A stretch of 64,000 bases of DNA from assembly GCA_002049455.2 (NCBI GenBank), contig KV918792.1, forward strand, positions 1 through 64,000, written 5' to 3'. This DNA comes from Porphyra umbilicalis. Its lineage: Eukaryota > Rhodophyta > Bangiophyceae > Bangiales > Bangiaceae. Below are positions 1 through 64,000 of this stretch, one piece after another. Positions within the stretch are counted from its first letter, which is position 1, and each line of letters begins with the position of its first letter. A program made the translations under genes and the position numbers. The notes under the pieces are model-generated. The model had not been told where the DNA came from and did not search any database. It worked only from the letters and a program-made list of their open reading frames with translations.

Positions 1-273
1 CAAGTCAAAGCGGGCCAGCGTCGAGTGAGCCGGGCGGCCGGCGGCGACAGCGCGAGGGGCGGTGGGGACGGCGGCTGCCGTGGTGGGGGTGGCGGCTCCG
101 CCGGCGAGCCTGCCACCTGCCTCTTCCTTCGCAACGTGGTCGGCGGCACGGCGCTCGTGGCGGCCGCCTTCCGCACCGCCGTCCGAGCGGCGCCGGTCGG
201 CGGGCCGGTGCGGCGGCGGGCGGCCGCCGTCTTGCGCGCAGCCGTCGTGCTGCTGCCGGCGCCGGGAGGAGTC

Positions 274-771
274 TGTAGCGGTTCTAAGCACCACCACGTT
301 GGTTCGTCGTCTCGCCAAAGTGACCTCTTGATCAGCTCGGTTCGTCGAAGGAACTGCCCCGAAAATCGACCCACAGCCCAGCCTTCCCCCAACGGGAGGA
401 GAGGATCACGGCAAAGCCCAGGTGGGAATCGTAGTCCAAAGCACAGTTGGTTTTATCAAACGGCGACGGGGACGGCGTCCCCGCTGTCAATAGACCCCTC
501 CCCAACCCGAACGCCAGTGGCCAAAGTAGCCACCCCAAATGCGCCAAACCGATACATCCCTCCAAAGTGAAGAGTTCAAACAAGTAGTAGGAGGGTTGGG
601 AAAACAACTGGGGAAAAGCCCCGCCCCCGACCGAATCCAATCTCCCCGAGATCTGGTCAGGTCATTCCCTTGCTGGCCCGGATCGGGATATTTTGGGACG
701 GCCCCCGGGGGTGTGCTGTCCACAGCTGAGAGGCCACGCCCCTTCCAACTGTAAGACCCCCGACCGCCACA
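274..771 (-). repeat. 3' LTR of the gypsy element
   Basis: 498 bp, about 96-97% identical to 8370-8867 by eye, with the same TG...CA ends. On the internal side, minus-strand GAGGGGG abuts it and fits a short polypurine tract. Confidence 0.93.
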
Positions 772-1469
772 CAGCCCCCTCGGCGCGTGACGTGGCGTCC
801 CTGCCCGTCCCGCGACGATTCCTGGGGAGGGGGTTCCGGCCCGGCCCCCTGGCCGGGTGCCGGCCACAACCGCCACCCCCCCCCCCGATCCTCGCCCCAG
901 AGGGGTTGTCGAGGTCGGTCCGAGGACTGGATCGGCCCCACGCCACACCGGCGTGGCGTGGCGCGCGGCCCGCACCGGTGTCTTGCGGCCCCCACACCCC
1001 CCGTGACGCACGTTGGCCCCACCCCTCCCCGTGGGCCCACACGCACACCCCGGTCTCACCCCCCCACCCACACAGGCGACTCCACGACTCCTCCACGCCA
1101 CCCCACGACGTAACCCTCCGCGCTCGTTGCGACGCGGTGTTCGCCGACTCGTTCCTCCTCCCACCCCACGACGTGCCGTCCACTCCCCCCCCCCGTGGTG
1201 CCCGTCGCTTCTTGCTTCTTGCTTCTGTGGGTCCTCGCGGGGTCCTCCCCCTTCCCCCCCTCCTCCTCCACCGCGCGGTTGCCCCCACCACCCTCGTCGG
1301 ACCGAGGACCCGGCGGCCCCCCCCCCGACAACAAGGTGTCCGCGTCTGCGTCGTCCTCCGCGATGGCCGACAAGAAGAGGAGATGGCGTCCTCCACAGCC
1401 GCGGGCCCCCTACCCGTGTTGTCCGACCCGTAGACGTGGGCGCTGGCGTGGGAGCGCGAGGAGGCCCGC

Positions 1470-2156
1470 ATGGGCGAAGCGGACACGCTGGCCCGCGCGA
1501 CGTTCCGGGGCATCGACTCGGTGCGCCCCGCCAACCCGTTCGCCAAGCACATTGCGGCCAGGTCGCACGCCCTCGTACCGTCCCTCGACGACCGAGCCTC
1601 GTCGATCACCGTGGTGCGGCGTAGCCGCGAGGTGGGGTACCGTCGTTCTCACGTCGGCTTTATGGACGACGCCCTCGGGGACTCGCCGTGGGTGCCGACC
1701 TTCGCCTACATCTTGACGTCTCCCCCGTTCATCGGGGCGTCCGACAAGGAAGACACCAAGACGGTCCAGTCGACGACCGCCCGCAAGCACCACCGGGGCG
1801 GGCGCACAGGCCACCTCGTTGCCCGTCATCGAGCGGAGTACCTAAGTTTTGCCACCGCGACGAGCTCGCGCTTGAACCTGTCGACTCCCGCGTGGTGGTA
1901 CGGGCTGGAGGTCCCAGACGGCAGCATGGCGAACCTCCCGTGGGTTCCCGCGGACACGACGGACGACCTCCACGCCGTGCGGCATACCCCATGGACCATC
2001 CTCCGTATCGAGTGGGCGCGCCTCGAGGCGCCGCTGAACAAGGAAAGGATGAAACACGACGGAAGAGAGGGGACCACCCCACGGGGTTGTAGTAGCTCAG
2101 AGTGTAGAAGGTGTCGTTGCGTCGACGGTGCCGGTCGGCGCGTCAGCGACCAGTAA
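1470..2156 (+). CDS. Antisense ORF between integrase and 3' LTR of the gypsy element
   Basis: A 228-residue plus-strand ORF lies in the 1.7-kb gap between the end of integrase and the 3' LTR, antisense to the retrotransposon genes. The translation is not low-complexity: it has well-spread aromatic residues (WVPTFAYILTSPP, PAWWYGLEVPDG) and an ordinary mix of charges, unlike the chance GC-rich ORFs around it. I do not recognise a domain. Some plant gypsy elements carry extra, often antisense, ORFs here. It could also be captured host sequence or chance. Confidence 0.4.
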   Translation: MGEADTLARATFRGIDSVRPANPFAKHIAARSHALVPSLDDRASSITVVRRSREVGYRRSHVGFMDDALGDSPWVPTFAYILTSPPFIGASDKEDTKTVQSTTARKHHRGGRTGHLVARHRAEYLSFATATSSRLNLSTPAWWYGLEVPDGSMANLPWVPADTTDDLHAVRHTPWTILRIEWARLEAPLNKERMKHDGREGTTPRGCSSSECRRCRCVDGAGRRVSDQ

Positions 2157-2470
2157 ACCCCGCGTAGGTCATTCGCATACCCCTCGCGAGAGCGTCCCTT
2201 GTACCCCGAACCGAATCCCGATCACACCTTGCGATCCGCCTCCTGACAGATCCGCACGGGCCAGCCGGCCCGATCCGTCCCCTCAGAACACGTCCACGAT
2301 GCCCGATCAATTTGGCCCGACGGCACGGCCACGGGGAGGGCCACGATCTTGCCGCGCGACAGTGATGGTCACCACCACGGCCACGTGGCTCCGACCGAGA
2401 CACGTGTGGTAAACGAAAATCGGCCACGATTCGAAACTTGAAAACCCACGTGTCCCACATGAAAATCGAC

Positions 2471-3800
2471 TTAGGCGAGGAAGTCGACGACCAACTCGGC
2501 TTCTTCGACTCGTAGGCCCACACGCCTCATGTACTGGTGCACCTGACGTAGGTCGAACCGACTGTCGTATTCGAGGGTGTCCTCCTCGGGGTGATACCTC
2601 CACCAGCGGGTCCACAGGCGTAGCGTACCATCGTCAGCGACTTCGTGGCCCACAAAGGCCTCCCAGACGAACTCCTTCCCCGTGTGTTGATGCCCCTCGG
2701 GGACCACGATGTCTTGGGGCACCCCGAGGTTCTGCAGGAGCGTCTGCGGATCCCCCGGCGGGCCCGGCGCCGCCGTCACGTGGTCGCTGCTTACCGTCTC
2801 CGGGTACCCGCCGATGTCCAGCAAAAACGTGCCCTCCCCGCGGGACAACACCTTGTGCGGTCCGGCCGCGCGGGTCCCGAGCTTATACTTGGTCCGCGCG
2901 TGGCCATCGACGAACACCCAGTCCCCCGCGTGGACGTCCTTGTTGACTTGTCGTACGCGGGCGTCGTAGTTCCTCTTGTACCGCCGCTGTGCCAGCGTGA
3001 GGGACTTCCGCACCTTGTGGATCGGGTTTCGCAGCCGCGCTCGGATGCCCTCGCGGACGGCTCGTGGGCTGCCGTCCGTCTCCTCGGGTGCCGGGGAGCC
3101 GACGAGGCGTTCCACGGAGAGACTCCGTACACGCTCGGGGGTAACGAACTCGAGGGGCGCCACCCCGGTGCTCTGCTGCGGTCGGCTGTTGTAGGCCAAC
3201 GTCAGCATCGACACCAACTCATCCCATCGGTCTTTGTGGTCCTCAACGTACGTCCGCAACTGACCCACGATGGTCCGGTTGTAACGTTCCACTTGGCCGT
3301 TTGTCTGCGGGTGGTATGTCGTGGAGTACCGGTTGGAGATCCCGAGGAGCGAGCAAACCCCTTGGAAGAACGTGGAGCGGAACTGGGTGCCATTGTCCGA
3401 CAACACCGTCGCCGGGGGTCCGTACGCTGCCACCCAGTGGTCCAAGAAAGCTGCCGCGATGGTTTCCGCGTCGATCCGCTGAAGGGGGATGGCCCGCGTC
3501 ATCTTGGAGAAGCGGTCCACGATGACCAACAGATGTTCGTTCCCCGCCGCCGTCCGGGGAAGGGGGCCAAGCAGGTCCATACACAGATCCGTCAGCGGTT
3601 CCGCCGGGGGGAAGGTCTTGAGGTAGTTCGTCTTGCGTCGCTTGCCGACGCGGTTCCTCGCGCACTGCGTGCAGTTGGCCACGAAGGCGTAGGCGTCCAC
3701 CACCATTGATTCCCAATAAAACCACCGTCGCATCGACGTGTACATCTTGGTCGCGCCCGGGTGCCAGTCTTGCGGAGGGTAGTGCTCCCGCATCATCACC
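2471..3800 (-). other. Integrase with chromodomain-like tail of the gypsy element
   Basis: An HHCC-like zinc region (ending CTQCARNRV) at about 3645-3790 is followed by the catalytic core: D in CMDLLGPLP, D in VLSDNGTQF, E in TNGQVERYNR. The C-terminus (about 2471-2660) has a tryptophan-rich module, LWTRWWRYHPEEDTLEY, spaced like the core of a chromodomain (hydrophobic strand, W-x-x-Y/H-P-E-E-x-T-x-E). I infer a divergent chromodomain, which would place the element among chromoviruses. The integrase call is firm, the tail tentative. Confidence 0.82.
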
Positions 3801-4089
3801 CCGTAGCGCGTGTGGGTCGGCACTGAGACTTGCGCGGCCCCGTCCAACGGCGCCGTGCGCACCAACAGGCCGTTCGGATTCTCTCAGAATCGCGACTTGT
3901 CGTTGCTGTCCATCGCCGCGCGGACCTCCTTGCACCGTCCGTCCTCTGCCTGCCCCTCGAGGAGCTCGGCGAGCGTCAGGGGGCCTAGGATTCCCCCCTT
4001 GGTCTCCAGCGGTAACTGCCACGCGGCCGACGAGTTGGGCAGCGCCAGACAAGGTACCGCGTCGGGTATCGCCCCCTCGTCTCCCGCGG

Positions 4090-5350
4090 GTGTTGAGATG
4101 CGTGACATCGTGTCCGCCGCGTGGTGTGACGCCCCGGGGCGCGTCTGTACCACATCGTCGAACTCCGCCAGTCGCAACTGCCACCGCGCCAGCCTCCCGT
4201 GAGCCCCGTTCATATGCAGCATCCACTTGAGCGCCGCGTGGTCCGTGCGTACCGTGAAGCGGGTCCCCTCGACGTAGGGGCGGAGAGGGAGGGACGCCCA
4301 CACAACCGCGAGGAACTCCCGCTCCGTCGTACTGTGTTTTCGTCTCGCCGCGTTGACGGAGCGGCTCCAATAGTCAACGGGCCGCGTGGATTGGTCGGGT
4401 TGTTCTTGTAAAAGCACCGCGCCGACCTGCCCCGCACTTGCGTCCGTGTCCAACGTGTAGGTCCCTTGTCTCCTCGGAAGGGCGAGCATGGGGGCCTCCG
4501 TGAGTCGCCTCTTGGGTTCCCCGAATGCCCCCAGGGCCTCGTCAAATAGCGTCCCCCACCGGTCGGGCATCTTGGAACTCGTCATGGCGGCCAACGGCCG
4601 CGCCACATGGGCGTAGTCCTTAACGAACCTCCGATACACGTTGCACATCCCGAGGAAGCTACGTAGGTCCTTCTTGCACCGCGGGGGAGACGCCTCCTTG
4701 AGTCCGCGGATGTTCTTGTCTTGTACCTTCAGCTCCCCCCGGCCCACGATATGGCCCAAATACTCCACCTCCTCTTGGAACAAGTGGCACTGCTTGGCCT
4801 TCAGGGAGACACCCGCGCCGCGCAGCGCCGTGAAGACCTCCCGGAGGTGTTCCACGTGTTCCCCCGCCGTCTGCGAGAAGACGATGATGTCGTCGAGGTA
4901 CACGAGGCAGCTCTTCCACTTGAGTCCCCCGAGGATCATGTCGATGGCCTGTTGGAAGGTCGCCGGGGCATTGGACAGCCCGAAGGGAAGGCGGATGTAG
5001 CGGTAGGCCCCCTCGTGGCAAACGAAGGTTGTCTTGTCCCGGTCCTCGTCCGCCACGGGGATCTGCCAATACCCCGAGTTGCAGTCGAGCGTCGAAACCA
5101 CCTTGGCGTCCCCGAGGAAGTCAATACAATCGTCCATTCGTGGCAACGGGTACACATCCCGCACCGTGACCTCGTTAAGTCGGCGGTAATCCACACAGAA
5201 CCGCACTGTCCCGTCGGGTTTCGGAACCAGAACCACAGGGAAGGCCCACTCGGCGCTTGAGGGCTCAATAACCCCGAGGTCCCGCTGGCGTTGCACCTCC
5301 TTGGCAATGATGTCCCTCGAAGCGTGGCTCGCCCGATAGGGTTGGGCCCG
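4090..5350 (-). other. Reverse transcriptase and RNase H domains of the gypsy element
   Basis: Reverse transcriptase motifs are clear: VDYRRLNEVT, LDCNSGYWQI, LPFGLSNAPATFQ and the YLDD catalytic box near 4893-4904. RNase H follows, with a DTDAS start near 4440, the TEREFLAVVWA core and a final HHAADTMSR segment near 4110. RT-RH before integrase is diagnostic of Ty3/gypsy rather than copia. Confidence 0.92.
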
Positions 5351-5999
5351 CCGTGGCCGTGCCCCGGGGGTCACCTCGATCCGGTGCGGGGTGACGTCGA
5401 CCTTGCCGAGTTGTCCCGCCCATAGCGCCTTGTATTCCTCGAGAAGGTCGTCCACGTCACCACGAAGCGTGTCGGGGACGCCCTCCCAGTGGACCTCCGG
5501 CTTGGGATACATCTTGTCCGGCGGATGAGGTGGAGGTTGTCCCTTGTCGAGCCTCGCTTCGGCTTTCCGCCCCGTCTTGACCTCCTCGTCGGGCTTGTCA
5601 CGGGGGTCCGCCCCCATCGTTAGGACCGCCCCCGGTTCCTCCTCCTCCTCGACGACGTGCAGCGGTCCATTGTTGGCCGTCGCGGTTCCGATGACATACC
5701 CCTTCGTTAGGTGCACCGGCACGTCCCCGATATTCGTCAGGTAGAGGGACCGCGGGGTGTTGAGGGAGAACTCCGCGACCGCGTTGTGTAACAGTACCTT
5801 CCGTCGGCTCATTTTGACTGGGCGTTCCCGTACCAGGTGGACCCCATTGACGTTGCAGCACACTTGTACCGCCTGGATGCACCGCGGGCCCACGGTTACC
5901 TGTTGACGAAGCCGGATAGCCCCAGCTTGGGCCTTCGGCTTGTTTCCTCGGCGAGGGGGCGCGGGCCGCGTGTTCCCCGTCTAGCTCCGCGTCGCCACC

Positions 6000-6330
6000 G
6001 TGGACGTGCCGTCGTCCCACTTGATCGTCTGCGTCTTGGGGGAGATGGTGTCCATGTAGTTGCGCTGGAAGTCCCACCCGAGGATGAGCGGTACCGACAG
6101 TGCCTTGACCACGAGGAACTCATACTCCATAGCGGCACCCCCGACGTAGATCGTCAGCGACACCTCCGCGTTCACCTTGAGCAGCTGCCCCGAGGCGTCA
6201 CTCACTTGCGTCCGGGGCGGCGCCCGCGATGCATACTCGGTCCACCCTTCGGGCAACATATCCGCGCGGATGACGCTTGGCCCGGCGCCAGTGTCGACCA
6301 CCGCCCTCGTGGGTACGGGGGTCTGCCACG
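6000..6330 (-). other. Aspartic protease domain of the gypsy element
   Basis: Minus-strand translation shows the retropepsin active-site motif VVDTGAGPSVI near 6275-6310 and a downstream LILGWDF motif near 6080, the usual two signatures of a gypsy protease. It lies between Gag and reverse transcriptase, as expected. Confidence 0.85.
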
Positions 6331-6549
6331 GCGCCAACCGGTACGACGCACTAATCTCAAAATTCTCCTTCCGTAGTAGCAACAGCGTCCCCTTGAACCG
6401 CGGGCGATATCGCCCACGGCGGCAGGGACAGCGGGCCGGGACAGGCCACGTCGCGGTTACCCCAGGGGAGGCAAACGTGACGTGGCGGGGGGCGACCGGG
6501 GAGTTGGGGCGGACAGGGGGGATGGAGGGGGATGGCGATGCCACCCCCC

Positions 6550-8226
6550 CTAGGCGTTTCCCGCCCCGCGGCGCCCCTTGGCCGGGGTTGCCACGGGCGG
6601 GACGTCCCCACCCTCCGTCCTCGTTGACTCCGCACCGCCCAACAGGTCGTCCGACACCAGGGCCACGACGGAGGTGCGATCCGAGGGGGCGCCCGCCCCC
6701 GCGTTCCTCTGTCGAAGGAAGGTGCTCCGCGCGGCCTTCACGAGGTCCCGCTGTTTGTCCGTCAGAATCTTGCAATCAGGGACTCGGTGGCCACGCGTCC
6801 AACACATGTAGCACAGCGGGGGACCCGTCGGGGCCTCCCGCCGAACATAGGGCGCTCCCCCAGCCGTGCGGAACCCCGGGGTACCCGACGGCAGCACCGC
6901 GACCGTGTCGTACGTCGCCGTGTCATCCTCCTCCCACGAGGAGTGGAGTTGGTTGACCGAGAGGCCTCGGGGCCCCGTAGACGTCTGTCTCTTCCGCGAC
7001 GATCCCCCGGGTGACCCCCGGCTGGCCAAAGCCATGAAGTCCTTGGCGGCCCGATATTTCCCCGCCACGTAGGTCGACAACTGCTGGTAGCTTCGTTGCG
7101 CCGAGTTGTACACGAAGGCGTCCGTCCGTAGATACTCCGGTAGGCCTTGGATCAGCTGCTGTTTCATCGTCCCCTCGGAGTGGATGTTGCCGCAAAGCTC
7201 AGCGAGGCTCCGTAGACGTGCCGCGAAGGCATCCACACCCTCGTTGTCCACGAGCGCCGCCCGGAAAAACTTGTCCTGCGCCAGCCCCAAAGCGTGCGGC
7301 TCCGCGTAGGTCGACAACAGCCAATTGACCGCCGCGGGGAAGGATCCAAGCGAGCCCCGTCCACCCGCGATATCCGACCCCGGTAGGTTCCGAGTGAACC
7401 GCGTCTCAGCGTCGCCCGCGAGGAAGTTGGGAATTAGGTACAAACCCATCCCCTCGGACACATCGTTGTCATCGCAGGCCTTGACGAACTTTCGGAGCCA
7501 CGAGAAGACCTTGAGGGGTTCCTTCCCGTTGAACATCGGGGTCCCCCCGAAGGAGAACTTCATATTCTTGGCCGTCCGTCCCATCTTGCGGGCCTGCGAT
7601 GCCCCATAGGTCGAGTGACGGTTCCGTAGGCGGTACGATCGGTAGTCGAGGACGCCCGCGAAGCGATCGTCCGGGCACTCGAGGACCGCCAACTTGCCGG
7701 ACCCCACCTTGCGCCCCACGTGGTCGTCGTCGTTGTCGGTTGTCGCCGGCGACGGCGAGGAAGATGAAGACGACGATGACGACGAGGGACTACGGTGACG
7801 CCGTGACTTTCCTTTGCTGCGGCTCTTCCGCGTGTCCACTGGAGAACCTCGGCGGGGGGCATCTTGAGCCGAGCCCGCGGGGCTCGCCGCGATGACCCGA
7901 GAAACGTCGGCCAATAACGACTCGCGGAACGTCGACAGCGCCGTGTCCAGATCGGCCATCGCTAAAGGCGTCGCCGGATCACGATCTTGATCCACCAATC
8001 CCGTCCGTTCGTCGAGACGTCGAGGGAGGAAGGCACCGGCCCCCGGTGGGACACGACGAACCGTTTCGCCCACGAGGTCCGCCAATGGCCGAGGCGGAGT
8101 GAAGGGAATCCCTGATCCGGCCGCGGATCCCCCTGTTGCAGCGACCGCTGGGGTCACCGCGGATGTACCCGCCGGCATACCGCTAGCGATCGCGTTCGAC
8201 TTGGGGATGTCGGACGGCGACGCCAT
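6550..8226 (-). CDS. gag: Gag-like protein of the gypsy element
   Basis: An ATG at 8226 opens a 558-residue frame. The N-terminal third is Pro/Ser/Ala-rich. A Ser-run and basic stretch follows, then a capsid-like central part with regular hydrophobic helices. Near 6775-6820 lies one CX2CX4HX4C zinc knuckle (CYMCWTRGHRVPDC). This is the order expected of a Ty3/gypsy Gag. The 3' end overlaps the start of the protease-containing frame, an arrangement the family commonly resolves by frameshifting. Confidence 0.85.
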   Translation of the reverse strand: MASPSDIPKSNAIASGMPAGTSAVTPAVAATGGSAAGSGIPFTPPRPLADLVGETVRRVPPGAGAFLPRRLDERTGLVDQDRDPATPLAMADLDTALSTFRESLLADVSRVIAASPAGSAQDAPRRGSPVDTRKSRSKGKSRRHRSPSSSSSSSSSSPSPATTDNDDDHVGRKVGSGKLAVLECPDDRFAGVLDYRSYRLRNRHSTYGASQARKMGRTAKNMKFSFGGTPMFNGKEPLKVFSWLRKFVKACDDNDVSEGMGLYLIPNFLAGDAETRFTRNLPGSDIAGGRGSLGSFPAAVNWLLSTYAEPHALGLAQDKFFRAALVDNEGVDAFAARLRSLAELCGNIHSEGTMKQQLIQGLPEYLRTDAFVYNSAQRSYQQLSTYVAGKYRAAKDFMALASRGSPGGSSRKRQTSTGPRGLSVNQLHSSWEEDDTATYDTVAVLPSGTPGFRTAGGAPYVRREAPTGPPLCYMCWTRGHRVPDCKILTDKQRDLVKAARSTFLRQRNAGAGAPSDRTSVVALVSDDLLGGAESTRTEGGDVPPVATPAKGRRGAGNA

Positions 8227-8369
8227 CGTAGTGGCCTGGCGGTAATCGAAGACAGACTGACGCGGAGATCCACGTCGCCTTGAACTCACAAACCAACAGA
8301 CGATCGGGAAACCGGCTACCCTGTACGGGCGTGACAACGGCCGGAATCCCCTGCTGCTCCACCAGAAAT

Positions 8370-8867
8370 TGTAGCGGTTCAAAGCACCACCACGTTGGTT
8401 CGTCGTCTGGCCGAAGTGACCTCTTGATCAGCTCGGTCCGTCGAAGGAACTGCCCCGAAAATCGACCCACAGCCCAGCCTTCCCCCAACGGGAGGAGAGG
8501 ATCACGGCAAAGCCCAGGTGGGAATCGTAGTCCAAAGCACAGTTGGTTTTATCAAACGGCGACGGGGACGGCGTCCCCGCTGTCAATAGACCCCTCCCCA
8601 ACCCGAACGCCGGTGGCCAAAGTAGCCACCCCAAATGCGCCAAACAGATAAATCCCTCCAAAGCGAAAAGTTCAAACAAGTAGTAGGGGGGCTGGGAAAA
8701 CCACTTGGGAAAAGCCCCGCCCCCGACCGAATCCAATCTCCCCGAGATCTGGACAGGTCATTCCCTTGCTGGCCCGGATCGGGATATTTTGGGACGGCCC
8801 CCGGGGGTGTGCTTTCCACAGCTGAGAGGCCACGCCCCTTCCAACTGTTAGACCCCCGAACGCCACA
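8370..8867 (-). repeat. 5' LTR of the gypsy element
   Basis: 498 bp, matching 274-771. Read on plus it starts TGTAGCGG and ends CGCCACA, so it carries the usual TG...CA ends on either strand. It lies upstream of Gag in the element's own orientation. The 5-mer GGGTC follows on plus. Confidence 0.93.
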
Positions 8868-8872
8868 GGGTC

Positions 8873-9975
8873 GCCTCCGCCCTCGTCGCCGAGGCGGTCA
8901 CCCAAGTCGTGCCGTTCGTGGGCGGCGGGGGGGGGGCGGGGTCCGCCCCCCCCCCGCCGCCCACGAGCGACACGAGAACCATCGCCGCTGCGGGAGACAC
9001 CCCCTTCCCCGCCCCCCCCGCTGCGGGGTCGGCAGGGCCTTGGACGCGGCGGCGCCCGGCGGGGCGGCCCCTCGCACCTCCTGCGCTGCGCCACCGTCGC
9101 GAGCGCCGACGCGTGCGCCCCGTCGACGGCGGCGCGGTGGGCGGCGGGTCCGCCGGCGCCTGCCCACTCGAGACCGTGGCGGAGGCCGGAGGTGGCCGCA
9201 TCGTTGCCGCGCGCGGCGGCCACCACCGCCGCGCTTGCGGTGGCGACGCGCCACCCTGCCCCTGCCCCCGCCGCGGCGCGCACAAAAGCGCCCACGTAGG
9301 CCGGCAGCCGCCCCGCGAGGCGCGACGCGATGGCGGCGGCGAGCGGCGGGGGAGGTGGCGGGGGGGGGGGTACCCCGACGACGCCCCCCGCGCGAGGGGG
9401 GGTGCGGCCGGGGGGGTGGGGGGGGGGCCCGCTCCAACCGACAAGGTACCGCCGCCGCCGCCGCCGCCAACGCCACCGACGACGCGGGGTCGGCAGTTGA
9501 GATGCCGGCAGCGTCGTCCGACGGCAGCGGCACCCCCGGCAATGGCATCGTCTGGGGCGGCCCTGGCGGCGCCGCGACCGCCACAACCGCCGCCACCGCC
9601 GCCGCCGCCGAGCCGCTCCTCGCCGGTGCCCTCAACACCGGCGCCATGGTCAGGAGGAGGGCGGCGCGCGCCGCCGCAGCCGCCGAATATGCGGCGGCAA
9701 AAGGCACCGCGGACGCAGAGGGTACCGCCGTCGGGGGCGGGGTAGCAGAAGAGAACTTGCCGGCAGGGCGGTGGCCACGACGGAGAGGGTCGTGCGGGTG
9801 CGGGGCGTGGCGGTGGGCAGGGGAATGGCGTCGGTGGGAGGCCACCGGTGGGGTCGGGACCGCCAGCGAGAGGCGACGGCGCCACCCGACACAGGGTGGC
9901 GGTGGGGGCCGCACCGAGGACGGACGGCATACAGGGGATCAAATCTCCCACGCGCCGCCCCCCTAGTTGGCCCGT
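8873..9975. other. GC-rich low-complexity block of copy A
   Basis: Extremely GC-rich with runs of G or C and GCC/GCN triplets, so several frames stay open on both strands. It is shared with copy B (29111-30215). A minus-strand Ala-rich segment (AYVGAFVRAAAGAG, near 9230-9330) is conserved in both copies, but two related copies cannot show selection. No gene is called. Confidence 0.5.
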
Positions 9976-9989
9976 GGCGCAGCGGGGAC

Positions 9990-10570
9990 GGGCGGCGGAG
10001 CGTGTCTGTTTGGTCTGCCCTGGAGCTGTATGCTTTAGAATTTCCGCACTCCATTGGCTACAGCGTAAGATTCTCGCATGCGATTGGACAGTGCGTAGTG
10101 CCAGCATCCGCCAGTTTTCTTGCGTCCCTTTCTGTTAGGCCTAACAGAAAAGCAAGTTCGGTGTCAAATAACGGATCTCTTGTCATGCCAGAATCCACAC
10201 GAGACTCAGAAATTGAGCATGCGAGTGGCACACAACATGATCACAAGACACTCAATAGCAAACTCACAAAATTTGGAAATGAATAAAGTTGGGTGGTACT
10301 TTATTTCGATAAGTGATGCACGAAAGTTGCCATTCTGGGCACCATCCACTTGCTTGCTCGGTGCCCCCCGCTCGAAAAGTGGGATATCAGATGTGTAGGG
10401 ATATGTGTGTATTTTGGCACATTGATCTCTGTGCACACGACTCAGGCCTGGCATGGGTCATGCGGGGCCATTCATTAAACGCATCGTTCGACTGATCCCG
10501 AGACTCCCGAACCAAGAAGGGTTGCGCTCGAAGAATGCGGATTCAATATTGTTTCAAGTCGAAAGCCCAC
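9990..10570. other. AT-richer block of copy A with palindromes
   Basis: Sharp drop in GC against both neighbours, conserved in copy B (30240-30830). It holds a perfect 22-bp palindrome (10129-10150), a hairpin with AATAAA on both strands (10282-10305) and two ATTGG boxes near 10033 and 10083. No ORF of substance. It is most likely a regulatory or 3'-end region of the element. Confidence 0.5.
10282..10305. terminator. Two-way poly(A)-signal hairpin
   Basis: AATAAAGT, an 8-nt loop (TGGGTGGT), then ACTTTATT form an 8-bp perfect stem that offers AATAAA on either strand. Copy B keeps the right arm but has a mismatch in the left. Confidence 0.35.
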
Positions 10571-10689
10571 GCTGAGATATGATGTTTGATCTTTGATATT
10601 CTGGGCTGGCCCAACAAAACGCGTTCCGATGCGGCACAAACGCGTTCCGATGCGGCACGCGTGCTGTTGGCGGCGCACGGCCGCGCCCG

Positions 10690-11210
10690 CGGCGACAGCC
10701 TCAGTACCCGTCGGCGACGGTGGCGGTCCGCACGGCGGGCGCCCTGGCTGGGTGGCGCGCCCGCCGGAACGGTGGCCAGCCTGGCTTGACCGCGCGCTCT
10801 CGCGGCGGGCGCCCTGGCTGGGCGGCGCGCTCGCGGCACGGCGGGCAGTCTGGCGGAGCGCCGCGCCCCCGCGCGGTGGGCAGCCTCGGTAGGCGGCGCG
10901 CCCCCGCACGGCAGGCAGCCTCGGTGGGCGGCGCGCCCGAGCACGGCGGGCAGCCGGGCTGGCTGGTGCTCTCCCGCGGCAGGCGCCCTGCCTGGGCGGC
11001 GCCCCCTCGGCACGGCGGGCAGCCTCGCTAGGTGGCGAGCTCCCGTGGCGGCCGCACTGGCTGGGCGGCGCCCTCCCGCGGCGGCCGCCCTGGCTGGGAG
11101 GCACGCTCCCGCGGCGGGCAGCCTGGCTGGGCGGCGTGCCCTCAGCACGGCGGGCAGCCTGGCTGGTGCCGCCGGGCGGAGCGGCCGTGGCGGCCGGCAG
11201 CCGCTCGTCG
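10690..11210. repeat. Irregular 33-36 bp minisatellite, copy A
   Basis: About 14 degenerate units built on GGCAGCC-TCGG-TGGGCGGCGC, for example starts near 10879, 10914, 10949 and 10982. The same array is in copy B at 30970-31440, so it predates the copies' divergence. Confidence 0.8.
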
Positions 11211-11571
11211 GGCGGACAGGCGGGGGGGGTGATGGTCCTTAGACAGCTGTTCTGCGGAACTGCTTCTTCTACCGCCTTGTGGGGCACTCCTGTAGTACTG
11301 GCGGCGAGGACCGCGTGGGCTGCCTCCGCTGCAGCAACAGCAGTTGTTGGCGCCGCCGTTGTGTGGTGACGCTGTCGGCGGCAAGGCGGACGGGGTGCGA
11401 CATGCGGAGGGGAGAGAGTCGGGCAATGGTGGGTTAGGGGGAACCAACTCTGTGACGCGCCCGGCGTGAAGCTAGTGGGGGACGCGGTTGCGGATGGCTC
11501 TGACGCCGCCGCCCTGATGCGTGCGCTGCGTCACTGGCAACGGTGTGCACCGAGATGGGCGTGGACACAAG

Positions 11572-11615
11572 TGTAGGAAAAAAAAAACCCCAAGAGGGAT
11601 GAAAAAAAAACCTTT
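11572..11615 (-). terminator. T-tract / hairpin / T-tract at the end of the Myb gene, copy A
   Basis: Read on the minus (gene) strand: T9, then CATCCCTCTTGGGG with a CCC/GGG stem, then T10 and CCTACA. It lies about 30 nt past the Myb stop codon. The same design follows the other Harbinger genes here (23191, 31831, 47262, 47591). Confidence 0.5.
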
Positions 11616-11643
11616 CGTGGTATCGGACTGCTGTCACATGGAG

Positions 11644-12927
11644 CTACGGCACAATGAACAAAGCAACACACTCGATGCACTTCTCAGACTCCGTGGTGGT
11701 CGTCCTCGTCGTTTCAGACTCGCTGCTGTGCTCGAGACCGCAGGTCGTCTCGAGCGGTTTGTTGAGAGACGCAGAGGCGGCCAGCTGCTTTGCGGCTTGC
11801 GCCTTGCGGCCGCGCCGGTTGTCGCCCCCCCCACTGCGCTGCTTCGCTGGTGCCGCCGGCGTCGCCGCCTTGTCCGCCGGAGCCGTGGCAGCTGCAGTGG
11901 TATCTGCTGCCGCGGACGCCGCCGGTGGGTCCTCCCCCGGCGGCGAGTTGGCTCCGGCGGTTGAGGCGGGCGCCGGCGGCGCCGACGAAGGCGCATCAGC
12001 AGGGATAGAGGAGACGTCCAAGGCGGCCACGCCGTCGTCGACCTCGACAACGAGGATATCCGTCGCAGGTTTGGTCTTGGCCGGCTTAGGTGGGGCAGGC
12101 GGCGCAGGTTTCTCCGCCAGGCCGGCACTTGCCATCATCTTCTGCATCACAGCTCGGCGATACTTGGCCGCCTCCGGGTTGTTGCGCATTTCAAGGGAGT
12201 CGAAAAAGCACAGCGCGGCGCGCTCTTGCTGCGCCGCCGTCAGCTTGTCCACAGCCGCCGTGCTGGTCTTGACCTCCCTCTCCATACCCGCGTCCTCGGA
12301 CCTCATCAGCTTGGCGGCCTGAATGCCACACGGTCGGCGCTGGTAGCCCTTGTTGCGCGCACTAGGGCTGCTCGTACTGCCGCTGTCGGCGTCCTCGTCC
12401 GAAGAGTTATCCGGGTCCACGCTCTGGTCGTCCGTAGAGTTGGCAGCGCCGCAGAACTTGTCCGACGTGCGCAGCACGCGCCAGAATGCCACCCCCTTGC
12501 AATGCGCGAGCTTGGCCTTCCGCTTTGCCGCCTTGCCCGTGCGCTTGTCCTGCTCCCGGTCTTTGCGGATGGCCTCGTAGATGTCCAGCGAGCAGTACCG
12601 TGCGATGGCCCCACTGATAATGTCCTCCTCCGACAAGTTGCCAGTAGTTTGCATGTTCTTGACCGCCAGGTAGTGAGAGGTAAAGGTGCTCACCCCCTTT
12701 CGAATCTTCTTGAACTGCTTCTCGAGCGCGCGCACGTTGCGCTTGACGCGCAGAGGACCCTTCTCGGCCATCAGGTCCGTCCACTTCTTGTGCACAGCCG
12801 CCCACAGCTCGTCCTTTGACCGCGCGGTAGCCATAACCGGATCACCGCTTACCTCGAGAAACGCGCGGCACAGCGGCACGCGATCCTCATCAGTCCAGCC
12901 TGGGCTAGACCCCATCGACTTCGGCAA
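11644..12927 (-). CDS. Myb/SANT-like Harbinger partner protein, copy A
   Basis: Intact 427-residue ORF. The first 110 residues have the Myb/trihelix-like pattern of plant Harbinger ORF1 proteins: GWTDEDRV near the start, LWAAVHKKWTDL, then LEKQFKKIRKG and a conserved YLAVKNMQTTGN segment. A basic, Cys-containing middle (KRKAKLAHCKGVAFWRVLR) is followed by an acidic Ser/Asp stretch, a basic region and a KYRRAVMQKMMAS helix, then a long Pro/Ala-rich tail. In this family the protein binds element ends and helps the transposase enter the nucleus; that role is inferred. MGSS four codons downstream is an alternative start and matches element C. Close to the copy B protein, different C-terminus from C. 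No transposase lies nearby. Confidence 0.8.
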   Translation of the reverse strand: MPKSMGSSPGWTDEDRVPLCRAFLEVSGDPVMATARSKDELWAAVHKKWTDLMAEKGPLRVKRNVRALEKQFKKIRKGVSTFTSHYLAVKNMQTTGNLSEEDIISGAIARYCSLDIYEAIRKDREQDKRTGKAAKRKAKLAHCKGVAFWRVLRTSDKFCGAANSTDDQSVDPDNSSDEDADSGSTSSPSARNKGYQRRPCGIQAAKLMRSEDAGMEREVKTSTAAVDKLTAAQQERAALCFFDSLEMRNNPEAAKYRRAVMQKMMASAGLAEKPAPPAPPKPAKTKPATDILVVEVDDGVAALDVSSIPADAPSSAPPAPASTAGANSPPGEDPPAASAAADTTAAATAPADKAATPAAPAKQRSGGGDNRRGRKAQAAKQLAASASLNKPLETTCGLEHSSESETTRTTTTESEKCIECVALFIVP

Positions 12928-13009
12928 GTTGTATTTTACTGCCGGTACGGCGGGGGGGGTGAAGGAGACCTTGGTGGGGAGGCTGGGCGCGAGCAGGCAC
13001 CAGCATATA

Positions 13010-13010
13010 N
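13010..13010. other. Single ambiguous base at the end of copy A homology
   Basis: The only N in the window, one base after A-to-B homology stops (13009 against 33270). It may mark an assembly join inside a repeat, so the sequence to its right need not be the natural neighbour. Confidence 0.8.
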
Positions 13011-13900
13011 GCGGGCGATTTTTCAGCGCCGTGTCCTGCGCGAGGTCGTCCAGTCAACAGCGAGCGCGGCCACGTTCCAGACAGAGCTTCGGACCCCTGG
13101 GAGCGCGTCACGGTGAGTGGGTCATTTAGCTAGTGGCCACTCAGCCCCCCGTCACGACACTCCAGACCACGCGCCGCCGCCACCGCAGCGATCCCTGAGG
13201 ATGCATCGCAGCCGCCACGTGCCCGTGTCGACGCCTTAACGACCGCGATCCCCCGGGCCACGGCCTCCTGTCTTCACCGTTCCCTCCGGCTCCTGCGCCA
13301 CCAGGTTCTTGCCGCCCGCTTTTTTGTCCGCCTCCCCCCCCTGCAACCGTCTGAGCTAAGTGCTGTTGCTATCGCCCAGTCGGACCCCCTCGTGCTCGGG
13401 CTGCAGTGTGCTTGCCGCCGTCTTCGCGCGATTGCCCGCCCCCCCAACCACTGGACAAGGCCGCTGGAGCTGCCCGGTGTGGCGGCGCTCGCCACCGGTA
13501 GGGGCGGCAGCGAAGTGGTCAGCGGCGAAGCTGGTGGCAGTGGCAGGGGCGCAAGTGCTGAGTGCGGGGCAGGGGTAGGACGGTTGGACCAGAGAGACGC
13601 ACAGCGACAAAATGTCCGAGGTTTTCGGGGGAGCACGATAACAAACCAGGTGTCATAAAAAAGCATTGTGATACGAGACATGTGAAACCCTTGCACAGAA
13701 CACGAAAGAGAGACTTTACAGGGGCAGCTTAAAGCCTGGACAAGAGCGCGTGACCACACAATCAATGTCTGCAACACGTCGGCCATCCTCAGCTTCGACC
13801 GCTGCTGAAAAGGTGGCGGTAACTGAGTCTGGTACGGGTACAGGTGCATGCCAGCCCACACACTCAGCACACAAACCACAACAAGATCAGCATCGACCGC
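13011..13900. other. No gene recognised
   Basis: Mixed-composition sequence with open frames on both strands but no recognisable motif. A short AT-richer part is at 13610-13760. Confidence 0.4.
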
Positions 13901-16852
13901 TCTCCCATGCAGAACTCGCTGTGACTTCAATAGCCTTCCCGCCGCTACCCGCCGACCGCTGTCGACGTACAGTCTGCATGGAGAGTTGTCCGGCGCCGCC
14001 TTCACAGACGGGCGTGTCGAGGGCGGCTTCGCCTCTCCCATCGGCTTCGGCTTCGGCATGACGGGCGGACGCGCCGCGGTGGACCGCATGCCGACCCGTC
14101 GCTTCCTGGGCAGCGTCCCAGGCTCCTCATCCTCAGGAGCCGCGGCCGCTGCCGCGGTCTCAGCAACGCGCTTGCCAACCGAACGCGTGACGGTGAGCGT
14201 TGATGGCTGTTTTGCAGAGGCCGTGGTCGTAGCCATTGGGTTTCTTGGTTGGTTTGCCGCCTGCGCATCGTGCCCGTCATTGGAAGCGCCCCCAGGTGAC
14301 GGCAACTGGAGAAGAGGGAAGACTGATGATGTGCTCGGGGTTGTCAACTCCACAGGGGTTGTCGGTTCCCGCAACGCCGCCGAGACGGGCGGCGGCGCGG
14401 CCGCCGCAGCACCAACCCCAGCAAGGGAAGGCTCCCCATCCGCAAGAGGAGGTGCTGCCGCCGACCGCATGTGCATGCCGCCAGCGTCAGTGGGAGCCAC
14501 AGCAGCTTGCATCTGCGCCCCAGCTCTGTCCGACCCAAGTGGTTGCCGTCCCAGTCGAAGCCGCGCACGCTGGCCCGAAGAGCCACCAGCCACAAGTTGC
14601 ACTGCTGGGGCTGCCAGAAGACATTTGACGGTGACGCTGTCCCCGTCATTGAGCTCTCTTGCATTGCCATCTTGCCCTTTCACGCGAGGTGGCGCCGAAT
14701 CACTACGCCGCCCACCAGCCACCGGCGTCCCACCCTCGTCTGCCCAAGAAATTGTTCGCCGTGGGGATGAAGTGCGCGCGAATGAGCGCAAGGAAGCGGG
14801 CTCGTCCGGAGGAGATGCATCCGGCGGGGGTTTCCGCAGAGGATGGCCCGGATGTCCAACAGTCTTACCATCCGTGCGTAAAGGAGATGTGCTCCGAGAC
14901 GCCGAAGAGGCTCCCAACGGAGGTTGACTACCAGCGGCTGGTGTAGGCGGTGGCCGACGACGGCCAGGAGACGCCGGTCGAGGCGCCGGTCGAGGCGGAG
15001 CACACCATGTGCGCACTGGCGACGCACCACCAGGTGTGCCGGCGACGGACGAGGGGCAACACGTGCGACCGTTCTCGGAGAGGCCGTAGCAGGAGCAGAT
15101 ACCGCCAATTGAGGAGACGCACCCAACGAAGCGGCCCGTGCGACTGCAGAAGGCGGACAAGCCGCCATTGCACCCTTTGCAGAAGCTGGTGGCGTCGCCG
15201 GAGAAGTAGCAGACGACGCCGCGTGTTGAGCGTCGGTTGCTGAGCTCAGCGGGGTTGTTGAAGGTGAAGCAGCAGCAGCCGCGCGTCGTGCAGCAGGACG
15301 GTCTTGCATGTTGCGGGATGCCCCCGTCGCGGTAGTGGCTGGTCTGCTTGTGGCGCTCGGCCGAGCGCTCCGTTCGGGGCTGCTTGTCGGCGCGCATGAC
15401 TCTATGACGCGCTGAGCGGTCAAGAGAGCGTCCCTGACGCTCTGCGAGTCGAATGCCGCCGCGCTAGCGCCTGCAGTACCCTCGGATGATGCGGCATTGG
15501 CACCGCGCTCGGAGGTGCCGGTCGAGCCAGCCGGTGGAGCATGAGAGGCACCCGGCAACGGAGGTGGTGGCATGCGGGAGTAGTGCTGAGTCGGACGGTT
15601 GGAACCGGTGGCCACCCAGTTGCTTGGACGAAGTGGGGTGGCGTTGCATGCCGAGTTAGGCCGCCGTGGATCTGCTAGCCGCATTGCCTGCTCCCCCGGT
15701 GTAGGCGCCACCCTGGCGACCGCTCGAAAATTTGCCACGGAATCGAGGCTTGCCACCAGGGGAGCGGTCCGCGCGACCTGGTGCAGCGGCTGCTTCTTAA
15801 ATGACCGAATGTACGTCTTACGCGCCTCCATCGCGGTGGGCTCCCTATCCGCCAGAAAAAGCACGTTGGCCACGCGTTCGGTTGGCACGTCGTCCCGCTC
15901 AGTCAGCCACCGCGGCAGGGTGACCGTGACTTACTCTTCGGTCACCTCGTACCCGGGAATGAGCTTCGCGAGTACGCAGTTGCGGACCACGATGGGCATC
16001 TCCCAGACGTCGTGCGTCGACTTCCGCGGCCACCAAGGCAGCGTGAGCCGCATTGTAGCGACTCTCCATGAGATAATCGTCATCGTCAGCGCTTCCGTCG
16101 CCGCCGTCGGTTTCAGCATCGGGACCGTCGGCAATGCCGTCACCCGCACCGCTTCTGTGTCCGCCATCTCCCGCTACAGCAGCAGCAGCCGGCCGTTGGT
16201 CAGCGCTTGCGTCTCGCTGAGTATTTCGTCCCGTTGCGCCGTGAAGTCCATCCTGGCCGACGCCCACACCACGTTGAGTTGAAGCCCAAGCACCCGACGA
16301 GCTGTCGGGTGGGTCCTCGTGCGCCGCCGTCCCCGGTGCCACAATCACATGCGGCCCAAGAGTCCCAACTGGAGCGGACAAGACCTGCGACCGAGAATTG
16401 GTCGTAGAAAGAGCAGCTCGTGGGTGAGCCTCGTCAGCTCCTACGGTGCTGTCACCAGCTAGCCCCCCTTCGGCCTGTGACGCTACGCCAGCGGATGTCC
16501 TGCCGTTCAGCAGCGGGTTGAGCACGTACGTACCGTGGTTCATGGCGTCGCCGCTCTCGGCGAAGCGGTACACCATGGCCATCACGTTGCCCGCGGCGCT
16601 GTTCAGCAGCTGCTGGTCCTCGTGCACGGGCAGCCAAAACGTGTTGCCGTCTTTTTCGTGGCCGGTGAAGTGCAAGTGCACGTTGATTCTCTGGTTCTGC
16701 GACGCTTCCTCGTAAATGAACGACAGCAGGCCCACTAGCCGACGGATAGACGAGCCCGTGAGAACAGTCTCACCATCAACCGTGCGCGCACGTCTGCCGC
16801 GACGGTGCGCCCGTCGCAGGACGGCATCGCGACGGCGAGCGAGAGACGACAC
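13900..16852 (-). pseudogene. Unrecognised coding-looking stretch, frames alternate
   Basis: Minus-strand translation looks protein-like but switches frame at least twice. From 16852 a frame reads through an ordinary globular-looking part (FTGHEKDGNTFWLPVHEDQQ). Near 16015 the sense moves to a second frame ending IPGYEVTEE before a TAA at 15931-15933, then continuing open (NVLFLADREPTAMEARKTYI) to about 15000. A third section in the first frame is Pro/Ala/Ser-rich with a basic patch (LPRKRRVG). The TAA sits in GAGTAAGT, which contains a plausible GTAAGT donor, so introns rather than mutations may explain some breaks. I do not recognise the family. The plus-strand ORF opposite 13848-14927 looks like a shadow. 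Confidence 0.35.
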
Positions 16853-17330
16853 GCCAAGAAGGAGACGGCACGCCTAGCGGGGACGGCACGCCAAGCGGGA
16901 GACGGCGCGCCCGGCGGAAGACGGCCCGCGCTGCGGGGGACGGCACGCTCAGCGGGAGACTGAGCACCAGCGAAAGACGGCACGACCGGCAGAAGACGAC
17001 ACGCCCTGCGGGGGACGGCACACGCAGCGGAAGATGGAGCACCAGTGGGAGACGGAGCACCAGCGGGAGACGGAGCACCAGCGGGAGACGGCACGCCCGC
17101 CGGGAGACGGCACGCCCGGCGGGAGACGGCACGCCCGGCGGGAGACGGCACGCCCTGCGGGAGACGGCACGACCAACGGGAGACGGCACGCCCGGCGAAA
17201 AACGGCACGCCCGGCGGGAGACGGCACGCCCAGCGGGGGACGGCACGCACAGCGGGGGGCGGAGCACCAGCAGGAGACGGAGCGCGGAGCGCAAGACGGA
17301 GCGCCCAGCGCGGGGCAGAGCGCCCGGCGG
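16850..17330. repeat. 19-bp minisatellite
   Basis: About 25 units of GGGAGACGGCACGCCCGGC; unit starts at 17102, 17121 and 17140 give a 19-bp period. The edges (17240-17480) decay into looser CAGCGCC/GCGCCCAG variants. The period is not a multiple of three, so any ORF across it cycles frames. Confidence 0.85.
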
Positions 17331-17479
17331 GGAGCACATGTGCACGGGGCCCAGGAAGAGACACAGGGCCCAGCCATTGGCACAGCGCCAAGTGGGTGGC
17401 GCGCAGCGCACAGCGAGTGACACAGCGCCAAATGGGTAGCGGACCTTTCGCCCAACGGGTGGCGCAGCGTCCAGAGGCG

Positions 17480-20368
17480 GGACCAGCGCCCAGAGATGGG
17501 CCCAGAGCCGCTCTGCCTGCCGCGAACATGGCTCGCGACGGGCATGTGCACTCATGTGACTTGTGAATGGGGAAGCGAGGCTTGTGCCAGGAGCGTGGGG
17601 TCACTCAACGCCCCAGTGGCTGCCCGTCCTGTTGCGACGACAGAGCAGCCAAGACGGCCCCAGGCCCCCGCGCGGCGCGGACTGCAAGAACCTCCCGTAT
17701 CTGCCTGTCTGCCCCAACCTGAGTGACCTCCTGGCCTTCGGGTTGTGGCAGGTGCCAAAGCTGCTGGAACCCTGCTTGTTGGTACCTGAGCGCCTTGTCG
17801 TGCCAACGAGTTTCCTGCCGTGTGCTCTGACGCTCGATGTTTTTCTCAGGGGGCTTCGCGCAAAAGCGCGCTCGAGTCCCTCCCAGAGGCATGGACGGGA
17901 CACCACTTGGTCAGGTCAGGGCCTTGTCCGAGGGCCTGAACCTATGGAAAAGTGACCAGGGCGCGGCTGCCACGCAGAACAGTAGGATGCAGCATGCAAG
18001 AAAGACTGTGGCAGTCACACATCACAGAATGTGGGCACCTCTCGTCCAGTCACGGCGGCGACACCGACGCGGTCTTGGCGCCCCTCTGTAATGGTCAGGT
18101 GCACGCGCATGAGTCGACTTCCAGGCGTCCTACCACGGCCAGGTGTGGTGCCAACAGCCGAGATGGCACCAACTTTCGCTGACCTGTCAGGCTCACTACA
18201 GTCAGGCCAGGAGCTGTCACGCCGGTCGGATGTCGTGCGACGGGACGAAAGACTGCATGGGTCCGACGCACTTGGTGCCGTGTCCACGCTCGAGGTCCGG
18301 AGAAAAAATGTTCTGTGATTTATACCCGAAGACAATGACCGGATATGTGGACCAGCGCCATAACCACATCTGGAGCTGTGATGCCGCACAATATGTGTGC
18401 ACGTAAGTGAAGAGAAGAACGAGTGACGGGGCAAGCTCCTGAAGTGCGGGTTTTCTTTGAGACAGCTCCTCGAGGTGCCAAGCAGTGAGGCACGTCGCCT
18501 CTCTATATGCCCCAAAAGAACCTGGGAGGACCACGACAGGCACAAAACCTCCTTAGCATGCCTATGAACCTCCGTGTCCATTTCAGAAGCACCTGAAGAC
18601 TGCCATAGGTACCCGGTGTCCGCCCTGCACTGCAGTATCCATCGAGGCGTCCAAGGGCTGCAACAGCCCACAGGCCCGGCTGCAGCACAACCTCCGCTGA
18701 CATCTCGCTTGCCCTCATGGGCGACGGGGGCTGGCGGCGGCGGCCATCGGCTGAAGACAGCGGCGCCAGTGCCGGCGCGGGCCGAGCGCCGGCCGCAGGG
18801 CCGGCGGCAGTGGTGGGCAGCCCAGGCGCGTCGGGGGGGGGGGCAGGAGAAGCGGCCCTGAGGGCCTCTGTGAGGCCCCATGCCGGGCATGTGATTGGCC
18901 GTCACATTGGCACGTTCGATTGGCCCGATTGGCAAGCATGCCAACAGGCTCGTAGGGACTGGAACGGCGTCTGATCCAGCCTGTGGAGGCCGGTGACCCC
19001 TACTTGCCAAGAGATTGCGGCTCTTCCTATGCCGCAAAGGACGCTTGTCATCCTGTCGATTGGCGTAAATCCCAGCCACTGCAGCTGGTAGATGTCTTGT
19101 AAATGCGACCAAGGATAAGATACAATTACTTTATTCGAGAGGACGCAACTGGCTCGGAGCGTGCCTCCCACCCCTCCCAACCCCAGTGGCTGGGACATTA
19201 GCGACCGAGCTCCCGCTGCTGACATCAGGCGTCTTCTCCGGCACTGCCGACTTCCGGCGCGACGCCCCCTCCCCACGTCAACCCGAGAACGAGCCGTTGG
19301 ACAACCGCCCGCCCAGCGCCCCTCACCGCGCCCGCCACCTGCGGGCCTCACGTGCCGCCCACAGGCGTCGCCAGGCCGCGCTCGCCGGCCAGCGCGCCGG
19401 CCTGCCCGCCCGCCCACAGGCCCACTCGTAGCACATGGCAACTCCAAGGGTCGGTAGGGGACGGTCATCTCACCGGCTTGCGGCGGCGGCCGCCGAAAGC
19501 CAAACACGAAGTAGCGCACTCCCTCCCTGGACTAACTGAGAGACACCACGTCACCATCCTGTACCTGCCTTGTGCTCCTGTCCCATGCCGCACGGCCGGC
19601 ACGACAGCGGTGGCGAGGCTGTCGGCACTCGCTGGCGCAGCAGTGCGTCGGCAGTGCCGCGGCGCATCGTATCGCCTCCGCCGTTTGGCCGACGCCGCTG
19701 CGTGGCAGCGCAGCACTGGCCGCGGCGCCAAGCGACAGCGTCGTCCGCCACCTTCCTATCCCGCAACGGCGGTTAACAGCCTTCCCTGCGGCCACGGCGT
19801 CCCAGGTGCTCATGAGGGCGCACCGCCACCGTCGCAGTGGTACCGCTGACCGAAACCACCGCTGCTGCAGCATGCAGCCGCCGCCCCGAGCTGCAGCTGC
19901 CACGTACCGCAGTCGCTGCGGGCCGTAGCCGCCGCGGGCGGCCGCCTTCGCGGGCCGCCGCCAGACGTCGCGCCTTTGCAACGCACTGCAGACAGACAGC
20001 CGCTGGTGGCAGCGACGCTGCCTCCCTCACAATGATATCGCCCTTTGAAATTTATTCCTGTTGTGCGCCGTGTCTGGCGTTGGGCATCACGTACACGGCA
20101 GCTTGTTGCTTCACATGGGAACCAAAGACAACTTCATATCACTTTTTGGAGACCCACGCCCCGGCCATGGTGCTCACTTTTGATGGCGACTCAAATGATG
20201 CTGGCAGCCTTGAAGCGGTGTACAGATGAGCTGCATCAAGTTGTGAGCCTGGTACTCCGCCGATCATCTTTTGGCCCGGAGGCAAAGAGCAAACCCGGCA
20301 ACGTCGGCCCCAAGTCATATTTACGAAACGTGGCGCAACGTGACGCAAACGTGTCTCAATATTGAGGA
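17480..20368. other. Long stretch without a recognised gene
   Basis: Unique-looking sequence. Minus 18015-19112 is open for 365 codons but has no motif and mixed, coding-unlike composition. A cluster of four ATTGG boxes is at 18894-18932. An AT-richer segment begins near 20030. Confidence 0.4.
18894..18932 (-). promoter_or_regulatory. Cluster of four CCAAT boxes (minus strand)
   Basis: ATTGG occurs at 18894, 18906, 18919 and 18928, four times in 39 bp at near-helical spacing. CCAAT boxes bind NF-Y in eukaryotic promoters. No gene is assigned to it. Confidence 0.3.
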
Positions 20369-20537
20369 AATGGGGTCGGAACGCTCCCGCATCAGCGTCT
20401 GCGACCCCATTTACGCTTCGTTTCAACCAAATCAAATGACGGAAGTACAACGCATATGTTGGTTTCAGAAATGGGGCCTGTGCCGGACGGACCGCATTCC
20501 CGACCGGAAATAGGGTCGGTCCCAAGCCGACCCCATT
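20369..20537. mobile_element. Candidate MITE of about 169 bp
   Basis: Perfect 11-bp inverted repeats AATGGGGTCGG (20369-20379) and CCGACCCCATT (20527-20537) bound an AT-richer segment without an ORF. A smaller internal hairpin GGGTCGG/CCGACCC overlaps the right end. No target-site duplication is clear, and no second copy is in the window. Confidence 0.35.
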
Positions 20538-20539
20538 CT

Positions 20540-21636
20540 TCTATGCTCTCTCATTGCTCGAACGATTCTAAACAGTACAGAAGATAGCACGTTTAGGCGA
20601 GCAGGGTGTGGGCCCACGATCAGCCTTGGTTTTTCAACATCATTCAGAAACGAGAAAATATCGATATGGACCACTCCTCTCCACAGCGGACCGACAGCTC
20701 TCGCGAGATTTTTCGGTTACGGCGTGCTCAGAGGGAAGCGCGTCGGATATTTTTGCGTCCGCGTGCCACCCACGCATTGCTCACAGGGCAATCTGACAGG
20801 GGGGGGGCTGTTGAGCCGGGTGTGGTGTGCCTGCGTTGGCCCTCCCTGGGGGCCCACGTGGAGGAAGGTCGTGGCGCGAGGGCGGCAGGGGCCATCGACT
20901 GCGCCGCCTGAAGGGGCGAAAATGGGCCGGTCGCTGTGCCACAGCGCTTGGGGCGCCCTGAGAGCTGCCTGAGGGGGTGGTAGAGCCCAAGCGGTCGCCC
21001 CTGGACGGCGGGAGCCGCGATCTGTGCCATCTGGAGGGGGTTGGCGTCCGAGCCACCCTGCGTCAGTCGCAGAGGCCCGCACGAGCGCTGCCTGGGGGGG
21101 GCGGTGCTGCCTGGGAGGGGGGGTGGGGGATCATTCCGGCGGGCATCAGCGGTGAGGAAGTGTGCTGGGGTGGCTGTCCGCAGTGGTCGGCTGGACACGC
21201 CATTTAGGGTATGGCACGGGGCGCCCACCCTTTCCCACCGCCGTCGTCACGCCCATCCCGCCGCCGCCGATTTTCGCCCACCCACCACACCCGCGAGCAC
21301 GGCCAACGCGACCCCTCCTTCATCCCACCGACCACGCGCTCCGCCCGCATCGCTCGTGTCTTCCATCCCACTTGCCCCTCCTCCCCGTCTGGATGCGATC
21401 GGCACGCGCCATTCGCTATCTGGCGTGCCGGCATCTCCATCTCACCCCCCCACCCCTCGTTGCACGCTTGGCTCCCTCCTTCTGCGCGATCTCGCTCGGG
21501 ACGGTCGCTGCTTGCATCGGTCGCCCCCCCCCCCCCTTACTCCTCCCTCTTGACGCCGCACTGCACGCGCCTGTTGTTGTTCCCATTTTCTTCCTGCGAC
21601 CCACGGAGTCCGGTCGTCTGCGTCCCTGCTCTTGCT
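20540..21636. other. Spacer and pyrimidine-rich leader before the element E transposase
   Basis: 20540-21190 shows no gene. From about 21220 to the transposase ATG the plus strand is strongly C/T-rich with few purine runs. The same kind of leader precedes the histone gene (28150-28258). Confidence 0.4.
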
Positions 21637-23325
21637 ATGGACGGCAAGGAGGAGGAGTTTTCGGCCACTGCGACCTTGCTCGCTGAGGACGACGGCGCGG
21701 ATGTAGCAGTCCAATCTCATGTCAACGTGCTGATGGCTGTACGCCGACGCGCGCGCGCCCAACGCATTGCCCGACATTGAAGGTATCGCAGCTCTACGAC
21801 CGGGCGCCGGGGCAACAAGCGCCGTGACTTTGCAGCTGGTTTGCAAGGCATTCTACGGGACTACTTTGGTGTCGGTGGTCTTCCGCCCATCTATGACGAG
21901 CGGGACTTCGCGACGCAGTTCCGTGTCCCTCGCGCTGTGTTCTGGCGTGTCTACATGGCGGTCAAGGACGAGCCCATTTTTCAACAGCGGATCAATGCCA
22001 CGGACAAGTTGCAAGCGCATCCACTACAAGTGGTGGTGGCTGCTTTTCGTGTTATCTCTTACGGCGAGGCGGCCGACCGAGCCGACGAGTTCCTGCGATT
22101 GTCCCGGACGACGATTGCGACGTCAAACAAGTTGCTGATGGACTTCATTGTGAAGCGATGGGGACCTACCTACTTGCGCCGACCCAACCAGGACGAGCTG
22201 AGCAAGATCAAGGACCGGAACAAGGAGCGGGGGATGCCCAAGTGTATCAGCTCCCTCGACTGTTGTCACTGGGAGTGGCACCCATGTCCGACGGGGATGT
22301 CGGGGGCCTATCAGAGTCGGAAGGGCAGGCGGGGGATCGTTGTGGAAGCTGTTTGTGACGAGGACCTGTGGGTGTGGCACCTCTTTTTAGGGGCCCCTGG
22401 CAGTCTGAACGACGTCAACGTCATGCACCAGTCGCCGCTGTACCTGGAAGTTACTTGCAGTCGGTGACCGCCGCGCAACAAGCCTTACACGATGAATGGC
22501 CACACGCGCATGCTGCCTTTCTACCTCGTCGACGGGATTTACCCGCGCTTTGCTTTCCTGATCTCCCCTGACCCTGAGCCGTCCACCGAGGAGCAGACGA
22601 CGTTCGACCGCCTCCAAGCGGCCAATCGCAAGGACGTGGAGCGCCTATTTGGCGTCCTGATGAAGCGCTTTCATGTTGCGCTCCACCCTGGGCGCTACCG
22701 CTCTGTGTTGCAGCTGGTGACGACGTACAAGGCCATCTGTATTTTGCACAACATGTGTGTCGAGAGCCGTCGTAGCACGTTTTTGAGCCGACGTCGACGT
22801 GACACGGGGGGTGATGGTGGAACTAACTGTTGCGTAGGCGGCGACGCCGGGGTCGTGTCGGATGGCGGGGATGGACAGAGTGGTGGGGCGCATGCTGTCG
22901 GTGGTGCTGCCGCCGGGGGACCTGCACCTGACCGCGCCGCTGCCGACGGCCTCGGCGGCGTCGCGGCCGCAATCGGCAAAATTGACGCCGCCGGCAGCGC
23001 ACCTCCTGCTCTGCATCCGGACCCTCACTTGCCCGCCCCCGGCACGGCTGCCAATTTTGACGCGTGGGCTGAGACACAAAACCCGGCGGAGTGCGAGAGC
23101 CTGCGCGACGACCTGACTGCGGACATCTTCTGCGACCGAGGAAATCTGCTTGCCCGGAACCACGTAGTACATAATAGAGGAGGCATGCAACGGGGTTTTT
23201 TTTCCCCGCTGGGCAGGGGTTCTTTTTTTCCAACACACTTTTGCGTCGACCATGTGTTCGGGAGCGGCGGGAGACTCCGCCTGCGGCGTCAGTGGCGTCG
23301 CAGTGGGAGGTGCGTCGGTACTTGA
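21637..23325 (+). pseudogene. PIF/Harbinger transposase of element E, two in-frame TGA codons
   Basis: One reading frame runs from ATG 21637 to 23325 but contains TGA at 21778-21780 and 22465-22467. HARBI1/PIF-type motifs are clear: IYDERDFATQFRVPRAVFWR, first Asp in SSLDCCHWEW (near 22255), second Asp in GAPGSLNDVNVM (near 22395), Glu in RKDVERLFGVLMKRF (near 22640). The second TGA falls where the element C transposase has Trp (EWPPR), so it is TGG to TGA; the first aligns with a Pro/Arg position. A Gly/Ala-rich linker leads to a C-terminal WAET...LRDDLTADIFCDR block shared with element C. The ORF runs past the homologous end into the T-tract motif. No Myb partner is seen nearby. Confidence 0.88.
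23191..23235 (+). terminator. T-tract / hairpin / T-tract after the element E transposase
   Basis: GGGGT8, CCCCGCTGGGCAGGGG (CCCC/GGGG stem), TTCT7, CCAACAC. Same design as at 11572, 31831, 47262 and 47591. Confidence 0.5.
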
Positions 23326-24370
23326 CAAGTGCAAGGTGGGGGATGGTTGGCGGGTGTCAGCGAGTGCGCCGGTGGGCGTTGCGGGGCGTGGGGGTGCCCG
23401 ACGGGTGCGGGGGTGAGTCGCGGCTTTCGGCGGGCAGCCGAAACGGCCATTGTAACAGGGCCGGCCCGCCGCCGGACGCCGTCGGCTCGGTGGCGGCGGG
23501 CCGCCTCCACGACCAGCCCGCCGTGAGCAGCCCGCGCCGGCTGGCACCGTGTCGGCGGCGGCGGGCAGAGAGGGGCTGTCAGAGGTGGCTTGTAGCTGAG
23601 TGTGGCGCGGCGCGCGTGCGGAGCGCGCGGTTTCGGGCGTGCCGTCGGTGCGGCGGCTGCCGTGGTGGGGTGCGGGGGATAGTCGGGCGCGGTGGTGGGC
23701 GTGGTGCGTTGCGGGGGACTGTCGGGTGCGGGGCCTGGTGCGGTGGGTTGCGGGCGAGTGTTGAGTGCAGTGGCGGGCAAGCGGTCGATTCGTCGGCGGG
23801 CGTGGCGTGGGGGGGGCCGGTTCTCCACGGGCGGTGGGGCGGGTCGGCGAGCGGCAGGCGGCCGCAACGGCCAGCCCGCCGCTCCTAGGACGCTGACGGC
23901 CGGCACATCTGTGGCAGTGGTGGCGTTGTGCGGCGGGGTCGTCGGTGCCGGTTGCTGCGGGGGATGGCGTCGTGGGGGCGGTGGGCCGCCTGCCGGGTGG
24001 GGGAGGGGCAGTGCGGTTCGCGTTTCGCGGCGCCAACGGCGCGCCCGCCGTGCCCAGCCAGCTGTGGGCCGCCGCCGCGCCGCGTTGGCGGCGGCGGGAC
24101 GTCAGCGGCGGCGGTTGTTGTAGACGCAGGTTGCGGCGGCTCCGAGCGGTCGCTCCGCGGCGGCGGCGGCGGCGGCGGCTCGTTGGGGCGGCAGCCGCGG
24201 CCGCCGTGACGGACGTCGTCGCCGGGAGCAGTACCACAGCGGTAGACGCCCGCCACAGGAGCCGCTGGCCACCGCAGCCGCCGTCCATCGCCATCAGCTG
24301 GGACGCGCCGCGAAGGCGGACGCGTCGCAGGCGGTCGCACCTGCGACCTTCTGCTAAGTCGGGCCGGTGG
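23236..24370. other. GC-rich low-complexity stretch after element E
   Basis: Gly/Ala/Pro/Arg-coding in every frame, with G-rich near-repeats (GGTGCGGGG-like at 23640-23760). A minus-strand ORF is open for 584 codons because of composition. A convergent Myb gene would be expected here by comparison with element C but is absent. Confidence 0.45.
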
Positions 24371-25140
24371 TAGCGCGTCAGGCTCGTGGGCCACAGCACC
24401 TTGGCCGCAGGGAACGCCTGCCGCCCGACACTGCGTTAATGAATAAACATTTCTGCCTGCATGTGATATGTAAAAACGTTTCGTCTTTACGAAAAGCAAA
24501 GCAGAGGACGAATTCAAATGTTTGTTCTCCAATATGTCCCGAGACGGACCCGGTCCAATAAAAAGCGTCCATGTCTGAACAGAGCCCAAAATCACGAGTG
24601 TAGATCCCCTTCCGTGATCGCTGCAATGACGTCAAGAACCAATCAGCAAACTTGGTCTTGTAAATCAGTGCCAGGCTTTCTTCAGCGTAGTCCCTTAATA
24701 TCGATTCTAAGTCTCATCATTGGGTGATGCTGTTCAAGTCGTCAGCATCCAATGCATGATCGTGGGCAGGGGCCCCTGCGCAAAGAAAGCGGGACGCGAC
24801 CTGCAGACATTTTGTCACTACAACGTCGGCGGTTCTGCCCACTCGCTTTTTAGAATTACTTCTTCGTAACTTCGAGGCGACACAGGCGCAAGCTGTGTCG
24901 CCAAGAAGTCGCCAACGGGGGCTCCAAAGAGAGTCATACGGTTGATTCAAGGGGACACCCCAGCAAACGGATAGCTAACCGGTTTGTCCGGGTTCAGGCA
25001 TAATCTGCAGAACATATTTACCACTGATTCTGGGCATATGTCTCAGTACTATTTTGCTGATGCAGACTTGTTTATCCAATTTAGTGCTAATCAATGACTG
25101 GCACGCGACCAACCATGTTAGTCAAGTGACATCGTCAATC
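24370..25140. other. AT-richer spacer, no gene seen
   Basis: Abrupt fall in GC. An AATAAA is at about 24441. No ORF with recognisable content. Confidence 0.5.
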
Positions 25141-25679
25141 ACGCAACGCCGCTGCCGCCGCGGCCGCAGTGGCGGCCGCCCCCTCGCCTCCACCCTGCGG
25201 CCCGCCGCGTCGGCGGGCCGCAACCCCCGGCGGGGATCGCCCCGCCCCCCCCCAGCCGCTACCGACCGCGCCGCCGCGTAGGCGCGGCGCCCCCGCAGCA
25301 GCGCGCGCACGTCGAGGCCCCCCCCCAGCTGCGCCGCTCCCGCGCCGTATCGGTGGGCCAAAAACGTCGCGTGGGCGGGCAGCACCGCGTCCTCCCCCCC
25401 GGCGGCGAGCACGTAGGCGACAAGCGCCTTGACGGCGGGGCGGAGGCGGCGGCGGGGCCGTCAGAACCCGCGGCGGCGGCGCCCGCGGCGGCGTTGTGGT
25501 TCGGCAATGCCGCCGCCGCCCACCCGTCCCAGGCGGTCCACAGTGCGTCGGCAGGCAGACGGCCGGCCGCGGGAGCGGGGGAGAGGACATCCGCCGCCGC
25601 GTGGGGGAAAGCCGCGTCGCCGGCCGCCGCCGCGTCCGCGCCGCCGTCGGCCACCGCCGCGCCGCCGCCGTCTACCGCC

Positions 25680-25714
<35 letters not shown>

Positions 25715-26940
25715 GTCGGCCGCCGCGCCAACGCCGCAGCCGCCGCCGCCTCTCACCACAAGCCTTGCCGCCGCGTGCCCGTCGGCCACCGCCCGCGTCG
25801 CCGTCGTTGGCGCCTTGGCCACGGGCAGCCGCCGCCGCAGCGGCGGCGACGCGGTCAATGGCGCCGCGGGGCGGCCCGCGCCCGCCGCCGGTGCGGCCCG
25901 CCCCCACGGCAGCGCCGCCGACCCGTCGGTCGACGCCGTGGTGGCCTTCAGCGGCGGCGGCGGCACGGCGAGCGCGTCGGGCGCGGGCGCGGCAGCGCCG
26001 ACACCCGCCGGCGGGGCCTCTGCCGCTTCTGCCGCCGCCGGCGCGTCGGCAGGCGGCGCCGACGGCGGCCGCCAGCGGGGCGACAGCGACGGCCGCCACC
26101 GCTTCTGCCACGAGTCGGCGGCGACCGCGTCGCCGCGCGGCCGCCCCGCGCGCGGCCGCGGCCCCGCGTCGGCGCTCCCGCGGAGTCGCGGCGAAAAGGC
26201 TGCGTCGCCCACCGCGGCGGCGGGCGCCGCAGACGCCGGAAAGCGCTGGTGGGGCGGGTGCCGGTGCCGCTTGCCCGACGGCGTTCCCCCGCTGCCTCCG
26301 TTGTCTGCTGCGGCGGCGGTCGCGGGCGGGGCGTGCCATCTGCGCGCCACCGCGGGCAGCGGGGGGGGGCGCCTCTCCTCGCGCCGGCCACCAGCGCCCG
26401 TCGCGGGTCGGCGCGACCGCCGGCGGCGCCATGGCCGCCCCCGCGGTGTAAAGGAGTACGGGGAGGCTGCGGAAGATGCCTTTGGTGCCGCCGCCGGCGG
26501 GGTGGCAAGCCGCACCAGGCGGCAGCGGCGGCGGCGGCGGCGACGGCGACGGCGACGGGCGCGGCGGGGGTGGGTGCGGCGACAGCGGCGCCGTGGCCAG
26601 CCCCGACAGTCAGCGGCTTGCCAAGTTGAAGAGCAACGCGGAGAGCGCGTCGGGGGCGCCCGCCTGGGGGCGGACGTCGGGGGACAGGGGCGGCACGGGA
26701 AGAGCGCCCAGGCGGCCGGCAGAGGGTGACTGCCGGGCGCCCCCGTCGCCCCCGTCGGTGCCCGTCCGCCGCCGCCCCGCCGCGCTGCCGCCTCCCGCCG
26801 TGACCTCGGCCGACAGCGGCCGCCACTGCCTTCGCCCCGCCGCCCCTGCCCCCCTCTTGGAGCTTGCGCCAACGTGCGTGCGGCAGTGGCGGGGGATGAG
26901 CGCCGGCTGCCTCTTGTGCCTTTCGCGGCCGGTGGCGGCG
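25140..26940. repeat. GC-rich block with GCC triplet runs
   Basis: Nearly pure G/C with a GCC microsatellite at about 25675-25712. All six frames stay open for hundreds of codons, so the 458-codon plus and 537-codon minus ORFs are no evidence for a gene. The minus segment at 25122-25412 (AHATFLAHRYGAGAAQLGGG) is the most protein-like part. Confidence 0.5.
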
Positions 26941-28258
26941 GTTATTGGAGCCCCTCCCGCACCCCCCCCAAGAGACCCCGGGGGATTCCTATGTGACCAG
27001 GCCACCGCCAACCAATCATACTGCTGGAAAAACACAACTGCACGAGCAGAACAATACGGACACGGCTCTGATCCAATGAAAATCGTAAAAAAACACAACG
27101 TCCCAGGGCAGCAACACTGTCCGCGTCAGAGTCTCTTGTAGGGTAGGGCGGCACCCGCAAATCAGAGGCCGAGTTCACAGGCAAACCTGCTGGCGATGCG
27201 CGCAAAGCCTTGCATCTGGATCGAAAACGGCGGCGAAGACGGGGCAGATGTCGGCCTTAGGCTTTGTTGCTGTCAGTGATGTCGTCCGAGTAGCTTCTGA
27301 GTGTGGCCGTTCCCACAGATGTCAAGAAGTTGTCGTTCAGTGCACACTTTGCCGGGGACTTGGCCGCATGCACATCATACTCATTGTCTTGGTCGCGTCC
27401 GGGCCTGCCCCGAGAAATTTATTGTGTCGCCAGATCGCCGACCTCGCACACCAAGCCGTAGGCCGCGAATCAGCTGAGTTGCCACTAAGTGTCGCCCTCG
27501 AATCGCCGCGAAGTAACCAAGAAAGCGCGTGGGCAGGACCGCCGACAAAATTCGCTGCTTGCTCTGAGGCCAGGAGGTGGGGATCTGCACGCCTTCGTTG
27601 TGAGGCCGTGAGCCGGAGATCTGGGGGCGAGGACGGTCGTGCGCAGGACGAGGCAAGGCCATTGGAGCCGCACAGAGGGGGGCGTCATCGTCAACAGGAG
27701 GTGACTGGCGCGGCCCGTCGGATCAGCATCCCTTTGTCTGCCGATGCAATGCGCACTTCGGCAGGAAAACAGTCCGGCTGAGGGTGCCAACCAAGCATTG
27801 CCGCACAGTGACGTGGAGCCCAAAACGCTGGGATTGCATGACTCTGCGAGCTCACTACCCCGCTGAAAAGGGTTCCCTCGATGCAACCAGCTCGCGGAGC
27901 GATGGACTTCGCGACCTGCCCCGGGGGACTGTGGGAGGCGCTGGGCGTGCAAGCGATCTAAGGCGTAAACCGAAGGCCTATGGCTGCTACAAGAAGGAGG
28001 CCTTCCTAGCCTTGTCTGCGTCGCCCTGTCGCACAGCTTCTCCCGTCAGCCTACCCCCCCCCCCCCCCCCCCGTTCCCCCGCCAACCTCGGTCCCTGTCA
28101 CGGCCTGCCCCTGCTGCGCCCACTGTGACCTGGCTTGCATCAACGCTCTCGCCTCCGCGCACGACTCTGCCCACCGCACCTCACTCCCCACTCTCCTCTT
28201 CGTGTGCCCCCCACTCTGCCCCCATCTCCTGCTGCCACTGCCCCTCCTTTCCGCCGCA
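26940..28258. other. Spacer upstream of the histone gene
   Basis: No gene recognised. A run of about 20 C lies at 28052-28072. The last 100 bp before the ATG are pyrimidine-rich (CTCCCCACTCTCCTCTTCG type), a likely 5' leader or core promoter of the histone gene. Confidence 0.4.
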
Positions 28259-28666
28259 ATGGCGCGGACGAAGCAGACGGCACGGCGGTCTACTGGCTGC
28301 AAGGCGGCGGCTTGTCTGGCGCGGGCTGCCGCGCGGCGGGCGACCAAGGCCGGTAGCAAACCCGCTGTCAAGCGCCGCTACCGGTCTGGCACGGTCGCAC
28401 CGCGCGACATTCGCAGGTTTCAGCGCTCGGGGGAGCTGCTGCTCAGCAAGCTCCCCTTTCAACGACTTGTGCGCGAAGGCACGCAAGAGTACACAAACGC
28501 ACCGCGCTTCCAGGCTTCCGCCGCTCCCGCGCTGCAGGAGGTGGCCGAGGCGTACCTCGTCGGGCTTTTTCAAGACGCGCAACTGTGCGCTGTCCACGAG
28601 AAGCGCGTCACTGTCATGTCGAAGGACATCCAGCTTGCTTGCCGCATCCGCGGTGAGCGGTCGTAG
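28259..28666 (+). CDS. Histone H3 variant with Arg at both ARKS-motif lysines
   Basis: Intact, intronless 135-residue ORF, the usual H3 length. The histone fold is complete: [51 protein letters not shown] and a final RIRGERS. The tail begins [13 protein letters not shown]4 and K14 are kept but K9 is Arg. The second ARKS motif reads ARRA, so K27 is Arg and S28 is Ala. K56 (RRFQRSG) is also Arg, and the K79 region is EYTNAPRF with no Lys. K18 and K23 are not recognisable. Loop 1 has no insertion, which argues against a centromeric H3. It would sit in nucleosomes but resist K9/K27 methylation. Flanks are repeats and a C/T-rich leader. Relaxed constraint on a retrocopy is the alternative. Confidence 0.93.
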
Positions 28667-28846
28667 ATAAATCTGTTTTATGAGGGGCCTGCTTATAGAT
28701 TATTACCGTCATTCACTGCTGCGAGTGGCCTTACTTGTGTGCTGAATGGACGCGGTGAAGAAAGTGGGAACATTTGCGCAAGAGAAAAAAGAACAAACAG
28801 GTCGACTTTCCCATCCACCCTTGTCACCGCCCCCTTACGGGGGCAC

Positions 28847-30215
28847 CAAGTCAAAGCAGGCCAGCGTCGAGAGAGCCGGGCGTCCGGCGGCGCCGGCGCG
28901 ACGGGCGGTGGTGGCGGCGGCTGCCGTGCTGGGGGTGGCGGCTCCGCCGGCGGGCCTGCCACCTGCCTCTTCCCCCGCGACGTGGTCGGCGGCACGGCGC
29001 TCGCGGCGGCCGCCTTCCGCACCGCCGTCCGAGCGGCGCTGGTCGGCGGGCCGGTGCGGCGGCGGGCGGCGGCCGCCTTGCGCGCAGCCGTCGTGCTGCT
29101 GCCGGCGCCGAAGGGGGTCGCCGCCGCCCTCGCCGCCGAGGCGGTCACCCAAGTCGTGCCGTTCGTGGGCTGCGGGGAGGTGGCGGGGTCCACCCCCCCC
29201 CGCCGCCCACGAGCGGCATGAGAACCATCGCCGCTGCGGGAGACACCCCCTCCCCCGCCCCCCCCGCTGCCGGGTCAGCAGGGCCTTGGACGCGGCGGCG
29301 CCCGGCGGGGCGGCTCCTCGCACCCCCTGCGCCGCATCAACGTCGCGAGCGCCAACGCGTGCACCCCGTGGACGGCGGCGCTTTGGGCGGCGGGTCCGCC
29401 GGCGCCTGCCCAAGTGAGACCGTGGCGGAGGCCGAAGACGGCCTCATCGTTGCCGCGCGTGGCGGCCACCCCCGCCGTGCTTGCGGTGGCGACGCGCCAC
29501 CCCGCCCCTGCCCCCGCCGCGGCGCGCACAAACGCGCCCACGTAGGCCGTCAGCCGCCCCGCGAGGCGCGACGCGATGGCGGCGGCGAGGGGCGGGGGAG
29601 GTGGGGGGGGGGGGGGTACCCCGACAATGCCCCCCGCGCGATGGGGGGTGCGGCCGGGGGGGTGGGAGGGGGGCCCGCCCCAACCGACAAGGTACCGCCG
29701 CCGCCGCCGCCGCCACCGCCATCGACGATGCAGGGTCGGCGGCTGAGATGCCGGCAGCAGCGTCCGACGGCAGCGGCACCCCCGGCAACGTCATCGCCTG
29801 GGGCGGCGCTGGCGGCGCCGCGACCGCCACAACCGCCACCACCGCCGCCGCCGCCGAGCCGCTCCTCGCCGGTGCCCTCAACACCGGCGCCATGGTCGGG
29901 AGGAGGGCGGCGCGCGCCGCCGCCGCCGCCAAATGTGCGGCGGAAAAAGGCACCGTGGACGCAGAGGGTACCGCCGCCGGGGGCGAGGTAGCAGCAGAGA
30001 ACTTGCCGGCAGGGCGCTGGCCACGTCCGAAAGGGTCGTGCGGATGCGAGGCGTGGCGGTGGGGAGGGGAATGGCGTCGGTGGGACGCTACCGGTGGGGT
30101 CGGGCCCGCCAGCGAGAGGCGACGGCGCAACCCGACACAGGGTGGCGGTGGTGGCCGCACCGAGGACAGACGGCGTACACGGGATCAAATTTCCCCCGCG
30201 CCGCCCCCCTAGTTG
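28847..30215. other. GC-rich low-complexity block of copy B
   Basis: Same content as 8873-9975, plus the part lying left of the gypsy insertion in A (1-273). Open frames on both strands come from composition; no gene is called. Confidence 0.5.
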
Positions 30216-30239
30216 GCCCGTGGCGCAGCGGGGACGGGC

Positions 30240-30830
30240 GGCGGATCCTGACTGTTTGGTCTGCCCTGGAACTGGATGCTTTAGAATCTCCGCACTCCAT
30301 TGGCTACAGCGCACGATTCTCGCATGCGATTCGACAGTGCGTAATGCCAGCATCAGCCTGTTTTCTTGCGTCCCTTTCTGTTAGGCTTAGCAGATACGCA
30401 AGTTCGGTGTCAAATATCGGATCTCTTGTCATGCCAGGATCCACACAAGACTCAGGAAATGAGCATGCGACAGGCACACAACATGATCACAAGACAAGCA
30501 ATAGCAAACTCACAAAGTTTCGAAATGAATATAGTTGGGTGGTACTTTATTTCGATCAGTGATGCATGAACGTTGCCATTCTAGGCACAATCGACATGCT
30601 TGCTTGGTGCCCCCCGCTCGAAAAGTGAGATATGATATGTGTAGGGATATATATGTATACTGGCACATTGAACTCTGTGCACACGACACAGGCCTGGCAC
30701 GGGTCATGCGGGGCCATTCATTAAACACATCGTTCGACTGATCCCAAGACTCCCGAAACAAGAAGCGTTGCGCTCGAAGAATGCGGATTCAATATGGTTC
30801 GAAGTCGAAAGCCCACGCTGATAAATAAAT
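30240..30830. other. AT-richer block of copy B
   Basis: Counterpart of 9990-10570. The 22-bp palindrome of copy A is decayed here, and the two-way AATAAA hairpin keeps only one intact arm. Confidence 0.5.
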
Positions 30831-30969
30831 GATGTTCGATCTTTGGGATTCTAGGCTGGCCGAACAAAACGCGTTCCGATGCGGCACACACGCGTTCCGA
30901 TGCGGCACGCATGCTGTTGGCGGCGCACGACCGCGCCCGCGGCGACAGCCTCGGTAACCGTCGGCGACG

Positions 30970-31440
30970 GTGGCGGTCCGCACGGCGGGCACCCTGGCTG
31001 GGTGGCGCGCCCCCGAAGCGGCGGGCAGCCTTGCTAGGCGGCGCGCTCTCGCGGCGGGCGCCCTGGCTGGGCGGCGCGCTCGCGGAACGGCGGGCAGTCT
31101 GGCGAAGCGCCGCGCCCCCGCGCGGCGGGCAGCCTCGGTAGGCGGCGCGCCCCCGCACGGCGGGCAGCCTCGGTGGGCGGCGCGCCCGGGCACGGCAGGC
31201 AGCCGGGCTGGCTGGTGCTATCCCGCGGCAGGCGCCCTGCCTGGGCGGCGCCCCCTCGGCACAGCGGGCAGCCTCGCTAGGTGGCGCACTCCCGTGGCGG
31301 CCGCCCTGGCTGGGCGGCGCCCTCCCGCAGCGGCCGCCCTGGCTGGGTGGCACGCTCCCGCGGAGGGCAGCCTGGCTGGGCGGCGTGCCCTCGGCACGGC
31401 GGGTAGCCTGGCTGGTGCCGCCGGGCGGAGCGGCCGTGGC
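30970..31440. repeat. Irregular 33-36 bp minisatellite, copy B
   Basis: Counterpart of 10690-11210, with the same GGCAGCC...TGGGCGGCGC units. Confidence 0.8.
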
Positions 31441-31830
31441 GGCCAGCAGCCGCTCGTCGGGCGGACAGGCGGGGGGGGTGATGGTCCTTAGACAGCTGTT
31501 GTGCGGCACAGCTTTTTTTCACCACCCTGTCGGGCACTCCTGTAGTACTGACGGCGAGGACTGCGTGGGCTGCCGCCGCTTCAGCAACAGCCGTTGTTAG
31601 CGCCACCGTTGTGTGGTGACTCTGTCGGCGGCAAGGCGGACGGGGTGCGACGTGCGAAGGGGAGAGAGGTGGGCAATGGTGGGTTAGGGGGAATATGAGG
31701 GACCAACTCTGTCACGCGCCCGCCGTGAAGCTGGTGGGGGACGCGGCTGCGGATGGCTCTGACGCCGCCGCCCCGCTGCGTGCGCTGCGTCACTGGCAAC
31801 GGTGCGCACCGAGATGGGCGTGGACACAAG

Positions 31831-31876
31831 TATAGGAAAAAAAAGAATCCCAAGAGGGATGAAAAAAGAACCTATT
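31831..31876 (-). terminator. T-tract / hairpin / T-tract at the end of the Myb gene, copy B
   Basis: On the gene strand: GGTTCT6, CATCCCTCTTGGGA, TTCT8, CCTATAC. The T-tracts are interrupted, but the CCC/GGG core is unchanged from copy A. Confidence 0.45.
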
Positions 31877-31939
31877 ATGGTATCGGACTGCTGTCACAGG
31901 GAACTACGGCACAAAGAACAAAGCAACACACTCAATACA

Positions 31940-33187
31940 CTACTCAGACTCCGTGGTGGTCTTTGTCGTCGTTTCGGACTCGCTGCTGTGCTCGAGACCG
32001 CGGGTGGTCTCGAGCGGTTTGTTGAAATACGCAGAGCCGGACAGCTGCTTTGCGGCTTGCGCCTTGCGGCCGCGCTGGTTTTCGCCCCTCCCGGTGCGCT
32101 GCTTCGCTGGCGCCGCCGGCGTCGCCGCCTTGTCCGCTGGAGCTGTGGCAGCGGCAGTGGTATCTGCTGCCACGGACGCCGCCGGTGGGTCCTCCCCCGG
32201 CGGCGAGTTGGCTCCGGCGGCTGAGGCGGGCGCCGGCGGCGCCGACGAAGTTGCATCGGCAGGGATAAAGGAGACGTCCAGGGCGTCCACGCCGTCGTCG
32301 ACTTCGACAACGAGGATATCCGTTGCAGGTTTGGTCTTGGCCGGCTTAGGTGGGGCAGGCGGCGCAGGTTTCTCCGCCAGGCCGGCACTTGCCATCATCT
32401 TCTGCATCACAGCTCGGCGATACTTGGCTGCCTCCGGGGTGCTGCGAATTGCAGAGGAGTCGAAAAAGCACAGCGCGGTGCGCTCTCGCTGCGCCGCCGT
32501 CAGCTTTTCCACAGCCGCTGTGCTCGCCTTGACCTTCCTCTCCATGCCCGCGTCCTCGGACCTCATCAGCTTGGCGGCCTTAATGCGACACGGTCGGCGC
32601 TGGTAGCCCTTGTTGCGCGTACTGGGGCTGCTCCTACTGCCGCTGTCGGCGTCCTTGTCCGAAGAGTTATCTGGGTCCTCGCTCTGGTCGACCGTAGTGT
32701 TGGCAGCGCCGCTGAACGTGTCCGACGTGCGCAGCACGCGCCAGCATGCCACGCACTTGCAGTGCGCGCGCTTGGCCTTCCGTTTTGCCGCCTTGCCCTT
32801 GAGCTTGTCCTGCTCCCGGTCTTTGCCGATGGCTTCTTTGATGTCCAGCAAGCAGTACCGTGCGATGGGCCCACTAATGATGACCTCCTCCGACAAGTTG
32901 CCAGTAGTTTGCATGTTCTTGACCGCCAGGTAGTGAGAGGTAAAGGTGCTCACCCCCTTTCGAATCTTCTTGAACTGCTTCTCGCGCGCGCTTACAATGC
33001 GCTTGACGTGCAGAGGACCCTTCTCGGCCATCAGTTCCGTCCACTTCTTGTGCACAGCCGCCCACAGCTCGTCCTTTGACGGCCCGGTAGCTATCACCGG
33101 ATCACCTCTCACCTCTAGAAACGCGCGGCACAGCGGCACGCGGTCCTCATCAGTCCCGCCTAGGCTGGACCCCATCGACTGCGGCAC
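31940..33187 (-). CDS. Myb/SANT-like Harbinger partner protein, copy B
   Basis: Intact 415-residue ORF close to copy A across its whole length, with the same Myb-like helices (DELWAAVHKKWTEL, REKQFKKIRKG), the YLAVKNMQTTGNLSEE segment, the basic Cys-containing centre, the acidic Ser/Asp linker and the Pro/Ala-rich tail. It stops slightly earlier than A (ending TTTESE). Substitutions relative to A are spread out and none breaks the frame. Upstream on the same strand, 69-, 48- and 30-bp arrays could belong to a 5' exon, since Pro/Gln-rich frames stay open there; I cannot define a splice site. Confidence 0.8.
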   Translation of the reverse strand: MPQSMGSSLGGTDEDRVPLCRAFLEVRGDPVIATGPSKDELWAAVHKKWTELMAEKGPLHVKRIVSAREKQFKKIRKGVSTFTSHYLAVKNMQTTGNLSEEVIISGPIARYCLLDIKEAIGKDREQDKLKGKAAKRKAKRAHCKCVACWRVLRTSDTFSGAANTTVDQSEDPDNSSDKDADSGSRSSPSTRNKGYQRRPCRIKAAKLMRSEDAGMERKVKASTAAVEKLTAAQRERTALCFFDSSAIRSTPEAAKYRRAVMQKMMASAGLAEKPAPPAPPKPAKTKPATDILVVEVDDGVDALDVSFIPADATSSAPPAPASAAGANSPPGEDPPAASVAADTTAAATAPADKAATPAAPAKQRTGRGENQRGRKAQAAKQLSGSAYFNKPLETTRGLEHSSESETTTKTTTESE

Positions 33188-33289
33188 GTTGTAGATTACT
33201 GCCGGTACGGCGGGGGGGGGTGAAGGAGACCTTGGTGGGGAGGCTGGGCGCGAGCAGTTACCAGCATATACGACGACGGGGGCGGGGCT

Positions 33290-33545
33290 TGGCTCCCGCC
33301 GATGACGTACAGTTGTTGGGGCGCCGCCTCCGGCGGAGTCTGCTGCTAGGGAAGGGCTTGGCTCCCGACGAGTACGATCAGTGGTTGGGGCGCCGCCGTC
33401 TGCGTCGTTTGCTGCGAGGGCGGAAATTGGCCCCCGCCGAGTGCGTGAAGTGGTTGGGGCGCGGCCGCCTGCGTCGTCTGCTGCTGGGGCGGGACTGCGT
33501 TGCCGCCGATGACAAACAGCGGTTGCCGCGCCGCCTCAGCCGGCG
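33290..33545 (-). repeat. 69-bp tandem array upstream of the copy B Myb gene
   Basis: Four units marked by TTGGGGCGC-like starts at 33316, 33385, 33454 and 33523, an exact 69-bp period (23 codons). On minus it encodes a Gln/Pro/Thr-rich unit, e.g. QQTTQTAAPQPLIVL. The ORF spans 33346-33798. Confidence 0.8.
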
Positions 33546-33814
33546 TTAGCTGCGGCAACGGCGGCGGCGGCGCGGGAAACAAGATCAACGGCAAGGATGT
33601 GCTCGGCTGTTGGGCGGGCGTCAGCGCGCAGTCGTAGGCGTGCCCGCCGTGCGGATTGGCGGGTGACGCGCCGCTCCAGAGCGTCGGAGGGATGGACGGC
33701 GGCCGCCAGGCGGGAGCCCACGTGCTTGGTGGGGGGTGCCCAGAGGTGGGTCCGTCACAGGGGGGGGGGCCGCCGTACGCGCACCGATGGTCGTCCAACG
33801 GCCGTCGAGGAGAG

Positions 33815-34054
33815 CTCCACCGGAAAGGACCTTGTGGGGGACCCGCCGGCCCGCGAAAGGGGCTCCACCGAGGGGGGCCTTGTGCGAGACCCGCCGTCCC
33901 GCGAGGCGGGCTCCACCAAGAGGGGCCTTGTGGGGGACCCGCCGGCCCGCGAGGGGGGCTCCACCGAGGGGGGCCTTGTGGAGGACCCGCCGGCCCTCGA
34001 CGAGGGCTCCACCGATAAGGACCGTGAGAACGGCCCGCCGGTCCTCGCGGGGGG
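33815..34054. repeat. 48-bp tandem array
   Basis: CTCCACC markers at 33815, 33863, 33911, 33959 and 34007 give five units of exactly 48 bp (16 codons). Frames on both strands stay open, e.g. minus SRAGGSPTRPLLVEP. Confidence 0.85.
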
Positions 34055-34950
34055 CTTCACCAACCGGGGTAGTCACGACCGCCGTGCGGGTGCGCAATCT
34101 GCCGTGCGCCAGGTGAGAGCGGTTGGCCGTCGCGCCCGTCTTCCAGCCGTGCACAAACGCGACGCTTTTGTACGGGAGGCCGGCCGCCGTCAAAAAGCGG
34201 CCGATTGTCCCGCCGCCCCAATGGAGGGGGACGGGGGTCAGGGCGGGATGGCAGGCGCGGCTGCATGGCCCGCGGCGGGGGGGGGGGGGAGCGTCCAATG
34301 CGCCGTGGACACAGGGATCGACACAGCGAAAGGAACGGGGGCGGGAGCAGTGGCGGGGTGGCGCGCACCGGTTGGGAGGAGGTGGGGGGGCGGGGGGGGG
34401 GCGCCCGTCGGCGGCCCCGTGGTTGCACGGCCCCGTATAGGTGCAAGGCGGGGAGGGCGGAGAGGGCGGGGCGGCAAGGCGACCGTTGCGGAGCCGTTGT
34501 GCACGGCGCCGTCGCGTGTCACCGGCGCCCTTGACACGCATCATGCGAGCGGTTGGGGTGGGCGGGAATGGTGAGTGGGGGCGGGCTCGCAGACGGCGCA
34601 CGAGGGTGAATGAGAAGCGGGCGACAGAGCACGTCGGCGTGCGTGCTACAGGAAGGAGGCGCGTCGCCGCGTCATGCCCACTCCCACCTGCCGTCCGACG
34701 GCGTGCGAGCGCCCAGCCCTCAGCCGGGCCCGCTTCGCAGGCGCCCAGGCACACGAAAAAAGGACACCCACGGGGACCGACCAGCGCGCATGCAGGCCGT
34801 CGACACACGTGGAGCGCGTCAACAGCGCCCTACTGTCCGCGCAACACAATCTGGGCCAATCCGGAGGGACGAGCCAGTGGGACCAGCCACCACAGCCTGT
34901 TCCCGCCGATTCGTTTGAAGGTGGGAACCGCGCGCATGCACGCCACCCAC
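34055..34950. other. GC-rich stretch without a recognised gene
   Basis: G-run-rich sequence between two tandem arrays. Open frames but no motif on either strand. Confidence 0.4.
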
Positions 34951-35100
34951 GTAGGACGGGTGGGCGGCCGCGCGGGCCACGTCGGACGGCTGAGAGGCCG
35001 CGCGGCCCCCATCGGACGGCTGAGGGGCCGCGCGGGCCACGTCGGACGCCTGAGGGACCGCGCGACATGCTTCGGAGAGCTGAGAGGCCGCGAGGCGGCC
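34951..35100. repeat. 30-bp tandem array
   Basis: Five units starting at 34951, 34981, 35011, 35041 and 35071, consensus GTCGGACGGCTGAGAGGCCG followed by CGCGGGCCAC. Exact 30-bp period. Confidence 0.9.
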
Positions 35101-35950
35101 CCTGACGAGTCGCACCGCTGACTGCCGTCAAGCCTCCAGAGTCAGAGAGGGCATTAGCGCGGGGGTCGTTCCAACGTTAAATGATGACGAGCTTGTCACG
35201 TGACTTGCTGGCCATCCGTTCTGTGCCGTCGCTGTGTCCACAAGTTGCGCAAAGCGCTTCGCCCCCTCTTCATTGGCCCACTCGTTCACGATCTCATCCG
35301 AAGACGCGGGCCAGGTTACACCGAGCATTGGACATGTTGGACCGAAACGGACAGTTTGTGGCGTCGACCACGTTCCAAAAGTACAGTTTTCGGCAAAAGT
35401 GATGCTATCCAGGACGACAGATTGGTTCGATTGTCTGCTTCGGCCAATCACAACGCTTCTTCTCAGGCTGAGCGGTTTGAAAACAACTCCCGAGAGTGTC
35501 GCCGGCGTTGTATCTGACCTGTTGGCATCTCGCGACGATCCTGCCGCACGATGCGGATCGAACAAGTGCCGACGCCCGTTGGCCTGTTTGCCCGCCCAGC
35601 CGCCTACCGCTTCTTGGGTGCCCCGAACCGATCCGATTGCCATCGAAGAGACTGCACACGAGGAGATCGCACAGTGCCCAGGGCCCGTCGCATCTTTTGG
35701 GTGCCGTGTTTATGTCGTGGCCGTGCCAGGTGTCGGTCCGATAGTCCCTTGAAATTCCCCTTTCTTCGACGTTGTCATTGGTTTCGACGATGGTAGCGGC
35801 ATATCTGGCGATTGATAGGGACGTGGCGATCTCACCGCGACTGCTTCACACGCTTTCAGGCCATATTTTCGGTGGCTTCGGTTCACTAAGCGCCGATGGA
35901 GATCCTTTAGCGCTTCTTCAGTTTCACTCAAATTTGATGTAGCAGAATGG
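35101..35950. other. AT-richer unique spacer, no gene seen
   Basis: Base composition drops to near-balanced. Only short ORFs, no recognised motif. Confidence 0.5.
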
Positions 35951-36660
35951 GGCTAGTGTCTGTTCTACCGAGTGCATCATTTGATGCCCTGGGCATCATT
36001 TGATGCACTTTTTTGGCACCGTTTTTTTCGTGCTTCTCGGCCTCGCACGCTCCTTTTGACAACAAAAACGGACTCAGAGATGCTTTGTTACTCTTGAGAG
36101 AACTCGGAGCCATTGTGCTATGGATATTGCTGATCCCCGAATTTTGTCCTGGGGGACAGAGACAGAGACTGACTCTGAATAAGAGCACTCTATTGGTTTA
36201 AAACGACAGTAAGAAAGCATCGAAGCCAATAGAAAGCCCGCATTCTGTGCCAGGACCTTGCATCGAGCAGAACTCACTGTTTGTTGCCGCTTGATCCGCT
36301 TTTCTTGGCACGGAGCAAGCTGCCCACGCGAGATCTTGAGATTTTCTACTGTCTCCTCGCCAGAAGTGCGGAAAAGAAGAGGAGCGGATGTTGATTTCCA
36401 GGCTGCATGGGCACATGTAAGCAATCAGGAGCACCAAGTCAGTCCCAGGGGCGCATCTGATTGGTAGAGAGAGTCGGTCCGCAAGTCAGTCTCTGTCCAC
36501 CAGGACAAAATTCGGGGATCAGCAATACGAACGGGTGGTGCTCCAGACGCCAGACAGAGGCGGGTGGAACCGTCGTTGTCTGGCCCTGTGAGAGGGTGCA
36601 TCACTTGATGCACCACCGGGCATCATTTGATGCCATTTCGCGGTAGAATAGACACTAGGC
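35951..36660. mobile_element. Foldback-type element with nested inverted repeats
   Basis: Outer arms: GGCTAGTGTCTGTTCTACCG at 35951 and, inverted, CGGTAGAATAGACACTAGGC ending at 36660 (18 of 20 match), each followed inward by GCATCATTTGATGC-type repeats. Inner arms 36126-36173 and 36485-36526 are also inverted copies over about 42 bp, sharing CTGATCCCCGAATTTTGTCC. The centre (about 310 bp) has no ORF. Two nested arm pairs suggest a foldback or large MITE. No clear target-site duplication. Confidence 0.6.
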
Positions 36661-38280
36661 TCAACCCAGCAATAATGACGCCATTCGGACCGTCTCGTGG
36701 CTCGTTTCAACCCAACTACATCGCGCCTGACCCCTAACAGGGCCCCTAGAATGAGCTTTGCATTCAGCGTGCCACAAATTGCACTTCTAGATTCCCCAAT
36801 TGGAGAATGGGATCGTCGTTGCAGGGTTTGCTCTAAGAGCACACCCAACAACGTCTCCCGCAAGTTCTGAAACCCCAAACGGAATACGCCACGTCTGCTT
36901 ACGTGGAGGACGCTCAGCGGCTCCCCACTTTTCTCATCCAAGAGGGCCGTCCGCGGTCCTGGAGGTATCGAAAACAGGGGCTACATGGTCCAGAGATGGG
37001 TGCAAGAAGATGGGGGAAGCGTGCCTAGCAACGTCGACCCCCAAGCCGGCAGAAATCGAACATATATCCAAGCAGTCACGAGGTGAGGGAGGGAGGGACG
37101 AAAAGGCTGTGATCCCGACAAGACCGCGTCGCCACTTTCCCATCGTCTGTGCAGACTTTTGTTATCTGAGTAAACATACCGAAAGTCAGGTTCACACGTC
37201 TAAAATAAAGCGCCACGAACTGACAGGAACTGGTCGCCCTGCTGGCACGACGTAGAAAAATCTCACTTCGGGAAGACGCCTGGCGAACTACTGACAGATG
37301 ACGAGCCTGACGCGACAGCGCAGAGCCGCGACTTTCGGTCGAGGACCCTGGGAACGGGGTGCGCTGTGCGACGCGCTGTCAAGACGCGGCCACGGCAGGC
37401 ACCGCGCGGTCCGACAGATGCTTCGATTCGAATGCTTCCAGAACGAGAGGCGGACGGCGCCTTTGCTGGTGGCGGCGTTGGCTTGCGCAGAACGAGCCGT
37501 GCCGCAAGTGTCGAAACGAAGAGTGTCGGTGGGCCCGCGCGGGAATATCGGCGCGGTCGCGCAATCAATCACGTGATCCGTTTGTATGCAATGAGATATC
37601 TTTGAAAGTTTCCAATGTGATCTAAGCCATATCATTGGCTGCTGGAAATGTTCACAAATACGTTGGAATGGAGGCGGATCCATCATCGCCAGGGGTCAGC
37701 CGGCCCGTGATCAGATTCCTCTGGTCCCTGTTGGCGCCAGGCCCGCCCCCCCCTCCAATTGGTCGTAGGGCAGGCTCACGTCAAGCGTGGCGCGGCGGGT
37801 GCCTCAGCCGCTTCCACGAGGCGGGGATCTCGTCGACACAGGGGCACGCACGAGGCCCCGTGCCAGTGTCAGTGTGGCCCGCCTCGTGGGCAGCGCCGCG
37901 TGGGGCCGTGTCGCAGAGAGGGCCGTTCGGGGAGCCTCAAATGCACCTCCCTGGGCGGTCTCGGGCACACCTCCCGCTCGGGCGGGCCCGCAGCACCCTG
38001 CGCCCCCCCATTCACGCACGCGCACGAGGGGCCGCAGCGTGGAGTGCCATCCGCGGCTCGTTGGGGCGCCCCCAGGGCCGTTATCGGCTGTACGGAGGGG
38101 CGCCCCATGAGCTGCGGTCGCGCGCTCGTGCTCCGCGTGTGCGCGCTTTTCGTGTCGCGTGCTGTCGGCCGCCGGCGACGGCATATGAACACGCCGTCCG
38201 CCGGCGGCTCGTGTTCTCTCGCTCATTCATCCCAACGACCTCCCGCACGCATCCTATCACAGTTTAGTTCTTCCCGCCCT
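36661..38280. other. Spacer, no gene recognised
   Basis: AT-richer to about 37260, then GC-rich. A 210-codon plus-strand ORF (37635-38267) has no motif and Arg/Gly/Pro-heavy composition typical of chance here. Confidence 0.45.
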
Positions 38281-38283
38281 TGC

Positions 38284-38530
38284 CGCCGGCGTGGGACGCC
38301 GGTGGCTGCCCCCCCCCCCTTCTGCTACCGTTGAGCTTTTCCCGCTCAGCCGCCGGCGTGGGACGCCGGCGGCTGCTCCCCCCCCCCTCTCTGCTACCGC
38401 TGCGTTTTTCCCGCGCTTGCCGCCGGCGTGGCACGCCGGCGGCCAATTCCCTGACCCCCCCTTCTGCCGTTGAGCTTTTCCCACCCCTACCGCCGGCGAA
38501 GCATGCTGGCGGCTGTTCCCCGCCCTCCTC
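38284..38530. repeat. 67-70 bp tandem repeat
   Basis: Four units beginning CGCCGGCGTGGGACGCCGG at about 38284, 38351, 38421 and 38491. Each start is itself a short inverted repeat (CCGGCGT...ACGCCGG). Confidence 0.75.
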
Positions 38531-38879
38531 CCCGCCTGTTTTTTTGCCGCCGGCCACCCGCGTGTGGCTCCTTGCCCGCGTGCGCCGCCGGTGCTGCGTG
38601 AGCGCCGGCGGTGTGCCGTGTGCGCAACGGTGCCTCGTCCCCTCCGCCCCCCCCCCTCCCTGACCCTCGGCGAATCTGTTCAAGAGCCGCCGCTCTCCCT
38701 CGTCTCCCACCATGACCCGCAAGCCCGACCCGGAGCGCGACAAGGAGCGGAGGAGGGACCAGCGTCGGCGGCACCAAAAGCGTCTCGCCGTGCTTGCGCG
38801 CTGCACCTGTTCGTGCCACCTCGGTGCGTGCCCGCCGTGCTCCACATCGTCACCGTCGTGCGGCGGAAGGGCGCCATAA
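38531..38879. other. Leader of element C, no recognised gene
   Basis: Joins the 67-70 bp repeats to the 90-bp array. A short plus ORF from 38711 (MTRKPDPERDKERRRDQRR) is highly charged and could start a leader peptide or exon of element C; nothing more can be said. Confidence 0.3.
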
Positions 38880-39132
38880 CCGCCGCGCAACAACTGGACG
38901 CCGCCGGCTGGTCGGCACCCTCAACAAGCCGGCGGCAACTGGGGCGGGGGACAAGGGCGTGCACACCGTCGGCACCGCGCAACAACTGGGGGCCGCCGGC
39001 TGTTCGGCACCCTCAACAAGCCGGCGGCAACTGGGGCGGGGAGCAAGGACGGGCGCCGTCGCCGCCGCGCAACAACTGGGCACCGCCGGCTGGTCGGCAC
39101 CCTCAACAAGCCGGCGGCAACTGGGGCGGGGG
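38880..39132 (+). repeat. 90-bp tandem array, left part
   Basis: About three units with CAAGCCGGCGG markers at 38925, 39017 and 39107. It is cut at 39132 by the copia insertion and resumes at 44092. One frame reads a Gln/Gly/Asn/Trp/Pro-rich unit (PQQAGGNWGG). Confidence 0.9.
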
Positions 39133-39550
39133 TGTTGAAACGCAGTGGGGACCGGGGTTGGGGGACCACGGTGATGTGGTTGAGTGGCTTGAGCTTGTGT
39201 GTGTGTGTGCGAACGTGCTTTGTTGGTTGTCCTACGGTTCGCCCGCCTCTCCCAACCGAGAACACCTCTCAAATAGTCCCCACCGGCCCAAGTGCTCCCC
39301 CCTCTCGCGCCCACACCGACGCCCACGCCCTCGCACCAAATCGAATCACTCCCCAAATCATAAACCACTAGAGCAAAGCGAAGATCAAATCCAAAACATG
39401 CCAAAAGTAACGCCCCAAGATCACCCAACACGAATGTGTGCAACTTGACCACGTCTTGCAAATGTACCATGTGGGGTACCATAACGGTCACCGACCATCA
39501 TTCAACCGCGAACCGCCAGTGGAGTCGGCGACGAGCATCACAGTCCAACA
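39133..39550 (-). repeat. 3' LTR of the copia element
   Basis: 418 bp, TGTTGAAACG...CCAACA on plus, so TG...CA-type ends. It contains a (GT)n run near 39195 that is also in the 5' LTR. Confidence 0.93.
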
Positions 39551-39599
39551 CTCCTTCTTGCTTGTTGCCGCGGCGGTTCGTGTATTCAACAAAGCCCCA

Positions 39600-41150
39600 T
39601 GGCCTCTACATTCTTGTCGTGCTTGGTCTTGCCGAGCTCCTTCGTCATGGGGTCCGCCACCATGTCGTCAGTTGCACAATGCTCCAGTGTCACCTGGTCC
39701 GTCGTGATGACCTGGCGCACAAAGTGGTAGCGAATGTCGATGTGCTTCGTGCGCTTTTGCTCGATGGGGTTCTTGGAGAAGTCAAAGCACCCGCTCTTGT
39801 CGACCTTGATGTTGATCGGCCCTTCCGAGATCGCTGTCCGCAGCCCTTGAGATGCCACGCTTTGCACGAGCTTGTTGAGCCAAAGAGCTTCCTTGCTGGC
39901 CTCACATAAAGCAATGTATTCGGCTTCCATCGTCGACAGCGCCACCGTCTTCTGCAACTTAGAACATCAGCTGACAGCTGCTCCTCCAAAGATGAAAGTG
40001 AAGCCCGTCGTAGAACGTCGCGTCTCGTGGTCACCCGCCCAGTCGGCATCACTCAAGCCTTGTAGAACACAGGAAGATTTCTTGTCGAAGACCAGACTCT
40101 TGTTCATCGAACCCTTGACATACCGTAGAACGCGCTTGATCGCCGCCCAATGCTGCTCGCCGTAGCACGAGACAATCCGACTCAGCTTCCCCATGGCAAA
40201 GGCGAGGTCAGGACGTGTCCCGACAATCAGGTACATTAGACTGCCGACGGCTTCGCGGTAGGGCAGCGCGTCGTCGCTCCCGTCGGCCTTGACCAGCTGC
40301 AGGCCCACCTCCAGCGGCGTTTCGATCGGGTTGCACTCCGCCATCCCGACCTTCTCAAGCACTTGCGCTGCGTACTTGCCCTGCGCCAGCTTGAGGGTGC
40401 CCAACGCCTTGTCACGCCTAATCTCTAGCCCGAGGATGACCTTCGCCTCGCCTAGGTCCTTTATCTCAAAACGCTTGTGCAGAGCATCCTTAATCTTGTA
40501 GATCGCCGCCAAGCTTCATGCCACCAACAGGAGATCGTCGACGTACACCAGGACGATGATGATTTCGCCGTCATCCATAAGGAGGTAGAGGCATGCATCC
40601 GGATCAATGTTGTCAAACCCCTGCGACTTGAGGAAGTCGTCGAGCTTGACGTACCACATCTTGGGGGCTTGCTTCAGCCCATACAGCGCTTGGAGGAGAC
40701 GACAAACCTTGTCAGGATACGTCGGATCAACATAGCCGTCTGGTTGCTCCATGTAGACCTCCTCGTCAAGGTCGACGTTGAGGAATGCCGTCTTGACATC
40801 CATCTGATGTAGCTCCCACCCGTTCGCCGCCGTCATCGCCAGGATGCATCGAATGGTGGTAAACTTTGCCACCGGCGCGAACGTCTCGTTGGAGTCGAGC
40901 CCCTTGATCTGCCGGTTCCCCATGAATCACAGGCGCGCCTTGTGCCGCGTCGTGTTGTTCCCATTTTTGTCAACCTCGTTCTTGACCTTGTAAACCCACT
41001 TGCCCTTCAGCACGCGTCGACTGGCAGGGCGATCCGTCGAGCGCCAAGTCTTGTTCTTGCGGATGGCCTCCATCTCCTCATCCATGGCAATCCGCCACTT
41101 AGCCGATTCTTGCCCTTGTACGGCTTGCACGTACGTCGTGGGCGCCTCGT
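39600..41150 (-). other. Reverse transcriptase and RNase H region of the copia element
   Basis: Copia RT motifs: KGKWVYKVK, ETFAPVAKFTTIR, MDVKTAFLNVDLDEEVYM, ALYGLKQAPKMWY and the YVDD catalytic box near 40520. RNase H is seen from SLMYLIVGTRPDLAFA through STMEAEYIALCEASKEALW to HIDIRYHFVR near 39700. Confidence 0.92.
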
Positions 41151-41399
41151 GAGCAACCAGGCTCACCGTTCGCCAGTTCTCGACAGGTGGTCGCCGCGCT
41201 CTGCCGCTCCGACGCAGCGTGTCTTGAGAGCCGCCACTACCTTGATTGTCGTCCGCGGACTTGTCAGATCCATCTTCTTGCTTGTCGTCCTTGTCGTCAT
41301 TGTCAGCATCTACGTCTTCGCCGTCGCTTGCAAAACGCAAGCCCGTCTCGACTTCGACAACTTCGTCTTCGGGAAGCTCCTCCGCAGCTTCTGCGACCT

Positions 41400-42350
41400 T
41401 GCTTACGTCCGTCTCGGCGAACACGGCGCTTCGTGCCTTGACGACCTTGCCGTCGTCGAGGATGACTTTGTACGCCTTGCTGCCGTCGGGATAACCGAAG
41501 AAGACGCCCTTCGCCGCCTTGTCGCCAAAATTTCCGGCGATATGACTCGTGTGCAGCACGATCCAGCAGGTCGACCCAAACACCCGCATGTGGCTTACGT
41601 TGGGCTTATTCGCGGTCCACAGCTCAAAAGGCGTCTTGCCGACGGGAAGCGCCCGGCTGGTGACTCGGTTCTTGATGTAAACCGCCGTCTTGATGGCATC
41701 CGCCCAAAGATCCTGATCGACGTCCTTTTGTCGCATCATGGTGCGAGCCATCTCCACGAGAACTCGGTTGAGCCGCTCAGCAACCCCATTCTGCTGCGGC
41801 GTGTCAGGCACCGTGGTCTGGTGCGTCGTGCCGTTCTCAACGTGAAGAGCCTTGAATGCGTTCGACACATACTCGCCGCCATTGTCGGAGCGCAGGATCT
41901 TGATCTTGGTTCCCGTGTGCAGCTGGGCCTTAATCAGCCACTTCTTGTACTCCGAGAGCAAATCGCTCTTCCTTTTCAGGGAGACCACGTCTGTCCAGCG
42001 GGAGAAGTCGTCGGTGAAGGTGCCAAAGTAGAGCGCACCGCCACGCGACGGCTCCGACATTGGCCCGCCCAGGTCCGAGTGCACGAGCTGCAGGTGCTTG
42101 GTCACTCAACCTCCTCCTGCACTAGGCATAGGCGTCATAGCCGCCTTCCCATACACGCACGGCTCGCAGACGTCTTTGACCGCCATGGAAGAGCACTTGA
42201 GTCCATCGATGTCCTTGTTCTTGATCATCCGCTTAACGCCAGCGACGTTGACGTGCCCAAGGCGCTCATGCCAGAGCTGAGGAGAGGCCACCGCAGCAAT
42301 ATCCGACAGTGGGGCCATGTCCAGGTGGTCGAGCCCGCTCTTCCGCGTGC
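41400..42350 (-). other. Integrase region of the copia element
   Basis: The GAG_pre-integrase/HHCC module (LWHERLGHVNVAG, CEPCVYGKA) is followed by the DDE core: HSDLGGP, LRSDNGGEYV and PQQNGVAERLNRVLVEMART. All lie upstream of reverse transcriptase, the copia order. Confidence 0.9.
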
Positions 42351-42499
42351 CGCACGCAGCGACCTTGTCGTTAATCTGAATGATCGCCTTACCGCCCTTG
42401 AATGACACTTCCGCACCACGCTCCTCCATCATGCCGACCGACATGAGTTTGAAGCCCATAGTAGGAACATGGAGTACCTTCTCCAACATGATCTTGCGC

Positions 42500-43512
42500 G
42501 TCTTGCCGTGAACGATGACATTGAGCACGACGGTTCCGACGCCCGCCGTGGCTACGGACCCCTTGTCACCCATCGTGACGCTCCGTCCCGTCGTCGTATG
42601 GTAGTCGTCGAAGCACCCGCGCATCCAGCACATGTGTGCAGACGCCGCAGAGTCGACAAGCCACGAATTGAAGATGTCATCGGTGTCAGCCGCATTGCCC
42701 ACCAGACAGATGGCGTCGTCGCTGTCGCTACCATCGTCAGCCGCAATCGCGGCCACCTTGTCCTGTCTCTGCTTCTTGTCCTTGAGCTCTGGGCAATCGT
42801 GAGAGATGTGCCCAAACTTATGGCAGTAGTAGCACTCGATCCTGGAGAGGTCACCACGGCGGCCTTGACCTCGATAGTTGGCGCCGACGAGTGCCATGTC
42901 GCCAATGCGCTTCGTCGCCGGTGACTTGTCCGCCTGCCGGCGCTCCTCCTGAAGCAAGCGGCTCTTGAAAACGTCGAGGCTCAGCTCGTCCTCGCCCTTG
43001 GCGTCGAGAGCCACCAGCAGGTTCTCGTACTTGAAAGTCAGCCCGTTAAGGACGCTCATGGCAACGTCCTTCTCCGTCACCTCGCCGTCCATGGCCTTGA
43101 GGTTCTCGCCGAGGTTACGCACGCGGTTGATGTAGCCCAGCATGCCCTCGCCGACGGTCATTTCGACGGTGTACACCTCGCGTCGCGCCTTCATCTTGTT
43201 CATCAAACTCTTGCGCTGGAAGACACCTTGCAGAGTCGACCACATTTCCGCCGCCGTCTTGCAGCTCGACACGTGCTCGAGCTGCTCAGACCCAAGGGTG
43301 AGCCCTATGATGGCGCTCGCCTTCGTGTCTCGACGCTTCCACACCGCCAATTCGCGGGTCTCCGCGTCCGTCGGCCTGCCGCCTTCGTCAAGCATATCGA
43401 CCAGGTCGCGCAGCGCGAGGACTATCTTAATGCGCTGACGCCACTCGTGGAAGTTCGTCTCCGTCAACTTGTCGATCTTGATGCCGCCCATGCCGGCAGC
43501 GCCTCCGTCCAT
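42500..43512 (-). other. Gag and protease region of the copia element
   Basis: An ATG at 43512 begins a copia-type Gag: LTETNFHEWRQRIKIVLALR, a mid-region with VLNGLTFKYENLLVALDAK, a basic patch and a CCHC knuckle (CYYCHKFGHISHDC, near 42790-42840). The protease signature WLVDSAASAHMC lies near 42590-42670. Confidence 0.88.
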
Positions 43513-43673
43513 GATGTCTTTTTGTCGTAGCGTCCGACCTTGCCGAGCCGTGCGCCTTGACCTTCACGTCCTTGAACCACCTTGACCTCGTCTTCTTCGC
43601 ACTTGCCGCGACCGCCGCGACACCAGCTGGCACACCTTGCTCTTGTCACAGCCCCGGCTCTGGGCCCATAACC

Positions 43674-44091
43674 CGTTGAAACGCAGTGAGAAGAGGGGTT
43701 TGGGGACCACGGTGATGTGGTTGAGTGGCTTGAGCTTGTGTGTGTGTGTGCGAACGTGCTTTGTTGGTTGTCCTACGGTTCGCCCGCCTCTCCCAACCGA
43801 GAGCACCTCTCAAATAGTCCCCACCGGCCCAAGTGCTACCCCCTCTCGCGCCCACACCGACGCCCACGCCCTCGCACCAAATCGAATCACTCCCCAAATC
43901 ATAAACCACTAGAGCAAAGCGAAGATCAAATCCAAAACATGCCAAAAGTAACGCCCCAAGATCACCCAACACGAATGTGTGCAACTTGACCACGTCTTGC
44001 AAATGTACCATGTGGGGTACCATAAGGGTCACCGACCATCATCCATCCGCGAACCGCCAGTGGAGTCGGCGACGAGCATCACAGTCCGACA
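43674..44091 (-). repeat. 5' LTR of the copia element
   Basis: 418 bp matching 39133-39550. It ends ...CCGACA on plus. The internal side on the element strand starts GGTTATGGGCCCAGAG, in the primer-binding position. Confidence 0.93.
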
Positions 44092-44960
44092 GGGGGGCAA
44101 GGACGGGCGCCGTTGCCGCCACGCAACAATTGGGCGCCGCCGGTTGGTCGGCACCTTCAACAAGCCGGCGCCAACTGAGGCGGGGGGCAAGGACGGGCGC
44201 CGTGGCCGCCGCGCAATAACTTCGCGCCTCCGCCCGATTCGCACCAACAGCAAGCCGGCGGCAACTGGGGCGGGGAGCAAGGACGGGCGCTGTCGCCGCC
44301 GCGAAACAACTGGGCGCCGCCGGCTGGTCGGCACTCTCAACAAGCCGGCGGCAACTGGAGCGGGGGGCAAGGACAGGCGCCGTCGCCGCCGCGCGACAGC
44401 TGGGGGCCGCCGGCGCACTTCCACCACCACCAAGCCGGCGGCAACTGGGGCGAGGGGCAAAGACGGGCGCCGTCGTCGCCGCGCAACAATTGGGCGCCGC
44501 CGGCTGATTCGCACCAACATCAAGCCGGCGGCAACTGGGGCGGGGGGCAAGGGCGTGCACTGTCGCCGCAGCGTAACAACTGGGGGCTGCCGGGATATCC
44601 GCACCCACACCAAGCCGGCGGCAACTGGGACGGGGGACAACGGGGGGCGCCGTCGTCACCGGGCAACAACTGGGCGCCTCCGGCTGGTCGCCAGCCACAA
44701 CAAGCCGGCGGCAACTGAGGCGGGGGGCAAGGACGAGCGCCGTCGCTGCCGCGCGACAGCTGGGCGCCGCCGGCTGATCGACACCCACATCAAGCCGGCG
44801 GCAACTGAGGTGGGGGGCAAGGACGGGCGCCGTCGCCGCAGCGCAACGACTGGGAGCCGCTGGCTGATCCGCACCCGCGCCAAGCCGGCGGCAACTCAAG
44901 GCCGCCGCCTGGAGGTCGATCCCCACAAGGTCACGGCCATTGGGGCGGCGGGAAAGGACA
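44092..44960 (+). repeat. 90-bp tandem array, right part, nine strict units
   Basis: CAAGCCGGCG markers at 44161, 44251, 44341, 44431, 44521, 44611, 44701, 44791 and 44881: an unbroken 90-bp period. The frame starting at CAA reads QAGGNWGG, a Pro/Arg stretch, then NNW, and joins in frame with the Pro/Gly-rich ORF that follows (45073-45696). In some units the TGG of NW is TGA. Another frame is fully open for 365 codons (43979-45076). Confidence 0.92.
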
Positions 44961-45072
44961 GGTGTCGTTGCCTCCGCGCAGCGACTGGGTGCCGCCGGCT
45001 GGGCGGATCCCTCGTCAAGCCGGCGGCGGCGACGGACGACATCCGACAGGCGAATGACCGCCGCCTGGAGGC

Positions 45073-45696
45073 GTGAACGGCAGCGAGCCGCCAGACCAAG
45101 GTCAACTCCTGCCGCAAGACGTGAGCGCGCCGCCGGCTCGCGGCTGTCTGCCGCTATCCGGCGGCAGGTGCGCGCCGCCGCCAGACGGTGTGCCGCCTCA
45201 AGGCGGCGGCCAACCGCGAGGGGGCGAGGGACGGGCGGCGTTGCCGCCGCCGGCTAACCATGTGTTGCCACAAGCCGGCGGCAACCCCACACCTTCCGGG
45301 GCCACCCGCCGAGAAGGCGGTGGCTCGCAGGCGCCGGCGCCAGCCAACGGGCCGTCTGAAGCCGTCGGGGAGTCGGCACCGCCGGCTGCAGATCAACCGC
45401 AAGCCGGCGACGCGCAGCCCTCACCCGCTGAATGCCGGCCACCGGCAGCCACCGTGCACCCCCCGCCCGTCCCGACTTTGAGTCCAGGGGCTCCGGGGGA
45501 GGCGTCGGCGGACAAGCCGGCGGCGGGCCACGACAAACCGGAGGGCCACGACAAGTCGGCGGGCCAGACCAGCCGGCGGACAAGGACAAGCCAGCGGGCC
45601 AGGACAAGCCGGCGGGCAAGGACAAGCCGGCGGGCCAGTACAAGCCGGCGGCAGCGACGGGCACGCCGCCGCCGGTGCACAAGTAGTGGACGTTGA
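45073..45696 (+). CDS. Pro/Gly/Ala-rich leader ORF before the element C Myb gene
   Basis: A 207-codon frame, Pro/Gln/Gly-rich (LPQAGGNPTPSG echoes the array unit), ending just before the Myb frame. Over 45560-45660 an 18-bp repeat reads DKPAGQ in a neighbouring frame. It is probably an N-terminal exon or leader of the Myb protein, like the Pro/Gln-rich repeats upstream of the copy B gene. No splice site can be fixed, so function and true frame are uncertain. Confidence 0.3.
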   Translation: MNGSEPPDQGQLLPQDVSAPPARGCLPLSGGRCAPPPDGVPPQGGGQPRGGEGRAALPPPANHVLPQAGGNPTPSGATRREGGGSQAPAPANGPSEAVGESAPPAADQPQAGDAQPSPAECRPPAATVHPPPVPTLSPGAPGEASADKPAAGHDKPEGHDKSAGQTSRRTRTSQRARTSRRARTSRRASTSRRQRRARRRRCTSSGR

Positions 45697-45742
45697 CGCC
45701 GTCGGCTGTGGCGTTGCTGCGCCGACGTACGCACCCCCACCG

Positions 45743-47230
45743 ATGGGGACTGGGCTGGGGTGGACGGATGAGGAGCGTGTGGCGCTGTGCAAGGCTTACT
45801 CAAGCACGTCACTGGACCCCGTGACGGGGGCGGACCAGAGTGGGTCGACGTTTTGGGCCTCGGTCGTGGCGGCATGGAAGGGGCTGCTGGCGGGGCGCCC
45901 TGGCGTCCGCCAGCGCACTGAGCGCGGCGTGGGGGGGGTGCAGAAGCAGTGGGACAAGATTCGCAAGGGCGTGAACGAGTTTGGCTCCCACTACATGGTG
46001 GTCAAGCGCATGTAGCTGACGGGCAACCCAAGTGACGAGGACATGATCAGCGCAGCGATGGCGCGCTTCTGTGGCGCCAATGTGTACGAGGCGATACGCA
46101 AGGACCGCACGGCGGACAAGGCCAAGGGCAAGGCGACCAAGCGCAAGGCCAAGCAAGCGCACTGCCCGTGGGTCCCGTGCTGGCGGGTGCTGCGGCACGT
46201 CGACAAGTTCAGCGGAACCGCCGGGGCCGCCGCAGCCGACGGCGGCGCCGCCGGTGCCGGAGCAGCCGGCGGCTCTCCCGGCGGCCGCTCGACAAGCGAC
46301 TCTGACGAGGACGGAGAGGACGCGGGTGCTGGCGCCTACCAGTCGCGCCCGCGTGGAGCGAAGGCCGCCAAGCGTGACAAGGCGGCGGGCATCCAGGAGT
46401 CGCGTATGTTCAAGGCGAGCACCGACGCGCTGTCCGCGCTGACGCAAGCAACGTCGGAGCGCACGACCGTGGCTTTTTTTAACTCGGCAGAGATGCGCGA
46501 CACGCCGGAAGCTGTCGCGTCTCGTCGCGCGCATGCTCGCAAGCTAATGGCGGCTGCCGGCTTGGCGCTGTCCCCGCCGGATACTTTGTCGGAGGCGTCT
46601 CCGCCGCCGGCGTCTACAGGAGGTGCGCCTGCGGCAGGGGAGTCTACACCCTCCACACCCGCGCTGACATCATCGTCGACGCCGCGTATGCCGCCGGCGC
46701 CGGAGCCGCCGGCTGGCGCGGCGGTGATGCCGGCATCTACGCCGGCGGCGAGCGCCCCTGGGGGTACGCCGCCGGCGTCTGCGGTCAAGACTAAGACTGC
46801 TACTGTGTCCCCACCGGCGGCCTCGGCCGCCAGCTCTGGTGCACCTGGGGGTGCGCCGCCGGCGTCTGCGGTCAAGACGACGACTGCCACTGTGTCCTCA
46901 CCGGCGCCCTCGGCCGCCGGCTCTGGTGCACCTGGGGGTGCGCCGCCGGCGTCTGCGGTCAAGACGACGACTACTACTGTGTCCTCACCGGCGGCCTCGG
47001 CCGCCGGCTCTGGTGCAGCAAGCCGTGGCCGGCGGTCGCTGTCGACAAAGCAGGCCAAGGCAGCGGCGGCTCTTGCCGCTGGGTCCAAGACACTCGACGA
47101 TGAGAACGATGGCATTTATGTGGTGCCTGTTTTTCCTGTGCGCGACGATGGCGCGGATTGTTCGGAGCACCGGCAAGACGCTGAGGGGGACGACTCGAGT
47201 TATGACGATAGCAATGAAGAGTACCAGTAG
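45743..47230 (+). pseudogene. Myb/SANT-like Harbinger partner gene of element C, one in-frame TAG
   Basis: ATG 45743 starts MGTGLGWTDEERV, aligning with MGSSPGWTDEDRV of copy A. The Myb-like helices follow (FWASVVAAWKGL, VQKQWDKIRKGVNEFGSHYMVVKRM). A TAG at 46013-46015 stands where copies A and B have Gln (CAG), then the same frame continues as LTGNPSDEDMISAAMARF to 47230. The middle keeps the basic KRKAKQAHCPWVPCWRVLR block and the ETPEAVASRRAHARKLMAAAG-like helix. Three 87-bp units (46751, 46838, 46925) encode GGAPPASAVKTTTATVSS repeats. The acidic C-terminus is unlike A and B. Convergent with its transposase, about 410 bp between stops. Confidence 0.85.
46751..47011 (+). repeat. 87-bp coding repeat in the element C Myb gene
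   Basis: Three units starting at 46751, 46838 and 46925 (29 codons each), in frame, Pro/Ala/Ser/Thr-rich with one KT motif per unit. The second and third units are nearly identical. Confidence 0.9.
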
Positions 47231-47261
47231 TGTGTTAGAGTGCGTGTTGGACAGCGACTTC

Positions 47262-47306
47262 AAAGGTGTTTTTTCTCCCCGTTGGGCAGGGTTTTTTTTT
47301 TCCTAC
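47262..47306 (+). terminator. T-tract / hairpin / T-tract after the element C Myb gene
   Basis: AAAGGTGT6, CTCCCCGTTGGGCAGGG, T10, CCTAC, 32 nt past the stop codon. Confidence 0.5.
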
Positions 47307-47590
47307 TTACTTCGTCTTTGCGTTCGACAGAGAGTATCCCTCTCGCCTAGGTCCCAGGTAGCTCACCACGCCAGCAGCGGTAGAGTTCTGCGCGATAGCC
47401 GCAGCGCTGCTCGCCATCACGCCGACTTCGCGCCGATGCTGAGCTGCCGTGCTGTGCCTTTCGCACGCCGCCGCCGTCGGCGCGTCAGTACCAACTGTTC
47501 GTGCGTGGCGGCGGCGGCCTTTGGGCAGGTCTACCTCTCAAAAGGCAGCCAAGGCAGGCTCCACGAAAAACGCTCACGAATACACACAGA

Positions 47591-47632
47591 TGTAAGGAAA
47601 AAAAAACCGCGAGGCGGGAAAAAAAAACCTTT
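47591..47632 (-). terminator. T-tract / hairpin / T-tract after the element C transposase
   Basis: On the gene strand: AAAGGT9, CCCGCCTCGCGG, T9, CCTTACA. The stem is CCGC/GCGG with loop CTC, different bases from the other copies but still paired. Confidence 0.5.
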
Positions 47633-47644
47633 GTTCGTCTCTAG

Positions 47645-49974
47645 TTAAAGGTACGGCTCCAAAATCGTTGCTCTGTCTGCCCATACGTCCTTCGCCAGGT
47701 CATGCCTCAGCTTCAGATGCTCCTCCTCGCTCCGCGTCTCTGCCCAAGCGCCTAACGCTTGCCCAAACGTGCCTACAGGTAACCAGGCTACGTGTGCAAT
47801 GGCGGGCGCAATGGTGGGGGGGGGATCAACGCCCCCCACAAGGCCGTCTCCATTGTCCTGCATTCCCTCAGCACCACCGCCGGCCGCCTGACCGCCGCCG
47901 GCGGCAGTGGCCGCCGCCGCAACTCCCCCAGCACCCTCACCCGCAACCAAATCGCCGCTGGCGGATCCATCACCGCCGGCGTCGGCCGCTCCTCGATTGT
48001 CGCCGCCGGCGTCACCGGCCGCAGCAGCGTGCACAACCCCGAGTACCGCCGCCCCGCCACCGCCGCCGGCCGCCTGACCGCCGGCGGCGCCAGCCGCCGC
48101 TGCAATTCCCCCAGCCCCACCACCCGCAACCAAATCGCTGCCGGCGGATCCATCACCGCCGGCGGCGGCCGCTCCTCCATTGCCGCCGCTGGCGATGCGG
48201 GCGGCGCCGCCGTGCGCACACAGATCGCCCGCCGCCCCTCCGCTGCCGGCCGCCTGACCGCCGGCGGCGCCCGCCACCGCCGCAACTCCCCCAGCCCCCC
48301 CACCCGCAACCAAATCGCCGCCGGCGGATCCATCACCGCCGGCGGCGGCCGCTACTCGATTGTCGCCGCCGGCGTCACCGGCGGCAGCAGCGTTTACACC
48401 CCCGAGTACCGCCGCCCCGCCGCCGCCGCCGGCCGCCTGACCGCCGGCGGCGCCCGCCGCCGCCGCAACTCCCCGAGCTCCCCCACCCGCAACCAAATCG
48501 CCGCCGGCGGATCCATCACCGCCGGCGGCGGCCGCTCCTCCTTTGCCGCCGCCGGCGTTGCCGGCGGCGCCGCCGTGCGCACCCACATCGCCCACCGCCC
48601 CTCCGCCGCCGGCCGCCTGACCGCCGGCGGCGCCCGCCACCGCCGCAACTCCCCCAGCCCCCCAACTCGCAACCAAATCGCCGCCGGCGGATCCATCACC
48701 GCCGGCGGCGGCCGCTACTCAATTGCCGCCGCCGGCGTTGCCGGCGGCGCCGCCGTGCCCACCCGCAGGCCCCGCCGCCCCGCCGCCGCCGGCCGCCTGA
48801 CCGCCGGCGGCCATACGGGTGCGAGACACATACCCGTCGCGTCGCTTCTCGGTGACCATGTTGTGCATGACGGCCACCGCCTTAGTGACGGTGACCATCT
48901 GCTCAACGGTGGAGTACTTGGCAGGGTGCAAAGCCACATGAAAACGTGCCGTAAGCACGGCATACAGTCGTTCGACATCTTTCAGCAGGGCTTCTTGAAG
49001 TCGGTTAAATGTAACCTCTACTTCTGTCGTGGGGTCAGGAAACGGAGAGACGAAAAACGCAAACCGAGGATGAATACCATGCACAAGATAATACAGGAGC
49101 GTGCGGGTCGTGCCGTTAGCAGTGTAGGAAAATGTACGGGGCGGCCATTCTCCGTTCGTAACGGATAAATATAGGGGGGCAACATGCATAACGTTGAGGT
49201 CGTTGTGAGATCCAGGACACCCCACAAATAAATGCCAAATCCAGAGGTCCTCATCACAAACGGTCTCCATCACCACGGAACGCTTCCCGTGACGATTCTG
49301 GTACATGCCAGCGAACGCCTTAGGACAGTTGCGCCACTCCCAGTGGCTGCAGTCAAGGGAGCCCATGCAACCGGGCATCCCGCGCTTAGCATTGCGCGAC
49401 AGAATGCGCTGCAGTTCTTCAGGGGTGGGGGGACGCAAATATGAGGGTCCAAACTCATCCACAATAAAGCGCATCAACTCTCGCACCGACATAGCAATAG
49501 TTGAAGCGGACAGTCGCACATATTCATCAGTCGTGTCCGGCGCCTCCCCATACGCAATGACTCGAAAGCCGCAACCACCTTTTGCAAGGGGTGAGCCTGG
49601 AGCCGGCCAGTCGCATTGATGCGCTGCGCAAAAAAAGGTCGGTCCTTCACGGCATTGTACATACGAAGAAACACGCTGCGCGGCACGCGGAACCGACGCT
49701 CAAAGTCACCCTCGTTGTAGACAGGCGGCTCCCCATTGAGACCAAAATAATCTCTCAGAAAAGCACGCAAACCTGAGCGGAAGTTACGCCGCTTATTCGG
49801 CCGGCGACCCGGCACAGATCCAACATAACGCGGCCGCCGGTGCACCCGAGACCCACGGGCACGCTTCCGCCAATGACGCAACGCGTGTAGGTGTGCCGCA
49901 ACCGCCGAAGCAATTTGTAGGTCCTCCGTATCCTCCAGCATAGCGTCTGCGGACAAATCAAAAGGGTCGTCCAT
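47645..49974 (-). pseudogene. PIF/Harbinger transposase of element C, frameshifted, with long repeat domain
   Basis: ATG at 49974 (MDDPFDLSADAM). The N-terminal half has LRHWRKRARG and FRVPRSVFLRMYNAVKDRPF. Near 49567 one base is missing relative to element E (GCTTTC for GCTTTTC-type) and the frame shifts; the rest is open. DDE motifs: GSLDCSHWEW (near 49345), GCPGSHNDLNVM (near 49205), LLKDVERLYAVL (near 48975). After TEKRRDGYVSRTR comes a Gly/Ala-rich domain of 180/183-bp repeats, in frame, with one TGA at 48719-48721 where sister units have CGA. The C-terminus WAETRSEEEHLKLRHDL matches element E and ends at 47645. Confidence 0.9.
47870..48815 (-). repeat. Alternating 183/180-bp coding repeat in the element C transposase
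   Basis: GGATCCATCACCGCCGGCG markers at 47963, 48146, 48326, 48509 and 48689 give steps of 183, 180, 183 and 180: a higher-order unit of 363 bp made of two unit types. All steps are divisible by three. The gene strand reads GGDGSAGGDLVAGGG and AGGQAAGGGG blocks. Confidence 0.92.
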
Positions 49975-52269
49975 CGCGCGAAGAAGACGGTCGCCACTAC
50001 GGTGGCGGCGGACGGCCGTCGACGACGACGGCGCCGCCCTGACGGTGCCACCTGCACTCGGATCTCCCCAGCACCCCACAGTGAACACACCGCACGGACA
50101 GAGCAGATTTCCTTTCGCCCACCCCCCCGGCAGACCGTTTCAATGCCCCCCGCTGGACCCCCGAAACGGTCGCATCCCGGGGTGGAGGCACGGTCGCCTG
50201 TGGTCGCGTGCTCGATGCGACGGTCCGTAGCAGTCGCGATGCCGTTGCAAACGGTGAGCGCTCGAACGCTCTCCCGCGACACAAAGTGCATGGTTTGTCA
50301 CTGCAGTTTTCTAAAAAGCCGGATGCCACGACACAAGCATTTCGAACGGCGGCCAAAGCAGCGCCAGCCAATGAGAGAGCTGAACAAGATGGGGAGAAGC
50401 GCTCCGACTCCCCAAATCGTGCAGAGAATGGGGGACAAGGGCCTCACCCCCCATTTTCTGCCCGCTGAATCTGTGTGTACTTATATGATTCCGATCAACT
50501 AGATTCGCGTTTTCTCTCTTCGATTTGGGGTGCCCGACGTTGCTGTGGAGCCGTCCCCAACCCCAAGAGCCTAAATGGAGCCACGTGGAGCATTTGGGAG
50601 ACACGTTTCTCACACGTATACACATTCGGACTTGGGGAAGACGTTGTTGGGTGTGCTCTAAGGAAGATGAGGATTTGAGTGAGGGACACGAGAACACATA
50701 TACACCTGGAAGACTGCGGCGCGAGGAGCAATCACTGTTATCGTGACGCGCGCATGCCAGTCGACGGCCACGGCGGCGCAAAGCAATGCACTTGAATGCG
50801 TTGGGAGAGAAGATTCTCAGATGGTCGTGCCACCGGAGATACAACGCAGGACTTCTGGTACGCGCACGCCCATGTCTTCGATGTCTGCAATGTCGCGGAG
50901 AAAGCTACGTCAGAAACGCACTCCGTCAAAAGACTCACGTTAGGCGTGGAGTCCCCATGTTGATTATCATTTGTGCGCGCTTGTCTTCCGTGCATGCTGT
51001 CCCGCCACATTTGTACGGATATCAGCTGTTGACCTCACTGCCGGACACACTCGAACGTGTAGTGGCTGTGTTGGGAGGATTATCTGACCGCGAAGGAGTA
51101 TTGTGTTACCGCTCTTACGCACACAGGGCGGACAAAGTTCTTTGCTTTACCCAGAGGCGGCACATTCAAAACCCGGTGATACAGTTTCGGGTCTGACGTA
51201 CATCAGTCGAGTACACTACCGCCAACGAGAGCAGGCGCAAAGCGGTGACACTCGAGATGCAGGACCTGCCCAACCCTCACAACATCTGCTCATGACCGAA
51301 CCTCTAGGGGAATGACATGTCTGATGTTCATCGTAAAGACTGGTACCATGCGCGTTTTGGACGAGAGACAAGACCGATTAAGAGGCTGTAGGGGCCTGTA
51401 CATCTCTCACATGCCAAACACTGCTGGTTATTGGCATCGCATGAGTTCTGAAAGTGGGAGGTAGCATCCAACCCGTACTCCGAGTCTGCCGAGTGGTATG
51501 GCATTGCTAGTCATAGTAGCGATTGAAAAGCTTCACACACGATGCAGAATGACGCATTGAGGCCATGACCAAGTGCCCCAGGGTCCAACCGATAAGACGA
51601 TGCGCACACAAGCACTGAACGAGCACGTGCGAAGCCCGGATGTGAGCTATTGCCCGTCCTCCTTTGTCTTGGACGTCATCTGTACAGCCATCGAAAGCAC
51701 CATCCTCTGTACGCACGCGTGGTGGGCACCGCATACAGCACCTGGGTGAAAGAAGGCCTCAACCGTTTTCCCCTCAATTGTGTACTTATGTGTCCCAGAG
51801 GGCTGATATGCCCGACGCTGAAAAGACCAACAGAAAAGACCGGTCCAACACTGCGCCATCGACCCATTTCTACGCCAGCTCGAGTCAGCTCGCCACAGCT
51901 GTGGACGAGCTGTACAGCTCGTATGCACAACGTTGCTGCTCTGTTGTTGCGTTTTGTGACCACCCGCCTACGCAGCACTCTTCGCGACGCGCCATCGCGC
52001 CTGGCAGACAGCTTGTTGTGAGTGTGGAGGCCCTTTGCGGTCATAGCGTATCGGGGCGGAGTGCCTAGTGCGTGTCGTGCTGCGAGCTTGCCTGTAAGCG
52101 GTGAGATGGGACCGAACATCTGTCCGCTGCGTTCTTTGCAGTGCGCTTGCTACTGGTAGTCCCGGACACCGTCGTCGGCGTTTTGTTGCGTTCCGGTTGC
52201 TGCTCCTTTCCTGTGGTCCTCTGCTGATTATTGTTTTTGGTACCCATCGCTGGGCGGAGTAGTGGTGCC
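49975..52269. other. Spacer between element C and the PIF1-like gene
   Basis: From about 50290 composition is more balanced. Only short ORFs, none with a motif. The right terminus of element C should lie in 50.0-50.5 kb, but I could not identify terminal inverted repeats. Confidence 0.5.
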
Positions 52270-53857
52270 ATGGAGCACGTTTTGGACGCGGCACAGGAGC
52301 GGGCCATGTCTATGTTTGAGTCTGGGCTTAATGTCGCCCTGTTGGGCCGTGCGGGCAGTGAGAAGAGCGTGGTTCTCCGAGAGATGGTCCGCCGTGCCGT
52401 GGGACGTTGGGGTGTGGCGGGGGCTGTCGCAGTTACTGCACTGTCTGGGAGTGCCGCTGTGAGTGTCGGAGGGCAGACCGTCCACAGCCTGTTTGGGTGG
52501 GACGTGCGTCCCATGAGCAAGCAAGATGCTTTGGAGCTCGTTCGGAACAGGCCTCGCATGTTCGACAAACTCAACCGCATTCGTGTGCTATTCGTAGACG
52601 TGGCGCCTACTATGTCCGCGTCACTTTTCTCAGAGATGGCGCACGTGATGCGTCACGTCGCGCCGGCAAACCTGCAGGGCCTCCCCTTTGGAGACTGCCA
52701 ACTCATCTGTACGTTCATTTTCCTGCTGATGCTTTGTTCACGACTGCGCTGCAAGCCTGGTGTGTACAATCGTCGGACGCTACTACCCCCTTTTCTCTGC
52801 CTGCCGTGCGCCTTGGCTGACTGCTCTGGATGGAACATTATGGTCTGCTGCCGTCAGCTGTTTCATTTTCATTGCATGCATGGCTCCTGTCTATTTTCCC
52901 ACAGGTGCCGGTGACGTGCTGCAGGCAGGTCCGGTGAAGGTGACCGACCGCACCTCCGAGAGTTGGGTGTTTTCGTGCCCGGATTGGAGATTGGCCTTGC
53001 ATGGCCAGCACGGACGCGTGGCGTGCATCACTGTCGGCCACCGATAACAGAACGACAGCGAGTTCCAGGCGTTGCTGGACAGGGTGAGGTGGGGCAGGCA
53101 GTCTTTAGCCGACGTGGCCACGATAAACGAGACCTGGGACACGTTTGTTCCTCCTGCGGGCGTCTATGAGGCGGACGTGACCAAGCTCAGGATTTTGAAG
53201 GTGGCCGTGGCGGACATCAACCAGAGTCGGCTCGACGCCATCAACGAGCCTCTCTTCACGTTCCCAGCGGACGTAGTCGTGGTCACAACCGACGCGGTCG
53301 CCAGGCGGCAAGCGCTGAAAGATCTCGGCGACTTTATCGACAATAACTTCGCCGCCAAGATGTCGAGCCCCGTCATCTTCACGCGTAGGGTCGGGCGCTT
53401 CCCGACGAGGACGCGCGGGCACATCGTCGGGTTCGAGAACGCGGATGTTGAGTTGGGGAGCAACGGCAACCAAGCGCTGGCGCGCGTGGTGTGCGAGGTG
53501 GAGGGCGAGAGGGTGGAGGTTGTACGCGAGCGCTTTTCCGTATACGACTCTTGCGGCGCGGAGCTCGTGTTTTGCTATCAGATGCCTTTGCTGCTCGGGT
53601 GGGCGCTCACCGTGCACAGAGCGCAGGGCATGACCCTGGATGCCATGGAGTTGGACTTTGGCAAGGACACGTGGGCAACGTGCGGCTTGGTTTATTCGGC
53701 GCTGTCGCGCTGCCGCACCTTGGCCGGGCTGCGGGTGACGGGCCTGACTTCCGGGCTGGTGCAGGTCAGCAGTATGGCGCGCAAGTACATGGCTAAGGAG
53801 CTCATGGCCGTCGCCAGGCTCGACTCCAACGCGGCAGTGTGGGCGCCCAAGGTCTAG
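52270..53857 (+). pseudogene. PIF1-like helicase, one intron, damaged ATPase motifs
   Basis: ATG at 52270 in a good context (GCCATGG). Exon 1 is 52270-52708, intron 52709-52904 (GTACGT...CCCACAG, 196 nt), exon 2 52905-53857. Joining at the intron gives LICAGDVLQAGPV, matching the PIF1 LI..GDFFQLPPV motif, which fixes the splice. Walker A is GRAGSEKS (usual GxAGTGKS) and Walker B is VLFVDVA (usual DE), so two catalytic positions differ. A TAA at 53045-53047 sits between R and Q of the family's RQ..D..F motif. The C-terminal half is well kept: PLLLGWALTVHRAQGMTLD and GLVYSALSRCR. Reading past the TAA gives about 463 residues. It is either a decayed host PIF1 gene or a transposon helicase; no Rep domain is seen. 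Confidence 0.85.
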
Positions 53858-53978
53858 AACGAACCGTCTTGTTTCCTCTTTTTCTCGTTTATCGGTTTAC
53901 GTTGATAGTGGGGGAGTCGTCGCTCATTGCACGCTGCTTGTATTCACGAAAGAGTGGCACACAAGATGGACAAGGCAA
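53858..53978. other. Short convergent spacer
   Basis: About 120 bp between the PIF1-like stop and the 3' end of the minus-strand transposase. Pyrimidine-rich at first, no clear AATAAA. Confidence 0.4.
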
Positions 53979-56900
53979 TCATGGTGGCAAGAAGAACAAT
54001 GTGTTTGTAAAGCCACTCGCACGCGACAATGTCACTCTTAAGTCACTGGGGGTCATGACAGACGATGCAGACGACGCAGACACGGAACGAGATACATAGG
54101 AGTCACTGTATGAGTGTACTGTCGGTACCTCGCCGCCACCCTCACGACAACTTGGGAGCGTGGAGCAGCCTCGAACAGAAGAGCCGCTACTCGACGGCTC
54201 GCTTGCCTCGGCGGACGAGGAGGTCTCCCCCAACGACTGCACACTGGCGCCCGACGGGGATGGCGCCACCACGTCCATCTTGTCGATATCCTCGGCCAGC
54301 AGCAAGGCGGCGCCCGCACAGCAGGCGCACGAGATCTGCTCAAAGTACGCCCCAGACACGTCCGCATCATCGGGCAAGCGCTTGGCACCCATTTGGCCCG
54401 CATTTGAGCCTCGTGATTGAAGATAGCCGTCTTGTACGCCAGCAGCGCCGTGTAGTTTTGCACCCCCATGCCCCGCAGAGAGTTCTGGATGTTTCGGATG
54501 GGCGCGTTTTGCTGCTCCGGAGCGCCCGTGTCGACGCCGTCCATCGCCGTGTAGGAGCGGGGGTCAAAGAGATCAGAGCACAAGTGGTTGAAAATGTGGA
54601 AGCGGTCGGACAGCACGGTGCAGTCCGCCAGCAGCCATGCGACCTTGCCCAGCGCGGCACGAAAGGCACCACAGCCAAAGTCATAGACCAAAAAGTGTGG
54701 CATCTTTCCGAAGCGCGTGACGAGCATGTTCAGCAGCACCTGCGGGGCCGCCTTCCTGTCCAGCACGGAGAAGGCTAGGATCAGCGGGTTGGTGCACGTG
54801 CAGCAGAACGTCATGGCGCCGGGAGAGAACTTGTGTGCTTGGGCGTAGTGCTTTGAGCAGATACCCATCCGGACTACCTCTTCCCACAAGAAGGGCTTCG
54901 GCCGACACTGTGGCAAGGCAGGCGCGCAAATGCCCGTTTGTCTGGGACACGAGGAAGCCGCCGGGCACCGCCGCCGAAACTTGTCCGCCAATTGCGCTTG
55001 GTCCCCGTCGCCCGAGACCCACGCTTGCTCGTACCTCAGCGTCTCCTCCGGCCCCCCTCGCCACGCACGAGTAAACGCAGCCACGCAATCGGCCACTCCG
55101 TCGATACAGGCCGCCGCGCACCAAGACAGCCCGACGAGCTGATTTCAAAGCCCACGGGCAGCGCTGAGGCCAATACGCAAAAAGCGAAGGTCCCGCAAGA
55201 GCTACACTGCGGAAGCGCATGTGGGTGCGGCAGTAGGTGCGGCGGTGGGCGCCGCCGTGGGCGCCACCGTGGGCGCCGCCGTGAGCGCCGCTGTGACCTC
55301 CGCCGTGGGCGCCGCCGTGACCGCCGCTGTGACCGCCGGCGTGACCGCCGGCGTGACCGCCGGCGTGACCGCCGCCGTCGGCGCCGGCGTGACCGCCGCC
55401 GCGACCGCCGCCGTGAACGCCGTCGTGACCGCCGCCGTGGGCGCCGCCATAGTCGCTGCCCTGGGCGCCGTCGTGACCGCCGCCGTGACCGCCGCCGTGA
55501 CCGCCGCCGTGACCGCCGCCGTGACCGCCGCCGTGACCGCCGCCGTGGGCGCCGCCGTGACAGCCGCCGTGACTGCCGCCGCTACCGCCGCCGTGGGCGC
55601 CGCCGTGACCGCTGCCGTGGGCGCCGCCGTGACCGCCGCCGTGACGGCCGCCGTGACCGCCGCCGTGGGCGCCGCCGTGACCGCCGCCGTGGGCGCCGCC
55701 GTGTCCGCCACCGCGACCGTCGCCGTGAACGCCGTCGTGACCGCCGACGTGGGCGCCGTCATGGGCGCTGCTCTGGGCGCCGCCGTCGGCTGGGCCATTG
55801 GTGCCATCGTGGGTGCGCCCATGGGCGCCGCCGTGGGTACCACCGTGGTCACGTCCCTGGGCGCGGTCGCGCGCTGTATCAGCAATCCGACGGCGTGGTC
55901 GGGCTTGCGCATTCGCATGGCCTTGGATAGATTGCGGAGCGCCGTATCGTGCGACGATCGGATCGGCAGCACGACGCTATCAATGGTGATGGCGACTGAG
56001 AACGACAACAGCTCCCTGCGAGTGTCCTTTTCCAAAGCTAGAACGCACGGATGGAGGTGGGGGGACTCCTTGGCCTTGGCCGCATTCCCGGATGAGAATG
56101 GTTTGCGGCCACACGGAGCACGCTTGGTGTGGGCGGTCGGGACACCGGTTTCGTGGCGAAGCGCGGACGCGAGAAGTTCAACAAGATCCATTGCTGCGCG
56201 CTTGCGAGGTGTGTGGCCGGCCACCACGCTCTTGCCGCCAGGACGCTCCCGCGACGACCCGACGCTTCCCGCACCCGCCAACCGCGGCGTTTTGGGGCTA
56301 CTGACACAGAAGGAGCGGCCGTTCGCGTCGGCGTCGAGGTCGAGTTGGCCGTCGTCTTTGCCTTCGCCAACATGAGCTGCGACAGGTGCTCAGCGGCGGC
56401 GGCGCCGCTGCTGCTCTCGACCTCGCTGCGGGTCTTGTACTTTTGGAGCGACGACTTAAGCTGCTGCAGGGTAGCGGCAGTAGCCTTATCCACGTCCCAA
56501 ACCTGCCTCAAAAGGTCGCTGATCGCCTTCTCGTTCGCCGTCGGGGCACGCACGCGGTCGGCAGGCAGCGCACCGGGCAGCAGCAAGCCGACTCCAATTT
56601 CGACGGCGCGCAAAGTCTTGGCCGAGATGTTGAGCGCCGCGCCCTTGGGGTTGATAAGGTCTCGGATCACCCGCCGCACGCTGTCACCCCGCACCATGTA
56701 CGCCGCCTTTACGGCGGCGATGTTCTCTGGCCCCCGTTCAGCGACGTTCTCGAACCGCTCGTTCTCGGCCGCCCGGCTGCCGTACCCCACCCAGATGGAG
56801 TCGGCGGCCACACACTTGTGCCTGCCGTCCTCGCCCACGCAGCGATTACACGAGAATAGCGCCGGCTGCAAGTCGGTAGTCATGAGATTGAGGCCTGCCA

Positions 56901-58342
56901 TGGCCACTTCTCGCAGCGACCGGCCGCTGAGGGGCTTATTACAGCGCGCGATGGTGCCCGCAGCTTCCTCCCGCCGGGATGCTCGCAGCCACATCGTCGC
57001 GGATGTCGTCAAGGCCAGCCCCAAAGTCGCATTGTTCGCCATGGACCGCACCCAGACGGCCGTCGCTGCGCTGATCCAAGACAGTAGCACAATGTGGTGC
57101 TCGAGACCGTCCTGCGCAACAAGATTCTTACAAGAAGAGCATTTGGCGAGGTGCACCGTCATGGAGCAAATCCCCTGGTGCAGGCGATCGCCCCGGTGCG
57201 CAAGTAGTCGCCGCTCATTTCGTGATTCTTGTTGCGCCGCATGCACCCATTGTAGTGCTTGGACGCAGCCACCTCGTACGGCTTTCCCTCGGTGGCCAGC
57301 TGGCACACCTCGGCGTTTCCACGCACAGCCGCATGACAATCGTACAGAGGTTGGGGCAGCGACGATACCGACGTCACCTTCAGAGACATGGTGTCCAGCG
57401 ACCGCGTCACTTTCGCATCCATTGATGGTGCTCCACTCGCGCGGGCTTTAAGGATGTGGGAGCACTCCCGCGTCCGGCCGCCAGCACAAAACCCACACGA
57501 AGCGCGCTTGGCCGTAAAGTACAGCGGCACCGGGAGAGGAGAGCCGAGATGAGAACACAGCGTAACGTACAGGCCGCCCACCACTCTGAAGGCCAGCGAC
57601 GAGGACGCGTTCATGTCGGCATTCTTGGAGAGAAGATGCGCCTTGACGACCGGAACTGGCTGCTGCAAGATTCCTCACAGCTCCTCGAGCACGCCGTGAA
57701 AATGGTGGCGTGTCTGCACGTCGTACGGCTCTCAAACATGCAGTCGTCCCGGTACACATCGCTGACAACGCACGTACAGCGCACGTGTCCATCGTCGCCG
57801 AGCCACACGCACGCGCTCGCACAGTCGCCAAACTCATCCCGCTTCCACGCGCCCCGCCTCCCCACCACCCCAAAAACACCCGGAATGCGCCACACCTCTT
57901 CGTGCCCAGGAATCGACGCCCACTCGTGCGTTAGCGCGAGGCTGCGTCTCACCACCTCGACATCAATCCCACAGTCGCGCGCCATATTTTCCGCTGGTGC
58001 TTGCTCCAAGAATGACCCCAACGCCCGGCGTAGGCCGCGCCAGAAGTTGGCCTCCGTTTTGCGAGAAGACCCCTTCTTGCGGCCACCTCGACCATGTCCT
58101 GGTCCTCGACGCTGCTGCTGCAGCACGACCGCCCGCTGCACCATGTCCGACGCCTGCCCCAAAGCTGGAGCCCCAGCGCCCGCATGTGACGGGCCCGCAG
58201 AGCGCTCAGGAAGGGAGCCCACGCCTGCGGCATCATCCGAAGCGTCACCTTGAGATGGACCATAGTCCATTGCATCATCGTTGGCAGGGAGAGCTCCAGC
58301 ACCGGAGACGGCGCCACTTGGAGCACAACGACCACCCAGCAC
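53979..58342 (-). pseudogene. KDZ-like transposase relative, broken in several places
   Basis: Minus-strand pieces, in order, resemble the intact gene at 60213-63974. The N-terminal part has a SWIM-like CxC...CxH cluster (CTCVVSD...TTCRHA, 57708-57787). A second cluster, CGFCAGGRTRECSHI, is at 57450-57505. CNRCVGEDGRHKC with Asp in AADSIWVGYG is near 56790. Then comes a charged linker, a 12-bp array, and a catalytic C-terminal half: LVYDFGCGAF (near 54684), DRFHIFNHLCSDLFDP, and Glu in APEQQNAP (near 54520). The frame changes at about 57640, 57250, 56200, 55100 and 54395, so it is non-functional unless some are introns. It converges with the PIF1-like gene. The family assignment follows the YDF.C...DRFH...E..N pattern. 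Confidence 0.65.
55215..55870 (-). repeat. 12-bp minisatellite inside the broken KDZ-like gene
   Basis: About 50 units of GCCGCCGTGACC with GTGGGCGCCGCC variants. On the gene strand it reads TAAV/TAAP tetrapeptides in frame with the preceding coding part (DHAVGLLIQRATAPRDV); on plus, AAVT/AAVG. With a period of 12 every frame stays open. Confidence 0.92.
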
Positions 58343-60212
58343 CGATTAACAGCTGCCCGACGAGTTGCTGGTCATCGCACCAAACGAAGGGACCGCCGCA
58401 CCGCCGCGCTGGCCCGTCACGCCCGCGTCGTTCGTGACCCATTAAGAAGCGGCACGAGCACTGCAGAGTCATCGCTGGACGCCGACAGCGACCCGTCCAT
58501 TCAGTCAGATCGACAGATGAGGCAGGTGCGATGGACTTCCTTGGCGGTCACGAGCGACAAGGGAGGCGGCTGCGCCGGCAGTGCGGAGCGCCGCTACGGA
58601 CGGCGGGGGTGCCGGCAGCGCCTTGGCCGCCGTACGCCGCCACCGGCGGTGGGGGCGGCTGCAGGGCCCGGGCCGCGGTGCGTGACGGCAAGCGGCAGGG
58701 ACGGCGGTCGGATCGGCGGCGCGGCGCACTGCCGCGGGCGACGGGACCGGCGCCCGGGACAGACGCGCGAGGCGTCGGCGCCGTCGGGGGCGGAATCGGC
58801 CGAATCGGCGCCCCGACAAGCTGCCACAGCCCTGACGCCATCGAGGGAGGAAACGGCCGGACTGGCGGCGCGGAGAACAGCCTCAGGCGACGGGGGCAAC
58901 GGCAGGACATGGGGCGCGGTGCGCCGCGGAGGGCGGCGGGGACGACGGCCGGATCGGTGGCGCGGCCCGCTACCGCAGGTTTCAAGATCGGCGGCCGGGC
59001 CAGCCGCGCGAGGCGCCGGCACCGTCGGCGTCGGCGGATGGATCGGCGGCGCGGTCCACCGCCACGAGCGGCGGGGGGGGCCAGGGCAGGCGGGGCGACG
59101 GCCGTTGCGAGGACCGAAGCGGCGGCGCCGTGCGCCGCAACCGGTGGCGGTGGGGGCGCGGGCGGGCGGTGCGTCGGCCGCGGTGGCGGGTGGGGCGGAG
59201 GCGCTGTGAGCAGCTACCGGCGGCGGGGACAGTGGAGGCGCGTGAGCGGCGGCCGGGCCGGCGGCGCCGTGCGCCTCAACCGGGTACACGGTAAAACACT
59301 CAAAATCCCGCATGCTCTCAGAGCCTGCAAACGCATCACGCAAGGTACTGTACGCCCCCCTCTCAGGTGCTCTAATGAGCATGAGGGATTCTGCGTCCCA
59401 GCCCTGTTCAGGGCCTATCGCGAGAGTGCTTCCGATCGGACCGCTCGCGCGCCGTCGTCCGCAACATTTGCGGGGATTTCGCCCAACGAGCGGTGTTGGA
59501 ATCTGCTTTCGGTGGCGGTGGCCTGGGCGCACTCGTGCAGGCAGGCAGCCAGGGCCACGAGGGGTGGTTTTGTGGGGGGGGCGGCGGATGCGGCGCGCCG
59601 ATCGCGGCCGCGGCTGCACCCGGTTCCGCTGCTGCACGCCCCACGTCGCGTCGCCGTCCCCGCCGCGGCGTCCGGCACCGGCACCGCCGTCTGCAGCTCG
59701 CCGCTGCAGCTCCTCACTTCCCCGCGACGCAGCTGCTCTCGGACGTCGACCCTCACTGCCGCCTTCCTCCTCTTCCGGCGGCTACCCCCGTCCCCTCCTG
59801 CCGAGCACCGGCCGTGCCGTGCCGCCACCGGCACCTGGCGGCCGCCGGCTGCCCCCCTTCCCGGCCGCCGCCCGCCTGCGGGCGGCGGCTGCACGTCCCC
59901 GCGGCCGCCACTCGCCTCCCCTCCCACCGCTCTGCCGCCGCCGGCCGACCTGCGGCGGGCGTTCCACCGGCGGCGGGGGTCCGGCGTCGGCTGGCGCTAC
60001 CGCCGCCGGCGGCCGCACGGCCGCCGGCGTGGGTCGGGCGCCGCACCCTTTTTCCGCCCCGCCGTTATCGGCCTCCCCGCCGCCGGCGTGGGGCGGCCGC
60101 CGCCCTCCCTCGCGGCCTTATTGGCTCTGGCTGCGCCGCGACGGCCGCTCTACTCTTCCGCGGTGCGCCCGTTTGGCCTCCCTTCCGCTGCTGCGAGCTA
60201 GGGCGGTCGGCA
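58343..60212. other. GC-rich spacer between the two KDZ-like genes
   Basis: 58500-59260 holds loose repeats around GATCGGCGGCGCGG (about 120 bp apart). 59280-59480 is less GC-rich. 59560-60200 is GCC/CGG-rich, with long open frames upstream of and in frame with the next gene; the conserved protein begins at ATG 60213. Confidence 0.45.
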
Positions 60213-63200
60213 ATGGAATCCAAGAATGTGTCATACACGACGGTGGAGGACCTGCAGAGGGAGCTGTCGGCGACTGTCGTGGTGAGCGAGGACACTCTCC
60301 TGGCGCGGGGGCAGCGCTCCACGGACGGGGACGTGGTCTTCTTTGACGCGGAAGACCTCATGCAGGCCTCCAAGCCCTCGGTGCCTGCCGCCGCCGTGCC
60401 GCAGCTGTACCTGCCGTTTGTGGACCGGCCCGGTGGCTACCCGCGACGGGGCCCCGGGCGGACGAAGGGGTCGGGATTGGACGTGCGGAACTCCCTGCTA
60501 CAGGTGCTCATCGTGTTGCTGTCCACGAGTGCTTACCTCAACCTGACGGAGCTCTTCGACGCGACCGAGCTCCGCAACGTCAACGTGCAGGCGCTATGTG
60601 AGATGCGCCAGAAGCTGAGAAGGTTCACGGACAAGGCGCTGAGCACGCGCGCCTGGGACTTGTCGCGCAGCGGCGCCGTCGGTGTGGTGGTCAAGTACAG
60701 GACCGGTGGGTCGCGGGACGATCAAGGTCGCCATCTTGCCGTGGCCGTGGAGGCCTCTTTCACGGGGGAGAGCGTCGTCTGTACGTGCAGCGAGGCCGAG
60801 TCGTGCCTTGGAGTTGGTGGCTGTTCGATGCAGGAGCCCATGGAGGCCGCCCTCGACAAGGTGCGGTCGACGCTTGGTGTGACCATGGCCGACCTTTTTA
60901 CCATTTTGAGGGCCTCTTTGCGGAAGCGTTCGCGGGTGGTTGGGCGCGCGGTGTTGTACGGGCCATCGACGTGCGTCGTGCGGATGCCGGGGGGGAGCTG
61001 GCCGTACGCGGTGGTTCGCAAGACCAGGACGGCCAACTGGATCTGCTTCTCGTGTCGCGCGGCGGACGGCAGCTGTCATCACGCTGCTGCCGCCACTGCA
61101 GCTGCAAAAGAAGCAGCAGCGGATGCTTCCGACACCGATGCAGAATCGGATGACGACGATGGCAGCCGTTTGCATGCTGCGGCTGGTCGCGGCAATGCAG
61201 CTGGTCACGGCGCTGCGGCTGGTAGCGGCGCTGCGGCTGGTCCCCAAGGAGACGGATCCGGGGGTGGTGCCGGCGCGAGTGGCGCGGCGGCGAGCGGCTC
61301 GGATCGCGGCATGCAGACGCCCCAGTCGATGCTCCCTCGGCATTTAGTGCCGCCGCGCTCTGCTCAAGTAGAGCGAGCACTCATCCTGCTGGCGCTGGAA
61401 AACCCCGACGTCGTCGTCCTTGTCTTCCTGGCTGCGGAAGTTTTCCCGTACTGCAACGTCGGCCGCGAATCCGAGCCCAAGCCGCGGGAGGTGTTCGTCG
61501 AGTGCGGGGAGGGTGTGACCTCGGGCGTGGTGTACACGTGGAGGTGCCCCGTGTGCAACTACCGCGTGATCCCCGACGGCCGGGACCAAGGCGTTGTCTT
61601 CTCGTCCTCCTCCACGGCCTTCTCCGAGGTCTTCTTGTTTGAGACGGCCGTGAGCCTCTCGCGCAACGGGAGCTCCTTGCGGCACTCGGTATACCTGCGG
61701 GAGGCCTACTGGGAGATGAGCTCCGCCCACGTCTACCCCGACGCCGACGAGAAGTTGAGCTCCGTCACGACTATTCGCAAGGCGATTGTGCTCTACCTCA
61801 CGCTGGTGATCGCGGGGCTGCCAGCAGCCGTCTCGCGCTGCACCAAGTGCGTGCGCCTCGACGGCAGCTACACCATCATTTGCATTGATGGGCTCCAGCT
61901 GGGCTACCGGCTCAAGTTCATGGTCCCGTTCTTGCGGCCGTCCACCCCGGTGTCGGCCATCGCGCGGGCGTCGGTGTACGCGCGGGTGGTCAAGGACGAG
62001 GCGCTGTCTAAGGCGCTCGGCGGTGTCTTCTATTCCGCCACGACCGAGAAGAAAAACACCATCACCACCCTCACCGCGATGCGCGGCAACGTCATGGCCT
62101 TCATTGTGCTGGCGGGCTACGTCGTGATCGACGGCGCCGAGCGGACCTTTGCCGGCAGCACGTTGACTCAGAAGAAGAGCAAGAACGAGCGCGGGTGGGA
62201 TCCTGTGGAGGACGGTGGCGTGCGGCTGGAGCTGATTGAGTTTCTCCGCGCGTTTTTCGTGTGCGGCCGGGCGGGCCGCGCCTTGGCGATGGACATCTTG
62301 GGCGCGCCGCTGGATCTCATCCGTCGAGTACCTCGACCATTGATTGAGGCCGTCAAGGCCGCCGCGGCCGACTTTTCGGACGACGCCAACGATGTCAGCG
62401 GCGGCTCGCCACTAGACGATGCGGGCGACGAGGACGAGGACGCTGCCGAATTGGACCAGTCGGGTCATCTAGACGGGCAAGATGAGGCGCCGGGCGACAG
62501 CTCCGTGGCTGCGAGCATGGGCGGCGCCCCAGCCAACGACGGCTGGGCGAGTGACGGGGAGCTTTCCGACAACGGGGCCGTCACCACCTACGAGCAGGCG
62601 ATGGGTGACGACGACTTTGGCGTCGGCCCTGCCTACGAGCCGCCGGAGAGGGAGTGGGACGACGCAGCGCCGCTGCGGTTTTTCGCTGAGCAGTTTTCCG
62701 AGCCGGCGTTGGCCGACACCGGGGGCGACGCCGCCGCGGAGCGGATCCGCAAGCTCGTGCTGCCTTTGCGCGTTGGCTCGCCGTGCACCGCCGCGTCGGC
62801 TCTCAAGGTGCTCGACTTTGTCCGCGCCGTCGTGGTGGACCCCTTCACCGTGTGGGCACCCGGTGACGACTGGTCCGCCGTCAATGCCGTCTTTGACTGT
62901 GTGCTCTCGGAGGACTTCACGGTCGCAACTCTGTCCGACGTCGTGGCGCGGGCGGATGTGAGTGAGCTACGGATCCTGCGGGGTGCGGTTGCGTGTTTGG
63001 CGCCCACGCTGTGCCGCAGCGAGGAGCTGCGTCGTGTCTTTGGGGAGCTGTTGCTCTGCCTGGTCGAGACGCGCGGGGACTACATGGAATATGTGGAGGA
63101 CGCGCCGCCCGCCGACTCCGACACTGACTCCATGCAGTCGCGCAGCGGCGGCTCTGGCCACGACGACGGCAGCGACGAGGAGCTCGTCACCAAGGAGGCG

Positions 63201-63974
63201 ATGGTGCTGGCCCACCCCGACCAACCCTTCACCGCGCAGCAGTACACCAACACGTGGCTGCTGCCCGAGGCGACCGCCGAGGCGTACGCGACGGCGCACG
63301 GGCTGCCGGTCGGGGCGGCAGAGGACTTTTTAAGGACGGGTGTTTGGGCGCCGGGGCTGCCGCCGCTCCGCAGCATCCCTGGATTTGTTGGCGCGTCGAC
63401 CGCCCAGACGGACTTCCCCAACTGCCAGCACGAGATGGGCAAGCAGAAGGCGCACACGGGGGGAACGCTGGGGGCCTTCTGCTCGTGCAAGCACCCCAAG
63501 TGCCTGGGCGTGGTTGTGCTCGACAAGTCGGAGAGCCAGAGGATGCCCATTGAGTTCGTGGTGCAGCGGTTTTCGACGCTCCCCGACGTCATCATCTACG
63601 ACTTTGCTTGCGCTACCCTCAAGACGGCTCTCGTGCGCCTCCCCCACGTCGCCAAGAAGGTGTCCTTGCGCGTCGACCGGTTTCATTGGCGGAAGAACCA
63701 CACCCTTTGCAGCAAGGCCATGTCACCCGACTCGTTCGTGTCAATGGATGGGACAAACACGTCCTCCGCCGAGGAGCGCAACGCGCTGTCGCGGCGGCAA
63801 CAGCACCACGTACGTCAGATGAAGCAGGACGCGTTAATCATCTTTACTGTCTACCAGCAGGCCGTCTCCAACGTCGTGGCTATGTACCGCGACAACATCA
63901 CCAATGAGACCACCATCAAGTGGCCTGAGTGGTACCGCCGTACGCACGTGGACATTGACAACGAAGATAAATAA
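60213..63974 (+). CDS. KDZ-like (Kyakuja/Dileera/Zisupton-type) transposase, intact
   Basis: A 1253-residue ORF. I start at ATG 60213 because the frame upstream is only GCC-rich low complexity. Features: a Cys cluster CTCSEAESC (about residue 190), a SWIM-like CFSCRAADGSCHH (about 275-290), an acidic then Gly/Ala-rich linker (290-375), WRCPVCNY (about 443), CTKCVRLDG followed by IICIDGLQLGY (first catalytic Asp, about 559), a long acidic insert, then FCSCKHPKC, IIYDFACATLKTAL (second Asp, about 1129), RVDRFHWRKNHTLCSK and TSSAEERNALSRR (Glu, about 1187). This D...YDFAC...DRFH...E..N layout is known from KDZ-type transposases of fungi, animals and algae. An AATAAA overlaps the stop. Its broken relative lies just upstream in opposite orientation. 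A domesticated host protein is possible. Confidence 0.75.
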   Translation: MESKNVSYTTVEDLQRELSATVVVSEDTLLARGQRSTDGDVVFFDAEDLMQASKPSVPAAAVPQLYLPFVDRPGGYPRRGPGRTKGSGLDVRNSLLQVLIVLLSTSAYLNLTELFDATELRNVNVQALCEMRQKLRRFTDKALSTRAWDLSRSGAVGVVVKYRTGGSRDDQGRHLAVAVEASFTGESVVCTCSEAESCLGVGGCSMQEPMEAALDKVRSTLGVTMADLFTILRASLRKRSRVVGRAVLYGPSTCVVRMPGGSWPYAVVRKTRTANWICFSCRAADGSCHHAAAATAAAKEAAADASDTDAESDDDDGSRLHAAAGRGNAAGHGAAAGSGAAAGPQGDGSGGGAGASGAAASGSDRGMQTPQSMLPRHLVPPRSAQVERALILLALENPDVVVLVFLAAEVFPYCNVGRESEPKPREVFVECGEGVTSGVVYTWRCPVCNYRVIPDGRDQGVVFSSSSTAFSEVFLFETAVSLSRNGSSLRHSVYLREAYWEMSSAHVYPDADEKLSSVTTIRKAIVLYLTLVIAGLPAAVSRCTKCVRLDGSYTIICIDGLQLGYRLKFMVPFLRPSTPVSAIARASVYARVVKDEALSKALGGVFYSATTEKKNTITTLTAMRGNVMAFIVLAGYVVIDGAERTFAGSTLTQKKSKNERGWDPVEDGGVRLELIEFLRAFFVCGRAGRALAMDILGAPLDLIRRVPRPLIEAVKAAAADFSDDANDVSGGSPLDDAGDEDEDAAELDQSGHLDGQDEAPGDSSVAASMGGAPANDGWASDGELSDNGAVTTYEQAMGDDDFGVGPAYEPPEREWDDAAPLRFFAEQFSEPALADTGGDAAAERIRKLVLPLRVGSPCTAASALKVLDFVRAVVVDPFTVWAPGDDWSAVNAVFDCVLSEDFTVATLSDVVARADVSELRILRGAVACLAPTLCRSEELRRVFGELLLCLVETRGDYMEYVEDAPPADSDTDSMQSRSGGSGHDDGSDEELVTKEAMVLAHPDQPFTAQQYTNTWLLPEATAEAYATAHGLPVGAAEDFLRTGVWAPGLPPLRSIPGFVGASTAQTDFPNCQHEMGKQKAHTGGTLGAFCSCKHPKCLGVVVLDKSESQRMPIEFVVQRFSTLPDVIIYDFACATLKTALVRLPHVAKKVSLRVDRFHWRKNHTLCSKAMSPDSFVSMDGTNTSSAEERNALSRRQQHHVRQMKQDALIIFTVYQQAVSNVVAMYRDNITNETTIKWPEWYRRTHVDIDNEDK

Positions 63975-63975
63975 A
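63970..63975 (+). terminator. AATAAA overlapping the stop codon
   Basis: The stop TAA (63972-63974) is part of an AATAAA hexamer, so the 3' UTR would be very short. The rest of the window (63976-64000) shows nothing else. Confidence 0.45.
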
Positions 63976-64000
63976 ATGGGTGCCTGTACCCTTCGTTATT

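Follow-up and report, generated by a model that had tools for sequence, protein, structure and literature searches.

A putative silencing-resistant histone H3 carried by a PIF/Harbinger-type DNA transposon in the red alga Porphyra umbilicalis

Introduction

Why does a transposon-rich stretch of red-algal DNA encode a histone H3 with arginine in place of both ARKS-type lysines? The gene lies in a window of 64,000 nucleotides, the whole stretch analysed here (Porphyra umbilicalis assembly GCA_002049455.2, contig KV918792.1, positions 1 to 64,000 of the forward strand; contig C32 in our numbering). A preliminary description of this DNA offered three guesses: an anti-silencing H3, a germline or stage-specific variant, or a drifting retrocopy. 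In another red alga, Cyanidioschyzon merolae, H3K27me3 lies over half of repeats, with low expression (PMC5405695), and in Arabidopsis deposition of H3.15, in which K27 is replaced, removes K27me3 (PMC10426802). These statements, like all those cited below by accession, refer to the parts of the respective papers that were covered.

Results

The gene that raises the question is the following.

28259–28666, + strand: histone H3 gene, 135 aa, with R9 and R27, a decaying copy (uninterrupted frame, Pfam, alignment)

The frame is open and stop-free, its 135-aa product matches the Pfam Histone family at 1.3e-31, and PDB H3 chains match it over residues 1–134. In H3 numbering, the alignment gives R9, R27, A28, R56 and T79, with K4 and K14 retained; the later part of the tail reads AAARRATK, so both ARKS-type lysines are arginine and residue 28 is alanine. 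The residue readings of the preliminary description (K9R, K27R, alanine at S28, K56R, no K79, K4 and K14 kept) are thus confirmed by reading frame and alignment. Its view of an intact H3 with the whole fold kept holds for the frame and fails for the fold: the protein differs from the majority protein of eight subfamily copies by 14 substitutions, including proline at positions 48 and 90, which we take to lie within helices, and glutamate at 114. Compared with its relative on contig C58, which has an intact H3, the window copy gave a dN/dS of 0.68 with a wide interval (0.28–2.06). On the strength of this ratio, the 14 changes and two stops in its transposase, the window copy is a decaying member of its family. 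R9, R27, R56 and T79 are not part of that decay but traits of the whole family described below.

Comparison with all H3 genes of the genome (an 83.8-Mb assembly of 665 contigs) identified 76 H3-like places, which were sorted by sequence, two weak matches apart. They comprise 51 places of the window type, a count that includes fragments, along with 4 canonical genes, 9 C-type places, 4 D-type places, the single variants L048, L049 and L067, 2 unsorted places and 3 that are second pieces of copies counted elsewhere in the tally. The host genes retain the two lysines: the three full-length canonical H3s (L043, L044 and L045) carry K9 and K27, and the fourth, L047, is partial with its tail missing. 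The window type consists of subfamily A, which includes the window copy, subfamily B, which holds most copies, and a third form, L039, with its own form of tail. At 64% identity to the host canonical H3, these proteins split from canonical H3 in a tree of 137 columns with 100/100 support, although the bootstrap had not settled and there is little resolution inside the group. A scan of viral contigs gave six pattern matches, none of which was a relative.

The flanks of the H3 copies are homologous, and the gene therefore lies within a dispersed repeat. The C58 copy, with both ends present, contains a 575-aa transposase frame at 21443–23170 (PF04827, 6.6e-61; PF13359, 4.6e-16), the H3 gene at 25614–26021 and a Myb-like gene at 29281–30531 on the other strand; the end of its transposase frame looks out of frame relative to the 528-aa frame of the C148 copy. 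In the window, the same element and a broken second copy can be followed.

20287–36833, + strand: window copy of the H3-bearing PIF/Harbinger element, in full (bounded on each side by an inverted repeat; 20286–24823 and 27548–35954 about 92% identical to the C58 copy)
20287–20311, + strand: left terminal inverted repeat, outer three bases AAA (inverted-repeat pattern and flank reading)
21640–23031, + strand: DDE transposase gene remnant (84% identical to the C58 frame and interrupted by two TGA stops)
24823–27548, no strand: stretch missing from the C58 copy, presumably an insertion (gap between two alignments)
31940–33175, − strand: Myb-like (DNA-binding-type) protein, 411 aa (place; Pfam match weak)
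35954–36655, no strand: second stretch missing from the C58 copy at this place (alignment gap)
36809–36833, − strand: right terminal inverted repeat, outer three bases TAA (inverted-repeat pattern and flank reading)
1–264, + strand: fragment of the second copy of this element (93.6% to 28847–29110)
274–8880, strand not given: LTR retroelement with ends 95.7% identical, splitting the second copy from 1–264
8868–13009, + strand: remainder of the second copy (92% to 29115–33270)
11683–12915, strand not given: Myb-like gene of the second copy (within 8868–13009)

The contig starts at window base 1, so the would-be H3 part of the second copy falls outside the assembly. Part of 35954–36655 recurs in inverted orientation just beyond the C58 element. 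For the 411-aa protein co-located with H3, Pfam gives only a weak NAM-associated match (0.0052), and the name Myb-like is our assumption, based on its place in the element.

The inverted-repeat pattern occurs 78 times in forward and 65 times in reverse orientation in the genome, compared with 0 and 1 matches for the reversed control. Twelve elements were examined, namely the C58 and window copies and ten others, chosen because both their ends had been located and they enclosed an H3 place. Identical 3-bp flanks (TCA, TGA or TAA) border 11 of them; the exception is the window copy, whose AAA/TAA flanks differ by one mismatch. The usual PIF/Harbinger target duplication is TWA. An H3 copy is present in all 12 elements; in C10 it is interrupted by one stop. 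Among the matches listed, a transposase lies upstream on the same strand within 9 kb of at least 31 of the 51 H3 places, a Myb-like gene downstream on the other strand within 9 kb of at least 39, both near at least 24 and neither near 5, with median start-to-start distances from H3 to its neighbours near 3.9 kb. Family H3s on C3, C164 and C211 (L039, L040 and L046, the last with a stop) have neither neighbour among the matches listed; a right inverted repeat lies 6.9 kb downstream of the C164 H3, and the C3 H3 is 3.5 kb from its contig end.

A DDE transposase of the appropriate family, short inverted repeats and a 3-bp target duplication are the traits of PIF/Harbinger transposons found here. 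Since inverted repeats and target duplications enclose the whole element, H3 is transposon cargo rather than a neighbour. Almost certainly it belongs as an integral third gene to a DNA transposon of PIF/Harbinger type, which encodes a transposase, H3 and an opposite-strand Myb-like protein with starts about 4 kb apart. A retrocopy is ruled out, as the target duplications stand outside the whole element and not directly around H3; of the guess of a drifting retrocopy, the drift suits the window copy, and the retrocopy does not survive the setting of the gene, which shares the space between Harbinger inverted repeats with a transposase and a Myb-like gene. A lone host variant, including the suggested stage-specific one, is likewise rejected by the copy number (51 places) and the co-location with element genes.

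When the C58 copy (subfamily A) is compared with the C148 copy (subfamily B), alignable sequence is found in the transposase, the Myb-like gene, the element ends and a block of 508 bp that includes H3; at the cut-off applied, the repeat-rich spacers show none. By the NG86 method with a codon bootstrap, the dN/dS of H3 was 0.071 (0.033–0.134) between A and B and 0.129 (0.058–0.226) between B and the third form, at a between-subfamily dS of 0.6–0.7. The A–B comparison gave 0.058 (0.038–0.094) for the 382-codon transposase core, 0.134 (0.098–0.180) for the whole transposase alignment and 0.190 (0.142–0.255) for the Myb-like gene. Constraint on H3 is thus similar in strength to that on the transposase core and stronger than that on the Myb-like gene, the intervals of H3 and the Myb-like gene nearly touching. 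A whole-frame transposase value of 0.160 had hinted that H3 is the most constrained gene of the element, an idea ruled out by the 382-codon core. The expectation for a decaying retrocopy, with no relatives and a ratio near one, fails for the family, which has 51 places and lies far from drift at 0.071; the window copy, at 0.68 (0.28–2.06), departs from this constraint.

Residues 9 and 27 were tallied in 39 full-length genome copies (L001–L042 minus L018, L024 and L037, which have stops) and in 35 environmental proteins, the latter chosen by eye as family members with canonical H3s set apart, a choice with which the tree split (100/100) agrees. Residue 9 is arginine in 39 of 39 genome copies and 33 of 35 environmental proteins, and residue 27 in 38 of 39 (one has W) and 33 of 35. 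Lysine occurs at neither position in any of the 39 or the 35 (environmental exceptions P, Q; G, L), so the canonical K9 and K27 are absent from both sets; two genome fragments outside the 39, L062 and L063, have P at residue 9. K4 is retained in 38 of 39 genome and 32 of 35 environmental sequences, and K14 in 38 of 39 and 33 of 35. Elsewhere in the transposon H3, K18 is lost to an alignment gap, alanine replaces K23 and arginine K56, and position 79 carries threonine (lysine in one environmental protein); the lysine before RRYRPG, a possible counterpart of K36, sits in a rearranged stretch. Fold changes relative to the host H3 are near-fixed at E105Q (39/39), R63S (38/39) and T58G (35/39). The R9 codon is CGG in all 39 copies, so by itself it is uninformative about synonymous change. 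The decay seen in a genome copy recurs in some environmental proteins, for example that of L025 in P0064, and such proteins probably come from the same species; others resemble further subfamilies. Centromeric H3s have a diverged tail and a longer loop 1; this identity is ruled out by the H3-like tail and by an alignment without loop insertion around residues 79–83.

Discussion

The best reading of these sequences, and one we consider probable, is that the transposon encodes an H3 that resists silencing through K9 and K27. An active element would make H3 that enters nucleosomes together with host H4, H2A and H2B. In such nucleosomes, no methylation would be possible at residues 9 and 27, and lysines would also be missing at 18, 23, 56 and 79, with K4 and K14 staying. 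Chromatin containing this histone would resist K27 (Polycomb-type) and K9 silencing, and transposase expression would continue. It might act on no more than the element that encodes it, with the Myb-like protein as a possible guide, or on the whole genome. To our knowledge arginine, unlike methionine, does not poison methyltransferases, and the occurrence of Arg rather than Met at residues 9 and 27 would therefore fit a design for incorporation and not for enzyme inhibition. Among the three original guesses, the anti-silencing H3 is thus the one with most support for the family as a whole; that a DNA transposon encodes it had been missed. The loss of K9 and K27 may nevertheless be one part of a wider divergence, as the histone fold differs from host H3 at many fixed sites. 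A profile search of the genome for Pre-SET, the K9 methyltransferase domain, gave no match, and the controls were likewise without match. We also consider, tentatively and with more doubt than confidence, that the element shields itself from silencing with its own histone, whose chromatin would not take K9 or K27 methylation, in a genome where E(z)-like CXC-SET genes (the K27 methyltransferase family) have multiplied to about 70 dispersed places; the two would then face each other in an arms race between a histone and its modifying enzyme.

Alternatively, H3 may serve transposition or packaging directly, for example as a special nucleosome at the element ends, with the loss of K9 and K27 as a by-product. 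The gene is as conserved as the transposase core, several fold residues (E105Q, R63S, T58G) have changed to near-fixation, and the same dN/dS would be expected if H3 had a chromatin role in transposition that did not involve K9/K27. However, relatives without H3 multiplied too. Among the matches listed, 63 pairs of transposase and Myb-like genes lie within 20 kb of each other; a listed H3 stands between them in 24 and is absent in 39. One of these 39, on C231, has a transposase 76–78% identical to those of A and B, about 1.7 kb between its transposase and Myb-like frames, and no H3 match there; the C173 and C76 elements resemble H3-family members by identity, with no H3 detected in them. Because sister Harbinger elements without H3 also multiplied, transposition as such does not need it. 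In addition, K4 and K14 stay while K9, K18, K23, K27 and K79 are gone, which also speaks against a transposition cofactor, and we regard this alternative as unlikely. The multiplication of these sister copies likewise counts against the silencing-resistance reading, in which the dependence of the escape on H3 is a candidate only.

Adoption of one or more copies as a host H3 variant, for instance at a reproductive stage, with selection acting there, appears quite unlikely. It would suit the finding that 39 of the 42 near-full-length loci (L001–L042) have no early stop, and the full-length C3 and C164 copies have neither neighbour among the matches listed. Yet the subfamilies between which H3 is conserved spread as elements with target duplications, and the C164 and C3 copies, given the nearby inverted repeat of the one and the nearby contig end of the other, may be parts of elements.

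An H3 caught by a transposon and simply drifting has a precedent in fungal hAT elements (PMC6710886), and the dN/dS (0.68; 0.28–2.06) and disruptive changes of the window copy point the same way. For the family such drift is very unlikely: the ratios between subfamilies are 0.071 and 0.129 at a dS of 0.6–0.7, and the H3 block is conserved amid spacers that do not align. The dN/dS values rule out a passenger for the family as a whole, and the description holds for individual dead copies. Lastly, an assembly or contamination artefact has a negligible probability, for although the genome is highly repetitive, the copies are spread over dozens of contigs, their flanks and target duplications differ, and eight named P. 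umbilicalis (BU14_...) database H3 proteins each have an identical counterpart among them.

Transposon-borne H3 is known from fungi, where hAT elements carry it in Pyrenophora tritici-repentis (H3L; PMC3538342) and in Pseudocercospora fijiensis and its relatives, in which all copies but the original are inactivated (PMC6710886). As in Porphyra, the H3 coding sequence lies between DNA-transposon inverted repeats in tens to hundreds of copies (PMC3538342, PMC6710886); the P. tritici-repentis copies are recent and nearly identical, have tail insertions and are represented by ESTs (PMC3538342). The fungal carriers are hAT elements, whereas the carrier here is a Harbinger in a red alga, and a fixed replacement of K9 and K27 is not reported in the parts covered of PMC3538342 and PMC6710886, a comparison made by description only. 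Canonical or Nuwa-type PIF/Harbinger (PHIS) elements share with ours the DDE transposase, inverted repeats and a 3-bp target duplication, and have a second protein of Myb/SANT type (PMC12730594), for which the 411-aa protein is the putative counterpart here. The Porphyra elements differ in their length of about 13–14 kb, in the histone gene between the two usual genes and in duplications of TCA, TGA and TAA.

Other selfish elements also carry genes that act on silencing. Harbinger elements with TET/JBP and HarbingerS elements with a SET domain have cargo that acts on silencing marks, as proposed here (PMC12730594); theirs are enzymes, whereas the Porphyra cargo would be the substrate, a histone without the modified residues. 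The VANC factor of Arabidopsis VANDAL transposons is likewise a transposon-encoded counter to silencing, and the non-coding tandem repeats of these elements diverge fast between families, but VANC binds DNA and induces sequence-specific loss of silent marks, with no histone involved (PMC10398659). Arabidopsis H3.15 is, like the transposon H3, a natural H3 without K27 (His in its place), but is encoded by an immobile host gene (PMC10426802). H3 is also encoded by selfish DNA in xenomavirus, sylvanvirus and others, which unlike the present elements are viruses (PMC9145170); in the covered parts of that review, the terms lysine 9, lysine 27 and K27me3 are absent. In the literature searched, with most subscription papers outside the search, no description was found of a Harbinger that carries H3 or of a transposon H3 with K9R and K27R. 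Transposon-borne H3 as such is therefore known from fungal hAT elements, and the Harbinger setting, the fixed loss of K9 and K27 and the purifying selection on the carried gene appear unreported in that literature.

Anti-silencing factors known from transposons include enzymes and DNA-binding proteins, and a histone without the silencing residues, if true, would be a different solution. The transposon H3 would be a natural K9R/K27R experiment under selection, and it opens to direct test whether substrate replacement suffices to evade K9/K27 silencing and how a nucleosome component could be steered by a selfish element. Additionally, surveys of H3 variants in such genomes can count transposon genes.

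Several further observations concern the element, the window and the genome. Element spacers (e.g., window 30978–31421 and L013:2379–3139) contain repeats that do not align between subfamilies and recall the fast-changing tandem repeats targeted by VANC. By eye, the LTR retroelement at 274–8880 has gag-, pol- and integrase-like frames. Window positions 45900–50000 hold a Harbinger relative without an H3 match (Myb-like gene 46043–47230, transposase 48719–49974), and 60213–63974 a 1253-aa frame with no Pfam match, perhaps another transposon protein. E(z)-type CXC and SET matches occur at 76 and 85 places in the genome, with SET within 800 bp downstream in 71 of the 76 CXC places, the control genomes being mostly silent in these searches (CXC matched in 0 of 14, SET in 1 of 14). 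One example (L096:978–4748, contig C50) encodes 1256 aa in a single frame, with matches to SET and CXC and a weak one to Ezh2 MCSS; some copies of this E(z)-like family share part of their flanks, and the family is possibly transposon-borne. The nine C-type H3 places (L050–L053, L055, L057, L058, L060 and L064) have an N-terminal tail that is diverged and long (about 250 aa in L051) and flanks up to 95% alike over 3.5 kb, with copia pieces flanking the copy on contig C1. The four D-type places (L061, L065, L068 and L069) have partly shared flanks and no ARKS motif, and the tail begins MARVKQ in three of them.
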